Assembly: GCF_018873765.1 (NCBI RefSeq)
Contig: NC_057920.1
Span: 41,937,267 to 42,001,266 of the forward strand
Direction of reading: 5' to 3'
DNA length: 64,000 bases
From: Telopea speciosissima
Lineage: Eukaryota > Streptophyta > Magnoliopsida > Proteales > Proteaceae
Both the position numbers and the translations under genes were made by a program. The notes under the pieces are model-generated. The model saw only the letters and a list, made by a program, of their open reading frames with translations. It was not told the DNA's origin and ran no database searches. This document shows, piece after piece, positions 1 through 64,000 of the stretch. Position 1 is the stretch's first letter, and each line of letters begins with the position of its first letter.

Positions 1-461
1 CAAACTCCACCAAAACGCAGCATAGGGTGCTGCAGCCCCTTCAAACTGTGGTCACGAAAATCTTCAAACGTGAAGCCTTCAAAACCGCAACACTGTCTTG
101 ATCAATTTGAGAGTAATCGAGTAGGTCCTAGGATGTAGAATCGACTCCTAAGATCGTAGCTCTGATACCATGTAAATAAAACCAGATTTAATGGAGAAGA
201 TGGAGAGGAAGAAGATGAAGAAGAAGAGAAGTGGCTGTAATCCTTTGGGGAAAACTATCGAATGAAAAATTGTTCTCCCCTCTTCACCAATATTATTAAT
301 AATAGGGTAGAGCTAACACACAAGAGAAATTCCCAAACTGCTCCTGACTAACAACTCTCATCTCTAGTTACTGTTCACGTGAACAGTGTACGGTACTGCT
401 CATGACACTGTTCATGTGAACAGTATCCAAAGCACATTAACACTAATAATTATACTCATCA
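1..461 (-). mobile_element. Copia-type LTR and leader, 5' end of an element running off the left edge
   Basis: Read on the minus strand, an LTR of about 290 bp (171-461, TG...CA ends) is followed directly by a primer-binding site for initiator tRNA-Met, TGGTATCAGAGC, at 159-170. Positions 1-158 are leader of the element. The LTR holds an 18-bp perfect palindrome and a near copy of it (listed separately). The outer LTR boundary near 461 is inferred from the TG dinucleotide, and I could not confirm a target duplication because the other end lies outside the window. No coding sequence of this element is visible. Confidence 0.65.
370..424. promoter_or_regulatory. Paired 18-bp palindromes with G-box core in the LTR
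   Basis: ACTGTTCACGTGAACAGT at 370-387 is a perfect palindrome with a central CACGTG G-box. A second copy at 407-424 differs by one base (CATGTG core). They are separated by 19 bp. Their position inside an LTR suggests a bHLH or bZIP binding module driving the element; this is inferred from the motif only. Confidence 0.4.
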
Positions 462-563
462 AAGATGGGTTCTTTCCATGGTAATGTTCACTATTTCCCA
501 CAGGCAGTATTCTCAAGGTAATGGAAATTAAAGTTCATTAGTTCGTACTTCCTATGATGGGCT

Positions 564-974
564 TGATACGATCCTGGATCTCAGCCCACAAAACCGGTTC
601 AGTAGGTAAGGGTGCCCAGGATTATATTAGTCCACACCAGAGTTCATTACTCTCCGATGTGGGATACCCACCAGAGTTCATTACTCTCAAGTGGGACAGC
701 AGCATCATAACATTCCACCACGCTTCCGGATCGACGTCCCCGGCGGCCCACTCCATGGCGACTTTCACTCCAGACCCCTCGAGCACCAGGTAGCCCTTTC
801 CATAGCTCGCCCCTGCCAATGCCCCGACCCGTAGACATGGCAGCCCGTTTTGATACCACTGATACGATCCTGGATCTCAGCCCACAAAACCGGTTCAGTA
901 GGTGAGGGTGCCCAGGATTATATTAGTCCACACCAGAGTTCATTACTCTCGAGTGGGACAGCAGGATCGTAACA
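564..974 (-). mobile_element. TRIM (terminal-repeat retrotransposon in miniature), complete
   Basis: A 411-bp element in minus orientation. The 5' LTR is 860-974 (115 bp, TGTTACGATCC...GATCGTATCA). The 3' LTR is 564-712 (149 bp; it carries an extra ~34-bp internal duplication around 652-687). The internal part is only 147 bp. The primer-binding site GTGGTATCA follows the 5' LTR (851-859) and a purine-rich stretch precedes the 3' LTR. The 5-bp target duplication GGGCT flanks the element exactly (559-563 and 975-979). There is no coding capacity, so it depends on another element's proteins. I do not see the 5S rRNA-like sequence that marks Cassandra TRIMs. Confidence 0.9.
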
Positions 975-1260
975 GGGCTAAACAAAACTTCACTAATCAT
1001 CATTAGTCCATCCTTGCTGAAGAATCCAAGGAACATCAAAGTGGCACCCCAATTACTGCAGTAAGATTCAGCTCATACTCTTCTCTACAGGTTTTAAACC
1101 TTCCACACAAGCTACTCATTCAACCATAGCATCTCCAACATCCCCCCCCCCTTTTCTGAGCATGATTCGTCCTTCCGTCACCAAATTATTGGCATAAATC
1201 ATGGATGAATGAAGGTATTGAACCTCCCACACAATCTACTATCAATCATAGCTTCTCCAA
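975..1260. other. Intergenic stretch without recognised feature
   Basis: I see no ORF, splice-like structure or repeat ends here beyond a short C-run near 1141. It is the continuation of the flanking DNA that resumes at 2693 after the hAT-like insertion. Confidence 0.5.
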
Positions 1261-1268
1261 CATCCTCC

Positions 1269-2692
1269 CATAGTTGTCAAGGCGGCGCCTTGGTGTCCAA
1301 GCGGAAAAATGGGCATTGAGCGGGGCTACACTTATCTTGAGTCATTGATGGCGGTCGCTTTGACCATCTAGGCATCGCCAAGGCAGTTAAAGCGACACTT
1401 TGGTGCGCCATATGGTCAAGTCGACCACCATTCATAACTTATGTTTTGTTTTTTGATTTTTTTAATGCATTTTATCTTATTCTTTTTGTTTGATTTTTAT
1501 TGGTTTGTGTATAAGGATTTTAATGTACGCTGCTACATGGGATAAATAAACTTTAAAACTAAAAAGTAAAAACTTAAAAGTCTAAACTCTTAAAAGTAAA
1601 ATCCCTAAAACAAACTAAAACCCTCGACGAGTCCTCTGCGCAACTGCAAGTCTGCAACCCTCGAGGCCTCGACTCTTCATCTCTTCCAATTCTGGCAAGG
1701 CGGCAACAACAACTCGACTCTTCCCGTCTTCCGGCAAGGTAAGTCCCTACTCCGGCACTCCCTAGTCTTCTTCTTCTTCTTCTACTTCTCTGTAACTCTG
1801 TTTTCCTTTTCTTTTTTTTTTATTTTAACGCCTGCTACTGGTTCCCCCCAACAGCAACTCGATTCTTCCAGTTCCAGCAACAGCAACTTGACTCTTCCGG
1901 CAAGGTACGTCCCTACTCCGGTACTCCCTAGTCTTCTTCTTCTCTGTTTGAGTGTTTTCCATTTTCTTTTTTTAAATTTTAACGCCTGCATCTCTGTTTT
2001 TTTTTTCTGTAACTCTGTTCTTCACTTCTGTTTTTTTTTTGCTTGATAAATGTTAACTTCTTCTGCTTCTTCTGCTTCTTCTTCTCTGTACTAGTGTACT
2101 CTGTAAGTCTGACGACCAGTGCTGCTGCTTCTTTTTTTCTGTTTTTTTTTTTGCTTGATTACTGCTGCTTGCTTCTTCTCTGTAACGCACTATACTGCTT
2201 CCTGCTTCTTCTCTGTTTTTTTTTACCTGCTGCAGCTTCTATGTTTTTTTTTTTTTTTTTTTTTTTTGCTTGGTTAATGGTTAGTGCTGCCTGCTTTTAA
2301 CATTCTCTTAAATGATTACTAAATAAGAGAATGTTGATTTACTTGATTAGTCATTTGTGATTTTGTGCTATGTCTTTTAGTTTCTTAATTAATTTATGAT
2401 GTTTGATTATTCTGAATTTTTATGTGTCATGTATGATTTTTCATTTTGATGACTTGAGATGGCTTAAATCTTATTTTTAATGATATGAGGTATGATACTA
2501 TGATGCATCATGCCATCATGTATTGAGTGTTTTTTTTTTTTTTTTTTTTTTTGGGGGGGGGGGGGGGGGAGAGGGAAAACTAACACTAGACCGCCTTTAC
2601 CGCTTAAGTTCCGCTTAGGAGGCCGCTTTACCGCCTAAGCGCTTAGACAGGCCTCCAACGCCTTGGACCGCCATGCCGCCGTGACAACTATG
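1269..2692. mobile_element. Non-autonomous hAT-like DNA transposon
   Basis: The ends are inverted: CATAGTTGTCAAGGCGGC at 1269-1286 and its complement with one mismatch ending at 2692. They are flanked by an 8-bp duplication with one mismatch, CATCCTCC (1261-1268) and CATCCACC (2693-2700). Eight-base duplications and CA...TG ends fit the hAT superfamily. The subterminal regions are rich in GGCG/CGCC. Inside are a direct repeat (about 1735-1800 against 1896-1955), long T runs and a T-run followed by a G-run at 2530-2570. No transposase is visible, so it would need a source in trans. Confidence 0.8.
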
Positions 2693-2912
2693 CATCCACC
2701 TTGTTGGGCATATTCATCCTTACATTACCAAAATATTGGCATGACCCATGAAAGTGAAATATTAGCTCCAACAACAGCAGCATGATGCAGCAACGAAGAG
2801 ATTTAAGCTCATATCAGACTGATTACAGCCAACGTTATTTAGATGGGTGGGGAATTCAGTAAAAGAAACATGGGACTATACCTATTATATTAGGCCTATG
2901 CTGTTCTGATGG

Positions 2913-3010
2913 ACGCTGAGAAGTACTAAGAGAGTGGCGGATGATTTGGCAGCACAAGGGGTGGTTCACCCAAGATCATGTTTTCGGATGAGTACCTCTA
3001 TAATATGTCA
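2913..3010 (+). pseudogene. LINE RNase H fragment
   Basis: One reading frame gives the residues TKRVADDLAAQG, which match the C-terminal end of the RNase H domain of plant L1 LINEs, where the Asp in VADxLA is catalytic. The sequence after it, to about 3150, is T-rich and resembles a LINE 3' untranslated region. Nothing upstream is intact. It is a decayed fragment and the call rests on a short motif. Confidence 0.4.
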
Positions 3011-4073
3011 GTCCAGCACTCCAGCTGTACGATAGATCTTAAAGTATCGTATCTAATTCAGTCATTGTACTCATGCCTCTCCTTGAGGCCTTACTGTTAT
3101 TGTTGTATTACTATATTCTGCTTTTTTCTCTATAAACATCAACGAACTGCTACTTATCAAAAAACAACTGGCAGCCCCCAAGAGCAATAAAACAGAAGAA
3201 AAAATATACAAGAGCAGAGCATCAAGCAATAAGAAGCTTGTGTCTGGTTCAATAGTATTTACATCTTCTCTACTTTCTTTTGAACTTCAGTGACGCCTAC
3301 TGTAGAAAGATAACTGATTTTCTTGTACTTAAGTACCATGATCTAATAAAAGTAAGAAATTAGATCACTCACACTCATAGTTTAAGAAATCTTCTAGTTG
3401 TGAGCTGTCAGTCTTGCACCCCTAGAAACTGATACCGACTCTTGTACACCTAATTAATGCCAGACTCAAGGAATTCTAGCTGTCAAAGCGTCATATAGGC
3501 ATCCAGGCACCTTGCTTGCCTCTATGCATGGAATAATAGTAAATTAAATAACAAAACATAACCATATAAACCAGCGATGTCATATAAAATTATAGTTGTT
3601 TCTAGCATGTTGTTAGCACATTTTAAGTTGCCATTCATTGATCCCTTCCTAGTTGATCAAAGTGGTCCCTTTTCCCTTTTCTGCCGGGATGTGTAGCATT
3701 TTTAATCTTTCCTCCCAATTCTTTTTCACTAAGCAAGAAAGTAAGCAATGACATGTTATAAGTAGAATAGGTTTCATGGAAAATTCAAGAACTAAAGTAA
3801 CAAAGTTGAACAAAGAAAAATCAGCATACTTCAAAACTTGCAATGGTACCAACATTATTTCAATTGGCAGTCTAACATGCATATCAACAATCCATGATAG
3901 ATCAAGTTAAATCTGTTTCACACTTTCAACAGATACACATTAACATCTTCTTCGCATTAACGAGAGTTTATGTGCTACATTTACCTTTAAATCAAACACA
4001 TGCAATCCACAATTCCACATTCATTGACATAACACTATCTTAAAGTGAAGAAGCATATTAACACCCTTGAAAC
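3011..4073. other. Intron or 3' flank of the PHD gene, no feature recognised
   Basis: If the minus-strand PHD gene continues to the left, this is intron sequence downstream of its large exon. It is AT-rich. I searched the minus strand for the conserved C-terminal part expected of this family and did not find it, so the last exons are probably left of the window or lost. Confidence 0.4.
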
Positions 4074-4085
4074 AACATACTTGGA

Positions 4086-4126
4086 ATAAAATCATTCCTT
4101 ATTAAAAAAAAAAAAAAAAAAAAAAA
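4086..4126 (+). mobile_element. Minimal poly(A) retroposon at the PHD splice donor
   Basis: A 41-bp insert made of about 18 bp of unique sequence and an A-run (the run spans 4104-4128) is flanked by a perfect 12-bp direct repeat, AACATACTTGGA, at 4074-4085 and 4127-4138. This is the structure left by an extremely 5'-truncated LINE- or SINE-type retroposition. The duplicated bases contain the minus-strand splice donor of the PHD exon, so two identical donors now exist, 53 nt apart. Confidence 0.7.
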
Positions 4127-4133
4127 AACATAC

Positions 4134-5413
4134 TTGGATACTGAAGCAGTCCAATCAGGAACATCTGCTTGATAACCTTTACCGACCCGAACACCAGACC
4201 TATATTGCCCAATGTCTCTCAACATTAAGGATATAGGTCCTGATTCACCTTTGGAAGCCCTACTCCGAGATTCAGATGATTTCCTAGCTGCACTCTCAAG
4301 CTTACGCATTCTTTTTAAACATGGTTGACAAAACCAATCATCAACTGGTAGTTTTTTAACCTTGGGGTTCAAGCAAGATACATGAAAGGCCTCTTCACAA
4401 TGATCACAAATTAGCATATTTTGTGGGTTTTCTGAAAGACCACATACTTTACATGGCTGAGAAGAGTTTCCATCATTACTGACACCCAAGACTTCAACAG
4501 CAGCACAAGGACCAACAGGCAAAGCTCCTTCAAGCAGCCCATAGTTTCTGAGAATAGAGATACATAGTTCCTTTTCCAAGTGATCTTCTGCCAGGACTTC
4601 CCTGCCCAGAATATCAGAAGAGGAGCATTCCCCAAAATCGTCCACTTCAATCTTAGGGGAAGCTGATCCAAGATCCGTATTTGATTTTGATGATGAGCAG
4701 CTATCATTTACACTATAGTACTCCAAGGGACATTTGCATACACTATTGCAGGGTGCTTCATCAAACCCATGCTCTTCTCCAACCGAACATCGAACAACAA
4801 AATCAGCCTTGGAATTAACATTGAAACCACATTTGTAGTCAATCTTTTTACAAGGAACATCACCCAACTTCTCTGGGTAAAGCTTCTGGCATGTGGATGC
4901 ATCTCCACCAACAAGTTCCCCATTGCATAAATCTGTAGGTATAACAGAAGCTTTGACAGCACCTATTTCAGGCTTGATCTGAGAACCAAGATGCTCCTTC
5001 TCTGCTGTTGGTGAAGGCCCCTCAGAACTTACAGAGGAAAGACAAACACCTGTAGGTTTAGTGTTTGATCCTGACTGAGTGGTAAAAATTGCAACAGATT
5101 TATTCTGTAGATTCCTTCGCTTGTACACCAAATTTGGTGCAGAACTTGCACACATAGTGCTGATGGTTAATAACTCGGAACAGGTTCTTGGTTCAATTAA
5201 AGAATAGGGATCATCGGCACTGTCTTTATTCTCCTTTGTTGAAACAGATTTTCTGCATGCATCCCGATGATGTCCATCACATTGTGGACACTTCTGCCAA
5301 GTTTCAGCATCGGGCAGCCAATCACATAATAAGTCTGGTTTCATATGGTCAGATACAAAAGAAAAAGCTGCTTCAGTTGAATTAGGAAGAGAGCTTGGTA
5401 TCAACATTTTCAC
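4134..5413 (-). CDS. EHD3-like: EHD3-like PHD-finger protein, large internal exon (partial gene)
   Basis: A long open exon on the minus strand runs from an acceptor (CAG before 5413) to a donor (GTATGT at 4128-4133). The first in-frame Met is the one in MLIPSS at 5405-5407. Near its C-terminal end is a canonical C4HC3 PHD zinc finger: CKVCGLS...CDHCEEAFHVSCLN...WFCQPC, at about 4310-4450. PHD fingers read histone H3 tails in the nucleus. After it comes a Lys/Arg/Ser-rich linker and then RVGKGYQADVPDW, which matches from memory the conserved region after the PHD finger of EHD3 proteins; rice Ehd3 promotes flowering. The N-terminal half has several Cys pairs (for example CPQCDGHH) that may be a second metal site. 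The family continues for well over 100 residues after this exon, and I did not find that part. The upstream exons are uncertain. Confidence 0.75.
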
Positions 5414-5480
5414 CTGAATTAGTATTATGAGTATGTTGGTTGTTGCATTCCCAGATGAAGCCACTAAATCATCTATTCAC

Positions 5481-5529
5481 TTCCTCATGCATATTTTCAA
5501 AGAAATGACTGGTTGGCCGTAAGTGCAAT
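5481..5529 (-). CDS. Possible small upstream exon of the PHD gene
   Basis: On the minus strand a CAG acceptor (5530-5532) is followed by 49 nt open in two frames and then a GTGAAT donor-like site (5475-5480). This would leave a 67-bp intron before the large exon. No family match decides the frame, and the site could equally be chance. I see no convincing first exon or promoter between here and 6240. Confidence 0.2.
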
Positions 5530-5880
5530 CCTGTGAATCAGCAGATGAATTGACAATAGAAAGCCTCCTGAAGCAGAATTATAAATACAAAAAGGGGGGG
5601 TTAAAATCAAAGATGGAACGAAAAAAGAGAAGATAAAGCAAAAAAAATGCACTGAAGAGATTTTATTAGAGAGGAAGTGGGCTTGGGGGGGAGGGGTTGC
5701 CAACAAATGAGCAAGCCTGGAGGCCAGAGAAAAAAAAAAACAGGAGAAAAAATAGAAAGGAAAGCAGACTGCACCAAACCACAACACAAAAGCCCCTCCC
5801 TCCAACAAGGGCCTAGATCCTGATAGCAACAAACCCCAACACCCAAAATATATAGACCCAAAGGAAGACAAGAAAAGGAG

Positions 5881-6052
5881 AAGGAAAAGCAAGAAAGAGA
5901 CCCAACCTAAGAAGAATCCCTGGCCCGAGGGAAATTTCCTGTCCTTGACAATACATTTGTTTGTTCTAAGGAAAAGCAACAAAGACCCAACCTAAGAAGA
6001 ATTCCTTGCCCGAGGGAAATTTCCTGTCCTTGACAATACATTTGTTTGTTCT
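5881..6052. repeat. Tandem duplication, two ~86-bp units
   Basis: The unit beginning AAGGAAAAGCAA at 5881 is repeated from 5968 and both copies end in TTGTTTGTTCT (5967 and 6052). They differ by only a few bases and a 2-bp indel, so the duplication is recent. It lies upstream of the PHD coding exon on its 5' side. Confidence 0.85.
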
Positions 6053-6459
6053 TTCCCAACAACTCTATTATCTCCATCCTCGTGAAGAAATTGTCCCAAT
6101 ACTCCACCCCTGGGTAGGCAAACCCTATTTCTAGCTCACTTCAGAGATCCTGCCACCAATTCTTCAACTAAGAGCTTTCCCTGAAGTCCTTCTCCAGCTC
6201 CTACTCGACATCCCCCCTCCTCTCCTCCTGAGGCTCATCAGGCATTGTATTCTCGGCCCTGCCCACTACTGCCAAACCCCATCACTTTGGGGATGTTATC
6301 CTCAAGAGAAAATAATATGGCCTGTTGGCCACATGACAAGCACTTCCTCAACCAGCGAATGACATATATGGAGACCACCCCATTCAAAGGAAAGCTAATC
6401 AAATCAGAATGCTCAATTGGGACAACCATAAGTAGCCCAAACCTATCGAAGCCACTTCC

Positions 6460-8740
6460 TGATGCAGATGCACTACCTTGGATCGACCCAACCCAGTAGG
6501 GTATCCAGACGTAGATGAACCGGTTCCAGTTTGAGTTTTTGGATCTCCTAGGAATCTATGTTATTTGGTGAAATAATGTCTTTTAGTTTATTTTATTCTG
6601 TTTATTTTAGAAGTTAGCTACGTAGGATATTTGGTTCCCAATTCTTCTTAGTTTCCTTATTTGAATTAGTTTCCTAGTTAGACCGTTAGTCTTTATTTTA
6701 GGAGTCTTTTATTTCTCTTTATATATAATGTAATTCCCCATCATTGGAGACAGATTTGAAGAATGAATTGAGTTTATGGTTTGAGTAGCCTGAGGGCAGT
6801 GTGCGTGTGCATTCTCCCCCCCCCCTGCAACTCTGATTTCTACCAAGTTCCCCTCTTCTCCTAACCGGCCCTCCACCAACTTGGTATCAGAGCCAAAGGA
6901 TCCATCTCCTTCCCTGTCCATCTCATTCTCCTTCTTCCCCCTTACCAAACCACTTTCTTATCCTACAGTAACAAGAGCAAACCCCTTTCATCCCATCTCC
7001 TTAACCTTTCCATCATCTTCCCCACTGTATCAGCAAACCAAAAAAAAAACATACAGTCCTCTTTCATTGCCATCCCCAGCAGAACAAAAAAAAAAACCAC
7101 CCCTCCGTTACACTCCTCCACCCTCTGACCCCAACAGCAGTTCAATTCCACAAAAAAAGAAAAAAAAAAATTTTGACAACGTTCGAAACAGAAGAATCGA
7201 ACGAAAATCCAGCCCCAATCCTCCCTTCAATTCCCAGTGCTAACCTTTCCCCACCGCCTCATTCCTTTTTTTCTGCAACTTCGTCAACCCTCACCCTCGC
7301 CCTCGTGTTCTGCCAGGAACCAGAAAAAAAAATTGAGAAGAGAAGCAGAGAATCGAAGCAGATAAAGAAAAAAAATAAAAACAATTACATGCCTGGTTGC
7401 AGCTACTCGTAATCGAACCAATACACTCCAGGTGTGCGATATCTCAGCAGAACTCGATCAGACGTCGAACCTGGCTTTCCATCGTCGTTCCTTCTTGTTC
7501 GTTGTTCCAGCATGAAACTCGCTTTCCAGAGGTCAAAGACGACTCAAACTCCCCCGTCAAGTCAAGATAAGTCTCTATGATTTGCCATTTCCACTCTTCA
7601 GTCCTCACCGGCAACCCTTCACAATTCTAAGTAAGTTCTTTTTTATTTTTGTTTTCCCCATTTTACCCTTTAGTACCTTTTATTTTAGTAACCTTTTTAA
7701 TCCACTTTCCCATATTACCCCTTCCTTTCATCTTTATTCCCTCATATCCCATCCTTTAAATTCACTTCCAAATTTATCCTTCCACTGTATGTGACTCTCT
7801 TTTGTTCCCTTTTATTGTGATTTAGACTTTCAATAAATTACAATTCTGCTATTGATACCATAAATCCACTACATCATGGAGGTTGATCGATCTGAATTGC
7901 TCCTTTTGATTAGCAATGGGTTCCATAAATTGCAAATAGAACTTTCTAATTTGACGACGGGTTTTTGGGAGCTCGCCAATATTAACAATAACTTCTATCA
8001 TAAGATGTCAAGCATGATACAATCTTCAGAAGGCGGATCAGAGGTGGCCAACGAACGTAATGATCACACTGAAGTACACATTCCGATCAAGGTTGCAATT
8101 GAAGAATTGATCGATGGTTTAATTGCAGTTGTGAAACCCCACGATCAGAAACACATCGAAGAGATAACGTTTGCTAACGACCATCAGAAGATCGTGACGG
8201 TTGAGCCTGAGATGCGTTGGATCATCACCCCATCAAAGTTGATATTCGTCGATGTCGATCAAATGGTGTTGATTCTCTCGTTTTACAATTTCTTAACACC
8301 GGGGGAATTGATGCAGATGCACTACCTGGGATCGACCCAAACCCAGTTGGGTATCCAGACGAAGATGAACCAAGTCTATTTTGAGTTTTTGGATCTCCTA
8401 GGATTTTAGGAATTTATGTTATTTGGAGAAATAATGTCTTTTAGTTTATTTTATTCTGTTTATTTTAGAAGTTAGCTACGTAGGATATTTGGTTCCCAAT
8501 TCTTCTTAGTTTCCTTATTTGAATTAGTTTCTTAGTTAGAGAGTTGGTCTTTATTTTTAGGAGCCCTTTATTTCTCTTTATATATAATGTAATTCCCCAT
8601 CGTTGGAGACAGATTTGAAGAATGAATTGCGTTTATGGTTTGAGTAGCCTGAGGACTGTGTGTGTGCACTCTTCCCCCCCCCCCCCCGGCAACTCTGATT
8701 TCTACCAAGTTCCCCTCTTCTCCTAACCGGCCCTCCACCA
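6460..8740 (+). mobile_element. Complete non-autonomous LTR retrotransposon, 2.3 kb
   Basis: The 5' LTR is 6460-6878 (419 bp) and the 3' LTR 8309-8740 (432 bp); both start TGATGCAGATGC and end CCCTCCACCA. The primer-binding site TGGTATCAGAGC is at 6882-6893 and the polypurine tract GGGGGAAT just before 8309. A perfect 5-bp target duplication CTTCC lies at 6455-6459 and 8741-8745. The LTRs are very similar, so insertion was fairly recent. The 1.43-kb interior has no gag, protease, reverse transcriptase or integrase that I can recognise; it carries one short ORF (7876-8409). It must use proteins of another element. Confidence 0.92.
7876..8409 (+). CDS. Short ORF in the non-autonomous LTR element, unknown function
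   Basis: An ATG ORF of 177 residues occupies the last third of the interior and reads across the polypurine tract into the 3' LTR, so its last ~33 residues are LTR-encoded. The body is acidic and rich in Val, Glu and Asp, without Cys/His clusters, membrane segments or motifs I recognise. Residues around the LTR junction (PGELMQMH) recall the end of the ORF in the three-LTR array at 53.8-59.8 kb (WGELMQIH), and both elements have LTRs that start TGATGCAGAT. This may mean a related family. It could be a remnant of a captured or degenerate gag-like gene. Confidence 0.4.
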   Translation: MEVDRSELLLLISNGFHKLQIELSNLTTGFWELANINNNFYHKMSSMIQSSEGGSEVANERNDHTEVHIPIKVAIEELIDGLIAVVKPHDQKHIEEITFANDHQKIVTVEPEMRWIITPSKLIFVDVDQMVLILSFYNFLTPGELMQMHYLGSTQTQLGIQTKMNQVYFEFLDLLGF

Positions 8741-8745
8741 CTTCC

Positions 8746-9660
8746 CTTCTTGTGCAACTGAAAGACCATAGTCCATACTTACAAATTACAAACTAAACAT
8801 ATGCATGTACAATAACACATACATCGTTGCAGCTAGCACACACAAAAGAAATATTAAGGGATTATCCTTCAATTGCTACCTTAAGCAGACCCATATTTCT
8901 AAAGGATAATTGAAAAAAATATGTTGATTGGACCCTGATCAAACTGAAACTCTTTAGTTACCAAAAGCAAGTAACTAACTCTTTGAAGGAAAAGAGAAGA
9001 TAGTCAATAAAGAACAATGACTGTAGCTTCGACCAACTTACTAATGACAACTGGTGCTAAAAAATAAAATAAAATAAAGTTGGTAAAAATTTCTTGATAA
9101 AAGTGCTCTAGTTTGTTTATCCCTTGTCTTGTTTTTCATATGAATAACAGTTCTTTACTGAAAAAGAAAAAGAAAGAATTTTAGAATAATTCACCAAGGC
9201 TACTGAACAAATGCCATCCAATACAATCAGCTGAAAAAAGAAAATGCAAAAAGCACAAACAGCACTCATCCAGGCAGGGTCTCATGAAAGAAATGAAGTC
9301 TCAGAACACCATGTTGATCACATAACCCCCTATTTAATCAAAAGATCTGTGCCATATTGTTCGTTGTCCTTTTGTTTCCAATGAAAAAGCATTCACTTGT
9401 TCTTTTATTTGCATCACCATGACACCATCCACACCATAAAGTTTACTTTTAAACCCTAATCACAAAAGGGTATATACACCAGATTAACCCTCGTGAGCCT
9501 AACACCAACATGGTAAAATCTCAAAAGCATCATACCTTATATATTAATCGGATCTTGAAGTGCCAACTTGAATATTTATCGGGCACCTCCCTATGTTCTT
9601 CTACTCTTTTTATCGGCAACCCAAAAAAAAAACACATATATTAAAACCTCAACAGCATAG
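8746..9660. other. Intergenic stretch without recognised feature
   Basis: AT-rich sequence with many A runs. I see no coding frame, splice-like structure or repeat ends. Confidence 0.5.
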
Positions 9661-9671
9661 AAGACTGGTCA

Positions 9672-9940
9672 TATTGGGGTAAGCTTATGGGGTTTATGCG
9701 TCTGGGATTCCCGAAGCTGGCTTCTCATGGGCACCTGCAAACAAGCAGATCCAACCAAAAGCATTTGTTAGGAATCTTGGTGGCCTCCAGCACCAGAAGC
9801 CAAGAAGCTGGGGTGGCAGGCTCATGGGCTTATGGGATAGGAGGTGTTTAAAATATAAGAATTGACAATTTATTGGATCCACCTTTTTGCTCATGAGAAA
9901 CCAGCTTCCAGAAACTGAAACCTCATATGCTTACCCAAAC
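9672..9940. mobile_element. MITE with ~60-bp imperfect inverted ends
   Basis: GGGGTAAGCTTATGGGGTTT... near 9675, with GAAGCTGGCTTCTCATG at 9712-9728, is matched on the other strand by sequence ending at about 9940, including the complement of GAAGCTGGTTTCTCATG at 9890-9906. The element is about 270 bp and non-coding. I could not identify a convincing target duplication, so the superfamily and exact ends are open. Confidence 0.6.
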
Positions 9941-11420
9941 ATGCACTTAAATTATCAAAGTTAGGCAGTGCTTCAAAGAAAAACCAAGAGAGAGTCAGAG
10001 AAGAACAGAAATGAATAAAGCAGACAGCCACACATTCAGCCTAGAGTAGAGAGGAGCAACACAGAATAAAGATACACTGACACCAGAGCGATGAATAAAT
10101 CCACCCAAACCCAAAGAAACTTACACAGCAGAAAAAGCAAAGAATAGATCAAGGCTGTTAAGCCCTGAACCTAGTAAAAGGGAAAAGCAACACCAAGAAA
10201 TCTGTTTTCTAGTAGAAAAACATGAGTAGCAATGTCCATTGCCAGCTAAAATCCTCATTTACAAGCCAAAATGAAAACACCATAATCCAAACACCTAAAA
10301 CAGGGACAAAATTATTCATTACATCAAATAACATACAGAAACAATAAAAGACTCAAATGATCCCATTTAAACACAATGAACTAGGGGTAAAGTCGTCCTA
10401 ACAGTAAACAAATCAATTAAACTCCAAAAACGATCGGTTTAGATTTCTATTCATAATCTGAATTTTTAAGAGCCAGGTCAATCTAGACTTCTAAGCACCC
10501 AAAGGAGAGAATCTAGTGATGGAGCCAAAGAGAGAGAAAGAGAGAGAGTGTGTGGACTTAGAGAGAGAAATTGATGAGGTTCTGGTCATTGTTTTGTGCT
10601 GCTGCTGCTGCTTCATTTAGCTTCTTCCTAGCTTTGGTTTAGCCTTTCTCATCCGCCAACAGATGTGTGATCTGTCCAACATCAGAAAACTACAAGACGT
10701 TACCAGCCGTAACTCCAACAGAATGCCATACATCGCCATTCCTGGCACTAGCCTACTAGCCAAGAAATAGCAGATACCATAAGATCTTGGCTATAATTCT
10801 GAGGAAATTTTTCCCCTCCTAATACCCCTGTGAATCTCCACTTCAAATTAGGTCTTGATTTCCCTCTCCAACAAACTTTCCAGCATCAATATTTTACAAC
10901 GGCCAATTAATCTTACAAAGAACCATGTTACCCTTGAGATCCTCTTGCCTATTCATCTCACCAAATGAAAAATAAACCCAACATCTTCACAACTACCACA
11001 GCCCAAGCCATAAGCTCATCATTCGTCAATGTAGAGGATTTCACTATCTCTCCTACAACATCCATGATCCTACTCTTCCACTCCCTGGGTCTAGAATCCA
11101 AGTTTATCATCATGACTAAAAAAATCATAACTCTGAGCTCCACTATCTTATAACATCCATCTTATGCCACCAGGTCAGTGATGGTAAAACATATCATCAC
11201 CTTATGTGAAGCCCACAATCTAACAATTATGGAGTCCCCTCCTTAGCTTTGGCTCCGGAGTTTGGGTTGGGTGCCATGCAGGTATTTTTCGGTGACATCT
11301 TACAGATCACTAAGGGTATTTATGGTATTTGACTTGGACTTAAATCCCTAGATCAGCAACACCCGGTCGTTTTTCTTTTTCAAAGCTGCATCCCGGTGGT
11401 ATTCAAACTTTCTTGATGGA
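9941..11420. other. Intergenic stretch without recognised gene
   Basis: It contains A-rich sequence, a GA-rich run near 10530-10570, a CTG triplet run near 10600 and a (GA)n microsatellite at 11427-11443. Several short frames are open but none shows codon periodicity or a domain I know. Confidence 0.4.
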
Positions 11421-11867
11421 GGGAGAGAGAGAGAGAGAGAGACGATGGAGGTTAATACATATAAGATCAACTCTCCAATAGATGGACAACACGCGTTAGG
11501 AGCTCAAGACTGAAGCCACGTAAGCAACTCCACACATGATCGGTTTGAGGCCATGAAAAGACCGTTAAGGCCAAGATTCCACATATTGAACTCCTAACCA
11601 GAATTTCCCATGTGGCCAGCCAACTTGGGATTCTCCACAATGTTGGTTACAAATCAGTTCAACAGTTCCCGCTTAAGAAGTACATGTCTTGCATGAGCTC
11701 AGGACCACATGGATATATATATATATATATATACTCCTCTTGGAGATTACATAAATCAAAAAATACAATTCACTTTGATATGGTATCTACAGCCGGTTTA
11801 CACTCCACCGAGTCTCTCTTTTTTTTCTTTACTTCTTCACGGCTTCTCTCCTCCTCTTGGTTGAGCA

Positions 11868-12700
11868 TGGGTGATGATAATGTTCATCTTACCACCATCT
11901 CCACTGCTGCTACTCTCACTGATCCTGGTATTCCTCCCATCTCTTCTCCCTCACCTTCTTTTAATCAGAATCATCATTACATCTCCATTAAACTTACATC
12001 AAAAAATTTTCTCCTCTAGCAGACGCAGATTGAGCCCTTTCTTGATGGCCAGAATCTGTTTGGTCACCTTGACGGAACTACACCATGTCCCATTGAGCCT
12101 TCCGCTGCTACTTGGCGTTGCCAAGACTCAATGATTCGAAGTCTCCTTATAGTATCTCTCTCTGAAGAAGTGTTTCCCTTGGTGCTTGGGAAATGTACAA
12201 GTCGCGATATCTAGCTCTCCCTTTCCACGGCTTTTTCCTCTCCTTCTGTGAGCCGTCTTATGTCACTCACAATGGTTCTCCGGGATCTCCAACAGAAGCC
12301 GGACAAACCTGTTTCTCAATTTTTTCAACGTGCTAAGTCAATCTTCACATCTATAGGGGCTTGAAACCTAAATTTCGTGACATAGTGTCCTCTCTTCTGA
12401 CACGGACTGATCCTATCTCCTACGATGATCTCCATGCCATGTTACTGAGTCATGAATTTCTTCATGGCACTACTTTGCACAAGTTTGCCCTCACGGATTC
12501 TCCAACATCTTCTGCTTCACCTACTACGAAAACTGCTCAACGCTCCTCTTCCTCTACTACCGCCGGTCTCTCCCTTCCAACTGTGGTGGTCGGGGTGGTG
12601 ATGGTGGTCGGGGCCGTGGTGGTTTTCCTAGACAAGACTATGGACGCTTTTGGTGTGCTATCTATCGCCGCACAAATCATTCCATTGATTGATGCTTTTT
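11868..12700 (+). pseudogene. Copia gag remnant
   Basis: It starts MGDDNVHLTTIS and, after a frameshift near 12020, continues QTQIEPFLDGQNLFGHL, the N-terminal part of plant copia Gag. The following helices are broken by several stops. A Gly-rich stretch near 12580-12640 stands where the region before the zinc knuckle would be. It cannot make Gag. Confidence 0.7.
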
Positions 12701-12959
12701 CGTTCTCAAAGTAGTTACCCTAACACCTCATACCCATTATTTCCCGCTACTGCACCCTCCCCCACTGTTCATTATACCTACCCTTCCTACCTATTACTAC
12801 CCCAACCTATGGCCACCCCAACCCTCCCTTACTACCCATGCCTCATCCATCCACCGCTCTCCCTTGGTACCCAAAAACCGGTACTTTACACCATGTCACC
12901 CCTGATAGTCAATCTCTTTCCCAGTATGATGAGTACATTGGTCAGGATTAACTGCACGT

Positions 12960-14400
12960 TGGCAATGGTAAGGGCTTACCAATTTCTCATATAGGTTCCT
13001 CTGTTCTTCCTTCTCTTTCTTCCCGTTCTTTTCACTTAAATAATGTACTTCATGTCCCCTCTATCTCTAAACGTCTCCTTTCTGTTCAAAAATTTACACG
13101 TGATAATAATGTTTTCTTTGAATTTCACCCCTCATTTTGTTGTGAAGGATCAAGCAACCAGATCAACACTCTTGTCCGGTCCGAGTGAAGGGGGCCTCTA
13201 TGAACTTGCTCCTTCCTCTCCTCCATTCGCTTATGCAGCTGTTTGCGCACGTCTCTCAATGTTTTGCATCGTCACCTAGGCCACCCGCATGAGCGTCTTC
13301 TTCATCATATGCTAAAGTTAAATTCCCTTCCATGTTTGTCATCCCGTCTTAGTAATATTTGTCCTGCATGTCAATTAGGTAAAGCTTAGCGTCTCTCTTT
13401 CCCTGAGACGCATAGTAGAAGTCTTTTTCCTTTAGATCTTATTCACAATGATGTATGGAGACCCTCCCCCCACCCCGTCTTTGTCTGGTCATCGTTATTA
13501 TGTAATCTTCGTGGATGAAAAAACAAAATATATTTGGTTTTATCCTATGGTGCGTAAATCAGATGTTTTTACTATTTTTTCCAATTTTCAAGCTCATGTT
13601 GAACGATTTTTTGGTCGTAAAATTAAATCCATTCAGACTAATTGGGGTGGCAAATTCCGCTCTCTTCCCCAATATTTCACAAAAATTGGAATTTCTAATC
13701 AACTTTCTGCTCCTCATATCCATGAACAAGAGCCGCCGTACGTCGCCATCGGCACATCGTTGACACTGGTCTTTCCCTCCTTGCTTATGGGTCTGTCCCT
13801 CTCATTTATTGGCAATTTGCCTTTGAGACAGTTGTGTACTTAATTAATAAATTGCCATCTTGTGTATCTCTAGGCGTTTGACCTTTTCAACTTGTCTTCC
13901 ACAAACCGCCGGACTATTCCTTTCTCAAGGCATTCAATTGTTTATGTTTTCCTTATTTGCGTCCGTATAATAAGCATAAGATGGATTTCGCTCATCGCGG
14001 TGTGTTTTTCTAGGCTACAGCCCCTCTCACACTGGCTATCGCTGCCTTGATCTATCCACCAACAAGTTTATAGTTGCTCATCATATTCGGTTTGAAGAGG
14101 ATTCCTTTCCTCTCTCTACCTTCATTTGGGGGCCCCTACCCTCTCCTATGTCTCCGCTGCCCACACCAAGGGCTTCTGCTCCTCTTTGTCCGCCTCCCTC
14201 GTCACCACCACCTCCCCCTGGTTTGCCCTTACCATGTTTCTCCTCTTTCTCCACTGCACTCGCCTGCACCCAACCCCTCACCAACGTCCCCCATAAATTC
14301 TCCATCACCCTTGCCCGTTACTTCTCCTATTACGACCTCACCGCAGTCTATGCCCTCTACCCTTGCCTCTAGCCCTCCTCTACGTACCCGCCCACTAAAC
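12960..14400 (+). pseudogene. Copia integrase remnant with proline-rich tail
   Basis: Spread over three frames one sees the pre-integrase motif (HLGHPHERL, near 13275), a CPACQLGK zinc-binding piece (near 13365), the integrase core (GHRYYVIFVDEKTKYIWFYP, near 13490) and the later RRHRHIVDTGLSLLA segment (near 13740). A Pro/Ser/Thr-rich linker follows at 14130-14460. Many stops interrupt it. The copia element at 51839-61066 encodes close relatives of these segments. Confidence 0.75.
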
Positions 14401-14503
14401 GACCTCTATGCAACCACCCCAATCACTGTCTCCTTGACCCAGGTGCCCACCCAAGTTACTACTCACCCTATATATCTATATCTATATATATATATATATA
14501 TAT

Positions 14504-14672
14504 GGGAGAAAGTTCTCTGTCCGGGAGTGTGGCCTATGCCAACACTCCCATGAGTCTATCTCGCTCCTCTCCATTTGAAAAGACACCTCTGCCCCCTTGT
14601 TTTAAGGAGGAGAGAGATAGACACATGGGATTGCTGGCGTAGGCCACACTCCCAGACAGAAAACTGCTTCCC
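14504..14672. mobile_element. Foldback MITE, copy 1 (Mutator-like)
   Basis: A 169-bp element starts GGGAGAAAGTTCTCTGTCC and ends with the near complement (...AAACTGCTTCCC). The inverted arms extend about 65 bp and include GGGAGTGTGGCCTATGCCAACACTCCC. It sits in a TA repeat, so the flanking 9-bp TATATATAT cannot prove a duplication by itself. A second copy at 42873-43047 has an unambiguous 9-bp duplication. Confidence 0.8.
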
Positions 14673-14731
14673 TATATATATATATTCCTCTTGAAGATTT
14701 CACAAATCAAGAAATAAAATTCACTTTGATA

Positions 14732-15727
14732 CTCGTGATATAAATAGAACAACAATGATCGAAGCACACAGGTGAAATCATACTGTCTTAAGCCTACTGC
14801 TCTTTCTATTCTCGCTCCACTCCTGTTTCTATGAGATCTGACTTAAGCAATGGAGAGTCCCCCTGGAGCTTACTCCAGTTAGCTCTTCCATCTTGCTTCT
14901 TGACTTTCCATTTGAAGGATCATCTCAGGCGGATTTCAGCTGCAACAAAGGTGAAGGAGATGACAAGACAAAGAACGGTTTCTCCCACATTTTCTTTTAT
15001 GAGAAATCCATGGCCCACCTTCTCCTTACTCTTTTCTATGCAAACCAATGTTGACCAACTATCTTTTTCGGCTTCTGATGGGAATACTCTTTGATTTGGA
15101 ATACTAGCTTCAGTGTCGATATCAATTGGGAACAATCATTATAGACTTGGAGACCCTCTGAGATGAGATGGGCAAGATAATTTCAAATTCTTATAGCAAA
15201 GGCTTTAATGCTAAATATCACATCCGTTTAAATCATCCATACTTTTTAAAGAACGAGAACAACCCAATCTAATAAATGAAAGGTGTCGAGATTGGAATCG
15301 AGCAGCGTATTGAAAACTGATTTTAAGAGACGTCTCAAAGACAACGGAGAGACACTAAATAGATGTGATTTGATCGCATGGATATGCTTTTGATACGTGC
15401 AAAACAAGTGGTTTAAGCATTGTGAACCATAAAATGTGCAATAAATAATGATATCAATGATATCCAAGTATCCAACCAATGTCAGGTTATCTCTATCTTC
15501 ACGGCATCTATGTGATTCAAATCTTCATTGGCAAGTGCAATATCAAACCAAAGAATAAGTGGTAGAAGAAATAAATAAGCAAGCAAATTTTTTGAAAAAG
15601 AAACATCTATTTGTGTATTCGAATATTGGCTTGAAGTAATCCTTAAAGGTCCAAAACAAACAAGCAACTTGTTAAGTATAAACATAGTACTAAATATTAA
15701 GTAACATAAAAATTAAAAGGGAAAAAG
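14732..15727. other. Intergenic stretch without recognised feature
   Basis: Several short open frames occur on both strands but none carries a motif or codon bias that I would support as coding. No repeat ends are visible. Confidence 0.4.
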
Positions 15728-15728
15728 A

Positions 15729-15868
15729 AGGCTGCAAAGCTGCGTGGCTCCTGCACCCAGACACAGGAAGGGGGATAACCGCCCCATCCCCCATGAAATG
15801 AAAATCCCACCCCTCTTAGATGCCCCCGTACTGGTGCAGGGGCCACACAGCCTCGCAGCAACCCCCTT
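15729..15868. mobile_element. Small foldback MITE
   Basis: AAGGCTGCAAAGCTGCGTGG...CTGCACC at the left is answered by an inverted arm ending in CACACAGCCTCGCAGCAACC at the right, giving arms of about 30 bp around a GC-rich core. A partly similar core (GAAATGAAAA...CCCACCCCT) recurs near 18985-19070. I see no certain target duplication. Confidence 0.5.
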
Positions 15869-16137
15869 CAAATCAAATTTGTATAACATTTATCATAAAG
15901 TAGTAAACATTTATATTATAGAATACAAATCATCCAAGATGATCTAAATCTAGATCAGTTTTCCAGTTTAAATGTGATAACTTGGTAAAAAACAATCAAG
16001 AAAACCAAGATTCAAGCAAAAAAAAATCATTCTTTTTCTAATATACTTCAACACCCGACTTTGGTGTTTGATCTCCACCTTGATGAGTTTTAATGCAAAT
16101 TTTTGCTTGTTCGATCTCCATCTTGATGGAGTATATG

Positions 16138-16978
16138 ATGTGTAACTTTAGCCACACTATGATGGATGATGATATAGTGAAACTTGAGGAGAGAGAGCTA
16201 CCACCAAGTGACTATTTCATATATCTGGGATCTATCATACACAAAGAAGGTAATATAGATGACGATGTTTCACAAAGAATTAAAGTGGGATGGATGAAGT
16301 GGAGAGGGGCGACCGGAGTACTGTGTGACTGACACATTCTTTTAAAGCTTAAAGGAAAGTTTTACAGGACTGTAGTGTGACCTGCTATGATGTATGGGGC
16401 AGAATGTTGGGCAGTTAAGAAGTGTCATATAGCGAAGATATGTGTCGCAGAGATGAGGATGTTAAGATGGATGTGCGGCAAAACTAAGAAGGATAAAGTG
16501 AGGAACAAAAAAATTAGAGCCGATGTGGAAGTTGCCCCGATCAGCGACAAGCTCCGAGAATGTCGTCTGAGGTGGTTTGGTCATGTGCAACGGAGGCATG
16601 GGGATGCCCCAGTAAGGAGGAGTGACCTAATTCCGATTGATGGAGCTAAAAGAACTAGGGGCAGGCCTAAAACAATTATAGGTGAGGTTGTAAATAATGA
16701 CATGCAGAGTCCGGGTCTTGTGCCAAGTATGACCTCAAATAGAGCCTATTGGAGGATAAGGATCCACGTTGTTGACACCAGGTGAGATTTTCATGTTTTT
16801 CTGGGCTTGCCTCTTTCCTCTTACTCTCATTTTTCATTTTTCCATCTATCACTTTTCTCATCCCTTTGCTTCTTTTATATTCTTCATTCCTCTGTTGCCC
16901 CTACTTTGTTTTGTAAGGATCCATGTAGCCATCCCCACTTAGCTGGGATAAGGCTGACTTGATGTTGTTGTTGTTGTT
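16138..16978 (+). pseudogene. RTE-type LINE fragment, C-terminal end and 3' tail
   Basis: The frame at 16160-16785 gives the C-terminal part of an RTE-clade reverse transcriptase protein: SDYFIYLGSIIHKEGNIDDD, then [12 protein letters not shown], then RMLRWMCGKTKKDKVRN and ECRLRWFGHVQRRHGDAP. It is interrupted by stops near 16331 and 16380. The 3' untranslated part ends in GGATCCATGTAGCC...AGCTGGGATAAGGCTGA and a (TTG)n tail at about 16965-16978, as usual for RTE elements. The copy is 5'-truncated and dead. A related LINE lies on the other strand at 50195-61735. Confidence 0.85.
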
Positions 16979-18416
16979 AATCCAACTTCCTATGTCGTTC
17001 TGAGTGTAGATGGGATCCACTAAGGTTCTGGCCAAAAAAATCAGACTACGAAGATGTTTTCTTTCAAAACTAGGCTTTTAGGGTTTTGGTAGCCTTTGTA
17101 TCCAGCGTATTGGTTCTCTACATAAGTTTTTATGTCTAGGTTTTGTATTACATCGACATGGCCAATCTCGATAAGTATCGGCCATACCAATCCGTATAGT
17201 ATCGATACGTGAACCACGAATGTATGAAGGGGATAGGACAATCTGTGTGTTTAAAAGGCTTTTTATTTCTGGATTAGTTGATCCTTTCTCGTATTATCCC
17301 AGCCATTATGATTTGAGTGGCATTACCCGGGACCAATCTGTCCTATGATACCAATCCTTAAACCCATGATCATGGGAAGCTGTGTCCCTTCATGAAATCA
17401 GGTTCCAATGTGATCAATATTGAATACTCCCTCAATCAAACGAGGAGCTATTGTCATCAATGAAAAGATGGGTGGAATACTTTCCAATCAAACTCATCTG
17501 TGAATAGGAGGTACTTCTCATTACAACAACGATCTTCCCAAGGTTTTAAGCGTATGTGTTCTGTCTTGCAGTACCAGTATCATGATGGTATGGTTTCTGG
17601 GACGTCTCATCACAGAATCGAGAACTAGTGGGTTATTTTTTTAATGGGATCGAGTACTAGTGGAGTGGTGGTCGTGGAAATTCCATGAGTGGTCTTCCTC
17701 CTCGTAACTATGGTTTCTGATTTCCGAAACATCACACACACACACACACAAACGGAGAGAGAGAGAGAGAGAGTATTTCTCAAACAGAAAAAACCATATA
17801 CAGAGAGTACTGTATTTCTAAAAATGGAGATTAATGTAATAAACCTTGTACAGAGAGTACCTATTAGTAAAAGTATTCAAGAAAACAGAGAATATTCACA
17901 GACGCAGATGGTATTTCTTAAACTGAGAAAGAAATAAGAGAGAGACGTACCTGTCGCATGAATCAAGAATGATGAAAAGGGTTTTGAACCTTGCCCAGAT
18001 CTCCGTCCTCGATTTGATTCGAGCCTTCAAGATACTTGAAGACTCAATATTGAAGAGACGGAGCAATGTGGCAAACTAGTTTAATGGGAGAAGGGTTGCG
18101 ATCTTTCGATCTCTTGTTTCGATTGAAGGAGGGTTTTCAGAGTGAAAACCTGTTACCACTGTTTATCTTTTAGGAATTTTCCCTTGTTTAAAAGGGCAAA
18201 AATATAATTTACTGGAAAAAGAACTCCGCCCGGCAGGCGCAAGAAAGGGGGAGAGAATGACCGCTCACCCTATGAAAGGCGTTAATAACCGCCCATTTGA
18301 TGCTTTTATGCGTGCTCCCATTGGCCATCTTCATGCACGCATGGGCCACACTCCTAGTAGAGAACACTTCCCCATTTTTATAGTAAAGAAAACTTTAAAA
18401 AAGATAAATGAAGGCT
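16979..18416. other. Intergenic stretch, microsatellites only
   Basis: A (CA)n tract followed by (GA)n lies at 17733-17773. Around 18210-18380 there is a GC-rich segment with some similarity to the MITEs of this window, but I cannot set its ends. I see no gene. Confidence 0.4.
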
Positions 18417-18424
18417 GTCAAGAC

Positions 18425-18932
18425 CACTGTTAGCAAAAACATATTTAAAACGGTTCCCATTTTTATCGTTTTAAACACGTTTTGCCGTATGCTTCCCAAA
18501 CATACAATAAAAAAGGGCAAACGGCAAACATTCCCCTTTTAAACGCGTTTAAAACATGTTTAAAACACGTTCCCTTTTTTGACGTTTTTTAAGACCTTGG
18601 ACTTAACTAACCATATCTCTCTTTCCCGAACTCTAATCGGCTTGAATCTTTCACGGACGTAAATATGACTCGAAGGGCTACATTTTTCATGATATCACCT
18701 TCAACTTAAAGTCAGTGCATGGATACCGGAAATAAAAGCATGTATTTCAAATAAGAATAGTAGCGTTTTTTTGAAATATAAACGTTTAACACCCGTACCG
18801 TCCATTTTTTGTTTTTTACCGTTCTCTGTTTTTTTGACTGTTTGATTTGACAGTCCATTCGCAATTTTTTACCGTTTAAAATCCATACCGCAAAACTCTG
18901 TTTTATTACTGTTCCCGTTATTGCTAACTATG
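18425..18932. mobile_element. hAT-like MITE, 508 bp
   Basis: The ends are CACTGTTAGCAA at 18425 and, inverted, CATAGTTAGCAA ending at 18932. A perfect 8-bp duplication GTCAAGAC flanks them (18417-18424 and 18933-18940). The interior is AT-rich with repeated GTTTAAAAC and AACGGT-like blocks near both ends, as is usual for transposase-binding subterminal repeats. It is non-coding. Confidence 0.85.
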
Positions 18933-19087
18933 GTCAAGACCTACGACTAAACACGTGAAGGGCGAAAGGACCACCGCAGCCCTGTGAAATGAAAAGTCCC
19001 ACCCCTGATGAAACGCCTTCACGTGTACTCTCATTGGACCCAATGTCGGTGCAGGGCCGACACAGTGTGGCTTTTGCGCCGAGACAT

Positions 19088-20414
19088 TGTAGACGCTGAA
19101 TTTTGTCACCCCCCAAGCGATGATGACAACCGGACGCGAAAAATTGGCAAAACCCTCGACGCCCATTTTTTCCAGAGTAACCCAGACAACCCATGTTCCA
19201 CCTCGAAGACACCCACAGCCCCCTAGTATCCTTGGTGCAACCCCACGCAAAAATCACGGCGGCCTCATGCAAAAAACCGTGGCCCCGCATGGTGGCCCCG
19301 CGTAAAAAACCGTGGCCCTGCACGACAGCCCCACGCGTAACTGCAACCCTGCAAGGCAGCCCCATGCGAAACAGCGGCCCCACACGGTTGCAACGTACCC
19401 TGCAGGGAAAATCACCCTGCGACGGTGCTGCAAAGACCCCAAAAAATAAATTTCACTCTTTTTTCGCCCCGCGGCGCCGCCACGCGATTTTTGCCTATAA
19501 ATACCCCCATTCACCTCTCATTTCAACAAGTTCCAAGTTGAGGAGAGGGGGCACCCCCAGAGCTCCAGCTTTCCTTTTTCCCTAGTTTCGAGGCCTTTCC
19601 CTAGTCCGATTTCGAGCCTTCGAGCCTTGTCCCTCTGTCCGAAGTTCGGGTCCCCTGGATCCACCTTTCCTAACCCGTTTTCGCGCAAACTCCCGAAGTC
19701 TCCCATGGCCTAGTCACCCTGTCTGACTTCTTGATGCCTAGTTTTCGAAGCTTTCCGACGTCGTTACTCTGTCCGAGGTCCTAGTGCCCGACACTTGTGA
19801 GTCGTTACTCTGCCCGACATCTAGGCGATTACTTTCCAACGCCAATACTCTGTCCGACGAAGGACAAAGCAAGTCCTTTGTCTCCACCTGAGCTAGGGAC
19901 GTGATCCGTCCCGTATAATTGCATTGGTTTAAAACATACAAGTATTTAATTATTTCATCGCACTTTAATTTCGTAACAATGTGGACTTTTAAATTACTCT
20001 TAAATAGTGTACAGTAGTTAATTTAAATTGATTTAACTTTAAGCAGTTTGTGCATCATTTTAGCTATACATGTGGAAATAGGATATTTATAAAGGAAGAA
20101 TATTCAAAAACAAGTATCTAGTAGAAAGACCGGTTTACCCGGGCGAGGTGGTTGCCTAACACCTTCCCACTCTCATAACCTGACCACTTACCCCGAATCT
20201 CTGACCAAACCAAAAGAAATCCCATAGCCCTTCACAGGGCTACACCAATGGGTCCTAGGTGGCGACTACATTTCATTTAATTGTATGACCATCATCCCCT
20301 GATAAATTAACATACCCCTGGGAAGACGCATTCCTTCTCTCTCCAATCGAGGAGTATAACCCAAACCCTCTGAACCGAGCTTTGGAACGCACGATTCCGG
20401 AACGTATCCTCACA
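19088..20414 (+). mobile_element. Tat/Ogre-type Ty3/gypsy LTR
   Basis: The LTR starts TGTAGACGCTGAATTTTG at 19088 and ends ...CGTATCCTCACA at 20414 (about 1.33 kb). It is followed by TGGCAACTCCACTAGGGA at 20416-20433, a near match to the tRNA-Arg primer site used by plant Ogre/Tat elements. A TATA box (TATAAATA, 19496-19503) lies in the U3/R part, downstream of a GC-rich region. The conserved block TTTACCCGGGCGAGGTGGTTGCC near 20131 is typical of this lineage. The internal region is cut short and no second LTR is in the window. Confidence 0.8.
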
Positions 20415-20415
20415 A

Positions 20416-21587
20416 TGGCAACTCCACTAGGGATTGATGGTCAAGCTTTCAATACTAGATGCTACCGTTGAACGCAAGAATATTTTTCCTTTTGCATTGT
20501 TCGATTGATAACATGTTTGACTAACCCCTTTTATGTAGTAACTGCATCATGCATCATGTTTGAAGTGAAATCAAATGATGAGGGTACTCCCTGTTGTGCC
20601 TCTATCCCCGGGGAGGTGGGGCATATCATACTAAGTACTCTGAGATCGGATGATACCTGCTTCCGCCACCGCTATCATGCACACACACACGGCATGGAAA
20701 CACACAGCCATGTAATTAATCGTTGGACCCCATATGTAGATATGAGTAATTCGTGGCTAAACCAAGGCCTTTGATATTTACTGTACGAGTTTAGAATCAC
20801 CGACGAGGGTATTCACTAGTGCGTCGTGGGGTATTTTGCTACTCAAAAAGGGCACTAGCTTGATTACTCTAAGATTGTGTGACCTACTCTCCAGGTATAT
20901 TAAAAAAATCATGTGTCGACAATTCGCAACCACGAGCGATAGGTATATCGGTTCTATCAAGGGTAACCTTGTTCTGTCTTATTGGCCTACCTATTGCATA
21001 CATCATGTAGGAAATTAGATCATATATGATTAAGATATGCCACAAACTAATGTAACAATCCTTCGGGGCCGAAAACAAGGTTCTTGGCAGTATATCATCC
21101 TTAATGTAGTTTACGTATCATGGGAAAGAGCTCTATTTGTCCCTCGGATGTCCCTCGATAGTCCCTCGATAAAAGCGACACAATTGTCTAAGGTGGTGTA
21201 TAAAAAAAAAATATAGCCTTAATAGTCTCTCGAAAAATGATATACTGCCCAGGATATTATGTCAATAATGGAACTTTAGTTATCCCAAAATGGAAGCCAT
21301 TCTATATTAACAAAGGATAGACTGTCGGGAGATCCTTAAGAAGGCCTCTTCGTGACGATCCTAATTCAATCTCTGGGAGCCATCGAACAAGGAAGGATTT
21401 ATGGCAAGATTATATCGACTTACAGGACCATAGGGGTCATTCCTAGGTCATTTCAAAGTCTGATGAAGATTTCACCACTAATTTCCAGAGTAAAATGAAG
21501 CTAAGAGGTCAAAAATGAATCATTACGCTAACCAACCACTGCTTGTATATAGATGTTTGTATATTTGCTTTGTCAACCAAAACATAA

Positions 21588-21618
<31 letters not shown>

Positions 21619-21700
21619 CAAAGAAAATAATAAATAAAAAAAAGATAAAAAATGATAATTTGTTTATCACTTACGATCCTAAATTATCATTCGCCTTTGC
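20416..21700 (+). mobile_element. Leader of the truncated Tat/Ogre element
   Basis: This sequence follows the primer-binding site and has the long non-coding leader expected of Ogre/Tat elements. It contains a (TATACA)n-like repeat at about 21590-21620. No gag, protease or polymerase frame can be followed. The right boundary is not defined; the sequence from about 21700 to 22137 may be a further leader or gag piece or part of the next element. Confidence 0.45.
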
Positions 21701-22137
21701 AACGCACAATTTAGAGATGAAAGAACTCTTTGTTACCCGCTTGGGACCTTCAGGCTGGCCGGTTATCTCAGGCCGATCTCCACCAGTTTCCATCCTCTTC
21801 GTCCAATAGAAGTCCTAGCCCATCTTCTAGTCCTGCAAGGCAGAGTCGAATAAGGTCACCTCCTCTTACAAGTACCATGGATCTACCAGAGGCCGGTATA
21901 GGATCAAGTGCTTACCAATCCCCCAAAAGACGCCTTATGAGGGAAGGTGCAACTTTATTTCCTTATTGCAAATCAGCTAGTGCGCATTGCTTCATCCGAA
22001 CAGGGGTCGGGGCGGACGTTGGATTCCCCAACAATCCCCCCAACTCACGCTCAGGGACCACTTACAAGTACAGTCTGTTCCACATTATGTCGCATGCAGG
22101 GAGACTCGAACTCGCGATTACCTATTCTGATACCAAT

Positions 22138-23100
22138 TGTTGAATAACCTAGAGGGGGGTTGAATAGGTTACCACTAATGAAAAATGAGTCTTTTTGTAA
22201 TTCTTTCGATTTATGATAAAGTAAATAAAATAAGTGCTCAAGATGCAAAGACATAAGATTTATAGTGGTTCTGCTAACGCAGCCTACATCTACTTCTCTC
22301 AACCTTGAGAGAATTTCACTAGTATCTTTCTTTCAGTACAATAGGAGAGAAGAACATCTTTACAATCTTTATCACAGGATAAGAGGATCCTAACTCTTTT
22401 TCACAGGACAAGAGAATCCTAATCTTTTTACCGGGATAAGAGGATCCCAAGTATTTATCTACGTATATTCTAGATTAACAAGCAAATGCTTTCTCAAATC
22501 AAAAGCATTAATAGTAAATAAGAAAAGGTAAGAACCTAGGCAAGGAGTGTGACATGTACTCCTTGTAAGTGATGAATGATGTGTATATGAATACATATGT
22601 ATTTGACCTTCTATATAATATAGTTTGTAATAGAATGCTTGTGTAAATCTTTGAATATTGAAATCACTCTTGATTGGACTTGTGGGAGATCACTAGACTT
22701 CAATTAAGAGAGCCTTGAGTGATGATGCTTGAATAGCTCTCAAGAAAGAATGAAAACTCACACATAATGATCTTTATTGACTGGTAGTTTTGGGGTTTCT
22801 AGTGTTATGTTTGGAGCTTATTTAATGCTCCTTTTATAGGGAAAAGGTAGGTGAAGTTTGAGTCACAACGGATAGAAAACGGCTAGTTTTTAGGTGAATC
22901 GGTCGACCACTTCATATGACTGTTGGGAGGAAAAGAGCCGTTGGAGTCAGCCTTGGCCAAGTGGTCGATCATCGATTGACCGGTTGTGCAATTGGTTGGT
23001 GGTGGGCAACGATTTGAGAAACCGGTTGGCTTTTGTGACCAAGTGGGCAAAATATGCCTATAACCGATCGACCATAATTTCTTACCGACTTGGAGGTTGT
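22138..23100 (-). mobile_element. Copia-type LTR, minus orientation
   Basis: Read on the minus strand the LTR ends ...CCTCTAGGTTATTCAACA at 22138 and is followed by a primer-binding site beginning TGGTATCAGA (22128-22137). The LTR extends right to about 23100, where it meets the RNase H fragment of another copia element in the opposite direction. The internal region to the left is not recognisable beyond a few hundred bases. The right boundary is inferred from where the neighbouring coding sequence begins. Confidence 0.55.
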
Positions 23101-23102
23101 TC

Positions 23103-23364
23103 TAGAGTTAGTCAAGACCACCATCCCTTTATTATGTGATAACACGAGGACGATTGACAGTCCAAGGATCCTAGGGCTCATCAGAGGAACAAACATGTGC
23201 AGCCGAAGTATCACCTGATTAGAGAGATAATCCAACAAGGTGATGTAACTGTTTCTAAAGTTGGCACTGCTGACAATGTGTCAGATGTGATGACAAAAGG
23301 ATTAACTCCTATAGTGTTTGAAAAATATATTGACAACATGGGAGTAACTTTTGTTGGTAATTGA
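23103..23364 (+). pseudogene. Copia RNase H, C-terminal fragment
   Basis: After a frame break the sequence reads KHVQPKYHLIREIIQQGDVT and then DNVSDVMTKGLTPIVFEKYI, ending in a stop at 23362-23364. This is the C-terminus of the RNase H domain of a plant copia polyprotein. PLLCDN just upstream, in another frame, carries the Asp of the domain's CDN motif. The rest of pol has been cut off by the element at 22138-23100. Confidence 0.85.
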
Positions 23365-23386
23365 CTTTGATGTACAAGTGGGAGAT

Positions 23387-23871
23387 TATTGGATTTGTGT
23401 GTCCATCAAACCCAGATTATTAAACTATTGAATTTAATTTTTATATTTTATTATTTTATTTGGGCTTATAAGAATGTTTCATAGGTCTTTACCTACAACT
23501 GGTCTGAACTTAGAACGGGACTGGACATCCCATTTATATGGTTTCCATATCGCATGTCACGAGAAATGCTGATTTCAGTTCATGGATGTAGGTACACCTA
23601 GAGAACATGTATAGATGAGAATCTAGTACACATATCTAATGTATTGCTATAGGTTGTGTGTGTGTTATACTTACCTGCCACTTGATGGCCCTTTGACCTG
23701 AAAGATTCCATTTGTTGCAGTGTGGCATTACGAATTTTGGTTAGCCAATGGTTGATGTTCAATCGAACTATAAACCGGTACAATGGATTCGTGATCCTGC
23801 ATTGTAAGCAAAGAGGTTTCTAAACATGGAATCCACTATCCATTTACGGGGAATATCTAGGAGAGAGAAAG
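23387..23871 (+). mobile_element. Copia 3' LTR, left half (split by the gypsy insertion)
   Basis: A polypurine tract (AAGTGGGAGAT, 23376-23386) precedes an LTR starting TATTGGATTTG. It is interrupted at 23871 by the gypsy element and resumes at 40681. The right half (to about 41542) has a TATAAAAAGGG promoter-like site at about 41198 and ends in ...TTCCCAACA. Joining both halves gives an LTR of about 1.35 kb. Confidence 0.7.
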
Positions 23872-25040
23872 TACCACGCCCCCACTCCACTCATTAGGAA
23901 TAAAGCACAGTCAAGGGGTGATTAGGATGACACGCATCATCCTCTTTCCTACCAGGATCAATGACACAGAGTCCCAGTCCATAGTCCACAATCAAGGACA
24001 AGCATAATGATTACAATTTATAGAGAAGGAAAGAATATTCCATTCAAAACAGAGTAAGTACAAGCGAAAGCAACATAAATAGCAATTACTATATGTTCAG
24101 CTGGCTAGATGATATAATAATAGTTTAACACTGTTTACCGATTGACCATGACGTAACTACTCAAAAGAATATAAAGTAATTACAGACAAATGTTTATAAT
24201 GGGTACAATGCCCCAAAAGAATCAAAAGAGAGGATTATCCCCAACAAGATCACGGCCCATAGGCACAATCATCACAGGGGCATCCGTCGCCGTGTTCCTC
24301 CGACACAGCTTCAGGTTCCTCCATGCCAATACCATCGTAGTCCACTGGCTGGGCCTCGAGACCAGCCAGGTATCCTCCATCTGCATCAAAATCTAAAAAA
24401 GTGTGTACACAGGGGGTTAGCTCCACTGAGTCAGTGAGGGGAAGGGGAATGCATAAACACACAATCACACATAGTCCATGATGAATGTAATGTTAAATAG
24501 ATTTTTCACCCAACAAACAGTCTAAGTCGGGGGTATATGCTACTATGATAACTCAGGAGACACTGTGGGTCACTTAACTTATCACCACAATGAAACCTTT
24601 ATTATCACCAGGGAGCCTACACTGGTCAAAACCTCCAAGGCCACCCAGTGGCGGACCTCGATGATCAGTGGTCATCCCTGACCTGGCCTCTCTCTCCCAC
24701 AGGCAACAAGGAGCCCCGATTACCCAGTGGGAAAGTGAATCCTAACCGTAGATATACTACATGCAAGTCCTATTGTCCTGAGAGGTATTCTAGGTGCTTC
24801 AACGTCCCATTCCATCTAGTACCCGGATACCAGCACAACACGGCGCATACAGGGCAGGATGACAATCAATAGTTTGCATAATCATTTATGGGGTTCTGGT
24901 ACCGGCATACCCAGCACCGTAACCCGATACAATAATGTAAAGTAAACATAATCACATTGCATCACTTCGTAACCAATATAGTTTATATGCAAGGATGCAG
25001 CATGTTCATAATGAACGCAAGCACAAGGGCAATTATATGA

Positions 25041-25079
<39 letters not shown>

Positions 25080-26790
25080 CAAGCCCAAACATCACCCAAA
25101 ACCCACTCACAGTTTGTTTGATTGTTGCTAGGGGTGTTTGATAAGATTTGCCTTAGTGCACGTAATCCCGTATAGGTTACGAAGTCTGGGGATGCGTGAG
25201 AATAATGTTAGAAGAATATAGGTGGGTCCCACAAAGGGTCTCGACAATTAGTTTGAAGTTTAAGTCAAAATAGCACAGACGGAGGCAACCAGGTGAGTTC
25301 GTTCCTGGTTCCGCCCAGGCAATGCAATGAAAATAGATGGGACAGATTCACAATCGGAACTTCTAAGTGAATCCGTTCGTGCGTCCGTCCGGACCCTGAG
25401 ACATTCCCGAGAGCGAACGAAACTACGGACGGAACCACTTAGGTGAGTCCGTTCCTGGCTCCATCCCAACTAGTCAACCGGGTTATACCGAACAGATCAA
25501 CGGACGAAACCACGATGATGGATCCGTTCGTGGATCCGTCGAATCTCTTTTCGAGATTTGGAAGGATTTCCACCTCCAGCCTTTCATTCTTGAGACCACA
25601 GGGTTCCTAGGCTTAGTGAGGTGAGTCCTAAGCTTTGTTAGGGTCCAGAGCACCTAGCCCAACATGGGCCTTAGAGGATTTCAAGGGGTTTGGAATCATC
25701 TCCAGGGTTTCCCCAAACCTTAGATTTAGGTTTTGAGACTTGGTACAGCAATTCAAGCCATTCAACCATAAAAGGCATCAAGGGAGAGAGAAGTAGATCT
25801 CTATTTAGGAACCAAAGAGGGGTATTGGGTTCCTAAAAGGAAACCCTAAGATGGAATCGATCTATAAGGGATTCCCAAGTTTGAAATGGAAAGAGGGGGA
25901 GAGGGGAATGGCACTCACCAGCCTAGATGAGCCAATAGAAGGCTTCCACCTCCAACAGCTCCCTCCAATCACCTTCTCCTTCAACTTCAATGCCCTCCAA
26001 GCTCTCAACGTTTTAGGTTGGTAGAGAAAGTGAAAGATCCAAAAATGGCTAGGCTGTGCGTTTATAACATTTACTCCCACTTAGGGCCTGTTTGGCTTGG
26101 GGCCTTAAGAGTCAAAACTCAATTAAATGCCATCATAGGCAAGTGGGTCCATCTATATAGCACATGCACAATTTAAGGAGACCAAGGGTAGGGTCCACCT
26201 TGTCCGGGTGCTTAGGTAGGATGCCGGGGCACGAGGTGTGGGTCCCACACAAGGAAAACACCCAAAACCCTGAAACAACATGGACGGATTCACGGACAGA
26301 GGCAGTCTTGTGAGTCCATTCGTGACTCCGTCACTACTATAATGGCAGAACCTTAAGGAAAGTTGTTGGGCTTTAGCCCACACTTCAAGGCCACATAAGG
26401 GAGGGTACACTAACATACATCAAGCCAGTATTTTACCCCTCGACCATCATGACGTGTCCTTCGTGATCCCAAAGAGTTACTCGTCCGCGATGCTAAGTTC
26501 GTTACCGAATGAGGTGTCTAAATGTGGGGACATAGGAAACGCCTTTCGATACTCTTCACTCCGGGGACTCGTGCTAGGAGGATAGTCGACGAAATCACCA
26601 TCGACAAATCTCTGCCATTGTCGGTTGAGGAACCTCTGTTCGACAGGTAGACATATGTATTGGTCAATGATCTTGTGGCTGGGTTTGATTACAAATGAAA
26701 ACAGTTCTCTAGCGTACATGGCAGCAGTATCTACACGTCATAAGGGAGAGAAACTATAATTAAATAGCAATTTCGGGCGCGGATGTAGCA
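23872..26790 (-). repeat. 3' LTR of the gypsy element
   Basis: It starts TGCTACATCC on the minus strand at 26790 and ends near ...GGGGGCGTGGTA at 23872. It holds a (TA)n tract at 25043-25078 and clusters of inverted repeats built on ACGGACGGA / TCCGTTCGTG (25263-25560 and 26280-26335). Confidence 0.9.
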
Positions 26791-28174
26791 TCCCCCCCAC
26801 CTTACAAGAAATTTCATCCCAAAAATTTGGCGTACCTTGTAAGAATCCAAGGGAAGGGTACTTCCCTTGCATCTCCACTTCGGCTTCCCAGGACACTTCT
26901 TCCTCTGGGTGATTGCACCACTTCACCTTCATGTAGTGAATAGGTCTATTGTAAAGATTCACGACTTTGCTGTCCAAAATCTTCTCGGGCTGTTCCTTAT
27001 AAGACATATCCGCTGCCAGCTTCGGTGGTTCTTGTGATAGAACATGGCTTGGGTCATGCATGTACTTCCATAACATGGACACGTGGAAGATGTCATGCAC
27101 GTCATCTAAAGAGGGTGGGAGTGCTAACCGATAAGCCACCGGTCCGACCTTCGCAAGAATTTCTTAGGGCCCAATGTATCTCGGGCTTAGATTGCCCTTC
27201 TTGCTGAACTGCATCACACCCTTGGTGGGCGACACTTTGAGGAATACTTTGTCACTGAGAGAGAACTCTAGATCCTTCTGTCTTTGGTCCACATAGCATT
27301 TCTGCCTAGATTGAGCAGCCTTGATTCATTCATGGATCAAGTCCATCTTCTCACAAGTTGCTTGGATCAATTCTAGCCAAAGGATGCGTCGCTCACCTGC
27401 TTCATCCCAGTACAGTGGAGTCCGACACTTCTTCCCATACTGAGCTTCAAATGGTGCCATCCCAATAGTAGCTTGATAACTATTATTGTAGGCGAATTCG
27501 ATAAGCGAGATGTGCTCGTCCCAGTTACCCTGCATATCAATGGCACAGGCTTGGAGCATATCTTCCAATGTCTGTATAGTTCTCTCCGAATGCCCATCCG
27601 TCTGAGGGTGGAAGGCAGTGCTAAAACTCAACAAGGTGCCCATAACTCTCTGGAATCTGCCCCAAAACTTGGATGTGAACTTGGGATCCTGACCTGAGAT
27701 AATGCTAACTGGAACTCCGTGTAGGCGAACCACGTTATCAATGTACAAGCGGGCCAGCTTATCCATAGAATAGGTGACCTTGATTGGGATGAAATGTTCT
27801 GTCTTCGTCAACCTATCCACAATAACCCATAGAGCATCAACACCTCTGGGCATACGAGGCAGTCCAGTGATGAAGTCCATGGTAACATGTTCCCATTTCC
27901 ATTGTGGCACGGGTAAGGACTGTAAAAGGCCATGGGGCCGCTGTCTATCTACCTTGACTTGCTGACAAGTGAGACACCTAGCCACAAATTCAGCTACATC
28001 CCTCTTCATTCCACTCCACCAGTAGTGTCCCTTTAGATTTTTGTACATCTTAGTACTACCTAAGTGAGTCAAATCGGGAGAATCATGTGCTTCTGCCAAT
28101 ACTTCCTTCCTCAGTTGATCATCCTTGGGAACACATAGTTGATCCCTAAACATGAGAACACCACTCTTAGTCAA
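26738..28174 (-). pseudogene. Gypsy integrase with C-terminal chromodomain
   Basis: The integrase segment (28174-27326) shows an HHCC zinc-binding region (H...H...CLTCQQVK), the core start TMDFITGLP with the first catalytic Asp, and the Glu segment (SERTIQTLEDML). The second catalytic position, normally SDRDPxF, reads SGQDPKF, so the catalytic Asp is Gly. After a stop near 27326 and another near 27160, the frame at 27139-26738 gives VGPVAYRLALPP and a chromodomain (EQPEKILDSKV...VKWCNHPEEEVSWE). Chromodomains direct integration to heterochromatin marks and define chromoviruses. Confidence 0.9.
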
Positions 28175-28513
28175 AGTGAAATCCAGATCTCGTTGTGTAT
28201 CACTCTAAATGGCTTCAATGATCTCTTGGAAACGTTCATCTGAGGCCTGAGTCAACTGAATCTTTCCACCAAGGTTGACTGCACCAATAAGGTCGCTAGA
28301 GATAGAGTAACACCCTCTACCAGTAACTCCAAATCCATCCTTCTAGCCTCCTCAACAACTACCTTACTGACCACTAAGGACGCTAGGGATAAGGTCTGGG
28401 ACTTTCAACTAAGAGCATCCGCCACAACGTTTGTCTTACCAGGGTGATAGTGGATGGTAAAATCATAATTCTTCATGAGCTCCAACCATCGCCTTTGTCC
28501 TATGTTAAGTTCC

Positions 28514-29817
28514 TTCTAGGTAAAGAAGTACTTGAGACTTTTATGGTCACTGTAGATCTCGCTCTTCTCTCCATATAGGCAGTGTCTCCAGATCTGTAGA
28601 GCCAAGACCACAGCCGTCAACTCTAAGTCATGAGTTGGGTAATTTTTTTCATAATGCTTCAGCTGACGAGAAGCATAGGCTACTACTTTTCCATCCCGCA
28701 TCAGAACACAACCGAGGCCCATTTTGGAAGCATCACAATAAACTACCATTCCCCCAGTACCATTTGGAATGGTGAGTACCGGAGCTAAAATCAATTGTTG
28801 CTTCAATTTCTGGAAGCTCTTCTTGTAGTCATCGAACCACTCAAACTTCACTCCCTTCCAGGTCAGTCGAGTTATAAGAGCTGAAATCCTTGAAAAGTTC
28901 TTAATAAATCTCTTGTAGTAGCTGGCTAGACCGAGGAAGCTATGAATATCTGCTACATTCATGGGTGTCTCCCAGTCAACTACAGACTTTACCTTACCAG
29001 GTTCAACTTTAATACCCTTGGCAGAAACTAGGTGACCTAAGAAAGCCACTTGTTGTAACCAGAACTCGCATTTGCTGAACTTAGCATACAATTGCTTTTC
29101 ACTCAAGCGCTGCAGCACAAAGCGAAGGTGGTCAGTGTGCTCTTCTTCACTCTTGGAGTAGACCAGAATGTCATCAATAAACATGACAACATACTTATCC
29201 AGCATGTCATGAAACACCCTGTCCATTAACTCCATAAAAGTTGTCGGGGCATTGGTCAGCCCGAAGGACATAACTAGAAACTTGTAGTGACCATATCGCG
29301 ATCTGAAAGCTATCTTGTTGATGTCACTACTTTTGATCTTCAATTGATGTTACCCCGAGCGAAGGTCGATCTTTGAGAATACCCTTACGCCTTGCAACTG
29401 ATCGAATAAATCGTTGATCCTAGGCAGCGGGTACCAATTCTTGATCGTAAGCGTGTTGAGTTCACTGTAATCAATACACATACGCATTCTACCGTCCTGC
29501 TTCTTTACAAACAAAATAGGTGCACCCCTCGGGGAACCACTTGGCCTAATGAAGCCCTTCTTCAACAAATCATTGAGTTGCTCTTGAAGTTCCTTCAATT
29601 CTGATGGGGCTATTCTGTAGGGTGCCTTAGACACTGGAGCAGCACCAGGCACCAGGTCAATCATAAACTCCATCTCCCAGTCCGGTGGTAACCGTGTGCG
29701 GTCTTCCAGAAAGACATCAAGGAAGTCTCTTACTACACTTACCTCTTCCATAGGTGTAATTTTGGCTTTAGTGTCCAGCACGAAGGCTAAGTAACACTGA
29801 CAACCTTCTTCTATCAA
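28514..29817 (-). pseudogene. Gypsy reverse transcriptase and RNase H
   Basis: The N-terminal part (29817-29350) includes [10 protein letters not shown] and ends at DLRSG followed by a stop where the family has Tyr (DLRSGYHQL). The rest (29343-28516) carries the catalytic FIDDILVYS motif, [12 protein letters not shown] and the RNase H signatures [20 protein letters not shown] and SDHKSL. RNase H ends in a stop at about 28514, after YFFT. Two point stops therefore break an otherwise well-kept domain. Confidence 0.93.
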
Positions 29818-29820
29818 CTT

Positions 29821-30227
29821 CTAGACTTGAAGAGCTGAAATGATAGTTTTCTTGGGCTTCTTGCTTTTGTTGCCCTTGAACACAAATTCCTTGCCTTCCT
29901 CTGACTTGAAGAGTACTTTCCTCTCTGCGCAGATCAAGCTGGTTCCGTGTGTGAACAACCAATCCATTCCTAGAATTATATCAAAGTCCTTCATATCCAA
30001 GATTATCAAACTAGCCTCTAGCCCATGGTCGCTTACTCGAACAAGACAAGATTTAAAGATTTGGTCAAGCTTGACCGTACTTCTTGTTGGTGTACAGACT
30101 ATCAGCTTCTGCTCCGTACTTGCCGATCTAATAGGTAGTTTATTGGTAAACGAAGGTGATATAAAAGAGTGCGATGCTCCCGAGTCAAACAACACATAAG
30201 TAGGTATGGAACATATAGAAATCATGC
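29821..30227 (-). pseudogene. Gypsy aspartic protease
   Basis: The sequence YVLFDSGASHSFIS holds the retropepsin DSG catalytic triad and the second conserved element IILGMDWL follows, at the normal distance. The frame ends in a stop at about 29821 before the RT. The start given here is the proposed splice acceptor of the candidate intron (see next entries). Confidence 0.9.
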
Positions 30228-30300
30228 CTGACAAACACCAAATAGCTAAACATGATAAACTCAATATAAGGAATTACATTCAAGTGCTTGAGTACAATAC
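30228..30300 (-). other. Candidate 73-nt spliceosomal intron between gag and protease
   Basis: On the minus strand CAG|GTATTG (30300) and TTTGTCAG|GC (30228) bound a T-rich 73-nt stretch. Removing it joins VITG in frame to MISICSIPTYVLFDSG, which restores the usual Gag-protease spacing (the family has xVTGxxxxxxxxAxVLxDSG). Read unspliced, the gag frame runs through about 20 hydrophobic residues to a stop before the protease. This is an inference from sequence only. Confidence 0.45.
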
Positions 30301-31620
30301 CTGTGATGACACCGGGGTCAGCCTGAGCTTCTTCATGAGTGACAGAATACACTCGCCCCTGAGTTCTGCTTGTTGGAGAAGGAAGAAGTGGGCAAACAAC
30401 TACCTTTGCTTTGGGTGCCTTAGAAGTCACAGTTGGCCACGAACCTGCCTGTCGCGGATGTGGGCAATCCTTGACCATATGACCGGACTCCTTGTAGTTG
30501 TAACACACGAGGGTCTGGGTCCCATAATAAGGAGCCGATGTAGCTTTGGGTCCCTGGGCCACATCAGGTTTATGGGACTGTAATGGAGTTGCAGTCGTGT
30601 AGGCCCCTCTCTTCTGGAACTTATTAGGTCCCCTAGAGTCATAAGATGACATTGGCCTCTTGCCGGCTTGTATGGCCTTGTAGTTCTCTCTCTGCTGATC
30701 TTCAATCATTTTAGCAGCTTGAACCACTTTTGCATAGGTAGGGTACTTATGCAGCTCCACAGATGTACTCAAATTGGCTCTTAGCCCTCTTTCAAACCTT
30801 TTTGCCTTAACTTCCTTAGCCTTCATGCGCGCTGGAGCAAAATAGAAATGCTCCTCAAAGGCCTGTTGGTATTCAAGGACCGACTTGGATCCCTGGCTTA
30901 GGCTCATAAACTCAACTTCCTTCTTCTCTCAAAAATTCCTGGGAAAGTAATTCTCGAGAAAAGCTTCTGTGAACTGAGCCCAGGTTGCATTTGGGTATTT
31001 GGCCCAGAAGTGCTCCTTTGAGGAATGGCACCATGCATCAGCGTCACCTTGGAGTTGGTAAGTGGCACATCAAATCTTATCGGTGTCATTACACTACAAC
31101 ACCTTAAAGATTCTCTCTAAATCTCTTATCCAGGTAGCTGGAAACATAGAATCGTGAATCAGCTTGTAGAAAGTAGGAGGACGATGCTTCTGGAATTTCT
31201 CCGAAAACTTAGAGGCATCAGCCCACTGTGGCGCCACATATTGGACTGGTAGGGCAGTCAGAGCAAGAGGAGATGGATTTGGCACTACTTGCACCGCAGG
31301 GACTTCAACTACAACTGGTGTCGGGGAGGTATAATAGGTGTGGCAGCAACTACGGGAACAGGGACTATGCGCATCGGGGGTGGTACTTGTTGCCCTTCCT
31401 GACCAACATTTTAGAGTTGAGTGGACACAGTTTGCATGAAAGTGCGCTGCTCATGTTGCGTCTCTCGGTGCCCCCATTACATATCTCGTAAAATGTTCCC
31501 CAAGAGTGCGACAACATCCGTATTAGTGTTAACTGGAGGCGGTACAGGCAAACCCTCTTCAGAAACGTCACCGACGTCATCCCTAGGAGGAGAACGATTC
31601 CAGTTGTGGGTGTTGACCAT
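30301..31620 (-). pseudogene. Gypsy Gag
   Basis: It starts MVNTHNWNRS at 31620. The retrotransposon Gag core is visible (FYKLIHDSMFPATWIRDLER, then FLENYFPRN and MSLSQGSKSVLEYQ). The zinc knuckle reads CYNYKESGHMVKDC; the second Cys of CX2C is Tyr. Stops lie near 31530, 31430, 31095 and 30925, with at least one frame change. The Gag C-terminus runs into the candidate intron at 30300. Confidence 0.88.
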
Positions 31621-31800
31621 GTTTCAGCACCTGTCATAAATAAGATGCTTAAGAGGTTAGCATAAGGACATAGTGTAGCAATGCAAGGTGCCTCAAGGGG
31701 ACAAGTAATAAATTTTACACAAGAATGTGTGTAGTGACACACAAGGGGAACCAAGGTCCTAAAGGTAAAGCTAAGCCAAAAATGCAAGCCAATAGCCTTT

Positions 31801-32085
31801 TAGAATGCAAACAGATTCACGGACGGAACTAGTTCTTTGACTCCATTCGTGACTCCGTCGCCAGAATAGGCTGGACGGACTTACGGACGGATTTGCAAAG
31901 TGAATCCGTTCTCAAGGTGCCCATTTTGGCCAAAAGACCGAGATGTACGGAACTACGAACGGATCCTTGGTCATGGTTTCGTTTGATGTTTCGTGCAGTT
32001 CAAAGAACGAAAACTCCAGTTTTTACGCTCGACGGATTCACGGACGGAATCACGATAGTTGATCCGTTCGTGCGTCTGTTCGAAA
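31801..32085. repeat. Inverted-repeat cluster in the gypsy leader
   Basis: At least three imperfect inverted pairs of the form ACGGACGGA...TCCGTTCGTG...TCCGTC follow one another. The same motif set is found in both LTRs (25263-25560, 26280-26335, 35610-35905, 36640-36695). Confidence 0.7.
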
Positions 32086-32253
32086 ATTTTTCATAAGAAT
32101 ACAAACCGCGAGTTTTCAAAACTCATTTTGGCTTGTAAGGAGAGAGCAGAAGCACAGAGCAGGGAGCCCTAGCCTCGTCCGTTCGAAGTTTCCTCGCCAT
32201 TCTTTGGTGGATTCAAGCCCTTCTCCTTCAAAATTCGAGCTTCTTACCCAAAG

Positions 32254-32951
32254 GTAGGTGTTCTTCTCTCCAATTTTGGCTTCTTGGGGTTTGTTCTGAG
32301 GCTTTTCTAGGGTTTTTGTTGGTTTCCTCTTTCATTTTCCATTTTTCTATGTTAAGTTGCATGAAGAGCATTAGAATATTATTTTTCTTTGATTCTATTG
32401 CCCTAAATTCAAGAATGAACACCCCTATTCATCCCTACTCCCATCGACTAGGGCAAGGGTTTGTTAAACCCTTCCCAAAACCAAAAATTCCTACTTTTTT
32501 TTTTGGGCAATTTTAATTTATACTAATGTGTACGCTCTAATCCATCATACCTTTCATGGATGGGTAGTAGTTTGGATGTATTCTTACTTGTTTGGCTTGA
32601 ATGTCAAATTTCTAGATAGAAGTTAAGAGAAAACTCCCAAATTCTCACTGTTTTGGGAAAGAATTTGTCTTATAGCTTGATTGTGTTTAAAATTTCTTTC
32701 TAATCTTCACATATGCATGCTGATTATTCATATTTACCCTGGGTTAGTTTATTTGATTGCTCTCTTAGTAATGCTTATAGGAAATCCTCCTTCTTAAATC
32801 CAAGATCATGGGAGTTCTATTCCTTAACAATTTCTAAATTCCCAAATGAATCTGGAATGTTTAGTTGTTGTGCATTATATATACTCTTTATATTCTTGGT
32901 GAAGTTAGAGTGACCAAACACATGTATTGTCTTTTTATTGCTTGTGTGTAG
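32254..32951 (+). other. Predicted 5'-UTR intron of the antisense gene
   Basis: CCAAAG|GTAGGTG at 32253/32254 is a good donor, and a T-rich stretch ends at TGTGTGTAG|G (32951). The ATG of the antisense ORF lies 15 nt downstream. The sequence before the donor (32140-32253) looks like a plant 5' leader, rich in CT. No transcript evidence is available here. Confidence 0.4.
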
Positions 32952-32965
32952 GTAAATAGAGTGGA

Positions 32966-34125
32966 ATGGCTCCTAAAACAAGGGGTAGCAGGGCTCCTGT
33001 AGCAGCACCAACACCTTTTGATGCTAGTCTATTTGTGTCTGCTAAGGCAGAGAGGCTGTACACTGAGAAGTTCCATGACAGGAAGATCCTAATGGGGAGG
33101 GAAGCCATCCCTGAAGAGTTAGTTGCCTTCAAGGTGGGGCAGAGATTTAATAGGTTGGGGTGGTTCAACATGTTGCTCCTCCCAAGTTCTATTACCACAG
33201 GTTGGTCAGGCACTTTTACTCCAACCTGTCAGTCATCCAGGAGGACGTGGTGAGGCGTCGGGTTAACTTCTTTGTGAAGGGAGTGAAGATTTCCTTCAAT
33301 GAAGTGGAACTGGGGGAATACTTAGAGTGAGCTCTGTTGGAGATCGAGTCTACCACCCACCAGGGAGAGACCCACTCTCTTGTGTGTCCAAGGCAGAGTA
33401 CAGGTATCTGTATTCCATATTAACCAATTAGAAATAAGAGTACCGGGTGAACTTGACCGAGTTTGGTAGGTCGCAGAGGGTCTTGACTATGTTGTCTAAG
33501 ACCAACCTTGTCCCGGTCAAGGGCCACAATACCGAGCCCTCACTTATGGCTGCTGCCCTGGGTTATTCCCTGTATGTGGGTGTTCAGGTGTGTTTGCCCT
33601 ATGCTATCCTCAGGCACATGGAGCAGGTTCTGTTAAAGTCTAAGAAGAAGAAAACCTTACTTATGGGAGACTACTTACCCGTATTTTCTAGCATTTCCAG
33701 GTCAACCTAGAGGATGAGGCAGCATCAGAGAGCTTTAAGGAGCCATTTGGGCGTAATTCCCTAGCTCGGATGTGCATTTCATGTGATAAGTTCAGTGATG
33801 GAGAGCCTGTTGACCCAGAGGGAGATGAGGGTGAGGAGGAGAGTGATGATGAGAAGGAAGCACCAGTGTAGTTTTCTGTTGGAGCCTCTAGTTCGGGGAC
33901 CTCCGACATGAGTGCTATACTAGATGCCCTTAGTCAGCTGAACACCAACATGACCAAGCTCAACTTAGACATGGTGTAGGGGTTTGTAGGCATACAAGGA
34001 CAGTTTGCTTCATATGACCGCCGCTCTGAGAGAGTAGAGAAGGACATCCACGACATCAATGCCTACCTGTACTATGAAGGCAATGATGAAGAGGATGAAG
34101 ACAATGATGAGGAGATGGGGGATTA
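32966..34125 (+). pseudogene. Antisense accessory ORF of the gypsy element (putative plant transposon protein)
   Basis: The ORF runs opposite to gag-pol, between the 5' LTR and gag. It starts MAPKTRGSRAPVAAP; FDASLFVSAKAERLYTEKF and, after a frameshift near 33187, YYHRLVRHFYSNL and FVKGVKISFNEVELGEYL follow. This pattern matches from memory the family annotated as 'putative plant transposon protein' (Transposase_32 / PF20167 type), found in many plant retroelements and of unknown function. The middle is broken by stops and frame changes. The C-terminus is acidic (YLYYEGNDEEDEDNDEEMGD) and ends at a stop near 34125. The ancestral product was about 350-380 residues. Its conservation suggests a past role for the element; this copy is dead. 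Confidence 0.65.
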
Positions 34126-34365
34126 GGCCTCAGGGTAGCTGGAGTTGTGATACATTTTCTTTTCTTCTTGGTGTTATTTTAAGATGGTTGTTTCAAAACG
34201 ATGTTTTTGGTTTTAACTTTACTTTCTGTCTCTCTTTTTTTTTTTTTTAAGAAGTTATGTTCCCAGTTGAAATTTTGGGGTTTTTTTTTTTTTTTGGGTT
34301 ATAAGTAAGGTGCTCACCTCCAATGGAGGTTGAGTAAGCAAGAACAGCTGGATATAGGTTGGACA

Positions 34366-34404
<39 letters not shown>

Positions 34405-34574
34405 TTAATTCTACTGTTCCCTCTATTATCTTGTTATGGTTCTCAGATTCCACCCTAACTAGTCTTCTCCCTATGTGTTATACACATTTTAATTATTTCC
34501 GTTGAAAGCTTCTAACTTAAATCTTATTGTGTAGAGTAATCAAGACAATGTTGCCACGCGCTCTGATACCACGC

Positions 34575-37003
34575 TGTCATGCCCCCACTCTACTCATTAG
34601 GAATAAAGCACAGTTAAGGGGTGACACATCATTCTCTTTCCTACCAGGATCAATGACACAGTGTCCCAGTTCATAGTCCACAGTCAAGGACAAGCATAAT
34701 GATTATAATTTATACAAAAGGAAAGAATATTCAATTCAAAACAAAGTAAGTACAAGCGGAAGCAACATAAATAGCAGTTACTATATGTTCAGCTGGCTAG
34801 ATGATACAATAATAGTTTAACATTGTTTGCCGACTGACCATGACGTAACTACTCAAAAGAATATAAAGTAATTATAGACAAATGTTCATAATGGGCACAA
34901 TACCCCAAAAGAATCAAAAGAGGGGATTATCCCCAACAACATCACGGCCCATAGGCACAATCATCACAGCGGTATCCTTTACCGTGTACCTCCGACACAT
35001 CTTCAGGTTCCTCCATGCCAATACCATCGTAGTCCGCTGGCTGGGCCTTTAGACCAGCCCGGTATCCACCAGCTGCATCAAAATCTAAAAGAGTGTGTAC
35101 ACCGGGGGTTAGCTCTACTGAGCCAGTGAGGGGAAGGGGAATGCACAAACACACAATCAAACATAGTCCATGATGAATGTAATATTAAATAGATTTTTCA
35201 CTTAAAAAAAAGTCTGAGTCGGGGGTATATGCTACTATGATAACTCAGGAGACACTGTGGGTCACTTAACTTATTGCCACAGTGAAACCTTTATTATCAC
35301 TAGGGAGCCTACGCCGGTCGAAGTCTCCAAGGCTACCCAGTGGCGGACCCCGATGATCAGTGCTCATCCCTGACCTGGCCTCTCTCCCCCACAGGCAACA
35401 AGGAGCCCCGATCACCCAACACCTAAACCCCTGTTAGTAAGGGTCATAGCAAGGGAAAGTGAATCTTAACCGCAGATATACTACACGCAAGTCCTATCAC
35501 ACGCACTCCTGTACAAGTTACAAAGTCTAGGGATGCATGAGAATAATGTTAGAAGAGTATAGGTGGGTCCCACGAAGGGTCCTGACAATTAGTTTAAAGT
35601 TTAAGTCAAAACAGCATGGATGGACGCAGGGATGGAGGCAACCAGGTGAGTCCGGTCCTGGTTCCGCCCAGGCAATGCAGTGAAAATAGATGGGACAGAT
35701 TCATGGATGGAACTTTCAAGAGAATCCATTCGTGCATCCGTCTGGACTCTGAGACATTCTCGAGAGCGAACGGAGCTACGGACGGAACCAGTTAAGTGAA
35801 TTCGTTCCTGGCTCCGTCCCAACTAGTCAACCAGGTTATACCAAACGGATCAACGGACGGAACCACGATGATGGATCCGTTAGTGGATCCGTCGAATCTC
35901 TTTTCGAGACTTGGAAGGATTTCCACCTCCAGCCTTCCATTCTTGAGACCACAGGGTTCCTAGGCTTAGTGAGGTGAGTCCTAAGCTTCGTTAGGGTCCA
36001 AAGCACCTAGCCCAACATGGGCCTTAGAGGATTTCAAGGGGTTTGGAATCATCTCTAGGGTTTCCCCAAACCCTAGATTTAGGTCTTGAGGTTTGGTAAA
36101 GCAATTCAAGCCATTCAACCATGAAAGGCATCAACGGAGAGAGAAGTAGGTCTCTGTTTAGGGAACCAAAGAAGGGTATTGGGTTCCCAAAAGGAAACCT
36201 AAGATGGAATCGATCTATAAGGGATTCCCAAGTTTGAAATGGAAAGAGGGGGAGAGGGGAATGGCACTCACCAGCCTAGATGAGCCAATAGAAGGGTTCC
36301 ACCTCCAACAGTTCCCTCCAATCACCTTCTCCTTCAACTTCAATGCCCTCCAAGCTCTCAACATTTTAGGTTGGTAGACAAAGTGAAAGAGCCATAAATG
36401 GCTGGGCTGTGCATTTATAACATTTGCTCCCACTTAGGGCTTATTTGGCTTGGGGCTTTAAGAGTCAAAACTCAATTAAATGCCACCATAGGCAAGTGGG
36501 TCCACTTATATAGCACGTGCACAATTAAAGGAGACCAAGGGTGGGGTCTACCTTGTCCGGGTGCTTAGGTAGGATGCCCGAGGCACGGGGTGTGGATCCC
36601 ACAAGAGGAAAACACCCAAAACCCTGAAACAGCACAGACAGATTCACAGACAGAGGCAGTCTTATGAGTCCATTCGTGACTCCGTCGCTGCTGTAAGGGC
36701 AGAACCTTAAGGAAAGTTGTTGGACTTTGGCCCACACTTCAAGACCATAGAAGGGAGGGTACACTAAAATACATCAAGGCAGTATCTTACCCCTCGACCG
36801 TCACGACATGTCCTTCAAATTCATCGCCAAATGAGGTGTCTAAATGTGGGGATACAGGAAACGTCTGCCGGTACTCTTCACTCTGGGGACTCATGCTAGG
36901 AGGATGGTGGACGAAATCACTATCGACAAATGTCCCCCACTGACGGTTGAGGAACCTCTCTTTGGCAGGTAGACTTGTGTATTGGTTAATAATTTTGTGG
37001 CTG
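34575..37003 (-). repeat. 5' LTR of the gypsy element, main part
   Basis: It matches the 3' LTR over its length apart from an indel near 35490. It is split at 37003 by the L1 LINE and resumes at 40568-40680, where it ends (minus-strand start) with TGTTACATCCGTGCC. Confidence 0.9.
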
Positions 37004-37029
37004 TTTTTTTTTTGGTAACGGGGAAAATT

Positions 37030-37525
37030 ACTGATGAAAAGGGGGGTGAGTACACCCAGCAGCTTCAACAACACACAAGTTGTGAATGGAATGTGGCCAA
37101 TCTATCACACACCCAAGCGACAGAGCCTTTCGAGCTAGGGTATCCGAAACACCATTCTTAACCCTAGGAATATAGCAAAACGAAATAGAGGAGAACTGAG
37201 AAGCCAACCACAGAACATCCAAGACCAAATCCTCCCCTTCAACGTAAGCAGGATTAGTACCCATGATAAACTGAACTGCATCTTAGCTATCGGATTCAAC
37301 TAGAATTTTGTCGATTCCCATCTCCAAAGCCGCTAAGAGACAACTGCGGATGGCCAGAATCTCCCCTTCAATAATTGAACCAAATTGAGAGGGGATAGAC
37401 AAAGCCAAAATAACCAATCCATCATGGCTTCTCAAGATCACTCCTATACCGCCAGTATACTTGGAGTTGGAGAGAGCAACATCACAGTTTAACTTATACA
37501 TCCCCACTGGGGGGGTTCCCAACTA
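37030..37525 (-). pseudogene. L1 RNase H domain
   Basis: KLNCDVALSNSKYTGGIGV carries the first catalytic Asp, IEGEILAIRSCL the Glu, VESDS the second Asp and RVKNGVSDTLARKAL the final Asp. A stop right after VESDS (about 37282) breaks the frame. The RNase H residues are otherwise complete. Confidence 0.9.
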
Positions 37526-38160
37526 CGACACAGATGAATGGGGCTATCCGCTCTCCCATTAGAAGTAGGAGATAATTTTTGAACAGCAGAATCGAACTCC
37601 AAGAAAGCCTTCTTGGCGAGAGCAATAACATCAGAGGGAGACCAATCTTTACCGTTGAAGGCCAGCTCATTACGAGCTCTCCACAGGTACCAACAAATAA
37701 AGGATGCCTTAGAAAGAGCAACTTTGGCCGCTCTTTTATCTTCACGGAACCAGACATCCCAACTTTGAATCCAATCTGCTAAACAAGGATCAACAACAGG
37801 AGGAGAAAATTGAAGCGAAGACCCAAACCAAACACATCTCGCAAAGGGGCAATCAAAGAGCAAATGGTCTACAGATTTAGAAGTCGCGTTGCATCTAAGA
37901 CAGTTGGGATCAATTTGAACCTTGCGCAAACTCAAGTTCTCTCCTGTGGTTGTAGCTTCGTTACAGGACCTCCAAAGAAAAGACTTAATCTTTGGGAGCG
38001 TATCAATTGACCACACTCTGTTCCACACCGAGGCAGGAATAGATTCCCAATGCCTGAGCTTTGAGGAAGACGCAGTAGCTTTATTTTTTTCCTCCTCCAG
38101 TCTATCCAGCAATCTGTAAGCAGTCTTCATAGAAAACTTACCATTAGCCCCTCCCCCCAT
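37489..38160 (-). pseudogene. L1 zinc-binding region between RT and RNase H (zf-RVT)
   Basis: WNRVWSIDTLPKIKSFLWRS, then CLRCNATSKSVDHLLFDCPF, gives the CxxC...HxxxxC pattern of the zf-RVT domain of plant L1 elements. It follows the RT after a frameshift at about 38127-38160. Confidence 0.88.
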
Positions 38161-40567
38161 ATCCTTCTATCATCCCTATGTAATAAGCTGAGAGGGATTC
38201 TCAGAATAGCATTGGCCTCAGACGGATGGAAGACCTCCTTAATTAAACTCTCTTTCCACCTTCTTGTTACTGGATCAATCAGCTCAGCCACCATCGATAG
38301 GGAGCAGTTGACAGGTCTAGGATACTTTAGTTTGTAACCTGGCAAGGAGGGAATCCACCTATCATCCCAAATATCAACTCCAGTTCCATCCCCCACTCTC
38401 CACACAAGCCCTTCAAGAAGAACTTCACGGCCCAAGAGGAGGCTTCTCCAACCCCACAAGGGACGGTTCCCTAGTTTAGCCTTTAAAAAATCACAGTTGG
38501 GAAAGTAAATGGACTTAATGAATTTCACCCACTGGGAATCAGAGGAAGTCCATAATCTCCACGCCGCTTTGGCAAGCAAAGCTTTATTTTGAAGCCTAGA
38601 ATCTTTAAAACCCAGACCACCCATGGATTTTGGTCTGCAAAGCCTCTGCCAGGACATCCAATGCAGCTGTTTCTTTGTCTCAGAATCTCCCCAATAGAAG
38701 CTAGAAGAGACTTTGACCAAAGAATTATGAAAAGACACCGGCAGTTTGAAATGGGAACCTGCAAAGTTTGCCATAGGAGCAACTGAAGCCTTCAACAACA
38801 CTTCTTTCCCAGCATGAGATAACAGCTTTTCCTTCCAACCTTGGAACTTACTAAGAGTTCTGTCTTTAATCTCATTGAACACCTCTTTCTTTGAGACGCC
38901 AAAATAAGAAGGCAGCCCCAACTACTTCGAAGGACCATCCCCATGCTTGACTTTAAGGATTCTAGCAAACCATCTTTTGATCCTGTCATGAGTATTTGGA
39001 CTGAAAGTAAGACCAGACTTTTGGAGATTTATAGCTTGACCAGTAGCTTCACAATATAAATCCAGACAGTCCTTGAGAGTATTTATCTCCTGTAGATCCA
39101 CTCGAGCAAACATTAAACAATCATCTGCAAATAGAAGTTGAGTAATGGGTTCACTACGATGCCTGACTCTAACCCCCTTAAGGGTGCCAGCATCCTCAGC
39201 CTGTTTAGTAACAGCAGTAAGGGCTTGGGAACAAAGAATAAAGATAGCTGGAGAGATAGGATCGCCTTGGCGAATACCTCTAGAGGGGATCACACACCCA
39301 TTTATGAGCAGATTGTAGGACACACTAGTAATAAAAGTCATTACTAGGTTAACCCAATAACTACTAAAGCCCAGTTTGCGAAGCATACCATCAATAAACT
39401 TCCACTCCAACCTGTCATAAGCTTTATGCATGTCCAGCTTCAGTGCCAAGAATTTCTCCCTCCCTTTCTTTAGTTTCTTTATGTATTGAAAGAGCTCATG
39501 TGCCACCAAAATATTATCTGAGATAAGCCTATCAGGGATAAACGCCGACTGAGAAGGAGAGATAATCAAATCCAAAGCACCATTAGACGATCCGCCATGA
39601 TCTTGGTGATGACCTTGAAAGCAATATTACATAGGCTAAAGGGTCTAAACTGGTCTACATTCTCAGGGGCTGTCACCTTAGGAATAAGACAGATGTAAGT
39701 TTTATTTAACTCTCTAGGCACAATGCCAGTCCGAAAGAGCTCCTCTACAATGCCTAAAAGATCCATCTTCACCACCTCCCAATACTTCTGAAAAAAGATG
39801 GGGGAAAGCCCATCAGGCCCAGGAGACTTCAGAGGGGCCATGTCAAAAAGGGCCTTATGAACTTCCTCAATCTTAGGGACAACACAAAGATTATTATTCA
39901 AATCATCAGAAACAACCGGTTGCACAACATCCAAGACCGAATTGAGAGCAATATTATTCAAAGGTTCAGAAGAATAAAGAGATTGAAAGTGGTTACACAA
40001 GATATTTGACACCTCAGCTTCAGAAGAAGACCACTCCCCCGAGGCGGACTTGAGCTTCAAAATTTTATTTCTATGTCTCCTCTTCAAAGTTGTCACATGG
40101 AAGAAGGCAGTATTTCTATCTCCTCCCTTGAGCCAATCCACCCTCGACTTTTGATGCCACATCTCTTCTCCCTTTGCAATTCAATATCAAGGAGCTTTTG
40201 AACTTCATTTTCCTTGGAAATAGAGTAAAGAGATCGCGACAAGCTTTGAATATGCTCAAGATGGGCTTTGAGAGCTCTAATATTTGCTGCAATGTTACCA
40301 AAAACTTCCACATTCCATTTTCTAACGACCCCACGGCAGTGGTTTACTTTCCTCAAAGTCTGCTTGGTAACCGAACCAGAACCAGGAATGGACTAGGCTG
40401 TATCCACCACATTCTTAAAATCTTCATCTAAAGTCCACATGGACTCAAACCTGAAGGGCCTCTTACCTCTACTACTAACTCCATCCGTGTCAAGCAAGAT
40501 AGGACAATGGTCCGAGCTAACAGCCGGCTTGATGAAAACTGCAGCGTTGTCAAAAGTTTGTCTCCAC
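38127..40567 (-). pseudogene. L1 endonuclease C-terminus and reverse transcriptase
   Basis: The endonuclease end is at 40393-40567. The RT (40162-38922, then 38921-38127 after a stop) includes LKSPGPDGLSPIFFQKYW, SQSAFIPDRLISDNILVAHE, LDMHKAYDRLEW, IRQGDPISPAIFILCSQAL and the catalytic FADDCLMFAR. The order and spacing fit a plant L1 ORF2. It is missing ORF1 and the start of ORF2 by 5' truncation. Confidence 0.92.
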
Positions 40568-40680
40568 GCTGGGTTTGACCACAAGTAAAAACAGTTCTCC
40601 AGCGTACACGGTAGCAATATCTATACGTCACAAGAGAGAGAAACTATAATTAAATAGCAATTCCGGGCACGGATGTAACA

Positions 40681-41542
40681 GAAGGTCGATGATTGGTCGG
40701 ATAGAAATCTGGATCTAGTATTTATTAGAAATGATTTATAAATTTATTTTCAATAAAAAATTATTACATAAATTATATTGAGAATTGATTTTGAAGTTTT
40801 TCAGCCGTCCGATCACGATCACATATTCTCTCGATCAACGTACATGATGAATTGGGGATTAATAGCATTAAAGTACGTACTCTATAATTCATTATGGGAT
40901 ATTAGAAAAGTGGAAGGGCCTATGTGCAATAAAAGAGTTTATTGGACACATGGCATTATATGGGAGAACAAAATATTTATGGTTAAATATCTTTTTATAT
41001 TATGACAAAAGATATTATGAGAATATCTTATGAACCATTGTTTAGAAATATTGCATCCCTTTTGAGATTCTATGTCCTCACTTTAGTAGCAAATTGGAGT
41101 TACAAAAATTAGAAGATTCACAAAACACCAAAATGGAAGATTAAGCTAAGGCCAAGATGGAAGGGGATTATTTGAGATCCAAGGATCTCCAAAATTATAA
41201 AAAGGGAGAGGGAGGAGCCTCTACACGATTTTGGTTGTGCTCTCTCCCCTCTTTTATAGTGGTGTGTGTGAGAATTGAGTTTGAGAACTCAAGAGGCTTT
41301 GGTGATTTTTGTATTCTTCTAAAAAATTGCAAGGATTGAACAAGTATTCAAGTGTTGAACAAGTTTTTGATCTCCAAGTTTGCACAAGTTGAAAGATTTA
41401 TTATCTATAAGAGGAGTTATACTTGCAACTCTAAGGTAACCATGAATTTTGTTTTTGAAATTGTTTCTTCCCTACTCTTGATCATAAACTACAAGTATTG
41501 ACATGATCCAAATTCGGTTACGCATCGAGTTTATTCCCAACA
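40681..41542 (+). mobile_element. Copia 3' LTR, right half
   Basis: It continues the LTR that begins at 23387. A promoter-like TATAAAAAGGG lies near 41198, followed by a CT-rich transcribed part, and the end is ...TTATTCCCAACA at about 41542. The element's 5' part is gone, so no duplication can be checked. Confidence 0.6.
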
Positions 41543-42141
41543 CTTCAATTTATGAATTCAGTACACAAATCTCTAATTCCATACTGTAATAATAAGTTAC
41601 TCATATCAGTTTCTCATCAGGAGCCAGAACCTACCAAACAAGAAGGAAAATAGAATATAAACAAGGACTACTAACCTTCTTTTGCTTCCGTGCCTTCTTG
41701 GTCCTCCTTCCTTTCCTAGGATTTAGAATGGTATCAGCAACTTAGCAAACTAGCAACACCGCCATACATAGGATAAGTTCTAATTAGATAGGTAATCAAA
41801 TCCAATTAACAGCTAATCCAATCTTTAAGCTTAAATAAAATCATTATTCTAATGCCTTGACACCTCATCTCCATTGTTAGGAGGCTCATAACCAGGCCAC
41901 CACCTAACCCTCTCCACAGAAAAGGTGGCAGTCCCATGTTGTAGTCCAATTATACGGGGCCACATCTTATCCTCCACCTCCGCTAATTACTAAATTGCTA
42001 TTACTCGTAATTAATTATGCTAAGCTACTAATCAACATGACTATCTTAAATGGTCCACATCACCATGTCACTATGCATCTCTTCTAATCAATTAGTTCCA
42101 TCTCATACAAAAATATAATATTTAGTTTCAAGTCTTAAATA
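41543..42141. other. Intergenic stretch without supported gene
   Basis: AT-rich sequence. A basic minus-strand open stretch at about 41680-41724, bounded by TAG and GTTAGT, could be an orphan exon but has no partner that I can find. Confidence 0.35.
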
Positions 42142-42149
42142 ATCCAAAC

Positions 42150-42770
42150 TAAGGGTGTTAAACGGTCTGGTTTTGGTTAAACGGTTCAGTTCGGTTCGAT
42201 TTTGACTGCTTGAGGGTAGAAACCATAACCAGATCATTTAACTAAATGGTCTCATAATCAAAACCTGGACCATTTGGTAAACGGTCTCGGTTAAACGGTT
42301 TTTAAATGATTTCTGTTAAATGATTTTTAACGGTTTTACACATTTCGGTTAGACGGTTACTAGATGGTTTCATAAACTATTTCCTAAGTCTAATTTACAC
42401 TGGTTACTTGCTGCATTTTTTAATAGAAAATGAAGGTCTTTGGCAGTGCACATATCCATTAAGGAAGACGCATATAAAAATTAAGAATGAAATAGGAACA
42501 ACGAAAGCCATGGTGAGAGCTTCAAAATAATAGTCCGAATCAATAGCTCCACTGAAACTGGGGTTTTTAAACAGTTAGACGGTTTGTTTATAATCGATTT
42601 TAATTGGAATACATAGTTTGAAACCGTTGGATTAATCGGTCTAAATCGAACTGAACTGATTAAATAAACGGTGTCATTTCTAAAACCATAATCGGACCAT
42701 TTAACTAAACGACCTGCCAGTTTCGGTTTAAACGGTTCGATTCGATTTCGGTTTGGTTTTGACACCCTTA
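42150..42770. mobile_element. hAT-like MITE with perfect 8-bp duplication
   Basis: The ends TAAGGGTGTTAAACGG and, inverted, ...TTTTGACACCCTTA are flanked by ATCCAAAC on both sides (42142-42149 and 42771-42778). The 621-bp interior is built from many copies of AAACGGTT / AACCGTTT blocks, likely transposase-binding repeats. It is non-coding. Confidence 0.9.
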
Positions 42771-42872
42771 ATCCAAACAACATTAGCAATTAAAATATAA
42801 GATAGTATTGTACTTATCCAATGGTAACATTATTCCGTACTACTTTTTATGTACAAACACAAAATAATATAA

Positions 42873-43047
42873 GGGAGAAGATTCTCTATCCAGGACTGGG
42901 AGTGTGGCTTGTGCTAACACTCCCATGAGTCTTTCTCTCTTCTTCCCATTAGAAAGGACACCTTTGTCCCCTTGTTTTGAGGAGAAGAGTAATAGACACA
43001 TGAGAGTGTTGGCGTAGACCATACTCTAGCACAGAAAACTACTTCCC
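42873..43047. mobile_element. Foldback MITE, copy 2 (Mutator-like)
   Basis: This 175-bp element starts GGGAGAAGATTCTCT and ends ...AAAACTACTTCCC, with long inverted arms. It is flanked by a perfect 9-bp duplication, ATAATATAA (42864-42872 and 43048-43056), the length expected of Mutator-like elements. It belongs to the same family as 14504-14672. Confidence 0.9.
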
Positions 43048-43765
43048 ATAATATAAATAACCTAACAAAAATGGGGGGCATTATATTGATATTCCTAAAA
43101 ACCTTCTTCTTTCCATGTGTCTTTTAATCACCATAAAAGGAGATTTCTCATTTGAACAATGTCTTCGGAGTTCGTGATAAGTGAAATTTTGAGTTCATGT
43201 TATTCTTCTCATTTGTTTTGTAGTTTTTTTATAAAAAGAAAATGAATTTAAATTTACTAAACATCGAACCCTTTTTTTTTTATTGTTTTATTTATGGAAT
43301 AGAAATAAATTTACCTAAAATAAAAAAGCTTCTAAATCCATAATAAGAGACAGATTAAGATTTAAGACCATCCGATAACACAACCCTAGTAGCAAGTAGC
43401 AACAGAAACAGTTTGAAAAATTTACACAAACAAACGGTAACATTATATTTACAAAAACAATCTTGGATATGCAAGAAAAGATCAAATAGATGAAGTGGTC
43501 ATCCCTTCAAGTGATCTTGCGAGAACAACATACAAAGGTCCGTACTACCTATCCAGACCATGGTTCATAATCTTGGTTCTGATCCGCCGATATTGATTGA
43601 TCTTGATCCCTATCCTTATTCCATACCGATTCACTTGTACATCTCAGGGTAAAAAGGTAATAAAAATTGATTTTTATTAACAAACAAACAAGAGTAAAAT
43701 GCGTCCAGCCTGATTCAAGATGATACCAAGACCGATCTAACACATTGATACTGGGATTATGATCG

Positions 43766-43932
43766 TCTATGGCGCAGCTGCCTGTTCTACCTGTGTTGCG
43801 CAGATACAGGGTCGCATGCAAAGGCCGCCTTACCCCCACTCGGACAAGGCGCTCGAGCAGAGGTAAGGCAGCCTTTATGCATGGCCCTGTGTCTACGCAG
43901 CACAGGCAGGACGGACAGCTGCACCGTAAACC
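43766..43932. mobile_element. GC-rich foldback element near the ANTH promoter
   Basis: Arms of roughly 75 bp: ATGGCGCAGCTGCCTG...CGCAGATACAGGGTCGCATGC and its imperfect complement ending CAGCTGCACCGTAAACC. The loop is short. The transcript of either strand could form a long hairpin. It lies about 650 bp upstream of the predicted ANTH start region. Confidence 0.7.
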
Positions 43933-44099
43933 ATCCAAATCCCTGATACAGAGATTACGAATCATGGTCCAGACCTACAAAGAGATTCTTTCTAGTTCAA
44001 AGGCCGAGACGTGGGAAGAGAGAAGGGGGAAGGGCCCAAGAGGGGGAAGGGTGTGGTCCATGGTGAAGCCAATGGTTTACTAGAAAATGAATTCGGATA

Positions 44100-44609
44100 C
44101 TTGGCATGCATGCGAATCGTTTGACATTCCATCACCTTTTTACCAAAACAAAAAAAAGACATTCCATCACTTTTTAAACTAAATTTACCCCAGTTAGTTT
44201 GGTACAATAATTTAGGGGTAAAATCGTCTTGTTACCTATTTGAAAGTTGAAACTATACTCATCGCTACAGCTAGATTTGCCGTAAATCTAAACTTCTTCC
44301 CTATTTCCAAATGATTGAAATCCGATATTCGATAAAAGGACAATAATACCCTTGTAGACCCCCCTCTCTTAGTTCTGCGCACGTTTTGGAGGGAAGAGAG
44401 AGGAGAGCGCGACTAACGATAGAGAGATAGAGAGATAGAGAGATAGAGAGATAGAGCGAGTTAGAGAGAGGTGGTTGTTGCAAGAGAGGAGTCAGTTGCG
44501 AAAACCAGAGAGAGGATCTCTCCCTTCTTTTCTCATCTCTTCTTGGCCTCTGTTTTCTCCTTATTCTCTTCTCCGATTAACAAAGAGAGAACAGAGTCTT
44601 GCAGAAAAA
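44100..44609 (+). promoter_or_regulatory. Promoter-proximal region and 5' UTR of the ANTH gene
   Basis: The 5' leader probably begins between about 44340 and 44450. It contains a run of GAGATA hexamers (about 44418-44457) and CT-rich stretches, common in plant leaders. I see no sure TATA box. Confidence 0.4.
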
Positions 44610-47600
44610 ATGGGAACGCTTCAGAGCTGGCGTAAAGCCTATGGAGCACTCAAGGATACCACAATGGTCGGCCTGGCCAAGGTCAACAGCGAATACAAGG
44701 TCTGCATTTCGATTCTTAATCATTTCCCAATTAACCCAATTCATTTTCTCACTGTTTTTGGGTAATTATTTTTTTTAATTTTTTTTTATTTGTTTTGGTT
44801 TCATATTTTGCTGGAAAGGATTTGGATATTGCTATTGTCAAGGCTACGAATCATGTCGAATGCCCTCCTAAGGAACGGCACGTTAGAAGTGAGTTGAAAT
44901 TATTTATTTGTTGATATTGGGTTCTGTTCTGTTCTGTTCTGTTTCAAATCAATTTCTGTTTCCATTTCTCTGAATTTGGTTGTTAAGATAGATCCTTGTA
45001 GAAACACTAAATCTCTGATTTTAAATTTTGTTCTTAATGATTGTGAAGATTCAGGACTCAATTAATAAATTTTTTGTTGATTTATTTTGTTTGAATGAGA
45101 TTCTTCTTCTGATGTGGGAATTTAGATTTAGGCTTGGTAACCATGTTCTTCAAATTAATGGAATATGTTTTCTGTCTATTTCATTAATTTATTTTTTTTA
45201 ATTCTGATAATCTGTTGCCTGTGCTTCAGAAATATTTTCTGCTACCTCTGTTGCCCAACCCCGGGCTGATGTTGCTTACTGCATTCATGCACTTGCGAGA
45301 AGATTGGCCAAGACGCGTAACTGGATTGTACTCTTATCTCCTCATTCTCTTCTTCTTATGTTGGATAAAATTTGTGCTCACTACAATGCATGATTAATTA
45401 GACTAAGGCCGTCTTTGGATAATCTTCTAGAAGCCAAAAAAATTTGCTTCCATCAGTTTCTTCAAACACCCCATAAATCTTCTTTGATAGGTCTAATTAG
45501 CCTTAATTTGAACCAGACCAAACTTTTGGATATCAGTTCCATATTTGTTCCCTTCTGTCTATGTGTGTGTATGGAGGGAAGAGAGAGAAAGAGAGTAAGG
45601 AAAAGGGTGGCAGTCTGTCTTCTGACCTGTTGTATGCATTAAACAATTTAAGCTATGCAATTTTAACCTTTTGATGCCTATGATCAACAGGTTGCTTTGA
45701 AGACATTGATAGTTATTCATAGAACATTGAGAGAGGGTGATCCGACCTTCAGGGAGGAGCTGTTAAACTACTCACACAGAGGACATGTACTTCAAATATC
45801 GAATTTCAAGGATGACTCTAGCCCCCTTGGTATAGCATTATATTTTTCGCAGTTCATGGCTGAATTTTTTCCTCTTGACGAGCATTTGCATCTTATTTTT
45901 CTTCTTTCATAGATGGAGAAATTTTTTCCCTGCAGCTTGGGATTGCTCTGCATGGGTCCGTTCATATGCACTTTTTCTGGAGGAACGGCTTGAGTGTTTT
46001 AGGATTTTGAGGTATGATATTGAAGCAGAACGTATGAGTAAATTCTCACATGGTGGAAACAAGGTGTGTGTGCATTGCTTCATTTGGGTGTATTCAGCTG
46101 ATTATTAAGTGAAACTCTGGAACTGTTGTTCTTAGTTCATAAAAATCTCTCTCTATATTAACAGGGACATAGCAGGACAAGAGTTTTAGGTAGCGAAGAA
46201 CTGTTGGAGCAGTTGCCTGCCTTACAGCAGCTGCTATATCGCCTGGTCGGTTGCCAGGTAAAAGTTAATAGTAAATACTTGTTGTGCCTGATACCATTAG
46301 CTTTTTAAGTTCACTAATGTCTACGGGTGTCTGTGTGTAGATTAGTTAAAAAAAAAAACAAATGAAAAGAATAATTTCTATCAATGATTTGTTTGATATT
46401 TAAAGGGGGTTTCATAATCTTGCTACTTTTTGCAGCCTGAGGGAGCAGCTTTTAGCAACTACCTTATACAGTATGCTTTGGCTCTGGTATATGGACTTAT
46501 CATTTCTTTTTCTCTTAGACTAACTCCTATCTCTGCTCTGTCTTCAGGAAATATATTTGTTCTTTTAAACACACACATACATACTTATATGTATATATAC
46601 ATTTCTATTATAGTGAAATCTTGTTGTAACCAAGGTTGGTGAAAAAAATCATAACTTTACTTTTTTTCCCTTAGCACACTTCTTTTCAATGAGGGTAAAT
46701 CCTGTCATTCACACTTTTAGATGACCTTGCCTACCTACTTGTCTTTATATTATGCTAGACCTAAAATGAAACTGCAGACTCAAAAAAAAAAAAAAAAAAT
46801 CTGCATTCTCATTGATTATTTTTTCAATTTGATATAATTACGCTCCGAATAGTATAGATTTTTTACAGCTGCAGGCTAGAAAATGGAAGTTGATGGCTTC
46901 ATGATTTTTTTTTCCCTTTATTTGTCTTTGTATGTGTTTGTGCATCTGTTTGTGTGGGTGGGTGGGTGGATGTTGGTGTGCATGCACTTTCTCAAGCCTT
47001 AGAATTCTAGTATACTCCTAAAAGAACTTATTTGCATTGATCAGGGTTTCATCACCATTATCAACAGCTCCTTAAGTTATCCAGTTTTCTTGAGACTTTC
47101 TACAGACTAATTTCACTTCTATAGGGTTCATGGTGCATTGTGTGGTACTTTGGGTTGTTTTTGCTTTTGGACTCCTCCTGGGAGGGGGGGTGTGTTCCCC
47201 CTTCTTTTACTAACTTCAGTGAGTAGGTTGATTTGTGATAAATGTGATCAAAGATCTCAAACGGTTATGAATGAAGGCAATTTTTTTAGAATGATTAATT
47301 ATATTATAAAATATTTTCCAGCAGTTTTGGAGTTCAATACTTGGTTTCGATAAATAAGTTTTTGATTCTAGTTCTAAGAGGGACTAAGTTGTTCTAAATT
47401 GTGGTTATGTAGGTACTGAAAGAGAGCTTTAAAATATATTGTGCCATCAATGATGGAATTATCAATCTTGTGGATGTGGTAAGGTTATACTGCAACAGGC
47501 TAAATGTCCTAGATGACTTTTGGACTTGATTATATTCATAAATATGTTTTCTTTCAAGTCAATCACAGAGTCTGTATCTCATTGCAGTTCTTTGACATGT

Positions 47601-50600
47601 CAAGACATGATGCGGTAAAAGCTCTCAATACCTACAAACGAGCAGGGCAACAGGTTTTAGAACCCATACCCTTTTATGTCTTTTAAGGGCTGCTCATTGC
47701 TTTATAAAGTGAAGCATAGCAGCAGATGTATCTTTGGTATTTTCTACAAAGTTTCCCTATTTAGAGATTCCTATTGAGTTTGTCTCTTTTTTTCTTTTAA
47801 TTTTATGACAGGCTGAAAATCTTGCTTATTTTTATGAATTCTGCAAAGGGTTGGATCTTGCTAGGAACTTTCAGTTTCCAACTTTGAGACAGGTTCTTTC
47901 TCTCACTATAATGGAAGATTTGCAGAAGAGGATGAGTATTTTTTATCTCTAACTTTTTTTTCTGTGCTAAACAGCCACCTCCATCCTTTCTTGCAACAAT
48001 GGAGGAATACATAAGAGAAGCACCTCGCATAGGTTCTGTTTCAAATAAGAGACTGGTGAGTTTCATACTGTTATGGGTTGTTAATTTTATGCAATTGGCA
48101 GGGTTATTAATCATACTATTGACTCAGTTGCCAAACAAAGTTGTATTCCCTCCATCCCACAAAACCATTGTCTAAAACCTTGGAATTGTCCGAGAATCAG
48201 TCGGACTCAGCCTAATTTGGTCGGACTCAGTAAGCCAAAAAATCGTGGTTAACTGGGACAGCGTCGGTTGATTCCAAGTCGAATTGGCCGATTTTGCCGA
48301 CTCCAATCCGATATTTGAAAGCCTGCATAGAGATCTTACTCTTTGGAAAAGCCCAGTATTGGTGAAAGCCTCCACTATTTTCCAAAATTTCCCCTCTCAT
48401 CATTTATTTAAACCCTCATAAATGTAAAGCCTTACACTGGAAAGGATAATCTGGTCAACTTCTTAAAATCCTATTATTTATTTTGTAAGGTAGACAAATA
48501 ATTTGGGACAGCAAAGAGATAATGTGGATCACTTCTCAAAATCCCTTTAGTTATTTTGTAAATTTAGGACAGCCAAAAATGGGAAGGACATTCATAGTGA
48601 GATGAAAGGAATATGATCTAAGATTGATGCAGGACAACCTATGGTCTGAAAATTTAGATCTTCACTAAAGGAAAAAGTGATGGAAAGCCTTTAAGTATGG
48701 GCGAAAAGATAAAGAAGTTATAATTTAAATAGAATAAGAAATCAACAACAAATGTTGGAGTAATTGAAGATAAATTAGCCTTAGAGAGAATGAAGTTGGG
48801 TTTGAAACGCTTTGGGACAATGAATAATTCCTGGTAATGGTATCAAAGAGAAATTAGGAGAAAAGAAGATATGAAGAATATTAAGAGAGAAAAGTGAAGA
48901 TTAACTACGCACATGAATCTTAGCGGGTGGGTTGTGTTGGTTTAAATAGAGAAGTTTCAACGAAATATTCTTGCGATTTTCAAGCCTTCTGCAGCTGGAG
49001 TTCTTGGCACCTTTGTTTTAGGAGTATCTGATTCTTCTACTCCGTCATCCGCTATCTTGAATGTAAAGTTTTCTCTTTTCTTTTTTATTGGTGAAGTCCC
49101 TGGTTCACCTGTTTGCTTTTTGTAGAGCTACTGTTTTTATTTTTGGCTAGAAGGATGCAGCTTCCTAGGTTTACATAGGGAAAGCAACTCCCACACCCCA
49201 TTTCTGCCACATGGCATGTGGAGTGGGAAAATCCAAACTGTTGGATAGGAAGAGGAAGCCATGTAACAGTCATGGGTCAAATTTGGGGCCTTAATTCAAT
49301 GATATGGTCCACCTTGTATTTTCAATGGTCCAAAAAATTTCAAAAGTTTGTACTTTTTTACCATTTTTACTTATTTTGACACATGTCAGAATCTGATTGA
49401 ACTCAAACTGGGGAACATGAGTAGGGGTGGATGGGACCTAACTTTTACCAAAATTTAGCCCTAGGTGACTTTCCATGTGGCATATAAAGCCCAGGGCCTT
49501 CATTGCAATGCAGTCCCCAGGGAGCTGCATCCACCTTCCCTTTTTTTTTGGAAAATAGTTGCCTAAAAAAGACATAAAAAAAGGAGATCATTTTGGCAAA
49601 GATAGGGATTCATATATTAGGATTCTCTAGCACATCAATTCAAATTTATTTCTGTAATGGTACTGAGTTCTGTATGAAAGACCCCTTCATATAGACTTCT
49701 AACAATAGACAACTCAACTTCCATTTTAAACTGGAAACAATCTAACACCAACGCAAACAACACAAAATATACAGAGTTGCCACTACGGAGAAAAAGTAGA
49801 ATAATTGAAAACCAGCCACCAAATCCTTGAACCCAATCCCTTGAACTTTGATGCCTTCATCAAGAATGACTCTGAAATGGTTTCGAAGAAAATTTTCTAA
49901 AATAGAAGGCAGGACCTCATTCATCAGGAAAAACCTGGGTATGAGTTAGTCCTACTGGCAAAACCTGGATAAACTTCTCATTTGGGGACTATTAATTAAG
50001 AAGTTGGACCCTTCTGTGTTCTGGATGTTTGGCCATCATGACAATTTAATTCTTGCACCAAAATGGGTTTTTAACTTTTTCATGTCAATTTTGATTGTTC
50101 TGGGCTTGGTTTCCAATTTTCATTGTATAAATCAGGTTGTGTCGCTATTCTTTTATTTGTTTTGATCTGGTTGTTTCTTAAACCAGGAGTATAAACAACA
50201 ACAATTCAGCCTTATCCCAACTAAATGGGGTCGGCTACATGGATCCTTTCCCTCCAATCAGCTCGATTTGAGATCATACTTGATATAAGGCCTAACCTAT
50301 GCATGTCTTTCCTCACCACTTCTCCTAAGGTCATTTTAGTTCTGCCCCTGACTCATTTAGTTCCTTCAATCTGAATCAAACCACTCCTCCGTATTGGGCA
50401 TCCAAAGGCCTCTGTTGAACATGGCCATGCCACCTCAAACGACTTTCTCGTGGTTTATCATGTATCGGAGCTACTCCCAAATCAGCTCTAATATAATCAT
50501 TCCTTACTTTGTCCTTCCTAGTTTTGCCACTCATCCATCTCAAATCCTCATCTCTACTACACTGAGTTTATTTATATTATGCTTCTTAGCTGCCAACATT

Positions 50601-53600
50601 CCGCACCATACATCATAGCCAGTCGTGTGACTTTCCTATAAAATTTTCCTTTAAAGTTTAAAGGAATATGCCAATCACACAACACTCCGGACCTACCTCT
50701 CCACTTCATCCATCCTATTTTAATTCTTTGTGAAACATCATCCTCTATATCACCTTCTTTATTTATGATTGATCCCAGATACCTAAAATAATCACTTTGC
50801 AATCTCCCTCTCTTTAATTTTCACCACCTCATTATCCGTCCGAGTGTAAATCAAAATTACACACCAAATACTCCGTCTTTGTTCTACTTATCTTAGAACC
50901 TTTTGATTCCAAGGTTGATCTCCATAAATCTGACTTGGCGTTAATCCCTGCTTTTGTCTCATACACCAAGGAACCTCATCTTGAGTGTCTTTGGTTAAAT
51001 CATCCATGATAAGCGCAAACAAATAAGGGCTTAAATTTGATCCTTGAAGTAACCCAATTGTAATTGGGAATTCACTACCTTGACCCCCATAGTTCTTGCA
51101 CTTGTCACTGCACCATCATACATATCTTTAATTATATCCTCATATTTACTTGAAACACTTCTCTTCTCTAGTACTTGATAGATTAAATCTCTAGGGACTC
51201 TATGATATGCTTTTTCTAGGTCAATAAAGACCATATGGAGATCCTTTTTACAATCTCTAAATCTTTCCATGAGTCTCCTAAGTAAGTAAATAGCTTTTAT
51301 TGTGGATCTTCCAGGCACAAAACCAAATTGTTTCTCTGTAATAGTAGTTTCTTGTCTCAAGTGGGTTTCAATAACTCTCTCCCATAATTTTATAGTATGA
51401 CTCATTAGTTTTATACCTTTATAGTTATTGTTGCTCTGAATATCACCTTTATTTTTGTAAATTGGAACCACGATGCTTCTCATCCATTCATCTAGCATTT
51501 TCTTGTGCTAATAATCTTATTAAACAGATTGGTTAGCCAAGATAAGCCACAAATTCCTAAGCTCTAATAATCTTATTAAACAGCTTGGTTAGCGAAGATA
51601 AACCATAGATTCCTAAGCTCTTTCACACTTCTATTGGGACCTCATCTGGACCTTGTGCCTCGCCTACTTTCATCCTCCTTAAAGCTTCTTTTACTTCAGA
51701 CACCTTATTTTTTCGTATATATCTACGACATGTGGTGTCTTTATGGGTAATGCAGTCTTCCAGAACACTATAACTCGAAGTATCTTCATTTAGTAGGCTG
51801 CAGAAATAACCTTCCCATCTTCTTAATGTCCTCATCCCTGTTAACATAGAGTGTTGCTTAATATTCCTTAATCCAATTGGTTACAGTGATGGGTATATAT
51901 AAATACAAGAAAACCCTAGTAGGGTTGGAATCCTATATGAGATATCCTACATGTGATAACGATGGAAGGTTTCTATTATCACATGTAGTTGATGATGGTA
52001 AGAGATCTATACACATAAGGAAACTAGGGAGATCCAACATAGCGCGTTACTAGAATGGTAATGGCTATATTGGTCAATACACCCCCTCAAGGTGAAAATT
52101 CCGAACAGCGGATCTTTATCTTGTCTCTCATGAATTGGAAGCGAGCCTTTGGTAAAGCCTTGGTCAATGCATCGGCTATTTGGTCCGTAGTGGAGATGAA
52201 CTGGACTTGAAGTTGTTTCTGGGCATCATGTTCACGAACAAAATGGAAGTCTATTTCCACATGCTTAGTGCGGGCATGGAAAACTGGATTGGCTGATAAG
52301 TAAATGGCGCCAATATTGTCACACCATAAGATGGGCGCCATAGATTGGGGAAGTCCAAGTTCCTTGAATAAAGATTGAAGCCAAATAAGTTCGGCAGCAG
52401 CGTCAGCTAAAGCCTTGTACTCAGATTCGGTCGATGAACGAGACACCTTTTTTTGGTTGCGAGAGTTCCAGGAAATCAGGTTTGGACCCAAGAAGATTGC
52501 ATAACCTCCTGTAGAACGGCAATCGTTGGGGCTGCCAGAGGAGTTGACATCGGTGAAAGCCTGGAGAGTAAATGAAGGTGACCGGTCAAAGAAAAGCCCA
52601 GAAGTGGAAGTTCCTTTCAGGTAACGTAAGATGTGCTTCACCAGACTCCAGTCATCAGTAGTGGGAGCATGCATTGTCTGATAGGCGCGATTAACTACAA
52701 ACGCGACATCTGGATGGGTCAATGTAACATACTGGAGGGCTCCTACTATGGAGCGATAATGACTGGAATCAGAGAAAGCTTCACCCCTTGTGTGAGAGGG
52801 CTTGACACTGGTTGCCATGGGAGTCAATATAGGCTTACAATCAGCCATTCCAGGCCTCTGTAACAAATCATGAACATATCTGGTTTGAGTGAGAAGAAGA
52901 CCATTGCATTGAGGGGTGGCCTCAACACCCAAAAAGAAATGTAACGGCCCAAGATCCTTAATGGAGAATTCAGCTGCCAAACCGGATAGCAAAGCCTGCA
53001 CCTGCGAAGAAGAGTTGCCAGTATCCAATATATCATCAAAATAGATCAGAACATACATAATGGAAGTCCCACGACGAAAAATAAATAGGGAAGTGTCCGT
53101 CCTAGAAGCAGTAAACCCAAAAGCCAAGAGAAAATTGGTTAATCGATGAAACTAAGCTCGGGGGGCTTGTTTGAGACCATATAAAGACCGATGGAGGCCG
53201 CAAACATGATTGGATTTAGACTTATCCTCAAAGCCAGGTGGTTGCACCATATATACTTCTTCATTGAGTTCCCCATGGAGGAACGCATTCTGCACATCCA
53301 ACTGACGGATGGCCCATCCATTAGAGACAGCAAGAAAAATAACAGTCCGAGTAGTAGGTTATTTGACGACAGGACTGAAGGTTTCACTGTAGCCAATACC
53401 CTCCTATTGATGAAACCTTTTAACAACTAGGCTCGCTTTGTAGCGCTCAAGAGAGCCATCAGCCTTGCGTTTCACATGGTACACCTACTTGCAGCCCACT
53501 AGGTTCATGGAAGGAGAGTGAGGGACCAAGTACCATTTCGGGGAAGAGCATTAAACTCCTCTGCCATTGTAGTCCGCCATGCTGGAAATTTCACTGCTTG

Positions 53601-56600
53601 GGAAAAACAAGTAGGTTCAGTAGGGGGAGGAAGTGTGGCAGTCAGGGTAGTGGTGGGATGGTTGGGTATAGGATGGGTGACTTGGTAAAGGTCCACAAGG
53701 GTTTTGGTTCGGGTCGGTTGTGAAGTTGGGGACCCGGGTGGAGTGTGAGGTAAAAGGATAGGTGGTGGGTATGGTGGAGATTGGGGTGGTGATGGGGAAA
53801 GCAGTAGAGAGGTGGCGGGGGATGGTGAGCGTAAGTAATGTAGTCCTAGATAGGTAGGAGACCTACTAGGAGCCAAACAACAGGATCAAATAACAAAAGG
53901 GGCTGCTGGTTCGAATGGACAGCACTAGGATTTAGGTCAATTCCTAGGGTTTGGGTTGGATATTGGGAAAGGGGTTTATAGGGTATTAATGGGCAGGTCT
54001 AGGGGGTTAATATGGTATAAAAAGGTTAGGATTTGGATGAGTTTTGAAATTCTGTAATTTTGGGCAGAATTGAATTTTAGGGTTTTGGGTTTGGGTTTTA
54101 ATGGAGCAAGGAGATGAAGGGGTTATAGTGGGAGTTTGGGGCTGAAACTTGGATCGAGTGTCAACAATGATGTAAGGGATGTATGCTGAAAGTTTGGTTT
54201 GAAACTGATGGACAGATTTGGAGTTATGGAGGTTTCCAAGTAGAAGTAGGAGAGATGGGTAAAACTGTAATTTCAGACAATCGGCTGGGTGGATGGTGCT
54301 GAAATTTGAATCGAGTCTCTCTTAGGGTTTGAGGAAGACTTGATCAAATTTTTAGCAGATTCTAATGGTTAGATTTGGCTGGGCAGAATTCTCACGAAAA
54401 TCACCTTGTATGTGACCTTCTAGAAGGAAGAAGAATAGTTGCAGAATTTCTTACTTGTTATAGGTCTTCAATGGCAACAGCTTTGAAGATGAACAATGGG
54501 GTCTCCCGATCTTCACAATGCAAGGAGATAAGTAGCAGCCCTCCCGATCTTCACAATGCAAGGAGTCGATTGGAGATCCACCAATCCCTTCAACCTTGAT
54601 ATTACTCACAAGGCAACCTTGATATTACTCACAAGGCACACTCACGATGGAGCAACGGCAGCAACAAAGGCAGCAAGCATAAAGCTAATTTTTATTAATC
54701 AAATTCGTATACAATACTGGCCTCCCTTACAAACTTATATAGAAGACTCAAAAATAGACTTAGACACTAAAAAGGAATGGCCTAACCTTATCCCTAACCT
54801 ATTAGGCAACTTAAACTGACTAGGAAACCCAAATAGACTCAAAATAGAGTCGTAATGACTTAAAACAACTTAAACTACTTAAAATAAAGAAGATTCCCTA
54901 GTAGCCAATAGGATATAAGAACCTCTTAGCCAATAGGATCACTTCACTTAAATTAGACCAATTGAACCAATTGGATGCAACCAATTTAAACCGGTTCAAT
55001 TAAAAACACAAAATAAAAACTAAGTATTGGGCTGATCCCGTATGCAACCTATATACCCCTATTTCAGGCCCACTAAAGTGGCCTAATACATAGAAAACCC
55101 TTGGGAACAAAGGCCCAACATATATATATCCCAACCCTACACTTATTCCCAATGAAACAAGCCCTATTTGATGATGAATCTGCATCAACTCTCCCCAACT
55201 TGAAAAAATTCGTCCTCAAATTTTGTAGTGATGAGGGGGAATCAACATGTGATCAGCAGCTTTGACCATCCCCAAACAGAATTTCGGTGAAGCGGGAACA
55301 TTGGAGATAAAGTCTTCAATGCGTGGAGCGTTCTCTTCAAAGAACCATAGTGCCATAACAAACTCTATGTGCTTGACCTCTTCAAGAACAACATCTTGGA
55401 TGTCGATGATTTCTTGTGGAGTGTTGTCAATCACCACTTCATCTTCCATGTCCTCAGCCTTGTCTACTTTGCCCTCTTCAGTAGTTTCTTCTACCATTGT
55501 GTGTTGGACCTCCACATCAATTTGATGGCCGAACTTCTCAACCATGATCTCAACTACTGGTGCAGCTTGGTCTACTTGAATTTCTTTAGCTATAGGTTCT
55601 TGAATCTCTTCAACACAAACCGCTTTAGTAGAATCTTTTGTAGGTGCATTTGCCATAGGTAAAACTTCAAACACAGTCGACATCACTTGCATTTGAGTGG
55701 ACATGTTCGGCAGTCCTTGTGGCTGTACAGTCGATGTGGTCACCTTTGGTTGTAATCCTTTTAGAGTAAACAAATGGTATAGACGCTGTCGATCAGGTAG
55801 GACACACAAGTTGTTTTCCGGTTCAATCTAACCTTGTCGCTCGTCCAACCAATTGCAACCTACTGCAATAAAGATCCTTGGAGATGGTACCGGCTTACAT
55901 CAAGCACCATCATGATATGAAGAACACCCAAATTCAACACAGACTTTACCTGTAGGCTCGATGCAAATCTCTCCTGATTGGGAAAACATATCCACCACGG
56001 ATTGTGAAATAATGTTGTTACGTCTCCTCTCATTAACAACTAAGATGGCTGTGCTCCCATTGGGTAGACGAACTTGGGTCTTGAAAACGAAGGGAGGTGG
56101 GTCTTTCAAGGCTTGGTTGGAGCTTCCCTCCGCCATAGCTTTGATACCACTTAATGTAGTCCTAGATAGGTAGGAGACCTACTAGGAGCCAAACAACAGG
56201 ATCAAATAACTAAAGAGGCTGCTGGTTCGAATGGACAGCACTAGGATTTAGGTCAATACCTAGGGTTTGGGTTGGATATTAGGAAAGCGGTTTATAGGGT
56301 ATTAATGGGCAGGTCTAGGGGGTTAATATGGTATAAAAAAAGTTAGGATTTGGATGAGTTTTGAAATTCTGTAATTTTGGGCAGAATTGAATTTTAGGGT
56401 TTTGGGTTTGGGTTTTAATGGAGCAAGGAGATGAAGGGGTTAGAGTGGGAGTTTGGGGCTGAAACTTGGATCGAGTGTCAACAATGATGTAAGGGATGTA
56501 TGCTGAAAGTTTGGTTTGAAACTGATGGACAGATTTGGAGTTATGGAGGTTTCCTAGTAGAAGTAGGAGAGAGGGGTAAAACTGTAATTCCAGACAATCG

Positions 56601-59600
56601 GCTGGGTGGATGGTGCTGAAATTTGAATCGAGTCTCTCTTAGGGTTTGAGGAAGACTTGATCAAATTTTTAGCAGATTCTAATGGTTAGATTTGGCTGGG
56701 CAGAATTCTCACGAAAATCACCTTGTATGTGACCTTCTAGAAGGAAGAAGAATAGTTGCAGAATTTCTTACTTGTTACAGGTCTTCAAAGGCAACAGCTT
56801 TGAAGATGAACAATGGGGTCTCCCGATCTTCACAATGCAAGGAGATAAGTAGCAGCCCTCCCGATCTTCACAATGCAAGGAGTCGATTGGAGATCCACCA
56901 ATCCCTTCAACCTTGATATTACTCACAAGGCACACTCACGATGGAGCAAAGGCAGCAACAAAGGCAGCAAGCATAAAGCTAATTTTTATTAATCAAATTT
57001 GTATACAATGCTGGCCTCCTTTACAAACTTATATAGAAGACTCAAAAATAGACTTAGACACTAAAAAGGAATGGCCTAACCTTATCCCTAACCTATTAGG
57101 CAACTTAAACTGACTAGGAAACCCAAATAGACTCAAAATAGAGTCGTAATGACTTAAAACAACTTAAACTACTTAAAATAAAGAAGATTCCTTAGTAGCC
57201 AATAGGATATAGGAACCTCTTAGCCAATAGGATCACTTCACTTAAATTAGACCAATTGAACCAATTGGATGCAACCAATTTAAACTAGTTCAATTAAAAA
57301 CACAAAATAAAAACTAAGTATTGGGCTGATCCCGTATGCAACCTATATACCCCTATTTCAGGCCCACTAAAGTGGCCTAATACATAGAAAACCCTTGGGA
57401 ACAAAGGCCCAACATATATATATCCCAACCCTACACTTATTCCCAATGAAACAAGCCCTATTTGATGATGAATCTGCATCAAATCTCCCCAACTTGAAAA
57501 AATTCGTCCTCAAATTTTGTAGTGATGAGGGGGAATCAACATGTGATTAGCAGCTTTGACCATCCCCAAACAGAATTTCGGTGAAGCGGAAACATTGGGG
57601 ATAAAGTCTTTAATGCGTGGAGCGTTCTCTTCAAAGAACCATAGTGGCATAACAAACTCTATGTGCTTAACCTCTTCAAGAACAACATCTTGGATGTTCA
57701 TGATTTCTTGTGGAGTGTTGTCAATCACCACTTCATCTTCCATGTCCTCAGCCTTGTCTACTTTGCCCTCTTCAGTAGTTTCTTCTACCATTGTGTGTTG
57801 GACCGCCACATTAATTTGATGGCCGAGCTTCTCGACCATGATCTCAACTACTGGTGCAGCTTGGTCTACTTGAATTTCTTTAGCTATAGGTTCTTGAATC
57901 TCTTCAACACAAACCGCTTTAGTAGAATCTTTTGTAGGTGCATCTGCCATAGGTGAAACTTCAAACACAGTCGACGTCACTTGCATTTGAGTGGACATGT
58001 TCGGCAGTCCTTGTGGCTGTACAGTCGATGTGGTCACCTTTGGTTGTAATCCTTTTAGAGTAAACAAATGGTATAGACGCTGTCGATCAGGTAGGACACA
58101 CAAGTTGTTTTTCGGTTCAATCCAACCTTGTCGCTCATCCAACCAATTGAACCTACTGCAATAAAGATCCTTGGAGATGGTACCAGCTTACACCAAGCAC
58201 CATCATGATATGAAGAACACCCAAATTCAACACAGACTTTACCTGTAGGCTCGATGCAAATCTCTCCTGATTGGGACAACATATCCACCACGGATTGTGA
58301 AATAAAGTTGTTACGTCTCCTCTCATCAACAACTAAGATGGCTGTGCTCCCATTGGGTAGACGAACTTGGGTCTTGAAAGCGAAGGGAGGTGGGTCTTTC
58401 AAGGCTTAGTTGGAGCTTCCCTCCGCCATAGCTTTGATACCACTTAATGTAGTCCTAGATAGGTAGGAGACCTACTAGGAGCCAAACAACAGGATCAAAT
58501 AACAAAAGGGGCAATTGGTTCGAATGGACAGCACTAGGATTTAGGTCAATTCCTAGGGTTTGGGTTGGATATTGGGAAAGGGTTTATAGGGTATTAATGG
58601 GCAGGTCTAGGGGGTTAATATGGTATAAAAAGGTTAGGATTTGGATGAGTTTTGAAATTCTGTAATTTTGGGCAGAATTGAATTTTAGGGTTTTGGGTTT
58701 GGGTTTTAATGGAGCAAGGAGATGAAGGGGTTAGAGTGGGAGTTTGGGGCTGAAACTTGGATCGAGTATCAACAATGATGTAAGGGATGTATGCTGAAAG
58801 TTTGGTTTGAAACTGATGGACAGATTTGGAGTTATGGAGGTTTCCTAGTAGAAGTAGGAGAGAGGGGTAAAACTATAATTTCAGACAATCGGCTGGGTGG
58901 ATGGTGCTGAAATTTGAATCGAGTCTCTCTTAGGGTTTGAGGAAGACTTGATTAAATTTTTAGCAGATTCTAATGGTTAGATTTGGCTGGGCAGAATTCT
59001 CACGAAAATCACCTTGTATGTGACCTTCTAGAAGGAAGAAGAATAGTTGCAGAATTTCTTACTTGTTATAGGTCTTCAATGGCAACAGCTTTGAAGATGA
59101 ACAATGGGGTCTCCCGATCTTCACAATGCAAGGAGATAAGTAGCAGCCCTCCCGATCTTCACAATGCAAGGAGTCGATTGGAGATCCACCAATCCCTTCA
59201 ACCTTGATATTACTCACAAGGCACACTCACGATGGAGCAAAGGCAGCAACAAAGGCAGCAAGCATAAAGCTAATTTTTATTAATCAAATTTGTATATAAT
59301 GCTGGCCTCCTTTACAAACTTATATAGAAGACTCAAAAATAGACTTAGACACTAAAAAGGAATGGTCTAACCTTATCCCTAACCTATTAGGCAACTTAAA
59401 CTGACTAGGAAACCCAAATAGACTCAAAATAGAGTCGTAATGACTTAAAACAACTTAAACTACTTAAAATAAAGAAGATTCCCTAGTAGCCAATAGGATA
59501 TAAGAACCTCTTAGCCAATAGGATCATTTCACTTAAATTAGACCAATTGAACCAATTGGATGCAACCAATTTAAACCGGTTCAATTAAAAACACAAAATA

Positions 59601-62600
59601 AAAACTAAGTATTGGGCTAATCCCGTATGCAACCTATATACCCCTATTTCAGGCCCACTAAAGTGGCCTAATACATAGAAAACCCTTGGGAACAAAGGCC
59701 CAACATATATATATCCCAACCCTACACTTATTCCCAATGAAACAAGCCCTATTTGATGATGAATCTGCATCAGTAAGGCTGCAGGTTGGGGAGGCGGTGG
59801 TGGCAAGCATGGATGAGGAAGAGTATGGGCAGGGGGGATAGTAAGGCCAAAGTTGGTGCACTCGCCCACGGTGTAGGAGAAGTAGTGAGGGGTGGTGGTG
59901 AGGAGAGTAAAGGAAGGGCAAAGGGGAATTCGTCTTCAAAGAAACAAACGTGGCGGACATGACGAAGGCGGTTGGTGGTACGATCAAGGCAACGATAGGC
60001 AAGGTGGTTGGGACTGTGACCCAGGAAAACGCAGGGAGAGGAATGGAAATCTATTTTGTGAGTGTTGTATGGGCAAAGATGAGGAAAACATAAGAATCCA
60101 AAAACACGTGAATAAGAATAATCAGGGGGGCGATGAAAAAGAAGTTGATAGGGGGAAACATCATTGGGGACACGTAAAGGTAACCGATTTATTAAAAACA
60201 CAGCAGAGTCAAAAGCAAAGTGCCTGTAAATACGTGGAACTGAGCTATGAGCAAGTAAAGAGAGTCCGGTTTCCACTATGTGACGGTGGTGGCATTCAAC
60301 GGTGCCCTGCTGTTCATGGGTGTGAGGAACAGATACACGATGAGAGATGCCAAGATTAAAAAAAAAAGGGATAGAGAGCGAAATTTCCTTCCCCAATCGG
60401 TTTGTAGAGACTTAATTTTAAGGGGAAATTGCCGTTCAACCAACCGTTGAAATTCCTTAAATAAAGAAAGACATCAGATTTACGGAGCATGGGATAAAAC
60501 CAAATAAATTTTGAATAATCATCCACGAAAATTACAAAATAACGATGACCAAGGTATCCAAATAACCCCTGACCATCAAGGAACGGTTCGAGTTGTATGC
60601 GCCAAAATAGGTAATTGTTGGAGGTGAGTTTCACCGAAATGTAGTGGTGCGCTGATGCAAAGAGGGGGATCCAATAGGTGGGGTGGAGGAAGAAGACAAA
60701 GCACTGCTAGAGGACACATCCTCAAGAGCACCATCGTCGGGCATGGTTGCAGGAAACCAGACAAAGAAGAAAGAAAGGGTGAGGAAAAAAAAATCGCTCG
60801 TTTGAGCTTATACGGCTCTGATTACCATGTTAACATAGAGTGTTGCTTAATATTCCTTAATCCGATCGGTTATAGTGATGGGTATATATAAATACAAGAG
60901 AACCCTAGTAGGGTTGGAATCCTATATGAGATATCCTACATGTGATAACGACAGAAGATTTCTATTATCACATGTAGTTGATGATGGTAAGAGATCTATA
61001 CACAAGGAAACTAGGGAGATCCAATATAGCGCGTTACTAGAATGGTAACGGCTATATTGGTCAATAATCCCTTATAGTACTTTACTAGTTTCACTTTCAA
61101 CACACATAACCTGGTTGAGATCTCTACTTTTCCCTTCCCTCACTTTATCTATCTTATAGATAGCTTTTCCCCTTCCTTTGTGCTCATATTGTTATAATAA
61201 AGATCTTCATATTTCTTTACCCTTGTTTTTTCCCACAATCTTTTTAGCTTCGTTTCTGGGAAATTTATACCTTTATAAATTCTCTACATCCTTGGTCCTT
61301 TGTCATGTCTTAGTGTTAATGGCTGCTTAAACCTCATCATCCCACCACCAAGCCTCTCTAGAGGAATCAAGTTTTCCTTTCAATTCGCCTAGGACATCTT
61401 TAGCAACCTTCTTAATACAAGTAGTCATCTCATCCCACATCTTTTTAGTGTCTCCCTCAAAGTCTCACTTTCCTTGTTTGACCACTTCATCAGTAAATAT
61501 TTTCTTAGTATCTCCTTTAAGCTCCACCACCTTATCCTAGGGCAAATAAGCTCACCTTTCTTACGATTCTGTGTAGTGAGGCACATATCCATGACCATAA
61601 TCTATGTTGTATGGTTAAGCTCTCCCCTGGTATAACGTTTTAGTCCTTACATAACAGTCTATCGGACCTTCTAGTTAGGAAGAAATCTATGTGGCTACTA
61701 TGATGCTCAATTTTGAAGGTAACTAAACACTCCTATTTCTTAAACCAGGAGTATAATGATAAAAATGAAGTGCAGCAGAAACAGGAACCTGAGCCTGAGA
61801 AAATTGAAGAACCTGTTGAAGAAGTTGATGCTGAGGATAAAAAACCAATTAAAGAACCAGAAGAGGAACCCCAGCCTGAGAATGAGGTTGAATCTCCCAT
61901 AGTGGAATCTGCTCCAGATACTGGAGATTTGCTCGTGAGTTTCTATTCCCATTTTTTTTTTCTTCTTTACAGATTGGTGGAAAATATCTTGGAAATATAT
62001 CCATCTTATAATACCTTTTGTTTTTCTTTTTGCAGGGTTTGAATGAGATACACCCTAAAGCTGCAGAGCTAGAGGAAAGCAATGCAATGGCTCTGGCAAT
62101 CATACCATCTAGTGAGTTTAAGAGATCTGGGATACATGTCTGTTGGATAGGGTGGCAGTACTCTTAAGAATGGAATAGAAACATATGTTAAGCATGCAGT
62201 TCATTTGGGACTGCCATCAAATGATTTTAGTGAAAATATCTTCTAGAAAAGAATTCAACCTGATTGGACATTTCATAATCCATGCTATGGACAGTTGCCG
62301 TTGGAAGAACATGGTTAATTGTGCAAAAGAAAGTTTGAGGAAAGAGATGATTGGATGAAGATGCAATGAGAATGCTCTCATGTGGGATTTCTCATAACTA
62401 CAAATGGATTTGAATAGTTGTATTGATTGATCCCAGGACCTATTCTCTTGCAAGTCTAGTCAAAGGGAATTTCTATGTCTGAACAGCAAGTGGGTTGCTA
62501 TGGGACAATGATCTCCTGGGTTGGACCTGGAATTGGTCCTTTCCTGTAGAATTGGTCCTTTCCTGTCTCACATGCACTGTTGTGCTACTGTCGGACAGTT

Positions 62601-63467
62601 CCTTGTTGTATAAATAAGGGTTGCCTTCTTGCAGGATTTAGAGTCCTTTTCAGTCCCTCTTTCCATCTTCTCTCCATTTGATTTGTTGGTTGAACTGTTT
62701 GGGGGTTTGATCTCAACTGAATACATTAATTTGAAAAATTTGCAGAGGGTGATCTATCTTCAACAAATGGGTTGGCAATGATTGAAGCTAGTGGTTCAGG
62801 ATGGGAACTAGCCCTTGTGACGACTTCAACCAACAATACCAGCCACACAACAGAAAGCAAATTGGTTTGTGTTCCCAGCTCAGTCTTAACTTTGTTTTAA
62901 TTATATGTTTTACTCTTAGTTTTTCTGTTAAATGCCGCAAAATATTGTTAATGTGGTGAATGTGAATCCATGTAAAGTTGTGCTGGATACCTAATCTCTC
63001 CCTTTCTGATAATGGGTGGGTGGTGTATATGTTTGGGTCAGGCTGGTGGGTTTGACAAGCTCTTGCTTGATAGCTTGTATGAGGATGACACAGCCAGGAG
63101 ACAACTACAACTACAGAATGCAGGCTATGGAGTTGGCGGCATAAATGCGCCGCAACAGAATGAAGGCTACGGAGTTGGTTTCGGTGTTCATAGCCAGTTC
63201 AATCCACAAGATCCATTTTCAATGTCCAATAGCGTCGCACCCCCAACTAATGTACAGATGGCCCTAATGACTCAGCAGCAGCAGCAACAACAGATGATGC
63301 TGCAACAACAACACCATCAACAACAAATGATGGTACCCTACCAATATAACCCCCAGTATCCACAGCAACCAATGCAGCAAATGGAATCAACCAACCCATT
63401 TGGAGATCCATTTTTCGGCCCCTCACAAAGTTTACCTCCACAGCAAGGACACCATAGCTTAATATAG
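44610..63467 (+). CDS. ANTH-domain (AP180/CALM type) clathrin assembly protein, 15 exons, 589 aa
   Basis: Coding exons: 44610-44699, 44819-44888, 45230-45327, 45691-45829, 45936-46063, 46165-46257, 46436-46486, 47413-47478, 47588-47653, 47812-47892, 47975-48055, 61749-61934, 62036-62111, 62746-62864, 63042-63467. All introns are GT-AG and the joined frame is open (1770 nt with stop). Residues 1-300 are the ANTH domain ([68 protein letters not shown]), which binds PI(4,5)P2 at the plasma membrane. Residues 322-390 are acidic Glu/Pro-rich linker with DLL; the tail has Gln runs, DPF motifs at 505 and 570 and NPF at 566, typical contacts for clathrin adaptors and EH proteins. It should act in clathrin-coated vesicle formation. 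From memory it is closest to Arabidopsis At5g35200. Intron 11 (48056-61748) is swollen by transposons. Confidence 0.95.
48144..48613. mobile_element. Degenerate MITE in ANTH intron 11
   Basis: TATTCCCTCCATCCCAC at the left is matched, inverted and imperfectly, by GTGAGATGAAAGGAATA at the right. A repeated block (TTATTTTGTAA...GGACAGC) occurs inside. The ends recall the Tourist/Stowaway style of plant MITE, but the superfamily is not certain. Confidence 0.4.
49153..49532. mobile_element. MITE in ANTH intron 11, 380 bp
   Basis: The ends are GGATGCAGCTTCCTAGG and, inverted, GGATGCAGCTCCCTGG. The interior is non-coding and has paired TTTTGACAC/CCACATGG-like blocks. I found no clear target duplication. 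Confidence 0.6.
52087..53480 (-). pseudogene. Copia reverse transcriptase and RNase H
   Basis: From 53430 the RT shows [30 protein letters not shown] and [10 protein letters not shown], a stop at about 53154, then [12 protein letters not shown] (usual YVDD is YFDD here) and [16 protein letters not shown]. RNase H follows with [53 protein letters not shown] and [13 protein letters not shown]. The 346-residue stretch 52087-53127 is fully open. Stops are present at about 53425, 53363 and 53154. Confidence 0.93.
53505..53835 (-). pseudogene. Copia linker between integrase and RT, RT-proximal part
   Basis: It encodes a Pro/Ser/Thr-rich stretch (for example [12 protein letters not shown]) followed by [20 protein letters not shown], the normal entry to the copia RT domain. 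It was separated from its integrase by the three-LTR array beginning at 53836. Confidence 0.8.
55216..56136 (-). pseudogene. ORF of the array element, copy 1
   Basis: It starts [16 protein letters not shown] at 56136. An [19 protein letters not shown] segment follows, then FISQ-like [10 protein letters not shown]. Stops at about 55899 and 55829 break it, and it resumes as a Glu/Val-rich C-terminal part ([15 protein letters not shown] ... [10 protein letters not shown]) ending at 55216. The unbroken form would be about 310 residues. No gag, RT or integrase motif is present. Its spacing Asp(Asn)-x6-[FI]IS resembles a retropepsin whose DSG motif has been lost, by comparison with DSGASHSFIS of the gypsy protease in this window. 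Function unknown. Confidence 0.6.
57510..58430 (-). pseudogene. ORF of the array element, copy 2
   Basis: Same ORF as copy 1 with different damage: a stop early in the N-terminus (SSN then stop, about 58408), no stop at the place that breaks copy 1 (HDGAWCKLV), and a frameshift near 58150. Here the retropepsin-like position reads [13 protein letters not shown], keeping the Asp but not the Ser-Gly. Because the two copies broke independently, the shared ancestor was probably intact. Confidence 0.6.
59778..60764 (-). pseudogene. Copia gag start fused by deletion to integrase
   Basis: A Met at about 60744 begins [14 protein letters not shown], and after a frameshift comes [20 protein letters not shown], the start of copia Gag. 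At [20 protein letters not shown] the frame passes straight into the integrase core; most of gag, the protease and the integrase zinc site are missing. Integrase then continues ([40 protein letters not shown]) to the Pro-rich linker where the array is inserted. Confidence 0.85.
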
Positions 63468-63897
63468 AGATCATCTTTTTTTTTTTCCTTTAATATATAT
63501 ATATTTTTTCTTTTCAGAAATTGGGGGGGGTGGGGGGGGGGGGGGGAGGGATAGGGATTGTTTTGTCTAGGAAGCTCATTCTTTATTTCCTTAGCGATTG
63601 TTGGTGTAATTACCTCTCTATGAATTTGGGGAACATTCATCAATGGTTGCACATTCGTCTGATGTATTCTTTGGTCACTCATAATTTATTTGTTACTCTC
63701 TCTCTCTCATGCAACTTAATCAGTAGTAACCTATTAATCTCCTTTTTTTAATTTACAAATATCATTAGTTATGACAAAGGTTAGTACTTAATCATGCACA
63801 GCCTATTTAAATTTTGCAGTTGGTTCAAGTGGTATTCCATTTTAAAGGGCGAAAGAGAGAGATAGACAACGCCCGCTAGCGTGTGGCACATGGGTGT
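63468..63897 (+). other. 3' UTR and flank of the ANTH gene
   Basis: It contains a T-run, a TA repeat and a long G-rich run (about 63523-63550). I could not choose a poly(A) signal. The stretch has no coding sequence. Confidence 0.4.
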
Positions 63898-64000
63898 AGG
63901 GGTGTCAATGGGTCAGGCTGGGCCGGGCATGTTAAAACCCTAGACCAACCCTAGAGGTCTTACAGTCAGCCCAAGCCCAGCCCAACCCTACCAAGGCCTA
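63898..64000. mobile_element. Possible hAT-like MITE cut by the window end
   Basis: AGGGGTGTCAATGGGTCAGG resembles the left end of a common plant MITE class (compare AAGGGTGT at 42150), followed by GGGCCGGGC and repeated AGCCC/ACCCTA blocks. The right end lies outside the window, so this stays tentative. Confidence 0.35.

Follow-up and report, generated by a model that had tools for sequence, protein, structure and literature searches.

When a LINE inserts at the border of an intron and an exon and the splice site there is duplicated, which of the two copies serves the gene? This question is raised by intron 11 of an ANTH gene from the waratah Telopea speciosissima, which was analyzed within a 64-kb stretch of genomic DNA (the window; Table 1). 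The PICALM/At5g57200-like gene has 15 coding exons with consistent phases and no internal stops, and its 589-residue translation is identical (589/589) to a Telopea speciosissima protein record (P0001). This annotated protein is the product of the downstream copy of the exon 12 acceptor; its record may stem from homology-guided prediction instead of RNA data. The product contains an ANTH domain (Pfam, 307.8 bits, residues 31–309) and a tail with two DPF motifs (residues 505 and 570) and one NPF (residue 566); domain, motifs, and an alignment of 16 proteins place it among the plant PICALM/At5g57200 ANTH proteins. In this alignment, DPF, NPF, and their neighboring residues are preserved, and the EY that starts exon 12 is invariant in all 16 proteins, that of Telopea included. 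A structure search with the ANTH part returned only known animal chains of the CALM/AP180 type and one HIP1R chain (seven sequences).

Table 1 Features of the ANTH gene and of the insert in its intron 11 (positions in the window).
Feature	Position	Strand	Basis or remark
PICALM/At5g57200-like ANTH gene	44610..63467	+	coding exons 1-15, CDS 1770 nt with stop, 589 aa
Exon 11	47975..48055	+	intron 11 donor ACTG/gtgagtt
Native intron 11 stretch preceding duplication	48056..50173	+	gene model
Upstream copy of 21-bp target-site duplication	50174..50194	+	AG acceptor ends at 50186
Potential 33-codon extension and TAA if upstream acceptor used	50187..50288	+	gene model
LINE, 3' part	50195..51838	-	(TTG)n tail abuts duplication; RVT_1 in open frame 51031-51507
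ATCCC, left 5-bp target-site duplication of copia	51834..51838	.	by eye
Copia LTR element, nested in LINE	51839..61066 (about)	-	LTR pair, RVT_2, SH3_retrovirus
ATCCC, right 5-bp target-site duplication of copia	61067..61071	.	by eye
LINE, 5' part	61072..61735	-	61119-61498 matched in another copy; 61499-61735 assigned from position only
AACTAAA, branch-point-like	61721..61727	+	A at -23 of downstream acceptor; insert-derived
Downstream copy of 21-bp target-site duplication	61736..61756	+	AG acceptor ends at 61748
Exon 12 (EYNDKNEV...)	61749..61934	+	donor GCTC/gtgagtt

The sequence TTTCTTAAACCAGGAGTATAA is present twice, with 21 of 21 positions identical and a spacing of 11,562 nt. With up to three mismatches allowed, these two sites are the only ones in the window; in 100 shuffled controls, loose matches averaged 0.02, and two matches arose in one control. 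Each copy comprises the last 13 nt of intron 11, including the AG, and the first 8 nt of exon 12. The original prediction, that a target-site duplication had copied this border, is borne out, and in the gene model both AGs and the start of exon 12 lie where it had placed them; a phantom copy of the exon start follows the upstream AG. No second copy of the native intron stretch in front of the duplication was found in the approximately 200 kb of DNA compared.

The 11.5-kb insert between the two copies begins and ends with parts of a LINE. An open frame in the 3' part encodes a reverse transcriptase of the non-LTR type (RVT_1, 57.4 bits); two of the 120 homologs listed are named LINE-1, and most carry a general name or none. 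The adjoining (TTG)n tail resembles that of RTE elements. Four other copies of the LINE are 72–91% identical to it per aligned piece, and the three of them that extend to the 3' end in the Telopea DNA compared all share this end and its tail. Another LINE copy (L014) shows both halves in collinear order, the match to the first query stopping at 4271 and that to the second starting at 4228. A duplication at both ends, a non-LTR reverse transcriptase, and a fixed 3' end are thus all present, as in LINE insertion by target-primed reverse transcription. A blastn comparison of the LINE 3' part with a plasmid collection gave no matches. Dating the LINE from the four other copies was abandoned, as three-point terminal-branch estimates of −0.229 to 0.247 are unusable.

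The original description of the insert as a LINE missed a 9.2-kb copia element nested inside. Two LTRs (51836–52079 aligned with 60825–61066, 232/244 identical, with differences at 10 of 242 aligned sites), a 5-bp duplication, and RVT_2 (61 bits) identify this element as a copia LTR retrotransposon. SH3_retrovirus is also found on its minus strand, where Retrotran_gag_3 reaches 20.2 bits, below the cut-off of 24.1. The copia element contains a 2.3-kb internal triplication and is younger than the LINE that it splits. Given the divergence of its LTRs alone, two 21-bp copies would still match perfectly in about 4 of 10 cases; the perfection of the duplication therefore shows nothing.

Intron 11 is kept in the four paralogs, of five, with readable exons 11 and 12, where it measures 274, 258, 629, and 632 nt; in the waratah gene, it spans 13.7 kb with the insert, a lengthening of 11.56 kb. 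The insertion probably repaired its own damage: the duplication leaves exon 12 an acceptor of its own, and the upstream copy would be a relic or a weak decoy. Target-primed reverse transcription would have put the LINE on the border between intron 11 and exon 12, and the 21-bp duplication would by chance have covered the entire core of the 3' splice site. Because the whole core was spanned, the copy attached to exon 12 would have kept a working acceptor, for which the insert may provide a new upstream context, with AACTAAA as a branch-point-like sequence and a short run of pyrimidines. Full-length mRNA would then arise by splicing from 48055 to 61749 across the long intron, leaving the upstream copy stranded and used rarely, if at all. 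Any transcript that did use it would meet a stop after 33 codons and either be degraded or terminate at a cryptic poly(A) site.

The properties of the two acceptors bear on this choice. A small model built from the gene's other 13 acceptors (leave-one-out range for true sites, −5.12 to 11.39) scores the copies alike, at 2.37 upstream and 3.38 downstream. The same model ranks the two only 120th and 87th among the 904 AGs of the intron, and it was rejected as a discriminator because it is too weak to tell the copies apart. At positions −25 to −5, the T content is 0.52 upstream and 0.38 downstream, the latter equal to the minimum for the gene's other 13 acceptors (0.38–0.76), whereas the pyrimidine content is 0.62 at both; the longer T-rich tract claimed for the upstream copy therefore stands for T but not for pyrimidines. 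In the preceding 70 nt, the strict branch pattern YTNAY occurs three times upstream and not once downstream. Since the upstream acceptor also remains in its native context, only 2.1 kb from the intron 11 donor, intron definition could favor it.

This closer position, the native context, and the three YTNAY patterns would fit a dominant decoy, in which the upstream acceptor catches most transcripts, the allele is hypomorphic, and full-length protein is scarce. Changes in the tail lean the same way. When Telopea-only and Protea-only changes were compared against each of 14 outgroups, the former outnumbered the latter in the tail with 10 outgroups (fewer with three, a tie with one), and this difference reached p<0.05 with one outgroup and was no significant excess with the other 13. 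In exons 1–11, Telopea-only changes were more numerous with one outgroup, fewer with 11, and tied with two; the contrast between tail and exons 1–11 gave Fisher p<0.05, uncorrected, with one of the 14. Judged from these alignments, the Telopea tail may be mildly relaxed. The tail is nevertheless intact, with its DPF and NPF motifs in place, and as the insertion predates the copia element, whose LTRs have already diverged, disuse of the tail should have started to show, a consideration of little power. A dominant decoy is considered unlikely.

Regulated use of the upstream copy, in some tissues or upon loss of methylation, is a slimmer prospect. Transcripts would end in the LINE and encode a tail-less, ANTH-only protein, much as with the Karma LINE. 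The upstream copy does offer a complete acceptor followed by an open frame, and the originally predicted ending is confirmed: translation beyond the upstream AG adds 33 codons before the TAA at 50286–50288, for a predicted product of 354 residues. A further proposal, that this yields a regulated ANTH-only isoform or less full-length product, drew no positive evidence. Among the 120 of 2239 matches listed for the 354-residue query, no record has the same end; the best match is the full-length protein, at 91% coverage, and the greatest coverage is 94%. That full-length protein is the only Telopea record for the gene among the matches listed (120 per query) and is named without an isoform tag; the acceptor scores do not favor the upstream copy. 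Nothing indicates conservation of the 33 codons. An ANTH-only product would further require a poly(A) site within the insert, where an AATAAA is found at 51223, 935 nt beyond the stop. CHG is scarce in the insert only (observed/expected 0.39 to 0.76, versus 0.99 to 1.29 in adjoining gene spans), as expected of an insert that has long been methylated. However, CpG depletion is not stronger in the insert (0.25–0.44) than in the gene spans (0.10–0.30), and because CpG does not track CHG, this argument from composition is weak. The Karma precedent is described in PMC6558080 and PMC10241880.

A still fainter chance is given to a switch gated by chromatin, in which a methylated insert would direct splicing to the downstream copy, and a demethylated one to the native acceptor, with a LINE-terminated transcript and an ANTH-only competitor of the full-length adaptor. 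Use of both acceptors in one transcript, with a cassette exon opened by the upstream copy and spliced to exon 12, is ruled out, barring a negligible chance, by donors and frame: the donor-like sites at 50329 (5.08) and 50452 (5.79) both lie past the stop at 50286, and neither gives an exon length that is a multiple of three, while the scores of the two in-frame GTs, −1.28 and −0.43, compare with −2.24 to 10.36 in the gene's 14 true donors (leave-one-out). An assembly artefact, for which the copia triplication could be cited as misassembled, is hardly credible given that the LINE end at the repeat belongs to a real element with its (TTG)n tail, that ATCCC flanks both copia ends, and that the LINE halves are collinear elsewhere.

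The Karma LINE of oil palm carries a splice acceptor within the element itself; the waratah acceptor, in contrast, is the host's own, duplicated, and of the two, only Karma has a known truncated product. Both are plant LINEs in an intron, Karma lying in intron 5 of DEF1 (mantled), where hypomethylation causes alternative splicing, with an incomplete protein as the result (PMC6558080). Introners, the intron-making transposons treated in PMC9860276, in some cases take splice sites from the target-site duplication, and in both settings the mRNA can thereby stay unchanged; no new intron arose in waratah, however, where an intron common to four paralogs was lengthened, and assignment as an introner was rejected on this ground. 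In MET, LINE-1 insertions that hit the exon 14 acceptor or its vicinity, mostly with a short target-site duplication, cause exon skipping (PMC12934576), whereas exon 12 of the waratah gene is retained in the annotated product. Arabidopsis genes with heterochromatic intronic transposable elements, read through with IBM2/EDM2 (PMC10241880), share a long element within an expressed gene and the risk of premature polyadenylation; there the choice concerns poly(A) sites, while in waratah it concerns a duplicated host acceptor, and silencing of the insert is putative. Among the titles listed from the open-licence literature, none reports a LINE duplication that doubles a plant acceptor.

The waratah locus is thus a clean natural pair of 3' splice sites that are identical, lie 11.56 kb from each other, and are served by one donor. 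It would permit a direct test, from ordinary RNA reads, of whether plants use the first acceptor or the one with a real exon behind it, and of how an insertion at such a border can be rendered harmless by a long target-site duplication. Were the decoy regulated, the locus would represent a second type of Karma-like epiallele, made from a duplicated host splice site.

The 15 coding exons (44610-63467) of the gene model assembled in the 823-Mb genome of the waratah, Telopea speciosissima, encode 589 aa without an internal stop, and every residue is identical to the record 'putative clathrin assembly protein At5g57200 [Telopea speciosissima]'. As originally predicted, a 21-bp duplication spans the acceptor of exon 12: the 21-mer TTTCTTAAACCAGGAGTATAA, in which 13 nt from the end of intron 11 are followed by the initial 8 nt of exon 12, is present at 50174-50194 and 61736-61756 without any difference between copies. 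Exon 12 opens with codons for Glu-Tyr, a pair that does not vary among the 16 plant proteins aligned (that of Telopea included), and this conservation favors 61749 as the genuine start of the exon. The duplication would have left exon 12 its own acceptor, thereby preserving the gene.

The two 21-bp copies are 11.54 kb apart. At the left end of the insert, the (TTG)n tail of a minus-orientation LINE adjoins the repeat; three of four other copies of this LINE in the Telopea DNA examined extend to the 3' end, with the same end sequence and a similar tail. The name LINE-1 appears on two of the best 120 listed homologs of its reverse transcriptase frame. The LINE is interrupted by a copia-type element. 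In the LINE copy of L014, the stretch with the paralog on C11, the two halves adjoin each other (4271 and 4228); they are thus parts of one LINE, into which the copia element inserted later. That copy contains nothing matching the final 237 nt of the right half (61499-61735), for which position is the sole basis of assignment to the LINE. The L014 copy (3841-6313, in an intron between exons 3 and 4 of the paralog) is of the same family, with 72-91% identity per aligned piece to the LINE of the insert, and a further copy of the LINE 3' part lies on the opposite strand at 16125-16968 of the window. Within the copia element (53836-59524), a 2.3-kb unit that itself contains shorter repeats occurs three times in tandem (82-100% alike by piece, mostly at least 97%), reflecting either internal amplification or misassembly. 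Another retroelement may lie upstream of the gene, where the minus strand of 37489-40180 has several open frames, each 204-264 aa long.

Features of the encoded protein and of the insert
Feature	Position	Detail
ANTH domain	residues 31-309	Pfam, 307.8 bits
Tail motifs	DPF at 505 and 570; NPF at 566	protein tail
RVT_1 reverse transcriptase	open frame 51031-51507	within LINE
Copia LTRs	51836-52079 and 60825-61066	by alignment; 232/244 positions identical, 10 mismatches, one 2-nt gap
Copia domains		RVT_2 and SH3_retrovirus; gag match sub-threshold
ATCCC	each side of copia element	read by eye

Splicing to 61749 removes an intron of 13,693 nt and yields an mRNA encoding 589 aa. Splicing to 50187 would remove 2,131 nt and, in agreement with the original prediction, add 33 codons before a stop at 50286-50288 (354 aa in total). 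By a matrix built from the gene's 13 other acceptors, both copies are ordinary: the downstream site scores 3.38 and the upstream site 2.37 (true sites, leave-one-out, −5.12 to 11.39), and their ranks of just 87th and 120th among 904 intron AGs indicate that the matrix is weak. The longer T-rich tract attributed to the upstream site holds for T (0.52 versus 0.38) but not for pyrimidine, which is 0.62 before both. Branch-point evidence is mixed. Within the 70 nt preceding each site, strict YTNAY is found upstream at −65, −32 and −22 and is absent downstream, but likeness to TACTAAC favors the downstream side, where AACTAAA (−23) and TACTATG (−48) each differ from it at two positions, versus four at best on the upstream side.

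The full protein retrieves the full-length Telopea record as its top match (best 120 of 2150 listed), as does the 354-aa form, 91% of which is covered. At the level of the database record, the annotation thus uses the downstream acceptor. A regulated truncated isoform from the upstream acceptor is possible, and PMC6558080 and PMC10241880 offer precedents; against it, none of the best 120 of 2239 matches to the 354-aa form spans the LINE-encoded end, the greatest query coverage among them being 94%. A stable short-form mRNA would have to end inside the insert, where the LINE left half contains AATAAA at 51223 only, with weaker variants including AATATA at 50490. Read-through with splicing of the downstream introns would leave a premature stop, for which nonsense-mediated decay is expected.

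The insert is depleted of CHG sites (LINE parts, 0.69 and 0.39 of expectation; copia part, 0.76), unlike the neighboring gene spans, exons included (1.29, 0.99 and 1.21). CpG does not repeat this pattern (0.39, 0.25 and 0.44 versus 0.27, 0.30 and 0.10). Composition therefore hints weakly at best that the insert has long been methylated.

In four Telopea paralogs (one on C11, two on C2 and one on C7) an intron is retained at the same place, with lengths of 274, 258, 629 and 632 nt, compared with 13,693 nt in this gene; the count covers the paralogs whose intron 11 could be delimited, and a fifth, on C4, was recovered in part. For a paralog at G000:C4:27040131-27079818 in the Telopea assembly, exon matches spread across 39 kb, and it seems likewise to have a very long intron. 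Telopea and Protea changes were compared against 14 mutually dependent outgroups, with uncorrected p values. For exons 12-15, Telopea-only changes exceed Protea-only changes with 10 outgroups (fewer with three, a tie with one), significantly with one (p = 0.03); for exons 1-11 they do so with one (fewer with 11, ties with two), significantly with none. The contrast between the two regions is significant with one of 14 (Fisher). This direction counts against the reading that the duplication preserved the gene. Protein identities of 95% and 79% imply that Telopea and Protea separated long before the copia element inserted, and with dependent outgroups the selection test is weak in either direction.

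The observation of a duplicated acceptor therefore stands, whereas nothing was found in support of the emphasis originally placed on a truncated isoform. The likeliest reading is the reverse, that the duplication preserved the gene.
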